A stretch of DNA of 21,686 nt from a virus. The first letter of the stretch is position 1; every line of letters starts with the position of its first letter. The notes under the pieces are model-generated. The model saw only the letters and a program-made list of their open reading frames with translations, made no database searches and was not told the DNA's origin. The stretch lies in IMG/VR virus record IMGVR_UViG_3300046000_003593, positions 1 through 21,686 of that record; one strand, given 5' to 3'. Positions 1 to 21,686 of this stretch are shown one piece after another. The position numbers were made by a program, and so were the translations under genes.

Positions 1-60
1 TATCCCGGCGACTACGAATCCAAGTAGTAGCACTAGGAACCAGCCAATAACTTCCATCAT
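1..60 (-). CDS. Small membrane protein, partial (cut by left edge)
   Basis: An open minus-strand frame starts at 60 (ATGATG, so 57 is an alternative) and runs off the window. Its ATG overlaps the TGA of the upstream winged-helix gene as ATGA, the coupling seen throughout this operon. The 20 visible residues are almost all hydrophobic (after MMEV: IGWFLVLLLGFVVAGI), consistent with an N-terminal membrane segment. No function can be given from the fragment. Confidence 0.5.
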   Translation of the reverse strand, partial: MMEVIGWFLVLLLGFVVAGI

Positions 61-365
61 ACGGCCCTCACTACTCTTTGACTACGCCCTGACCCGCTCT
101 TCTTTCTAAACCCAGTATCCACGATCAGGCCTTTTCTGATTAGCGGTGCGAACCTGGGGGTAATGCTGTGGGACCTGTACTGATACAGCGCCCGTTCTAC
201 TTCTTCTGCTGTACAGCCATTGGGGAATTCTTTGATGACCTCATAGACCAGTTGTTCAAGGTGGGAAGACTGCACTGTTTCAGCGGCCTCCTTGCTGGTG
301 TCTGGGTCTTCTGTACGTGCCATTTGCTTGGGGTTTGTGCCAAACAGTTTGTTAAACCAGTTCAT
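57..365 (-). CDS. Winged-helix-like small phage protein
   Basis: 102 aa. After a basic N-terminus there is an ARTEDPDTSKEAA segment (residues 16-28), a conserved opening in a group of small phage proteins. Next comes a helix-rich part and a C-terminal SITPRFAPLIRKGLIVDTG stretch (about 67-85), which looks like the recognition helix and wing of a winged-helix domain. The tail is basic (KKSGSGRSQR). The start at 365 has an AAAGGAAAAACT ribosome binding site upstream. It probably binds DNA, perhaps as a regulator or replication accessory factor; that role is inferred from fold-like features only. It lies at the distal end of the recombination operon. Confidence 0.75.
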   Translation of the reverse strand: MNWFNKLFGTNPKQMARTEDPDTSKEAAETVQSSHLEQLVYEVIKEFPNGCTAEEVERALYQYRSHSITPRFAPLIRKGLIVDTGFRKKSGSGRSQRVVRAV

Positions 366-411
366 AGTTTTTCCTTTAGTTGGGGTACTTGCATTGCTTT
401 CCCCCGGTTAA

Positions 412-606
412 TTACTTGTTCTTTGCTCCAGGGGGACGGCCCCGGCGCTTTGTGGGCGCACTTGGGGTTTCGGCCTTGGTGCCTAGATCCCATTCCGACT
501 CTTCAACCGCCTGCACAATCGCTTGGATCTTGCGGATTTGGTCAAAGTCAAAGGTTTCAATGGTGACCAAGCCACCGCCAATAATTTGCATTTCAAGTTT
601 ATACAT
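412..606 (-). CDS. Small protein with AT-hook-like basic tail
   Basis: 64 aa, not recognised as a named family. The N-terminal two thirds (MYKLEMQIIGGG...) could form a beta hairpin and a helix. The C-terminus KRRGRPPGAKNK contains the RGRPP core of an AT-hook, so binding in the minor groove of AT-rich DNA is plausible. The start at 606 has AGGACTTGAA upstream. It lies between the SSB-like gene and the winged-helix gene, so a DNA-associated role would fit, but this is inference. Confidence 0.65.
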   Translation of the reverse strand: MYKLEMQIIGGGLVTIETFDFDQIRKIQAIVQAVEESEWDLGTKAETPSAPTKRRGRPPGAKNK

Positions 607-618
607 TTCAAGTCCTAT

Positions 619-870
619 TCAAAAGGGGATGTCATCATCAGAGATTGGGGCGCTCTTGCGGGTTGGCTCAGAGGACTGTCTAAAGGTTTCGCCTTTCTTT
701 TTGATTTGCAAAGACATCCACTTTCCGTCCTTGCCATCTTTGATCCAAGCGTTTAACCAGAATTCAACACCATCTACGTTGATAGACCCGTTGTAGTCAC
801 TGTGGGTTTCGTTCTCCTTCTTTTTGTTTTTAGAAAGAGAACCCCTGTTTGTTTTGTCAAATTCAGCCAC
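619..870 (-). CDS. Single-stranded-DNA-binding-like protein with SSB tip
   Basis: 83 aa. The core (about 6-60) has the TNRGSLSKN and YNGSINVDGVEFWLNAWIK segments of a short family of phage proteins thought to have an OB-type fold. A linker with S/T/P residues leads to the extreme C-terminus SDDDIPF. This matches the acidic tip by which bacterial SSB recruits partner proteins. The start is a GTG directly after the TAA of the ERF gene. It is preferred because AAAGGA lies 7 nt upstream. Pairing with an ERF annealing protein in one operon fits phage recombination or replication. OB-fold assignment is from pattern, not from an alignment. Confidence 0.8.
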   Translation of the reverse strand: MAEFDKTNRGSLSKNKKKENETHSDYNGSINVDGVEFWLNAWIKDGKDGKWMSLQIKKKGETFRQSSEPTRKSAPISDDDIPF

Positions 871-1488
871 TTATTTTCCTTTCGCAAGTTCAGCTTGTTT
901 TTTAATTGCAGACCGAGATTTACTATCCAACAATCCCCAAAGGAATGTCTTCTCTTCAGAGTCGGTTATCTCTGAAACTTCTTCATAGGCACCCATGACA
1001 TCGTCTTGGTCCATGTGGTCCTTCACTGATATGGCAACGTCACGCAACAAACTTTCACGCTTGGGGTCGATCAGTACGCCTTCTGTGGGCCTGTGCTTTG
1101 GTGCGGCAGTCTGTCCTGTGGTTGCGTCCAGTGCGTCATGCTCAACGATTTCAAGAGCGGCAACCCACAAATAGCGGCGCAGGTATGTCTGTACTGCCCC
1201 AAGGTTTTGGACCTCATGGCACCCCTTTAAAGCGGCGCTAGACATAGGGCTTGTGATGACAATGCGGTCTTCTGGTTTGTCAGTGTTCACAATCGTCATG
1301 CTGGCTTCTTCTTTGCCAAAACTGATGATAGAAGTAAGACCCACACGATCAAAGATCTCCATTGCCGGGATGATAAAGTCGCCTAACTCAAAGTAGTAGT
1401 AGTTAGCAAATTTGTTATGGCCTGACTTTTTAAGTGCAGACCCATGAAACTGCTGTCGAGCTATGTTCAATCGTTTATATACATTCAT
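871..1488 (-). CDS. erf: ERF-family single-strand annealing protein
   Basis: 205 aa, in the size range of P22 Erf (204 aa). The N-terminal domain carries HNKFANYYYFELGDFI (24-39) and the signature segment GAVQTYLRRYLWVAALEI (98-115), typical of ERF proteins that anneal complementary single strands during recombination and genome circularisation. The C-terminal part is less conserved and probably contacts partners. It directly precedes the SSB-like gene and overlaps the next upstream gene by ATGA (1485-1488). The combination is a classic phage recombination pair. No exonuclease gene is visible beside it. Confidence 0.9.
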   Translation of the reverse strand: MNVYKRLNIARQQFHGSALKKSGHNKFANYYYFELGDFIIPAMEIFDRVGLTSIISFGKEEASMTIVNTDKPEDRIVITSPMSSAALKGCHEVQNLGAVQTYLRRYLWVAALEIVEHDALDATTGQTAAPKHRPTEGVLIDPKRESLLRDVAISVKDHMDQDDVMGAYEEVSEITDSEEKTFLWGLLDSKSRSAIKKQAELAKGK

Positions 1489-1685
1489 TTCTTTTCTCCA
1501 AAAGCCAATTCATATTCTGAGGTGATGATGTAATGTTGATCCTCTTCATATAGATCACCAAAACGTCCAAAGTGGTTTTCTTTACAGCATGACCACTTGT
1601 CATCTTTAGGTTCTAGGCAGTAGTAACAGTACTCTGTATCTGACTGCATAAACTCTGCTTTCAGTTGTTGGTAAAACTCTTTCAC
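1485..1685 (-). CDS. Small cysteine-containing protein of unknown function
   Basis: 66 aa. Start codon is GTG at 1685, forming a GTGA overlap with the TGA of the upstream gene; a GGAG lies about 10 nt upstream. Residues 20-34 contain CYYC and CC (YCYYCLEPKDDKWSCC), a possible small metal-binding knuckle. The remainder is acidic and aromatic. I do not recognise a family. Coupling to the ERF gene suggests co-expression with recombination functions. Confidence 0.65.
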   Translation of the reverse strand: MKEFYQQLKAEFMQSDTEYCYYCLEPKDDKWSCCKENHFGRFGDLYEEDQHYIITSEYELAFGEKK

Positions 1686-1891
1686 AGTGTTGACTCCAAA
1701 TATTGAATAGATGAATCCCGCATCAAATCCATGATGTCTTGTCCATCGGGTGTTTGTACGCCTTTTAAAACATACTCATCAAGCATGTCTCGCTCATACA
1801 CAAGCATTAATTGAACCTCTTTGTATTCAACACACTTTGTGTACTGTTGCATTGCCATGTTGTAGTGAACAACATCTTTTTCCCAGTTCAT
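1682..1891 (-). CDS. Hypothetical small protein
   Basis: 69 aa, methionine-rich and probably helical (MNWEKDVVHYNMAMQQY...). No recognised motif. It starts within an ATGA overlap with the upstream gene (1888-1891) and ends in a GTGA overlap with the downstream one. This tight coupling is the main reason to call it real. Function unknown. Confidence 0.65.
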   Translation of the reverse strand: MNWEKDVVHYNMAMQQYTKCVEYKEVQLMLVYERDMLDEYVLKGVQTPDGQDIMDLMRDSSIQYLESTL

Positions 1892-2088
1892 CGTTTACCC
1901 CCAACTACTTTTAATGGCTTGATTTCTTTTTCGGGAGGGGGTGGCTCCATAGTGAGACTGGGGGGCACCCAACCATATCGCTTCCAAGTGGCCTGCACAT
2001 CAGCACCGCTTGTCCACGTATAGTTTTTATGCTCAACATGCACCCAGGGACGGGTGATCTTTGTGCCTTTAGGTGGGGTCCAGTTCAT
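1888..2088 (-). CDS. Hypothetical small protein, proline/tryptophan-rich
   Basis: 66 aa with four Trp residues and a PPPPEKEIKP stretch followed by a basic VVGGKR end. No family is recognised. ATGA overlaps at both ends (1888-1891 and 2085-2088) place it firmly in the operon. Confidence 0.6.
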   Translation of the reverse strand: MNWTPPKGTKITRPWVHVEHKNYTWTSGADVQATWKRYGWVPPSLTMEPPPPEKEIKPLKVVGGKR

Positions 2089-2291
2089 ATCTTCTCCTCA
2101 AATGGGTCGCCCCAGGTTGAATGCACACCAGTATGCATATTGAGATACCCATCATCTTGCTTGATGATGACTTGGCCTTCATCAGATATCCATGTGTCGC
2201 CTGACTTGACATAGGTATGCTCAGTCGAGGCTTTGAATGAATCACTGGTGAAGTAAGTGATGCCAGAGAACAGGTTAGTAAAGATGCTCAT
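2085..2291 (-). CDS. Hypothetical small protein
   Basis: 68 aa. The start at 2291 (MSIFTNLFSG) is chosen over an in-frame start at 2336 because it makes an ATGA overlap with the TGA of the upstream gene, as elsewhere in the operon. Sequence is polar, with DTWISDEGQVIIKQDDGYLNMHTG suggesting beta strands. No function recognised. Confidence 0.6.
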   Translation of the reverse strand: MSIFTNLFSGITYFTSDSFKASTEHTYVKSGDTWISDEGQVIIKQDDGYLNMHTGVHSTWGDPFEEKI

Positions 2292-2614
2292 AGCTTCTCC
2301 GCAATCATGTTTGCAAGGGTTTCTTGGACCTGCCAAGCCGCCTGGGTAGCGTTACCCTGCAACAGCATCACAAGAGCCTTGGTGAGGTCTTCTTGATGGC
2401 TTAAAGCACTATGGCTGTCACCCAGCAACTCAAAGAAGAATTGATCTTTGCTGACCTTTTCGTACTTAAGGTCAAACATCCAATCATCTGAATCTTTAAA
2501 CTCTTGAATACATTTCTGGATGTATTCTTCACGCAATATTCTATTTGCGTCTGCTTTGTCGATGCTGGCTTGGTGCTGGTTAAGCAAGCGATCGTAGTGT
2601 TGGTCAATGCTCAT
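2288..2614 (-). CDS. Hypothetical helical protein
   Basis: 108 aa. The start at 2614 (MSIDQHYDRLLNQ) is preferred over an upstream alternative at 2707 because it overlaps the TGA of the preceding gene as ATGA. The composition is charged and helical throughout (QASIDKADANRILREEYIQKC... LAKMI-type C-terminus). No family recognised. Its position in the ERF/SSB operon is the only clue to role. Confidence 0.6.
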   Translation of the reverse strand: MSIDQHYDRLLNQHQASIDKADANRILREEYIQKCIQEFKDSDDWMFDLKYEKVSKDQFFFELLGDSHSALSHQEDLTKALVMLLQGNATQAAWQVQETLANMIAEKL

Positions 2615-2802
2615 TTGACCTCCACTTCTACGCTGTTTGAGTACATGTAAATAATCGCATCCATCTTGCCAACCATCTTTGCAAGAGGTTTTGCTACACG
2701 GTCCCATTCGGCTGAATCTGCTTCAGCGCCACGGTACTTTTGGTAGGCATCCAATGCTTTGTTTACTTCTGCTTGGATCTCAATTAAATCGCTAAGTTTC
2801 AT
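2611..2802 (-). CDS. Hypothetical helical protein, first gene of the left operon
   Basis: 63 aa, helical (LIEIQAEVNKALDAYQKYRG), not recognised. It is the promoter-proximal gene of the minus-strand recombination operon, with an AAAGGAAAA ribosome binding site and an ATG at 2802. The promoter at 2839-2867 lies just upstream, giving a leader of roughly 30 nt. Confidence 0.65.
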   Translation of the reverse strand: MKLSDLIEIQAEVNKALDAYQKYRGAEADSAEWDRVAKPLAKMVGKMDAIIYMYSNSVEVEVK

Positions 2803-2838
2803 TTGGTTTTCCTTTGAACTCCGACATGGAGTGACTGG

Positions 2839-2867
2839 ACTTTATTTGATCTAGATCCTATTGTCAA
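2839..2867 (-). promoter_or_regulatory. Leftward early promoter
   Basis: On the minus strand a perfect TTGACA -35 (2862-2867) is followed after 17 nt by TAAAGT (2839-2844), a 4/6 match to TATAAT. It faces the ERF/SSB operon and lies between the two divergent transcription units. A perfect 10-bp palindrome GATCTAGATC (2848-2857) sits inside the spacer and is a candidate operator. Confidence 0.7.
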
Positions 2868-2923
2868 ACACAACACTAAAATACCTTATCTAGTCGTGGG
2901 GTTATTGCATTTACCGACAATAG
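2858..2923. promoter_or_regulatory. Inverted 8-bp repeat, candidate operator pair
   Basis: CTATTGTC (2858-2865) overlaps the -35 of the leftward promoter. Its exact inverted copy GACAATAG (2916-2923) lies in the spacer of the rightward promoter. One repressor bound at both copies could control both early promoters. This is inferred from symmetry and position only. Confidence 0.4.
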
Positions 2924-2933
2924 TTGCTACTAT
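2905..2933 (+). promoter_or_regulatory. Rightward early promoter, probably giving a leaderless message
   Basis: TTGCAT (2905-2910), a 17-nt spacer, and TACTAT (2928-2933) form a good sigma70-type promoter. Transcription would be expected to start about 7 nt after the -10, which is at or next to the A of the ATG at 2940. No purine-rich ribosome binding site precedes that ATG. Confidence 0.65.
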
Positions 2934-2939
2934 ACCGCT

Positions 2940-3113
2940 ATGAACATTCAAGACCTACAAAAGCACACCACCCTGTACAAGGTGGCTTTGCTTCTCAACC
3001 TAACCCCTCCCGCTGTCTACAAATGGAGAAAGAGTGGCATTCCTCCTTTGAGACTTTATCAACTGAAAGAACTGAAACCTGAATGGTTTGAAAGGAATGA
3101 AGATGGAACCTGA
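2940..3113 (+). CDS. Cro-like helix-turn-helix regulator
   Basis: 57 aa. The segment from about 14 to 37 (KVALLLNLTPPAVYKWRKSG) reads as a helix-turn-helix: a small-residue first helix, a turn, then AVYKWRKSG as recognition helix. It is followed by IPPLRLYQLKEL, the typical end of phage Cro/YdaS-type proteins. It likely represses the divergent early promoters. The ATG at 2940 has no visible Shine-Dalgarno and coincides with the predicted transcription start. It is the first gene of the rightward operon. A separate CI-type repressor was not found in this window. Confidence 0.85.
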   Translation: MNIQDLQKHTTLYKVALLLNLTPPAVYKWRKSGIPPLRLYQLKELKPEWFERNEDGT

Positions 3114-3348
3114 AGATGAAGCATTTGAGCAACTGGCTTTGAAGCAAGGTAGCTGGCAACACACCAGTGGATGGCGCAAGAAGCAAATAGCCCACATGGA
3201 TGTGCATTCACACCCGGCTGAGTTTGTCCACCTGCACCGCAATGACACCCTGGAAGAAGTTGCCCGTGAGATAGAGCAGTTTGCTGGCCCTTTTGGCAGA
3301 GACACGGTGCAGTCTTTTGCGGCCTTGGTAAGAGGAATGAAGAAATGA
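3103..3348 (+). CDS. Hypothetical small protein
   Basis: 81 aa, acidic N-terminus (MEPEDEAFEQLALKQG), then a mixed polar body with several His (HMDVHSHPAEFVHLH). The start at 3103 is chosen because AAAGGA lies 6 nt upstream, better than in-frame TTG or ATG codons at 3088 and 3097. It overlaps the regulator gene by 11 nt and the next gene by ATGA. No family recognised. Confidence 0.65.
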   Translation: MEPEDEAFEQLALKQGSWQHTSGWRKKQIAHMDVHSHPAEFVHLHRNDTLEEVAREIEQFAGPFGRDTVQSFAALVRGMKK

Positions 3349-3560
3349 ATGAAATTGCTATTGGAGACATTGTGCAGGTCACACCAGACAAAGAAATGTT
3401 TGGGGCTTGCATGGTCGTGGTGACAGAACTCAAGAGTTTTGGCATTCAAGGGTATGTGCAATCTGCTGGCATACCTGGACAGCAGTACATCCGCTTGAAG
3501 TTTGATGAATATGAGCCTACTGGGGGTAAAGCTGTGTGGGTGGTTGGAGAACAAGCATGA
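3345..3560 (+). CDS. Small beta-rich protein of unknown function
   Basis: 71 aa. The IAIGDIVQVTPDKEMFGACMVVVTELK opening and later QYIRLKFDEYEPTGGKAVW suggest a small SH3-like beta barrel. This type of short protein is common among phage early genes, without a known role. ATGA overlaps at both ends (3345-3348, 3557-3560). Confidence 0.65.
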   Translation: MNEIAIGDIVQVTPDKEMFGACMVVVTELKSFGIQGYVQSAGIPGQQYIRLKFDEYEPTGGKAVWVVGEQA

Positions 3561-3703
3561 CTAAAGAACAAGCCCTGCAAATCATCAAGCTGTTGTCAGC
3601 GGTTGAATCATGGTCATTTGCAGACAATCACCGAATGCCCGACTACCTGTATGAACGAATTGAAGAAGCTATGGCAGTGTTGGAACAAGAGGTTCTGAAA
3701 TGA
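3557..3703 (+). CDS. 48-aa hypothetical protein
   Basis: Begins with MTKEQALQIIKLLSAVESW and continues as an amphipathic helical protein ending LEQEVLK. It is held between two ATGA overlaps (3557-3560 and 3700-3703), so the frame is used continuously from one gene to the next. No family recognised. Confidence 0.65.
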   Translation: MTKEQALQIIKLLSAVESWSFADNHRMPDYLYERIEEAMAVLEQEVLK

Positions 3704-3918
3704 CACAAGAAGCATTCAAAGCGTGGTGGTACAACGAAGGCAGTCAACCACCATTTAAGCACCATGACTGTGAAGAACACACTATGCGTATGTGTGAGAT
3801 TGCGTGGGCAAATGGTGCTTTTAAAGAGCGTGAGGCGTGTGCAAAGATGGTAGACCACATACTTAAAGAAGGTGGTGGCACATGGGGCGATGCCATCAGA
3901 GCAAAGGGACAAGCATGA
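3700..3918 (+). CDS. Hypothetical small protein with AWWYN motif
   Basis: 72 aa. The form MTQEAFKAWWYNEGS..., then AWANGAFKEREACAKMVDHIL, is a layout seen in many short phage proteins of unknown role. The FKEREACAKM segment is particularly common in such proteins. ATGA overlaps at both ends support the call. Confidence 0.7.
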   Translation: MTQEAFKAWWYNEGSQPPFKHHDCEEHTMRMCEIAWANGAFKEREACAKMVDHILKEGGGTWGDAIRAKGQA

Positions 3919-3989
3919 CAAGCTATTGCGTGTACTGCAAACGCCCTGTTTTTACTATATTGACCAAGTGTAGGAGTTGCGGAAAATGA
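3915..3989 (+). CDS. 24-aa zinc-knuckle-like miniprotein
   Basis: The frame ATG at 3915 to TGA at 3989 encodes MTSYCVYCKRPVFTILTKCR followed by SCGK. Two CxxC pairs (residues 5/8 and 19/22) spaced for a single zinc ribbon fill almost the whole peptide. ATGA overlaps on both sides (3915-3918, 3986-3989) argue that it is translated. Function unknown; zinc binding is inferred from the cysteines. Confidence 0.55.
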   Translation: MTSYCVYCKRPVFTILTKCRSCGK

Positions 3990-4162
3990 CTGATGAAAAA
4001 CCAGCACCTCGCCCCTGCCAATCATGGTGGGATTGGTATTTGTCACCGCCAGAAAACTGGAATGAAAAATACGGAAACGCGTTTGTCTGGACGGCGCAAG
4101 AAAAAGCATTGATGCAACAACTCAAGCAAAAGAACGGCTACGCCGAGGAGAAGAACACATGA
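3986..4162 (+). CDS. 58-aa hypothetical protein, tryptophan-rich
   Basis: Start at 3986 in an ATGA overlap (an in-frame TTG at 3977 is less likely). CQSWWDWYLSPPENWNEKYG is rich in Trp and Pro. The second half is polar and helical (TAQEKALMQQLKQKNG). It ends in an ATGA overlap with the next gene. No family recognised. Confidence 0.6.
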   Translation: MTDEKPAPRPCQSWWDWYLSPPENWNEKYGNAFVWTAQEKALMQQLKQKNGYAEEKNT

Positions 4163-4311
4163 AGGCACGTAAAGTATTCCACGCACTAATGTCCTCTAAG
4201 AACTATACAGATGCTGATCTAGCCATGACTGGAGACAAGTACACCAATCCCGCTATGCAACAACGCTGGAACTATTTCTTGGCAGGCTGGGAGATGAGGG
4301 GTGTGATGTGA
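4159..4311 (+). CDS. 50-aa hypothetical protein
   Basis: MKARKVFHALMSSKNYTDAD opens a 50-residue polypeptide ending NYFLAGWEMRGVM. The C-terminal RWNYFLAGWEM pattern recurs in small phage proteins with no known function. It starts in an ATGA overlap and ends in a GTGA overlap (4308-4311) with a membrane peptide gene. Confidence 0.6.
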   Translation: MKARKVFHALMSSKNYTDADLAMTGDKYTNPAMQQRWNYFLAGWEMRGVM

Positions 4312-4406
4312 AAGAAGTCTTATCTGTCATTTTGTTTTTGCCCTTGTGGGGCCTTGTTTGCCGGGGACTGTATGAACTTTTTATGTTTGGATGGAATTTA
4401 ATATGA
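4308..4406 (+). CDS. 32-aa single-span membrane peptide (GTG start)
   Basis: GTG at 4308 overlaps the TGA of the previous gene, and the TGA at 4404-4406 overlaps the ATG of the next. After a short basic start the residues VLSVILFLPLWGLVC form a hydrophobic segment, followed by an Arg and further hydrophobic or aromatic residues. A small inner-membrane protein is likely; role unknown. Confidence 0.5.
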   Translation: MKEVLSVILFLPLWGLVCRGLYELFMFGWNLI

Positions 4407-4789
4407 GCTTTGTTTATTTTTGGAATGCATGGCCCAAGTCAGAGCGCAAGGGTGCTAAACGTGCCTGTCTAGCAAAGTGGCAAAAGATGAACCTGGACGC
4501 TGAGATTGATCAGATTTTGCTCCACGTAGAGTGGATGAAGACCACCGATTCATGGAAGAAAAACAATGGTGAATTCATACCTGCGCCCCTTGTTTACATC
4601 AATCAAGCAAGGTGGGACGGTGCTGAAGTGCCAGAAATGACCATAAACCTATCAGTGTCTTTCAAAGATCCTGTATTACAAAAGATGGATGAAGATGCCA
4701 AAAAAGCAGTCCCTATGCCTAAAGCTGTGGCTGAAAAATTAAAAGAATTAAGAAACATGAAAACAAGATCATTTGATCTATATAATTGA
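4403..4789 (+). CDS. Replication initiator C-terminal-like protein
   Basis: 128 aa. Residues 6-12 (FWNAWPK) and 58-73 (FIPAPLVYINQARWDG) match the conserved end of phage O-type/DnaD-like replication proteins, where the pattern is F-Y-P-K ... FIP-P-WLN-RW. The usual N-terminal winged-helix origin-binding part is absent, so this is a stand-alone version. It may recruit or load host helicase at an origin. The start at 4403 keeps the ATGA coupling; ATG at 4391 is possible. It is the last gene before the non-coding region with hairpin and DnaA box, which supports a replication role. Confidence 0.65.
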   Translation: MSFVYFWNAWPKSERKGAKRACLAKWQKMNLDAEIDQILLHVEWMKTTDSWKKNNGEFIPAPLVYINQARWDGAEVPEMTINLSVSFKDPVLQKMDEDAKKAVPMPKAVAEKLKELRNMKTRSFDLYN

Positions 4790-4816
4790 TTCCGTTGCCG
4801 TAGGAAGCGACATATG

Positions 4817-4892
4817 AAGCCGTTTACACATGCTCTCGCCCTTGGTTTTTACTTTAGGGTTCCTACCGAGGGCAGTTGTAAACGGCTTTTTT
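4817..4892 (+). terminator. Long two-stem hairpin with T-run (terminator or structured RNA)
   Basis: A perfect 12-bp outer stem (AAGCCGTTTACA 4817-4828 with TGTAAACGGCTT 4877-4888) ends in six T. Inside it a second stem pairs GCCCTTGG (4838-4845) with CCGAGGGC (4866-4873), one G-T wobble, around a 20-nt loop. The T-run and its place 28 nt after a gene stop suggest an intrinsic terminator. The size and inner stem are more elaborate than a simple terminator. Confidence 0.65.
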
Positions 4893-5038
4893 GTTTCCAC
4901 AGTAGCCCTCAGGGCGGGATAGCAAATGGTCTGCATGGACTGAACCCAAGAAACACCGCACACCGATACACCCCGGATGTTGCGACCAGCGTTAATGTGG
5001 CGACTGGTAAATCACAGGTGCATGGTGGCAACAAGGCC

Positions 5039-5047
5039 TGTGGATAA
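5039..5047 (-). promoter_or_regulatory. Perfect DnaA box
   Basis: TGTGGATAA on the plus strand is TTATCCACA on the minus strand, the consensus DnaA box. It lies in the non-coding region just downstream of the putative replication gene. A single box is weak evidence for an origin. Confidence 0.4.
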
Positions 5048-5169
5048 AGTGAACACATTCGTCAAGCGCACTTGGGGCTTTTTTTGTTTCATACATTTAA
5101 AAGCCTGGAGCGGGAGAGATAGAACCCTTCTATCCACCCTTGGTAGACCTATGTCTAAAGGAAATTGAA

Positions 5170-5382
5170 TTGAATTACTATGATGCCCACAAGATATTGG
5201 ACCGTGTCAAAGATGGACATAAACCACCTGTGGCAGTGATCAACAAAGCATTGGAATTGACTGGAGACTACGATGGAGAGACTTGGCTTTATCCTTGGTG
5301 CGCTGGAACACGACTTGAAGGCGCAACAGAGGGTGGAAATGCATCAGGCGTTAGTCAGGGAGGTAATCCGAATGAGGATTAA
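5170..5382 (+). CDS. Small early protein, TTG start, overlaps next gene
   Basis: 70 aa. The only start with a good ribosome binding site is TTG at 5170, with AAAGGAAA 7 nt upstream. No ATG exists in the first part of the frame. The N-terminal part (NYYDAHKILDRVKDG ... VINKALELTGD) follows a pattern common in short phage proteins (ILDRVRDG ... INKALELTGD) of unknown role. The C-terminal part is Gly/Asn-rich and overlaps the next gene by 110 nt in another frame, which is unusual. It opens the second rightward operon. Confidence 0.55.
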   Translation: MNYYDAHKILDRVKDGHKPPVAVINKALELTGDYDGETWLYPWCAGTRLEGATEGGNASGVSQGGNPNED

Positions 5383-5539
5383 AGACCGGGACAAGGCACA
5401 TCAATGGCTCTACGGGAGGCGTGACGATGGCAAAGAGACAAAAGGATATATGCAACTTCATCCCACTTCAACACTGGATGCAGATGTCATTGACCAATGG
5501 AAAAAAGGAAATCGTGGAAGCCCAGGAGAGTGGAAATGA
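5273..5539 (+). CDS. Hypothetical charged helical protein
   Basis: 88 aa, strongly charged (HDLKAQQRVEMHQALVREVI, then RMRIKDRDKAHQWLYGRRDD). No family recognised. It begins inside the previous gene in a different frame. Its TGA overlaps the ATG of the next gene as ATGA, which is the best support for this frame. Confidence 0.6.
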   Translation: MERLGFILGALEHDLKAQQRVEMHQALVREVIRMRIKDRDKAHQWLYGRRDDGKETKGYMQLHPTSTLDADVIDQWKKGNRGSPGEWK

Positions 5540-5991
5540 AGAAAAGAACCAAACGCAAAGTCTACCCATTGTTCAACCCCATCACCCATGCGATAGCCGG
5601 GGCCTTGATCACTGACAACGAAATCCTAGACAAATTCCGCTTGCTTGAACTCACCTCAATCGAATCATTCCGCACTGGCACAGCAACCAGGGTTGACTGG
5701 GAGAATCTTGCCAGAATGATGAATGTTTGTGAGGTATCTGCTGAGATGGGTATCGGAGCAGAAGCACTTCCATCTTGCCAATGCCTTCAGGAGGTTCTTA
5801 TTGAGGCCCAAGAGCGGTTTAAAAAGATCGGACGATATGGACTGTCAGGCACAGGATTAAAAGCCGCCAAAGACGTTTTTGAGTACATCGACCTTCAGCG
5901 CACCAGCATTGCTAGATCCGAGTTTGAGAAGGTTATCGAAAAGACATACAACCGCATGAAGAGCAAACCCAATTTTATGGAGTTGGCATGA
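5536..5991 (+). CDS. Conserved-looking phage protein of unknown function
   Basis: 151 aa, start at 5536 with AGGAG upstream and ATGA coupling (a farther in-frame ATG at 5497 lacks this). Basic N-terminus KKRTKRKVYPLFNPITHAIAG is followed by a helical body with DWENLARMMNVCEVSAEMGIG. It resembles short proteins found beside RuvC-like genes in phages, but I know of no assigned function. It overlaps the resolvase gene by ATGA. Confidence 0.7.
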   Translation: MKKRTKRKVYPLFNPITHAIAGALITDNEILDKFRLLELTSIESFRTGTATRVDWENLARMMNVCEVSAEMGIGAEALPSCQCLQEVLIEAQERFKKIGRYGLSGTGLKAAKDVFEYIDLQRTSIARSEFEKVIEKTYNRMKSKPNFMELA

Positions 5992-6446
5992 AGATCTTCA
6001 TTGGGATCGATCCAGGGTTCTCAGGGGCCTGGGGAATGATCGATCACCACGGTAAGTACTGGTCATGCGGAGATATGCATCACACTGACAAATACATTGA
6101 AAGCCGTGCGGTGTGGGCTGAGATGTGTCAAGCCCTTGATCGACAGGACTGCGAGGTGGTGGTCGAGTCGGTGCATAGTATGCCGGGGCAGGGCGTACAT
6201 TCCACCTTCAAATTTGGGGTGGCGTTTGGTGGGGCTATAAACCTTGCTCAGAGATTTAATTGCCCCTGGCACCTAGTGACACCCCAGAAATGGAAAAAAG
6301 ACCTCAAGCTGGACTCTGACAAAAACAAAAGTTTGGCCCTGGCAAGAGAGTTATGGCCCCTGGCACCACTGGAGCGCAAGAAGGACAACGGGAGGGCAGA
6401 GGCATTGTTGATGGCAGAGTGGTTGAGGAGGCAAGATGGCATATAG
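5988..6446 (+). CDS. RuvC-like Holliday junction resolvase
   Basis: 152 aa, close to the usual size of phage RuvC-like enzymes. The RNase H-fold acidic residues are visible: D8 in IGIDPG, E60 in CEVVVES, and D133/E138 in KKDNGRAEALLMAEW. The VTPQKWKK segment (98-104) is a hallmark of the phage branch. It should cut four-way junctions during recombination or resolve branched DNA before packaging, dependent on Mg2+. Starts in an ATGA overlap; GGAG upstream. Confidence 0.9.
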   Translation: MKIFIGIDPGFSGAWGMIDHHGKYWSCGDMHHTDKYIESRAVWAEMCQALDRQDCEVVVESVHSMPGQGVHSTFKFGVAFGGAINLAQRFNCPWHLVTPQKWKKDLKLDSDKNKSLALARELWPLAPLERKKDNGRAEALLMAEWLRRQDGI

Positions 6447-6681
6447 CCCACTGCCCGAATGGGTCCGCAAGAGAAAGATCCAAGAAAGATTTGAGGCCAC
6501 TGGCAAGCCTTGGGGTGGCAAGCGCCCAGGTGCTGGAAGGCCTAGAGGGGACAGACCTACTGCTAAAGATGCAGTTTATGTCCGTATCTTGATAAACAGA
6601 ATTCAAGAGATGAACCTGAAAGAGTTGGGAGAAGACAACTTGGACAGGGGTGTGCAAGCGTTAATAGACAAACATGTATGA
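6436..6681 (+). CDS. Basic DNA-binding-like small protein
   Basis: 81 aa. GGKRPGAGRPRGDRPTAKDA (27-46) is a basic Gly/Arg/Pro segment of AT-hook type often seen at the start of phage DNA-associated proteins. The rest (VYVRILINRIQEMNLKELGE) may form a ribbon-helix-helix-like or simple helical unit. GAGGAGG just upstream of 6436 is a strong ribosome binding site. Overlaps RuvC by 11 nt. Function unknown. Confidence 0.65.
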   Translation: MAYSPLPEWVRKRKIQERFEATGKPWGGKRPGAGRPRGDRPTAKDAVYVRILINRIQEMNLKELGEDNLDRGVQALIDKHV

Positions 6682-6980
6682 GTTATACACAACTGGAAAT
6701 TGAAATTTTGCGTTGGGCTGAAGCTCGAAAGATCATCCCCAACAGCAATCCACAGTCACAATTTTTGAAAGCCTGTAGCGAGATGGGCGAGTTGGCTGAT
6801 GCACTTAACAAAAAGGATATGGACGGCATCAAGGACGGCGTGGGCGATGTGCTGGTGTGCTTGATCAACATGTGTGCTTTGTTGGACATCAACTTGACTG
6901 ATTGCTTGCAGTTGGCTTACAACGAGATCAAAGATAGAAAGGGCACTTTGTTGCCCAATGGCGTATTTGTAAAGGAATAA
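6678..6980 (+). CDS. MazG-like nucleotide pyrophosphohydrolase
   Basis: 100 aa. The all-alpha NTP-PPase pattern is present: FLKACSEMGELADAL supplies E35 and E38, and IKDGVGDVLVCLINMCALL supplies D53 and D57. These residues bind Mg2+ in MazG and dUTPase-like relatives. The enzyme likely hydrolyses NTPs to NMP and pyrophosphate, adjusting nucleotide pools or alarmone levels during infection; substrate is not evident. ATGA overlap at 6678. Confidence 0.85.
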   Translation: MSYTQLEIEILRWAEARKIIPNSNPQSQFLKACSEMGELADALNKKDMDGIKDGVGDVLVCLINMCALLDINLTDCLQLAYNEIKDRKGTLLPNGVFVKE

Positions 6981-6981
6981 C

Positions 6982-7308
6982 ATGGAAGTGGACCCAAACA
7001 AGGCGATTAAATACATTCAAGAGAATGCCAAGGACTATGCTGATGCCAAGGGCAGGCGAGTGCATCTAGAGCATTTCTTGAAGACAGTAAAAGCTCAACT
7101 GATGAGCGACTCAGATGAGAAAACGCTAGGTGCCCAAGAGGCCTATGCGTACTCACACGGGCGCTACATTGACCAACTGAGCGCATTGAAGGAAGCTGTT
7201 ATTCAAGAGGAATACTTGAAGTACATGCTAAAAGCCGCTGAATTGCGTATTGAAGTATTCAAAGTGGATGCTTACAACATGAGAGCAGAGATGAGGGCCA
7301 CCACATGA
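6982..7308 (+). CDS. Phage coiled-coil-like protein of unknown function
   Basis: 108 aa, almost entirely helical and charged. The pattern HLEHFLKTVKAQLM ... LGAQEAYAYSH ... LSALKEAVIQEEYLKYMLKAAELRIEVFK is familiar from small phage proteins in recombination/replication clusters, with no established role. AAAGGAATAAC precedes the ATG at 6982. Overlaps the next gene by ATGA. Confidence 0.75.
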   Translation: MEVDPNKAIKYIQENAKDYADAKGRRVHLEHFLKTVKAQLMSDSDEKTLGAQEAYAYSHGRYIDQLSALKEAVIQEEYLKYMLKAAELRIEVFKVDAYNMRAEMRATT

Positions 7309-7676
7309 TGTACCGGGATGTCCACCTGCTCAACCTTGCAAAGGGCCAACAGTGCTTGCTCCAGTGCCATCCACAGTGCATGGATGATGAAGGGTCGACC
7401 ACTGTTGCCGCCCACAGTAACTGGGGTGAGCATGGCAAGGGTAAGTCGATCAAGGCTGAAGACAGCTACAGCGTGTGGGCTTGTTGGAGGTGCCACCAAC
7501 TGCTGGACCAGGGCATGACTGAGATAGGCAAGAAAGAAGTCTGGCTGGAAGGCTATGAAAGACAAAAACAAGAATGGCAAAAGATCGCAGATAATCCCAC
7601 CATAAAGCCCTGGAGAAGAGAAACAGCCAGGAGAGTGTTAGATCATTTAGGAGTGCCATATGGACAAGATCGGTGA
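7305..7676 (+). CDS. DUF1364/YbcO-like putative nuclease
   Basis: 123 aa. The pattern NLAKGQQCLLQCHPQC ... TTVAAHSNWGEHGKGKSIKA ... VWACWRCHQLLDQG matches the DUF1364 family (E. coli DLP12 prophage YbcO). Cys17, Cys21, Cys25, Cys60 and Cys63 with His37, His43 and His64 could form a zinc-stabilised HNH-like site. A role in phage DNA recombination is generally assumed for the family. Start at 7305 in an ATGA overlap. Confidence 0.85.
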   Translation: MMYRDVHLLNLAKGQQCLLQCHPQCMDDEGSTTVAAHSNWGEHGKGKSIKAEDSYSVWACWRCHQLLDQGMTEIGKKEVWLEGYERQKQEWQKIADNPTIKPWRRETARRVLDHLGVPYGQDR

Positions 7677-8019
7677 ATTCTTCCTTACCCTGCTACATGC
7701 CGCCACTAATACACACATTCTCCACCTACAAACCACAAGTTATGCAGAGCATGTGGCCTTGGGTGAGTTTTACACGGAACTCCCAGAGTTGGTAGACACG
7801 GTCATTGAAAGCATCCAAGGGCGATATGGTCAGATCATCCAGTATCCCCAAGATTACTTTGTGCCCAGCAATTCAGGCCTGGAAGAGCTAGAAGCACTGA
7901 AAACCTATGTGGAGCAAAACAGACAATTTCTCCCGCAAGATAGTGAAATCCAAAATGATGTTGATCAAATTTCCTCACTGATTAACAGCACTTTGTACAA
8001 GTTGCGTTTTTTAAAATAA
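7660..8019 (+). CDS. DUF5856-type, Dps/ferritin-like helical protein
   Basis: 119 aa. The N-terminal half LLHAATNTHILHLQTTSYAE, then HVALGEFYTELPELVDTVIE, resembles Dps/ferritin-like four-helix proteins and the phage DUF5856 family. Possible metal ligands are H31, D46 and E50. Whether it binds iron or DNA is not shown. AGGAG lies 7 nt before the ATG at 7660, and the gene overlaps the previous one by 17 nt. It is the last gene of the rightward early block. Confidence 0.7.
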   Translation: MDKIGEFFLTLLHAATNTHILHLQTTSYAEHVALGEFYTELPELVDTVIESIQGRYGQIIQYPQDYFVPSNSGLEELEALKTYVEQNRQFLPQDSEIQNDVDQISSLINSTLYKLRFLK

Positions 8020-8119
8020 TCCCCCTAGAAAAAACAGGTGGGGGGGTCGAAACAAAAGAGGGGCCTAAACTTTTTGAGGGGGGGGTGTCCTAAAAATACA
8101 GGCCAAAACACCATTTTTC

Positions 8120-8218
8120 TCAAAATGACTACTCAAAATCATAAAATTGTCAGAATTATCACTCAAATTGACGATTATGGTCAGAATCAGTACTAAATCT
8201 GGCAACTATGGTCAGAAT
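8120..8218 (+). repeat. Iteron-like direct repeats, 30-31 bp period
   Basis: The core TCARAAT occurs at 8120 (TCAAAAT), 8150, 8181 and 8212 (TCAGAAT), spaced 30, 31 and 31 bp. After the first three cores a 4-nt gap is followed by ACTCAAAA, ACTCAAAT and ACTAAATC. The last two cores are preceded by TATGG. The region is AT-rich. This is the arrangement expected of iterons bound by an initiator, or of repeated operators. Confidence 0.7.
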
Positions 8219-8236
8219 GCCTTGGTTTTCTGCCGA

Positions 8237-8245
8237 TTATCCGCA
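8237..8245 (+). promoter_or_regulatory. DnaA-like box
   Basis: TTATCCGCA differs from the DnaA consensus TTATCCACA at one position. It lies 19 bp after the last iteron-like core. Confidence 0.35.
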
Positions 8246-8260
8246 GAATGATGTGCTTTC

Positions 8261-8540
8261 CCTGGTGTGCAGGCATCAGGGCAGGCAGGCCACCGATCAG
8301 GCCACCACCTGGGCAGATCAGGCCACCGATCAGGCACCAGGGCACACCACCAGGGCAGGCCACACACCACCGATCAGGCCACCCAGGCCACCACACCACC
8401 CAGGCCATCGATCACCACCACACCACCCAGCACCCAGGCCACTGGCCCAGCACAGGCCACCAGGGCACCACCCAGGCCCAGGCACTGCCCATGCACTGCC
8501 ACCACCCAGGCACCACCGATCACCCCATGCCACCAGGGCA
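8261..8540. repeat. 280-bp low-complexity tract without AA, TT or TA
   Basis: The stretch is built from CAGG, CCACC, GGGCA and GATC words; GATCAGGCCACC occurs exactly at 8295, 8316 and 8372, with a variant at 8328. Reading every base, no AA, TT or TA dinucleotide is present. There is no regular period. It has no ribosome binding site or credible protein in any frame. Confidence 0.75.
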
Positions 8541-8572
8541 ATGATGTAAGCACTCACTTCAAAAACACTGCC

Positions 8573-8597
8573 AAAAAAACCCAGGCATAAACCTGGG
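8573..8597 (-). terminator. Intrinsic terminator of the minus-strand island
   Basis: On the minus strand, CCCAGG-TTTATG-CCTGGG (8580-8597) is followed by seven T (8573-8579). It lies 17 nt after the stop of the last island gene. Confidence 0.75.
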
Positions 8598-8613
8598 CAT
8601 TTTTAAAAGTGAT

Positions 8614-8784
8614 TTACAGGGAATCGATCAGGGGCCAAAAATGGTCACACAGCACCACACGGGTCAATCTGGGCCCCTGTAATGGGTGGCAGTAGATCAG
8701 GCCATTGTGCACACTATCCACCACCCACAGGGCTTGATTATCGTCAAGGGTGATCACACCCACATTGTCGGGCTTAATTTGCAT
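8614..8784 (-). CDS. 56-aa hypothetical protein, last gene of the island
   Basis: The ATG at 8784 overlaps the end of the upstream gene (ATGCAAATTAA). The translation MQIKPDNVGVITLDDNQALW continues VVDSVHNGLIYCHPLQGPRL and ends PLIDSL. Alternating hydrophobic residues suggest a small beta protein. No family recognised. A strong terminator follows directly. Confidence 0.65.
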   Translation of the reverse strand: MQIKPDNVGVITLDDNQALWVVDSVHNGLIYCHPLQGPRLTRVVLCDHFWPLIDSL

Positions 8785-8989
8785 ATACAGACCTTTCCAG
8801 GGTTTCGAGATAATCGATCACAGAATCTAGGCATGTGCCCACAGTAGACCCCAGGCCATCGGTGGTTTTGCGCTTTGCTGTCGTTGACAGGGTTTCCCTG
8901 ATATCGTACAGGTCGAATAATGCCTGTGTGACATCGTTAAAATCGATTTCTACAGGCTTTGGATTTTCTAAAAATCTGGTGTCTATCAT
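8774..8989 (-). CDS. 71-aa hypothetical protein
   Basis: Helical, acidic protein (VEIDFNDVTQALFDLYDIRE ... DSVIDYLETLERSVYAN) without a recognised family. It is coupled at both ends: its ATG overlaps the TGA of the 46-aa gene, and its stop overlaps the ATG of the 56-aa gene. Confidence 0.65.
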   Translation of the reverse strand: MIDTRFLENPKPVEIDFNDVTQALFDLYDIRETLSTTAKRKTTDGLGSTVGTCLDSVIDYLETLERSVYAN

Positions 8990-9126
8990 GGTTTATTTTC
9001 CAATATGGTTATCACTTCTTCAATTGCATTTATGCCATCTTGAAAATCACCCTTAGTTAAATCAAAAATGGCAGAATTTAAAATTTCCCAGATCAATTGG
9101 GTGATTTCTGGTGATGTGTTTTTCAT
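8986..9126 (-). CDS. 46-aa hypothetical protein
   Basis: ATG at 9126 preceded by AAAGGG. The translation opens MKNTSPEITQLIWEILNSAI and ends EEVITILENKP. It is helical with no recognised motif, and coupled to the next gene by an overlap (CCATGATAG). Confidence 0.65.
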   Translation of the reverse strand: MKNTSPEITQLIWEILNSAIFDLTKGDFQDGINAIEEVITILENKP

Positions 9127-9137
9127 GGTTGACCCTT

Positions 9138-9812
9138 TCATGCTTGTTTCAAAAAAAAGACTTTATTCGCTTTCGCTTTGCTTGTCCCATGTGCAGGGAA
9201 ACCCACAATTACAGATCGATCACGCACTGCACACAGTTTGCATGTAAAGCATGAAACCCCATCTTTATAGGTGGCAGGGCATGTCACTACTAATCGCCCC
9301 TGTGGGGTGCGTGTGTGTGTAGGGGCATCAATTGGGAGAATGGTCACTACAGGGCCTGCACCAGTGTTTGCCAGGGTATCAGCATGGGCCAGCCCATTTG
9401 CCGACAGGTTAACAGTGAAACCCCAGGCATTTGCATGTCTAACCCAGTGCAAGGCCTGGGCACTGTGTTTGTGTGTGTAGGTGAACCCTTTGCGCCCCTG
9501 GTTTGCTTTGACAATCTGCCCCAGTGCCACAGGGTCGACCGATTCACCCTGCCCAGGCAGATCACCTGCCTGATTCATGCGCCAAATGGTGCCATTTGCA
9601 AGGCCTGCGATGGCATCACAAAAGGCCTGCCATGACATGCCACGATCACCCTGGGTTACTTTGGCCCAATGCAGTGCCAGGGGCCCAGAATCGGCATAAC
9701 ACCCATTCTTTTTAAATGGGCATGACCCAGGGCATGTATCGGCGCTTGATGTGCTAACAGGCATGGGCCCAGTTTTCACATTAGATGACTTCATTGTGAG
9801 ATGGACTAACAT
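9138..9812 (-). CDS. DUF7227-like cysteine-rich phage protein
   Basis: 224 aa, the largest gene of the island. Start at 9812 (ATG) with AAGGA upstream; an in-frame TTG at 9818 is less likely. Cys27, Cys31 and Cys38 form the first cluster (CPGSCPFKKNGCYA) and Cys178, Cys188, Cys191 and Cys194 the second (SCFTCKLC). Between them are WRMNQAGDLPG, GFTYTHKH and GFTVNLSA, and near the end IVGFPAHG. These segments are characteristic of an uncharacterised phage family (DUF7227-like as I recall it; mycobacteriophage-type relatives exist). The conserved cysteines may bind an Fe-S cluster or zinc. No reaction is established. Confidence 0.75.
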   Translation of the reverse strand: MLVHLTMKSSNVKTGPMPVSTSSADTCPGSCPFKKNGCYADSGPLALHWAKVTQGDRGMSWQAFCDAIAGLANGTIWRMNQAGDLPGQGESVDPVALGQIVKANQGRKGFTYTHKHSAQALHWVRHANAWGFTVNLSANGLAHADTLANTGAGPVVTILPIDAPTHTRTPQGRLVVTCPATYKDGVSCFTCKLCAVRDRSVIVGFPAHGTSKAKANKVFFLKQA

Positions 9813-9824
9813 TTTCAATTCCTT

Positions 9825-10121
9825 TTAAATATATTGACAATCTGGGCACCTGGGCCAGCCATCGGTGGTGTCCCATTGATCCCTGGGTGTGGTGCACCCA
9901 CAATCGCAGGTTTTCACCAATGGATCACCCTTTTTGTCGAATTTCACTGATTGATCGGTGGTGTCATAGTAGGTTCTCAGTTTGCATGTATCGCACCACA
10001 TGCCATATGCACCATGTGGGAAACCATAAAAAAGGGGCTTTTCATGCCCTATGGGTGTCTCACAGTGGAAACAATGCACACCACTATGGGTGTCATATCT
10101 AGGGAAAATGCCATTTTGCAT
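9825..10121 (-). CDS. Zinc-ribbon-like protein with several Cys pairs
   Basis: 98 aa. The start at 10121 (MQNGIFPRYDTHSG) is chosen over a far upstream ATG at 10271 because the latter would run through two other genes. Cys/His pairs HCFHCETPIGH, WCDTCK, CDCGC and CPDC could hold two or three zinc ions. Such proteins usually bind nucleic acid or protein partners; the partner is unknown. It directly follows the DUF7227-like gene upstream in transcription order. Confidence 0.7.
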   Translation of the reverse strand: MQNGIFPRYDTHSGVHCFHCETPIGHEKPLFYGFPHGAYGMWCDTCKLRTYYDTTDQSVKFDKKGDPLVKTCDCGCTTPRDQWDTTDGWPRCPDCQYI

Positions 10122-10123
10122 GT

Positions 10124-10207
10124 TTAACCCCAGATCATGAGAATGAGAGACAGGGCACAGGCACACAATGCACAGGCCCAGGTGGTAATGATGTCGGTGT
10201 TGTCCAT
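10124..10207 (-). CDS. 27-aa membrane miniprotein
   Basis: ATG at 10207, TAA at 10124. After MDNTDIITT the residues form one hydrophobic, Cys-containing span (WACALCACALSLILMIWG). The gene fits exactly in the gap between its neighbours: 2 bp after the stop at 10210 and 2 bp before the ATG at 10121. The neat fit is the main support; no clear ribosome binding site of its own. Confidence 0.5.
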   Translation of the reverse strand: MDNTDIITTWACALCACALSLILMIWG

Positions 10208-10209
10208 GG

Positions 10210-10410
10210 TCAGGCCTTTTGTGCTTTATTTGGGAGAATCCCAAGGGTTTCAATGTGTCGAATAGCCACAAAATCTAAGGGCAAAGATGACCCATTGATC
10301 AGTGCGACAGCTTGGTTACATGTAACAGGGTGGCTAAATACTCTGCGAGAATGATCATCATTTTTGATGACCACCACATAATCCTTTTTACCTTGTCCTT
10401 TTGATTTCAT
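10210..10410 (-). CDS. 66-aa hypothetical protein
   Basis: Basic N-terminus (MKSKGQGKKDYVVVIKNDD), then a mixed segment with one Cys and a KAQKA end. The ATG at 10410 has AAAAGGC upstream. No family recognised. It lies 2 bp after the stop of the preceding island gene. Confidence 0.65.
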   Translation of the reverse strand: MKSKGQGKKDYVVVIKNDDHSRRVFSHPVTCNQAVALINGSSLPLDFVAIRHIETLGILPNKAQKA

Positions 10411-10412
10411 GT

Positions 10413-10745
10413 TTATGCCTTTTTTGCTGGTTTCACTGCCAGGGAATCTGCACTGGTGGTGGTGTGTGCTGTCAATAGCTGATGGCTGGGGTCAAAATCA
10501 ATGCCATGCTTGGCACAGAATGCCACTGCGACAGAATGCCAGTCAACCTTGACGGCCCCTGTGGTGGTGTACACCAGGGCATCGGCATGGGTGCCAGGAT
10601 AAGTGCCAGCGCCCAGGGCCTTGATGGCTTTTTTGGCATTGTCTAATCGCTTGGTCAGATCGACATGCTCAGTGTGCAGGTCTAGGTATTCATTGACCAC
10701 TGTGGTGGTGCTGGGTGTGAGAATTACTGTGTTTGTGGTTTCCAT
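10413..10745 (-). CDS. Small phage protein with coiled coil and VDWHSVA motif
   Basis: 110 aa. A helix (NEYLDLHTEHVDLTKRLDNA) is followed by ALGAGTYPGTHADALVYTTT and GAVKVDWHSVAVAF. This helix plus G-x-Y-x-G plus VDWxxVA plan recurs in short phage proteins found near recombination genes, function unknown. AAAGGAAAACACA precedes the ATG at 10745. The C-terminus is Thr/Ala/Lys-rich. Confidence 0.7.
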   Translation of the reverse strand: METTNTVILTPSTTTVVNEYLDLHTEHVDLTKRLDNAKKAIKALGAGTYPGTHADALVYTTTGAVKVDWHSVAVAFCAKHGIDFDPSHQLLTAHTTTSADSLAVKPAKKA

Positions 10746-10775
10746 TGTGTTTTCCTTTGATTGTTGTCTGTGGGT

Positions 10776-11003
10776 TTACTGTTTTTGTGCAATTTTTTCG
10801 CTCAATAATGCTAAATTTTGGATCAATGTACCCGCTCTAACTTTGGTAATAGTTTGCACAGATCCCATCGTTTTAATGGTTTCAAACCAGCCATTAGGCA
10901 GTGGATTAACCACAATTCTCAGATCTGAGTTAATGGGGTTCTTTGCCAATTGCCATATGGTCATATAGGCGCTGGCTAAATTGTGTCGGTCTATTGAATG
11001 CAT
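10776..11003 (-). CDS. 75-aa hypothetical protein, first gene of the island
   Basis: MHSIDRHNLASAYMTIWQLA opens a mixed alpha/beta protein ending LSEKIAQKQ. No family recognised. It has a strong AAAGGAAAGCACC ribosome binding site and is the promoter-proximal gene of the minus-strand island. Confidence 0.65.
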   Translation of the reverse strand: MHSIDRHNLASAYMTIWQLAKNPINSDLRIVVNPLPNGWFETIKTMGSVQTITKVRAGTLIQNLALLSEKIAQKQ

Positions 11004-11025
11004 GGTGCTTTCCTTTGATTGAGTG

Positions 11026-11043
11026 CCAGGGTTTATGCCCTGG
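11026..11043 (-). promoter_or_regulatory. Leader hairpin of the minus-strand island
   Basis: On the minus strand CCAGGG-CATAAA-CCCTGG forms a 6-bp stem with a 6-nt loop, just upstream of the ribosome binding site of the first island gene. No T-run follows, so it is more likely a leader structure or protein-binding site than a terminator. Confidence 0.5.
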
Positions 11044-11076
11044 TGTATCTATTATCGGGTTTATTGTCTCAAAGTA

Positions 11077-11096
11077 TATTAGGACAAACCCTAATA
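11077..11096. promoter_or_regulatory. 20-bp palindrome, candidate operator
   Basis: TATTAGG, six bases, CCTAATA: a perfect 7-6-7 inverted repeat about 75 bp before the first island gene. Size and symmetry fit a dimeric repressor site. The island's promoter should lie here, but no single -35/-10 pair stands out. Confidence 0.45.
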
Positions 11097-11674
11097 AATG
11101 GGGTATTTGATGCATAAATCTTGATTGTTTTTTTTAATCAAGTGTCTAGAAACGATAGGCAGTGCCTAAATTCCCTGGTAGATGGGTGAAAACCGCAAAA
11201 AAAGAAAAGAAAAACACCCAGGGCCTGTGTGTCTCATAGGGAGAGAGACAGTAAGAGAGACTAAAGGCAGGTCAGGTCATGGCCTGATCAGATTACCTGA
11301 AACCCTCGAAATGAGTGGGCCCCCTATTTGCCCATTCTGATTGACCACCAGCCATTAATAAACCGACCGGTCGGTCGGGTAATTCCCTGTGCCTGCCTGG
11401 GTGCCATTGATGGCCTGCCCTGTGGCCCTGCCTGTGCCCTGTGGCCTGCCATCATGCCCCTGATCAATGCACTGCCATGCCAAGCATGTTCCATGTGAAA
11501 CCCCCTGGGGGATATGGAGAGGGGGGTAGGGCTGGAAAGCACTATAAAAGAGGGGGGCCCACTCCCCCATTCCCAAAATTTTTACAAAAACTTTTCCCCC
11601 GTCCCCCTACAAAATTTTTTATCCCAAAAGTTCTTCCCTTCCCTCTCTCTCTTACACCCACAGTCCCTAGGTGC

Positions 11675-11704
11675 TTGTCTTTCTTTCCGAGATATGGGTA
11701 TACT
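11675..11704 (+). promoter_or_regulatory. Candidate late promoter
   Basis: TTGTCT (11675-11680), an 18-nt spacer and TATACT (11699-11704, 5/6 match to the -10 consensus) face the late genes, about 165 bp before the first. The -35 is a 4/6 match. Confidence 0.35.
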
Positions 11705-11867
11705 GTCGCCAGCATTAACACGCATGAAGATTGTGGTACGCCGATAACAGTGCCTACTTGCAAGACAGTCTTCAGCCGTGTTGGATGGTTTATGTGGTTG
11801 CCGCCTCTGTGGAGTGTTTGCGCCACCGCTGGTAATTCCTCCCCAACAACCTATTGAAAGGCATAGT

Positions 11868-12404
11868 ATGTGGTCATTGGCGCACCCTTTGTATGACATT
11901 GATGATATGGTTGAGATGAGTGACTCTATCTATGGAGCGGAGATAGATGGGGTGCTTACTAGAGATAGGGCGGTGTTTAGGCATAGGTTAACAGTCGCCA
12001 CCACTGAACAGATATTTAACAAGGGCCGTGAGTTTATTGCTGTTTGCCGAAGCACTAAGCTGGTAAATGCCGGGATTGCCAGTTCCGTTCCTGAAGACAA
12101 GCTACTGGGGTTCTGCTGGTTTGACCGGGGAGGTTATACAACCTACAGCAATGAAGAGATCAGCAACGCCAAGTTTCACCACCTTGATCTACAGCTACCT
12201 GTAAAGACAAGGGTGCGAATGATCAATGAGATGATTGACCAGCATATACTTTGGGCGCATACTTGGGGTGTGCCTGTTGTTTGCTCTACTTCTATTAGGG
12301 GGGAGCATGATGGGTTTATGAAGATTCACCAAAAGCGTGGGTTCACAGTCAATGGCTCTTACGCTTGGATACGAACTGAGAAAGGTATTGCATGTTTGAA
12401 ATGA
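11868..12404 (+). CDS. GNAT-like protein upstream of terminase
   Basis: 178 aa. Start at 11868 with AAAGG 6 nt upstream, preferred over an earlier in-frame start at 11778. The C-terminal half (RVRMINEMIDQHILWAHTWG ... HDGFMKIHQKRGFTVNGSYAW) has the end-of-domain form of GNAT acyltransferases, where a helix and a x-GF strand close the acetyl-CoA site. The acetyl-CoA pyrophosphate loop (Q/RxxGxG/A) is not clear, so catalysis is uncertain. Similar proteins occur at the start of late modules in podovirus-like phages. Overlaps the next gene by ATGA. Confidence 0.55.
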   Translation: MWSLAHPLYDIDDMVEMSDSIYGAEIDGVLTRDRAVFRHRLTVATTEQIFNKGREFIAVCRSTKLVNAGIASSVPEDKLLGFCWFDRGGYTTYSNEEISNAKFHHLDLQLPVKTRVRMINEMIDQHILWAHTWGVPVVCSTSIRGEHDGFMKIHQKRGFTVNGSYAWIRTEKGIACLK

Positions 12405-12754
12405 GGCCAGAGGGTTCTAAGGTCACCGAGTTCAAAAAGAACAAAGGTGGTCGACCCAAGTCTATTGTCAACAAAGTCACTGAGTATGGCGCTCACTTTA
12501 ATAAGCTCAATGAAGAACGCCTATCAAAAGGCCTGCCTGCATTGAAGACGGCTATGGATGTCCTGATTGAGGCTATGCAGTCTGATGAGTTGGACATCAA
12601 AGAAAAGTCTAGAATCGCTGAAAAGCTGGCTACCTTTGAAAGTTCAAGGGCACCTATTATCTCTATTGAACACGTTCAGAACATTACCAGAGATGAAGAG
12701 ATTGATGCTGATCAGGCGTTAAATGATTTCATGGAATCCCTCAGAAAGGTGTAA
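12401..12754 (+). CDS. Candidate terminase small subunit
   Basis: 117 aa. Start at 12401 in an ATGA overlap (12392 is an alternative). It opens with a basic KNKGGRPKSIVNKVTEYG segment (about 13-30), then GLPALKTAMDVLIEAMQSDE and KEKSRIAEKLATFESSRAPI, a layout known from small-terminase-like phage proteins (GGRPKG-x-NK ... PL-x-x-M ... R-x-x-A). The small subunit recognises the packaging site and activates the large subunit. It is 1.6 kb before TerL, so the identification is tentative. Confidence 0.5.
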   Translation: MRPEGSKVTEFKKNKGGRPKSIVNKVTEYGAHFNKLNEERLSKGLPALKTAMDVLIEAMQSDELDIKEKSRIAEKLATFESSRAPIISIEHVQNITRDEEIDADQALNDFMESLRKV

Positions 12755-12755
12755 T

Positions 12756-12899
12756 ATGCTGACCAAGTCTAAGACGGAGAAAGCGTTCTCCAAGAATGTG
12801 AAGACGGAAGTGAAGGCGGGTAAGCCACAAGACCAAGCGGTTGCGATTGCTTACCAAATTAAACGTGATGCTCAAGCCAAACGAAAGGGTTCAAAATGA
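12756..12899 (+). CDS. 47-aa basic phage protein
   Basis: MLTKSKTEKAFSKNVKTEVK, then AGKPQDQAVAIAYQIKRDAQ. The K-A-F-x-x-N-V-K ... GKPQ-x-QAVAIAY pattern is common in tiny basic proteins of phage structural modules, function unknown. It begins just after the preceding stop and overlaps the next gene by ATGA. Confidence 0.75.
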   Translation: MLTKSKTEKAFSKNVKTEVKAGKPQDQAVAIAYQIKRDAQAKRKGSK

Positions 12900-13168
12900 G
12901 CGGTTATACATCTGGTAATAAGGCTCCTACGCTGATGGCGCAGGCTCCAAATCGCAAAGGCAACATTGATAAGCACCCTGCCAAAAAAGGCGGTGGTGTG
13001 ACTTCTATCACTGGTTCTATGGGTGGTCTGTCTTGTGCCCCTGGCTGTCAAGGCGCTCCTTCTGCTGGCGGCAATGTTGTCTCCCGCAACCAGAAAGTCC
13101 AAGTGTCTCGTCCTGCTTCCAACTATGGTTGCAACGATGACTACCGCAATTCTTCCTATTTGAAGTGA
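12896..13168 (+). CDS. Hypothetical Gly/Ser-rich protein
   Basis: 90 aa, low-complexity Gly/Ser/Asn-rich, with CAPGC (47-51 region) and a C-terminal YGCNDDYRNSSYLK. No transmembrane segment or enzyme motif. ATGA coupling to the basic protein gene. It may be a virion or morphogenesis accessory protein; this is inferred from position only. Confidence 0.6.
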   Translation: MSGYTSGNKAPTLMAQAPNRKGNIDKHPAKKGGGVTSITGSMGGLSCAPGCQGAPSAGGNVVSRNQKVQVSRPASNYGCNDDYRNSSYLK

Positions 13169-13175
13169 GGTCATC

Positions 13176-13394
13176 ATGTACGGAAAAGTAATCAGCGGTG
13201 GTGCCGCTATGCGTAAAGGCCTGACTAAGGGCATCAACGACAAATTGGCAGGCCATGCCGCAGAGAATGAGCGCCGTCAAACGGTGGCTACTGCTGTTGA
13301 GAATGCCTACAAAGTCTTGACTGTTTCTAGCCAACACACCAACAACGTCCGTGGTGGCAAGTTTACTAAACCCTCTGTCCCCTCAAAGGTTTGA
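13176..13394 (+). CDS. Hypothetical basic protein
   Basis: 72 aa (MYGKVISGGAAMRKGLTKGI...), Lys/Arg/Asn-rich, with a helical middle (ENERRQTVATAVENAYKVLT). GAGG precedes the ATG at 13176. No family recognised. One of a run of small genes between the candidate small terminase and TerL. Confidence 0.65.
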   Translation: MYGKVISGGAAMRKGLTKGINDKLAGHAAENERRQTVATAVENAYKVLTVSSQHTNNVRGGKFTKPSVPSKV

Positions 13395-13395
13395 T

Positions 13396-13536
13396 ATGAA
13401 GATTACCGAATTTGAACGTGGTGAAAACAACGAAATCATTGCAGTGTTGGAAGACGGATCTAAACAGATTTTGTCTTTTGACTATGTAGCTCAACACCGT
13501 CCCCAGGTTGGTGATGAGATCGTAGTAGAAGAGTAA
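13396..13536 (+). CDS. 46-aa hypothetical protein
   Basis: Start at 13396 with AAAGG 6 nt upstream; a longer frame from 13351 is rejected because it lies inside the previous gene. MKITEFERGENNEIIAVLED and RPQVGDEIVVEE suggest a small beta-barrel-like fold. Function unknown. Confidence 0.65.
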   Translation: MKITEFERGENNEIIAVLEDGSKQILSFDYVAQHRPQVGDEIVVEE

Positions 13537-13548
13537 ACAAGGAATAGC

Positions 13549-14190
13549 ATGGCAACGTATGACATTGAGGCCTTAAAGGCCGACCTTCCCACGGCTAAAG
13601 AACTGGCCCAATTTGTTTACGATAAGACCCAGATTGCTTTGGATCTTGTTGGCAAACCAAAAGAAGACCAGTATCACGCCGCCAAAAATGCACTTGAAGG
13701 CAAAAAAGTCCCAAGTGAATTCCTGACGGACGAAAATCCGTATGTAGATCGGCGTGAACTTATCCCCGAAGATGAGTTGCGTGTCCTGCCTGCAAGGAGT
13801 GAAGATCTACCCGCAGAGGATTCACAGGTGCATTACTTTGGGGCCACCAACATGCCTCACCCTGATGACCCTCAATCAGACAAAAAAGTGGCAATCGATT
13901 TTAAGAAATATGAAAACGGTGTGATCACTTTCCAGATTGTGGCCCCAGTGGAGAAAGTTGCTGTTGGGTCCCGACTCAACAAGTATGGTCAAGTCCAGCC
14001 TGAGAAATATACGTGGTTAGACCCACGTACTCCAGAGACTGTTTTGCGCCGTGCTGATGGCACATTGACCAAAGAAGGCCGTGGTCTGTACACGTACTGT
14101 GTCGGTGAAAAAGGTAGTGGCATTTGGCCTTTGATTGACAAAGAAGTTGTGGCTATTGCTCAAAAGAACATTGCCAATCCTTGGGCTTAA
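13549..14190 (+). CDS. Hypothetical late protein, 213 aa
   Basis: AAGGA precedes the ATG at 13549. The N-terminal 60 residues are helical (DIEALKADLPTAKELAQFVY). The middle is acidic (ELIPEDELRVLPARSEDLPA) and the last 100 residues look beta-rich (VAIDFKKYENGVITFQIVAP). I do not recognise a family. As the largest unknown between the packaging genes it could be a virion or morphogenesis protein. Its stop is directly followed by the next ATG. Confidence 0.65.
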   Translation: MATYDIEALKADLPTAKELAQFVYDKTQIALDLVGKPKEDQYHAAKNALEGKKVPSEFLTDENPYVDRRELIPEDELRVLPARSEDLPAEDSQVHYFGATNMPHPDDPQSDKKVAIDFKKYENGVITFQIVAPVEKVAVGSRLNKYGQVQPEKYTWLDPRTPETVLRRADGTLTKEGRGLYTYCVGEKGSGIWPLIDKEVVAIAQKNIANPWA

Positions 14191-14379
14191 ATGGGCGACT
14201 ACACAGAAGTATTTCGCCAGAGGCTGTCTGGGCAGGCTGAAGTATGTGCAAGGAAAACCCTTGAATGGTTACAAAAAGACCTTCAGGGTCCTAACAAGCT
14301 TCAGCCTATTGAGATCTATTACTTGGCTTCTGCCGCAGAGATCTTGTTAAGCCTGCGAGACTTGTATGGCAAAGAGTGA
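14191..14379 (+). CDS. 62-aa helical protein before TerL
   Basis: ATG directly after the preceding TAA. Helical throughout (EVFRQRLSGQAEVCARKTLE, IEIYYLASAAEILLSLRDLY). It overlaps the TerL gene by 14 nt. It is an alternative small-terminase candidate by position, though short for one. Confidence 0.65.
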   Translation: MGDYTEVFRQRLSGQAEVCARKTLEWLQKDLQGPNKLQPIEIYYLASAAEILLSLRDLYGKE

Positions 14380-15958
14380 ATCCAGTGAATATATACAACC
14401 GATCTACAAAGACCGGGCGTTAAAACATCTGGTCACTCTGGCTGGTGGCAAAAAAGCCATCAAGTATCTCAGCCCTGAACAACTCAAGGCCATGAAAATA
14501 GCTAGGGACAAAGTTGCACAAGACATGCAATTTAACCAGCTAAAGTGGTTCCGTCCTTTCCCGTACCAAAAGAAGTTTTTTAAGACTGGCAAAGACTTTA
14601 CCCGCCGGGGCATGATTGCCGCCAACCGTGCTGGCAAGACCATTGCGTCTACCTTTGAGACTGCCTATCATCTGACAGGCATCTACCCCAAAGACTGGGA
14701 CGGCAAGGTGTGGGATAAGCCCATTGTGGCTATGTGTGCCGGGGAATCCTGGGAGCAGGTAGCCAAGACATTGCAGTCTAAATTGCTGGGTTGCGATGAT
14801 ATTAAGCAAGGGTACAAGCTAGGTTCTGGGACCGTTCCAAAGGACAAGATTGATGAAAAATCCATTCGATCAGACGGAGCCAACGTCCTTGCCATTGAAG
14901 TCTGGCATGTCTCAGGTGGAAAGTCCAAACTCTACTTCTCCAACTACACACAGCAAGTCCGACACCTCCAGGGATTTGAGTTGGATCTTGTGGTGCTTGA
15001 CGAACAACCTCCAGACGAAACTTTCTCAGAACTTGTTGTACGTACAGCGTCTAGAGAAGGACAGGTTATCTGTTCATTCACGCCCCTTAAAGGACTCTCA
15101 GGGCTAGTCCGAAAGTTCTGGGACAACATTGATGGCTACTGCCATGTCCGGGTGACCTGGGATGATGTGCCATTTCAGAATGAATGGGGTGAGGAATTCT
15201 TCTCCCAGAAAGAACGGGACCAACTAGCTCGAGACTTTATGCCGTGGGAGCGAGACTGCCGCATGAAGGGCATTCCATTGGTTGGAAAAGGCGTGGTCTT
15301 TCCGCTTCTTAATTGGCCCACATATAAAACAATAGATCTTGATCTTAAAAACAATGAAAAGCTTGAGCGATTAATTAGCTTTGACTTGGGGATTAAAAAC
15401 GACCCCACAGTGATTAGCTTTTTCTTTAGAGATCCAGTGGCTGAGATGATTTACTTGCACAGACAAGTAACAGTCCCTATGGGTGAGACTCCAGACGAAT
15501 ATGTGCATTATTTGATGGACAATGAATCCAGAGGAGTGCCAATTGCTTTGCCGCATGATGCCGCCACTGCTGGACGATATACGCTGACGGAGCAGTCTAT
15601 TCGGGAAGTCTTTGAAGATACATATGGACTAAACTGTATTCCAGGTGCTATTCTTAACCCGCCAAATGATCAAGGCAAAGTCACTAACCACAAAGCATAC
15701 GGAATCAATATAATGCGGATGGGTATGGAGCGTAGTTCTTTTATGATCAATGAATCCTGCAAAGCATTCCTTGATGAAGCTAGGAACTACGCCATTGATG
15801 ACGCTGGGCGGTTTTCTGATCCTGATGATCACATTGACTCAGCCAGGATTGGCGTTTTGGCGCTGATCCAAGGGCACGGAGAATCTTTGGTCAGCAGGAC
15901 AAACAATTTTGTGCAAAAACGCTTTAAGCCCATAGAGGGCAAGATGCAGAGGATTTAA
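14366..15958 (+). CDS. terL: Terminase large subunit
   Basis: 530 aa, full length for a TerL. The ATPase domain has Walker A at 85-92 (AANRAGKT), Walker B at 207-213 (DLVVLDE) and the coupling motif CSFTPLKG (236-243). The nuclease domain has D340 (ISFDLG), D398 (LPHD) and the acidic DDHID at 487-491, the RNase H-like metal ligands. It cuts concatemers and drives DNA through the portal. The gene is directly followed by the portal gene. Headful packaging is likely given the P22-like portal, but the sequence does not prove it. Confidence 0.95.
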   Translation: MAKSESSEYIQPIYKDRALKHLVTLAGGKKAIKYLSPEQLKAMKIARDKVAQDMQFNQLKWFRPFPYQKKFFKTGKDFTRRGMIAANRAGKTIASTFETAYHLTGIYPKDWDGKVWDKPIVAMCAGESWEQVAKTLQSKLLGCDDIKQGYKLGSGTVPKDKIDEKSIRSDGANVLAIEVWHVSGGKSKLYFSNYTQQVRHLQGFELDLVVLDEQPPDETFSELVVRTASREGQVICSFTPLKGLSGLVRKFWDNIDGYCHVRVTWDDVPFQNEWGEEFFSQKERDQLARDFMPWERDCRMKGIPLVGKGVVFPLLNWPTYKTIDLDLKNNEKLERLISFDLGIKNDPTVISFFFRDPVAEMIYLHRQVTVPMGETPDEYVHYLMDNESRGVPIALPHDAATAGRYTLTEQSIREVFEDTYGLNCIPGAILNPPNDQGKVTNHKAYGINIMRMGMERSSFMINESCKAFLDEARNYAIDDAGRFSDPDDHIDSARIGVLALIQGHGESLVSRTNNFVQKRFKPIEGKMQRI

Positions 15959-15959
15959 T

Positions 15960-18113
15960 ATGCTGGACAAACAAAACATCGTTGTGGAAAGCTTGGAAAG
16001 TCCTCCCGGCAATAAAGGTATCGAGTACAAAGTAGCCCACGAAGCTTACTTGAAGATGGTGGATTACTTGAGACTGACTCAAGCTAAAAACACTCTTAAT
16101 CGGATGACAGATTATCACTATCTGAACATCCCAGTATCCAACTCTACAGAACCTATTCGGGGCATTGACTATATTGCCCCAGTCGTTACCCCAGGCATTG
16201 ATTATTCAACCGCTGTCATTACCAAAGGCTTGATGCCTGACGGTGAAGTTAACTTTGAATTCCAGAAGTTTAACGAAGCTGATATTGGCTCAATGCAAGC
16301 CGCTGACATGGTGAAGTATTTTATCAACAGCAAAAACGATGCATACCAAATCATCCGTGACTGGACGCAGGACGCATTGCTCCACAAAAACGGCATTGTG
16401 ATGATCTCCCCCGTGCGGGAACCCATTACCCAGTACAAAGAAGTCGAAGGCACCAAGGACCAGTTGCGCTCTTTTGAGATCATGGCGGCTGACAAAGGAC
16501 TGACTACTAAGCGCCAGCAAATGCGCCGCATCGATGTCAACCTTGAAGGCGTGATGCAAGAGACTATGATGCCTGATGAAATGGGCGCATCGGCAGATAT
16601 GGAAGATGCCATCAAGGCAAATACGATATATCGTGCCAAATATAAGATGACTGGTTATTCAACCAACATCCGCATTAAGCACGTTGCTCAACATTACTTT
16701 GTGTGTAACCCCACAATTCCTGGCATTCAAAACCAAGACTTCTGTGGTTTCTACCAGCCCATGACTATCCATGAGGCCAAACAACAATACCCGTACATTG
16801 AGCTTGAGTCATTTGCTGAACACGCCGCTTATGGCCCTGCCGGGGCTTACCAAGCTGGTGCTTTGGAAAACGATTTGGCACTCCACGCACGGGATTCAAC
16901 CCCTGTTCCTGGTCAAGGCGTAATTGCGTCTGCTGGCGCTGATCGGTTTAGCCGTGTGGTTATGCTGACCACCTGCTGGATGCGCCGAGATGTAGATGGT
17001 GACGGGGAAGAAGAAACAGTAGAGATCTGTTATTCGGGCTCGTACATCCTGTACATCAAGGAAGTTGATTTTATTCCTTTGGCAAGCATGTGCCCCAAAC
17101 CTATTGTGGGCAACTTCTTTGGCTATTCCCAAGGTGAGCGTTTGGTTCCTTTGCAGGAATACAAGACCGCCATCAACCGTGCTGAGATTGCTTTTGCTTT
17201 GCAGGCATCCACCCCACGTATTGGTGTCAACCCAGAGTTTATTGACGCTGAAGAAATACAACGTGGTGTATCTGCCATGTTTATTTTGGACCGCAAATTT
17301 GATCCAGGTAAACACGTATTTGAGTTTGCCCCAATGCAAGGCAACCTTGCCTACATCCAAGACGCTATGGATCGGTTTGATGCCGACAAGATGGCAATGC
17401 TTGGCATGACCAACCCCAACGACACCCTCAATCCAGAGGTGATGAAGGACGGCAACAGCGGGTATAAGTTGCAATTGGCAATGGGTCCCAACCAGTTGAT
17501 CCAAGATGAAATGATTAAGAACTGCGCCATTGGCCTGAAAGACGCAATTTATATTGTCTGGAAGACCATGATTCAGTATTCTGATGACTACAACATCCAG
17601 CAACTGGCAAACGCTTGCATGGAAGGCCAAGATTTTCTTGATGCTAAATCAATGGAAAACTACGACTTCATTGACCGCCGCATGATTAACATCGACATGG
17701 CTTTGGGGTTCCTTTCCGAAGAAAACCGACTGACCCGTCAACAGTTGATCATTCAGGCTCAAACCGCATTTGCCCAGGCGCTCACTCAAATGTCGCCAGA
17801 AGTGCCTGAACTGTTTGCAAAATTACGCCGTCCTTACGAAGACACACTGTATGCATTGGGTGTTAAACACTGCGATGCATACCTGCCAACTTTTGACGAA
17901 GCGGTAAAGATTGTGCAGGCCAAAGCGGCTCAAGGCCCCAGCCCTGAACAGCAAGAAACTCAGTCTAAAGTAGAACTTAATAAGTCTAAAGTAGAAGAAA
18001 CTGGGGCAAAGACTGCTTTGTTGTACAAGCAAGCTGAAGACATTGACATGGATAACATGTATGAGGGAATTGCGGCAAAACGTGGGAAGTTGAGCGCCGT
18101 ACAGATTGATTAA
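15960..18113 (+). CDS. Portal protein, P22-like
   Basis: 717 aa, close to the 725 aa of P22 gp1. The first 100 residues carry NSTEPIRGIDYIAPVVTPGI, then comes a wing-like middle, and a conserved stem/clip part with PKPIVGNFFGYSQGERLVPL followed by EYKTAINRAEIAFALQAS. The C-terminal 100 residues are Gln/Glu-rich helix (QEIQ-type barrel). It should form the dodecameric ring at one capsid vertex, the docking site for TerL and later for tail adaptors. Start codon is one base after the TerL stop. Confidence 0.9.
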   Translation: MLDKQNIVVESLESPPGNKGIEYKVAHEAYLKMVDYLRLTQAKNTLNRMTDYHYLNIPVSNSTEPIRGIDYIAPVVTPGIDYSTAVITKGLMPDGEVNFEFQKFNEADIGSMQAADMVKYFINSKNDAYQIIRDWTQDALLHKNGIVMISPVREPITQYKEVEGTKDQLRSFEIMAADKGLTTKRQQMRRIDVNLEGVMQETMMPDEMGASADMEDAIKANTIYRAKYKMTGYSTNIRIKHVAQHYFVCNPTIPGIQNQDFCGFYQPMTIHEAKQQYPYIELESFAEHAAYGPAGAYQAGALENDLALHARDSTPVPGQGVIASAGADRFSRVVMLTTCWMRRDVDGDGEEETVEICYSGSYILYIKEVDFIPLASMCPKPIVGNFFGYSQGERLVPLQEYKTAINRAEIAFALQASTPRIGVNPEFIDAEEIQRGVSAMFILDRKFDPGKHVFEFAPMQGNLAYIQDAMDRFDADKMAMLGMTNPNDTLNPEVMKDGNSGYKLQLAMGPNQLIQDEMIKNCAIGLKDAIYIVWKTMIQYSDDYNIQQLANACMEGQDFLDAKSMENYDFIDRRMINIDMALGFLSEENRLTRQQLIIQAQTAFAQALTQMSPEVPELFAKLRRPYEDTLYALGVKHCDAYLPTFDEAVKIVQAKAAQGPSPEQQETQSKVELNKSKVEETGAKTALLYKQAEDIDMDNMYEGIAAKRGKLSAVQID

Positions 18114-18122
18114 AGGATGGAA

Positions 18123-18458
18123 ATGAATAGCATAGTAACTAAGATTAGAGAACATTTCAATCGAAGAACCAAGGGAATTGATGCACAAAAAGGGGGTAAT
18201 CCTGAACAACGAACTCTAGTAATTCAAAACGGAGAAGTCGCAGGTCGACTTTTGCGTAGCGAAGATTTTGCATTGATGTTTAACCTGTACAGGTTTGACA
18301 TGTTAAGCCGTCTTGAAGATAGTAAAGACGATTCAGAAAGAATTGAGAACGCATATTATGTTGCTGGAGTACGGGATTTCATTACCTTTGTTGAAAAGAG
18401 TGAATTTCTCGCTAAAGTGGCAAATAAAAATGTTGAAACTTTAACGAAAAAGGAATAG
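18123..18458 (+). CDS. Hypothetical protein between portal and scaffold
   Basis: 111 aa. Start at 18123 is preferred because AAAGGA (18112-18117) would overlap an ATG at 18117. Basic N-terminus (IREHFNRRTKGIDAQKGG), then acidic helices (FDMLSRLEDSKDDSERIENA). No family recognised. Placed between portal and scaffold, it may be a head-assembly accessory factor; this is inference. Confidence 0.65.
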   Translation: MNSIVTKIREHFNRRTKGIDAQKGGNPEQRTLVIQNGEVAGRLLRSEDFALMFNLYRFDMLSRLEDSKDDSERIENAYYVAGVRDFITFVEKSEFLAKVANKNVETLTKKE

Positions 18459-18461
18459 CAT

Positions 18462-19571
18462 ATGTCAGACGTTATCGAAAACTCGACCGTCACAGAGCAA
18501 ACTGGTAGCGCAAACCCAGTTGACGCTATTGCTGGAATGATTGCCGCCAACAGGCGAAACAATCCCCAGCCAAATGGTAGTCAACCGCCACCAGCGGGAC
18601 AAGAAGAGAAATCTTCCCCCGAGGCGGCTCCTGATCTGGAGGCCGAACCTGAAAATGTTGAAGGCGAAACTGAAGAAACTGTAGGCGAAGAGAATACTGA
18701 AGATCCCTCCGATGGAGCTAGTGACCCAGTTAATTTCTTTGAGTTTGCAGATGAGAACCCAAATCTAAAACTGCGAATCCCTAATAAAAACGCCGAAGGT
18801 GGGTTTATTGAGATCACAGCTAAGAAAGCGGCAACTCTTCTTGGTCAAACCAGCGACATTGATGAAAATGCTCGTAAGCTTAAAACCGAACGTGCTGATT
18901 TTGAAGAGTATGAGGTCAAGCGCCGAAGTGAACTTGATGGTTTACAGATTGGTTTAGAGTTAACGGTAGTCCCACAGTTACAAACTGCGGCAGACGAACT
19001 GGTAACCCTTCAACAATACAACCAGCAATGGCAACAAATCTATCAGAACGCTACTGATGACATCAGACGTAGCGAAGCAGAAGCGGCAATTCGCCAAAAC
19101 TCTGCGCTGATAGAAGAGAAGTCATCGTTCATCAAAGCCAACCGCCCCAGAGTTGAGCAGTTTTTTGAACATCGATCTGCTTTTGTAAAAGAGCAGTTAG
19201 AACGGTCAAGACAAAGTTTTGCCGACAAAGAACTAGCCAACAAGGCAACTTTTAGCGATTTGCGTGATAAGTTGTCTAAAGAGTGGAAAGGTGCAAGTGG
19301 GTCATTTGTCCCTGGTGTCCAAAACATTGATTTGGTGTCCAGTGATGAATATCTCTTAGGTCTGATTCGGGATGGGATGAAGTTCCGAGAAGGACCCAAA
19401 GTGAAAAATGCAGGTGGATCTTTGGCGGCGGCTAGTAAGCCAACTGCCAGGGCTAAAACCTCACCCAGCACCCAAAACGAAGAACTTCAAAGGAAAGCGG
19501 CGGCAGGTGATAAGAGTGCGAGTCGGGACCTTTTAGCAACCATGTTGGCGGCAAACAAACGCCGCCGATAA
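18462..19571 (+). CDS. Capsid scaffolding protein
   Basis: 369 aa. Position between portal and capsid genes, an N-terminal disordered acidic half (about 40-90, Glu/Pro-rich), a long central coiled-coil region (about 135-270, e.g. RADFEEYEVKRRSELDG) and a basic C-terminus (NKRRR) fit a P22-type scaffold, whose basic C-terminal helix-turn-helix contacts the coat protein. It directs procapsid assembly and then leaves the head. No protease motif seen. AAAGGA upstream. Confidence 0.8.
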   Translation: MSDVIENSTVTEQTGSANPVDAIAGMIAANRRNNPQPNGSQPPPAGQEEKSSPEAAPDLEAEPENVEGETEETVGEENTEDPSDGASDPVNFFEFADENPNLKLRIPNKNAEGGFIEITAKKAATLLGQTSDIDENARKLKTERADFEEYEVKRRSELDGLQIGLELTVVPQLQTAADELVTLQQYNQQWQQIYQNATDDIRRSEAEAAIRQNSALIEEKSSFIKANRPRVEQFFEHRSAFVKEQLERSRQSFADKELANKATFSDLRDKLSKEWKGASGSFVPGVQNIDLVSSDEYLLGLIRDGMKFREGPKVKNAGGSLAAASKPTARAKTSPSTQNEELQRKAAAGDKSASRDLLATMLAANKRRR

Positions 19572-19587
19572 CTCAGGAGTTTTTCAA

Positions 19588-20748
19588 ATGGCTACTATTA
19601 CCTCTGCGGCACTTGGTAACGGCAATGGCTCGTATACCACCGATATCGTTGTCAAAGACCTCGATATGACTGTCAGTAACTATGTTAAAGACCGCACCCC
19701 GGTCACTAACATGGCTATGTCCAAAAAACGCAAAGTCAATTCGACTCTGCACATTTGGCCTAATGACTATTTCCGTACCCCTGCTTTGAACGCAAAATTG
19801 GAAGGTGCCGCTGTTGATTCAACTGCCGCCGCTTCTAATACCCGTGCAAACTTGGGTAACTACACTCAGATTTTCACCACTGTGATCGGCGCTACTGGCA
19901 CCGCTCGTGCTGTTGAACAAGCTGGTGGCGACCCCCAGGCATATCAAGAAGTCAAGCAATTGACTGAGATCATGTTTGACGTTGAGTTGCAATTGGTTCG
20001 TGCTGACGGCGCTTCTATCAAGTACGCTGGTCAAGCCGCTACCCAAGGTAGTGGTGCGCCCAATACTGGTCGCCGTATGGGCTCGTTGTACGCTTTTGCA
20101 GGCACTCGCTCTGGTAACCCTACCAGCGGCACGGCAGTGTTGAATATTGCTACCTCTGATAGCAACGACACGACCTCTACCACTTCTACCAACACGCCTT
20201 TCAACGGTTCGTTGGCAAATGCTGGTTTGGGTTACTTCTCGTTTGCCAGCGGTCAGACCCTGCAACAGTTCAGCCCGTTCCTGTACAAGCAGTTGGTTAC
20301 CACTGCCGAGCAACGCTTCAATGCCAAGATTACCAACATGGTAGTCCCCACATCGATGCGTACTCACATCAGTGATACCCTGCCTACCAGCCGTTCTATC
20401 AACCGTTTTAACCCGGCTGACAAGGGCGACACCATTGGTACGTATGAAGGTGACTTCAACTACACGTACCAGATTGATGACTGCTGGATCATGGACCAGA
20501 CTGGCGCTGACAACACCTCCGTGTTGTTTATGAACCCTGATGTTATTCAGTGGGGTTCTTTGCGTGAGTTGGGTCCAAACAACGAAGTGTTCAGCAATGC
20601 TGACGCTTCCTTGGATCAGTACATCATGGAAGGCACCTTGATCGTGCGTAACCCTGCTGGTGTTGGCGTGTTGGCTGGCATCTCCCCCACGGGAGCCGCT
20701 GTGACTGCACCTCGTCCCACCGCTCAGTGCGCTCGTTATTTGACCTGA
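19588..20748 (+). CDS. Major capsid protein, DUF5309/SU10-like
   Basis: 386 aa. The N-terminal region DIVVKDLDMTVSNYVKDRTP, then STLHIWPNDYFRTPALNAKL and ANLGNYTQIFTTVIGATGTA, resembles the DUF5309 family that includes the phage SU10-type HK97-fold capsid proteins. The middle (about 155-210) is Thr/Ser/Gly-rich, probably an insertion or loop. The C-terminal part (VLFMNPDVIQWGSLRELGPN) matches the P-domain end. Codon use is smoother and richer in C-ending codons than in neighbouring genes, typical of a highly expressed gene. AGGAG upstream. Confidence 0.85.
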   Translation: MATITSAALGNGNGSYTTDIVVKDLDMTVSNYVKDRTPVTNMAMSKKRKVNSTLHIWPNDYFRTPALNAKLEGAAVDSTAAASNTRANLGNYTQIFTTVIGATGTARAVEQAGGDPQAYQEVKQLTEIMFDVELQLVRADGASIKYAGQAATQGSGAPNTGRRMGSLYAFAGTRSGNPTSGTAVLNIATSDSNDTTSTTSTNTPFNGSLANAGLGYFSFASGQTLQQFSPFLYKQLVTTAEQRFNAKITNMVVPTSMRTHISDTLPTSRSINRFNPADKGDTIGTYEGDFNYTYQIDDCWIMDQTGADNTSVLFMNPDVIQWGSLRELGPNNEVFSNADASLDQYIMEGTLIVRNPAGVGVLAGISPTGAAVTAPRPTAQCARYLT

Positions 20749-20761
20749 TAGGTTCATTTCT

Positions 20762-20787
20762 GAAGGGGGTCCGCAAGGGCCTCCTTT
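20762..20787 (+). promoter_or_regulatory. Hairpin with GCAA tetraloop after the capsid gene
   Basis: GAAGGGGGTCC (20762-20772) pairs with GGGCCTCCTTT (20777-20787), 11 bp with three G-T wobbles, closed by a GCAA tetraloop of the stable GNRA type. It lies 14 nt after the capsid stop. There is no T-run, so it is a weak terminator at best. It may protect the capsid message or slow RNA polymerase. Confidence 0.6.
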
Positions 20788-20796
20788 GGAAAGGAG
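20781..20796 (+). promoter_or_regulatory. Alternative hairpin hiding the next ribosome binding site
   Basis: CTCCTT (20781-20786) pairs with AAGGAG (20791-20796) around TGGA. The 3' arm is the Shine-Dalgarno of the gene at 20803. The 5' arm is shared with the GCAA hairpin, so the two structures exclude each other. Confidence 0.5.
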
Positions 20797-20802
20797 CAAA
20801 GC

Positions 20803-21309
20803 ATGGAATTGAATTTAAACAATGAAGAAGCCAAGGTTAATGAAGATTACTATTTAAAGGGTAATCTTGAGGCTGGCATAGAAGGCGTTTTACGCAAAAA
20901 TGATCAATTGTTTAATGAAGTTAAGTCTGGCACTTGGTCGCAAACATTTAAAACTGCCAACCTCAACTACAAAGTCGGCGCTCAAGATGGGGCACGGTAT
21001 GTTCAGTATGAGCAAACCAACATTGAAGGCATAAAGCAGTTTTGCAAAGAGCGCCGGGAATTCCATGCTATCCACGGCACTGACAATCCTTTCTTTGCAG
21101 GCACCGCACACATGATGCAACTGCCCAAATGTTTTGCCCATGAAATCAGTTCCAAGTGGTTTAACAATAGACCTTGGGAGTTGATCAAACAAGAGAGAGA
21201 AGACAAAATTCTCTTTTACGCTATTGTCAACGAATATTATTCAGATTTCGTATGCCACCCTAGCGGAAAAATCCCACTCCCCTATAATCCAGCAATACCT
21301 ACAAAGTGA
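20803..21309 (+). CDS. Hypothetical protein after the capsid gene
   Basis: 168 aa, no signal peptide or membrane segment. The N-terminal 50 residues are acidic helix. Later segments QFCKERREFHAIHGTDNPFF and HEISSKWFNNRPWELIKQER are rich in aromatic and charged residues. I do not recognise a family. Its position between the major capsid and a probable adaptor gene suggests a head-associated or morphogenesis role. AAAGGAG ribosome binding site, partly buried in the alternative hairpin. Confidence 0.7.
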   Translation: MELNLNNEEAKVNEDYYLKGNLEAGIEGVLRKNDQLFNEVKSGTWSQTFKTANLNYKVGAQDGARYVQYEQTNIEGIKQFCKERREFHAIHGTDNPFFAGTAHMMQLPKCFAHEISSKWFNNRPWELIKQEREDKILFYAIVNEYYSDFVCHPSGKIPLPYNPAIPTK

Positions 21310-21318
21310 GGATTCGGT

Positions 21319-21686
21319 ATGGCCCTATTCATTCAATCAGCTAATATCTTAGTTAGCCGAGTAGCACAGTGGATAGGCGCAATCCCATCAACAACTGGTA
21401 TCAACGCCAGTTCAATCAATACGGGAACGGGAGTTATCACCACTTCTGCCGATCCCACTTCTGTTGTTCAAGTTGGCGACTTTATCGGTCCCAGTTTAAT
21501 AAATAGCTACACCGTTGTTCTTGGTGTATCCAGCACAACCATTACAGTTAACGATCCAGATGGCGTGTGGACTGGTCTTACTTTGCCAACAGCTATTTTG
21601 AAGCTTCCCACCCAGTCTTCTATTGAGATTCAGTCTTGCATTCAGTTTGCTGAGTTAAAAATGCGGACGATTGAGTTGCCTGCCTT
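21319..21686 (+). CDS. Probable head-completion/adaptor protein, partial
   Basis: Frame open from ATG 21319 (GAGGATTCGGT upstream) to the window edge, about 122 residues visible. MALFIQSANILVSRVAQWIG starts a Thr/Ser/Val-rich beta region. Then follows a helix IEIQSCIQFAELKMRTIELP, similar to the AELKI-x-R-x-L-x-x-P helix of P22 gp4-like and related adaptor proteins. These dock under the portal and complete the head after packaging. Assignment is by order and a short motif only. Confidence 0.5.
   Translation, partial: MALFIQSANILVSRVAQWIGAIPSTTGINASSINTGTGVITTSADPTSVVQVGDFIGPSLINSYTVVLGVSSTTITVNDPDGVWTGLTLPTAILKLPTQSSIEIQSCIQFAELKMRTIELPA

Follow-up and report, generated by a model that had tools for sequence, protein, structure and literature searches.

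Rho-dependent terminators are described as having a rut site that is C-rich and G-poor, with regularly spaced cytosines, followed by a hairpin pause within 150 nt (PMC6407284, PMC9160355). A stretch resembling this description lies in an IMG/VR virus record (IMGVR_UViG_3300046000_003593), of which the 21.7 kb analysed here (positions 1 to 21,686, hereafter the window) carry terminase, portal and major head protein genes. The stretch, referred to below as the tract, occupies positions 8259-8540, is A+C-rich on the + strand and contains no AA, TT or TA. It is tentatively read here as an extreme form of an oriented spacer block at a convergent operon junction, serving as a back-up terminator and insulator of the Rho type, a reading whose chances we put somewhat short of even. 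A block occurs at this junction, in the same position, across a family of phages with genomes of about 40 kb, and we infer for it a role in termination or insulation. One described member is MW202484.1 (Podoviridae sp. ctfne034; 41,762 bp, circular record), which has the same layout and a TerL that is 83% identical.

The gene map places leftward early genes, including those for SSB and an Erf-like protein, at 57-2802 (- strand), followed by a rightward early operon at 2940-8019 (+ strand) that encodes a replication-initiation-like protein (4391-4789), a Holliday resolvase, MazG, a YbcO-type nuclease and, as its last gene (7660-8019), a member of the DUF5856 / phrog_858 family (Pfam PF19174, E 6.5e-22; PHROG 858, E 1.6e-28). 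Beyond this gene on the + strand come a family-conserved G-run element, GGTGGGGGGGTC...GAGGGGCCTAAACTTTTTGAGGGGGGGGTGTCC (8038-8090), a weak candidate intrinsic terminator of the rightward operon (8084-8119; GGTGT...ACACC-ATTTTT, -7.2 kcal/mol) and, in the AT-rich half of the island, three 19-nt repeats of the TGACGATTATGGTCAGAAT type at 31-bp spacing (8169-8249). The tract follows. It lies in the gap where the two operons converge, just past the intrinsic terminator of the leftward one (8573-8604, - strand; A7-CCCAGG-CATAAA-CCTGGG-CATTTTT), an element that also reads as a terminator-like or pause hairpin in the + direction. The leftward operon itself (8614-11003, - strand) is a cassette of small genes with a vocabulary in common with the tract and includes a DUF7227 gene at 9138-9812 (Pfam PF23872, E 1.5e-88); rightward late genes come after it. 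A second low-complexity stretch poor in AA, TT and TA lies upstream of the leftward operon at 11380-11470 (+ strand), with a 59-bp run at 11408-11466 and CCTG/TGCC words. The element after the rightward operon has a consensus like GGGGYCTAAAATTTTTGAGGGGGGGGTCC, its reverse strand being rich in C-runs, and elements of this type were also seen in L009, L010, L012, L015, L018, L023, L032, L034, L048, L070, L071, L072 and other loci, with further copies in some cases at other intergenic sites (L020, L022, L027, L056). CpG is depleted over 7250-11500, where observed/expected ratios are mostly 0.16-0.5 as against about 0.7-1.15 in the head-gene region at 18000-20000. CGCG is nearly missing (1 against 30 expected in the window, 2 against 40 in L003 and 0 against 30 in L076) and CCGG and GGCC are likewise low in late genes, a scarcity that is likely to reflect restriction-site avoidance.

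The preliminary description of this DNA had reported that AA, TT and TA are absent from 8261-8540 and that composition alone would not remove all three, and both statements hold. The run in fact extends over 282 bp, the runner-up in the window being 65 bp, and base counts for 8261-8540 are C127, A70, G66 and T17 (over 8259-8540, 45% C, 25% A, 24% G and 6% T). In 5000 letter shuffles of the tract there were on average 22.5 forbidden dinucleotides and never fewer than 10, against none observed, so the composition of the tract is insufficient as an explanation. The absence probably follows instead from the block being T-poor and composed of a small number of recurring words (CAGG, CCACC, GATCA, GGGCA), without the dinucleotides themselves being the target. 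The three exact copies of GATCAGGCCACC and the AT-rich left flank (GC 0.42 across 7751-8250) were likewise borne out. The description of the tract as not periodic largely stands, a clean array being absent, although overlapping weak arrays are picked up by Tandem Repeats Finder (periods of 9-45, scores of at most 113); head-to-tail copies of one unit were rejected on the same grounds. Rfam gave no family match anywhere in the window at gathering thresholds, and a known structured RNA was rejected on that basis.

Open frames of 98-113 aa overlap the tract, which could suggest a protein-coding repeat gene with open + frames. All three + frames are nearly stop-free across the tract, but this is a trivial outcome of the absence of TA, and gene callers can therefore miscall genes there. 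Moreover, indels of 1, 2, 4, 7, 8, 10 and 11 nt separate the tract of the window from that of the relative L076, without regard to reading frame. Conserved coding is thereby refuted, we give the coding explanation almost no credence, and the tract, as judged from these alignments, is a real non-coding spacer.

L076 is a contig from another metagenome in which this tract is found at the corresponding position, its run being 262 bp long, and since the contig was assembled independently the concern raised earlier that the tract might be an assembly artefact of one sample can be set aside. The base counts of its tract are C124, A76, G68 and T15, with one TA. Flanking sequences of the two are about 93% identical over aligned positions (36 substitutions in 517), and within the tract there are 15 substitutions in 264 aligned positions plus the indels of 1-11 nt, which look like gain or loss of units. 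In L003 and L084, TerL and the last rightward gene are 99% identical to those of the window, and yet the tract is missing as such: divergence begins right past the conserved G-run element, and the spacer found there is A+C-rich only to a milder degree (0.60). More distant relatives have, at the same place, tracts made of unrelated words (GGCCACAATGG, GCACGCGCACCC, CAGCGCAGACAC, AGCAAGCCCAGC). A nucleotide search in phages gave no match to the window, a portal search of genome contigs found no host or prophage, and literature searches found no paper on the tract element. Only one of the 82 viral contigs that match an exact tract 16-mer, L239 (the L076 contig), is a recognised relative, the others not having been individually examined; three exact copies of the 16-mer CAGGCCACCGATCAGG lie in viral contig L251 at 6615-6906. 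Several windows poor in AA, TT and TA, and low 6-mer diversity across several gene blocks, were seen in L120, L121 and L122 (~7400-11300), contigs of other phages with the same DUF5856 gene family.

Whilst the letters of the tract turn over fast by indels, its C+A orientation on the strand of the rightward RNA stays, with few G and T. In each relative, the genes of which were called with a simple caller written for this analysis, the leftward terminator was located by A-run plus hairpin and the preceding 200 nt were scored. A+C exceeded 0.5 in all 38 relatives (mean 0.65, background 0.51), the rule having been noticed and counted on these same 38, and the held-out test comprised eight further records only. 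Skew on the same strand was equally regular (C>G in 37/38, A>T in 37/38), and the excess is limited to -200..0, with about 0.5 on either side. When relatives were clustered on tract 8-mers, all 30 clusters of unrelated sequence shared the orientation, although the relatives are not strictly phylogenetically independent. Eleven further loci yielded eight newly scored terminators, every one above 0.5 (one at 0.51), these eight records holding two near-duplicate pairs and so about six independent sequences. The check that had been proposed at the outset, whether composition is kept while sequence changes, thus came out positive. General post-terminator composition was rejected as a cause, since A+C is 0.66 at the junction and 0.50 at other terminators of the same genomes, and so was regional mutation bias or transcription-associated deamination, the 4-fold sites of the flanking genes (A+C 0.40-0.53) being free of the bias. 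The orientation rule is strong but not absolute: weak cases are L289, L193 and L077, and in L163/L281 the tract is inverted, being G+T-rich and A-poor (6%) on the same strand. Within the roughly 420 bp ahead of its terminator, the inverted tract of L163 (7445-7640, reverse strand) contains four exact octamers of the E. coli Chi type, GCTGGTGG. Selection against TA-cutting enzymes, which had been offered as an explanation, is unsupported because the tracts of other relatives retain AA and TA and only the A+C orientation is kept, and a stiff or nucleoid-excluding segment would not account for a strand-specific bias.

On the Rho-type reading, a rightward transcript continuing past the end of its operon would be C-rich, G-poor, U-poor and ribosome-free, and weakly folded given how GC-rich it is; Rho would load on it and free the polymerase at the GC hairpin downstream (8579-8598), before RNA antisense to the leftward operon is made, and rightward polymerases would in this way be kept out of that operon. 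Several measurements are consistent with such a scheme. Cytosines outnumber guanines over more than the 70-80 nt expected of a rut site (127 against 66, and in 37/38 of the family), 78-nt windows reach a maximum C/G of 4.2, and the hairpin at 8579-8598 falls within about 150 nt. Regular spacing of cytosines at 11-13 nt was also found: a rut-like pattern, defined as six C at that spacing with C>G within 78 nt, has 85 matches in the block of the window, or 327 per kb compared with 10.6 per kb in the rest of the genome. Across the family the + sense RNA of the block has a mean folding energy of -21.6 kcal/mol per 120 nt, against -27.0 for background and -35.8 for the complement. The + RNA of the window matches the genome mean in structure although its GC is much higher (dinucleotide-shuffle z -1.26), and it is not unstructured in absolute terms. 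A candidate intrinsic terminator of the rightward operon lies upstream of the block in 28/38 relatives, with A+C scarcely reduced in them (0.64 vs 0.675), which indicates that termination does not fall to the block alone. The junction is the top C-minus-G bubble of the genome in just 11/38. The inverted tract of L163/L281 argues against the Rho-type reading, and the sharing of words between tract and leftward operon is left unexplained by it.

That sharing is extensive. The composition-normalised 4-mer profile of the tract correlates with that of the leftward operon, which occupies the next 2-2.5 kb (mean r 0.34-0.40 over the first 2 kb and 0.26 over the next 500 bp), as against 0.07-0.20 for DNA outside the operon on either side, with sharp borders. 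The match is specific to the operon of the same genome (0.458 vs 0.247 in permuted pairs, sd 0.02), and the shared words extend into the coding DNA of the adjacent 2.4-kb operon. Distinct 6-mers fall below Markov expectation in the leftward operon (mean z -5.0) more than in the rightward one (-1.1), and compared with synonymous-codon shuffles the leftward coding DNA again has too few (mean -7.0 over the 18 genomes of sufficient length for this comparison). In the window the two leftward-operon blocks score -9.6 and -10.3, the other gene blocks -0.3 to -5.7 apart from one at -7.1 that includes a spurious ORF over the tract; low-6-mer blocks occur elsewhere too, 1-4% of blocks in other contigs reaching -7. 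Protein sequence and codon usage were rejected as the cause, as the reuse persists against the synonymous shuffles, and effective codon number explains little of it (3.16 vs 3.37). A foreign donor genome with a matching signature was not found: the closest locus outside the nearest relative of the window is L163, and there the same signature is confined to the locus's own cassette. Each lineage has words of its own, and the islands match the cassette in extent.

One explanation of these data is that the tract is a spacer devoid of function, placed where a fast-exchanging early cassette ends, its composition being a by-product of word reuse that goes unchecked across the cassette, perhaps through slippage, microhomology template switching or single-strand annealing by the Erf-like protein. 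Possible, though on balance doubtful, this explanation fits the unit-like indels against L076, the vocabulary that the tract has in common with the adjacent operon, the operon's shortage of distinct 6-mers, the absence of the tract as such in L003/L084 and the presence of an Erf-like gene in the window. A single strand orientation throughout 30/30 unrelated clusters is not what it predicts, and slippage is local whereas the sharing declines little over about 2 kb, a span for which local slippage is not a sufficient explanation. The original proposal of slippage or recombination filler is partly supported, by the indels, the reused short words and the absence in L003/L084, but plain filler would not lead to the oriented composition. 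It is also conceivable, if unlikely, that the leftward operon and its non-coding end are confined to a limited vocabulary, private to the lineage, by a DNA-level process or by selection, for example host recognition of DNA or annealing-driven recombination, the T-poor tract then being the unconstrained end.

Lambda-type initiators usually have their origin within or near their own gene. An origin of replication, with iterons, an AT-rich stretch and then strand-asymmetric DNA, might be seen in the 19-nt repeats and AT-rich DNA that precede the tract, in the ATAATCGAGATAATCG-type or TAGGGTTTACCC repeats of relatives at the same place and in the presence of a replication-initiation-like gene, but the type of repeat varies among relatives, that gene is 3.5 kb from the tract, and A+C orientation is to our knowledge not an origin feature; an origin here is improbable. 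The window also contains, in a divergent region at 11518-11595, an element (GGGGGGTAGGGCTGGAA...AAAGAGGGGGGCCCACTCCCCCATTCCCAAAATTTTTACAAAAACTTTT) that is very conserved, being present in every relative inspected, and is a candidate promoter or genome-end region. This long, nearly invariant G/C-box element is a better candidate for packaging than the tract, and the ends of contigs of about 40 kb show no clustering at the tract. A packaging or genome-end site had been suggested for the tract, which is non-coding and has a G-run element nearby; no support was found, and we regard it as very improbable.

The junction is of wider interest as a regulatory-type block that alignment would miss, in which position and strand-specific composition are kept and sequence is not (30 unrelated tract sequences). 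If the Rho-type reading is true, phage terminators could be found in bulk by scanning for composition; if the sharing of words with neighbouring genes is the cause, a DNA-level process acts in the same way on the coding and the non-coding DNA of one phage cassette, and such a process can be checked by simple counting across many genomes.

Among known systems, the tract is like cryptically simple, slippage-derived non-coding DNA in being of low complexity, in reusing short motifs in scrambled order and in its unit-like indels and fast turnover, but differs in an orientation conserved across unrelated sequences and in words shared over 2-2.5 kb with coding genes. The exact Chi octamer is absent from the window in either orientation. 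With Chi-type G+T-rich hotspots the tract has in common a G+T-rich complementary strand (GGTGG words), and the tract of L163 holds four exact octamers, whereas the words vary between relatives. From rut sites it differs in being also T-poor and without AA, TT or TA, in its length (about 280 nt against a minimum of 70-80 nt) and in that the family block is often beyond an intrinsic terminator and in one relative inverted, Rho dependence being here a prediction. It is like them in being C-rich and G-poor with regular C over more than 70 nt, in lying downstream of an operon with a hairpin within 150 nt, and perhaps in having a + RNA that is weakly structured for its GC content.
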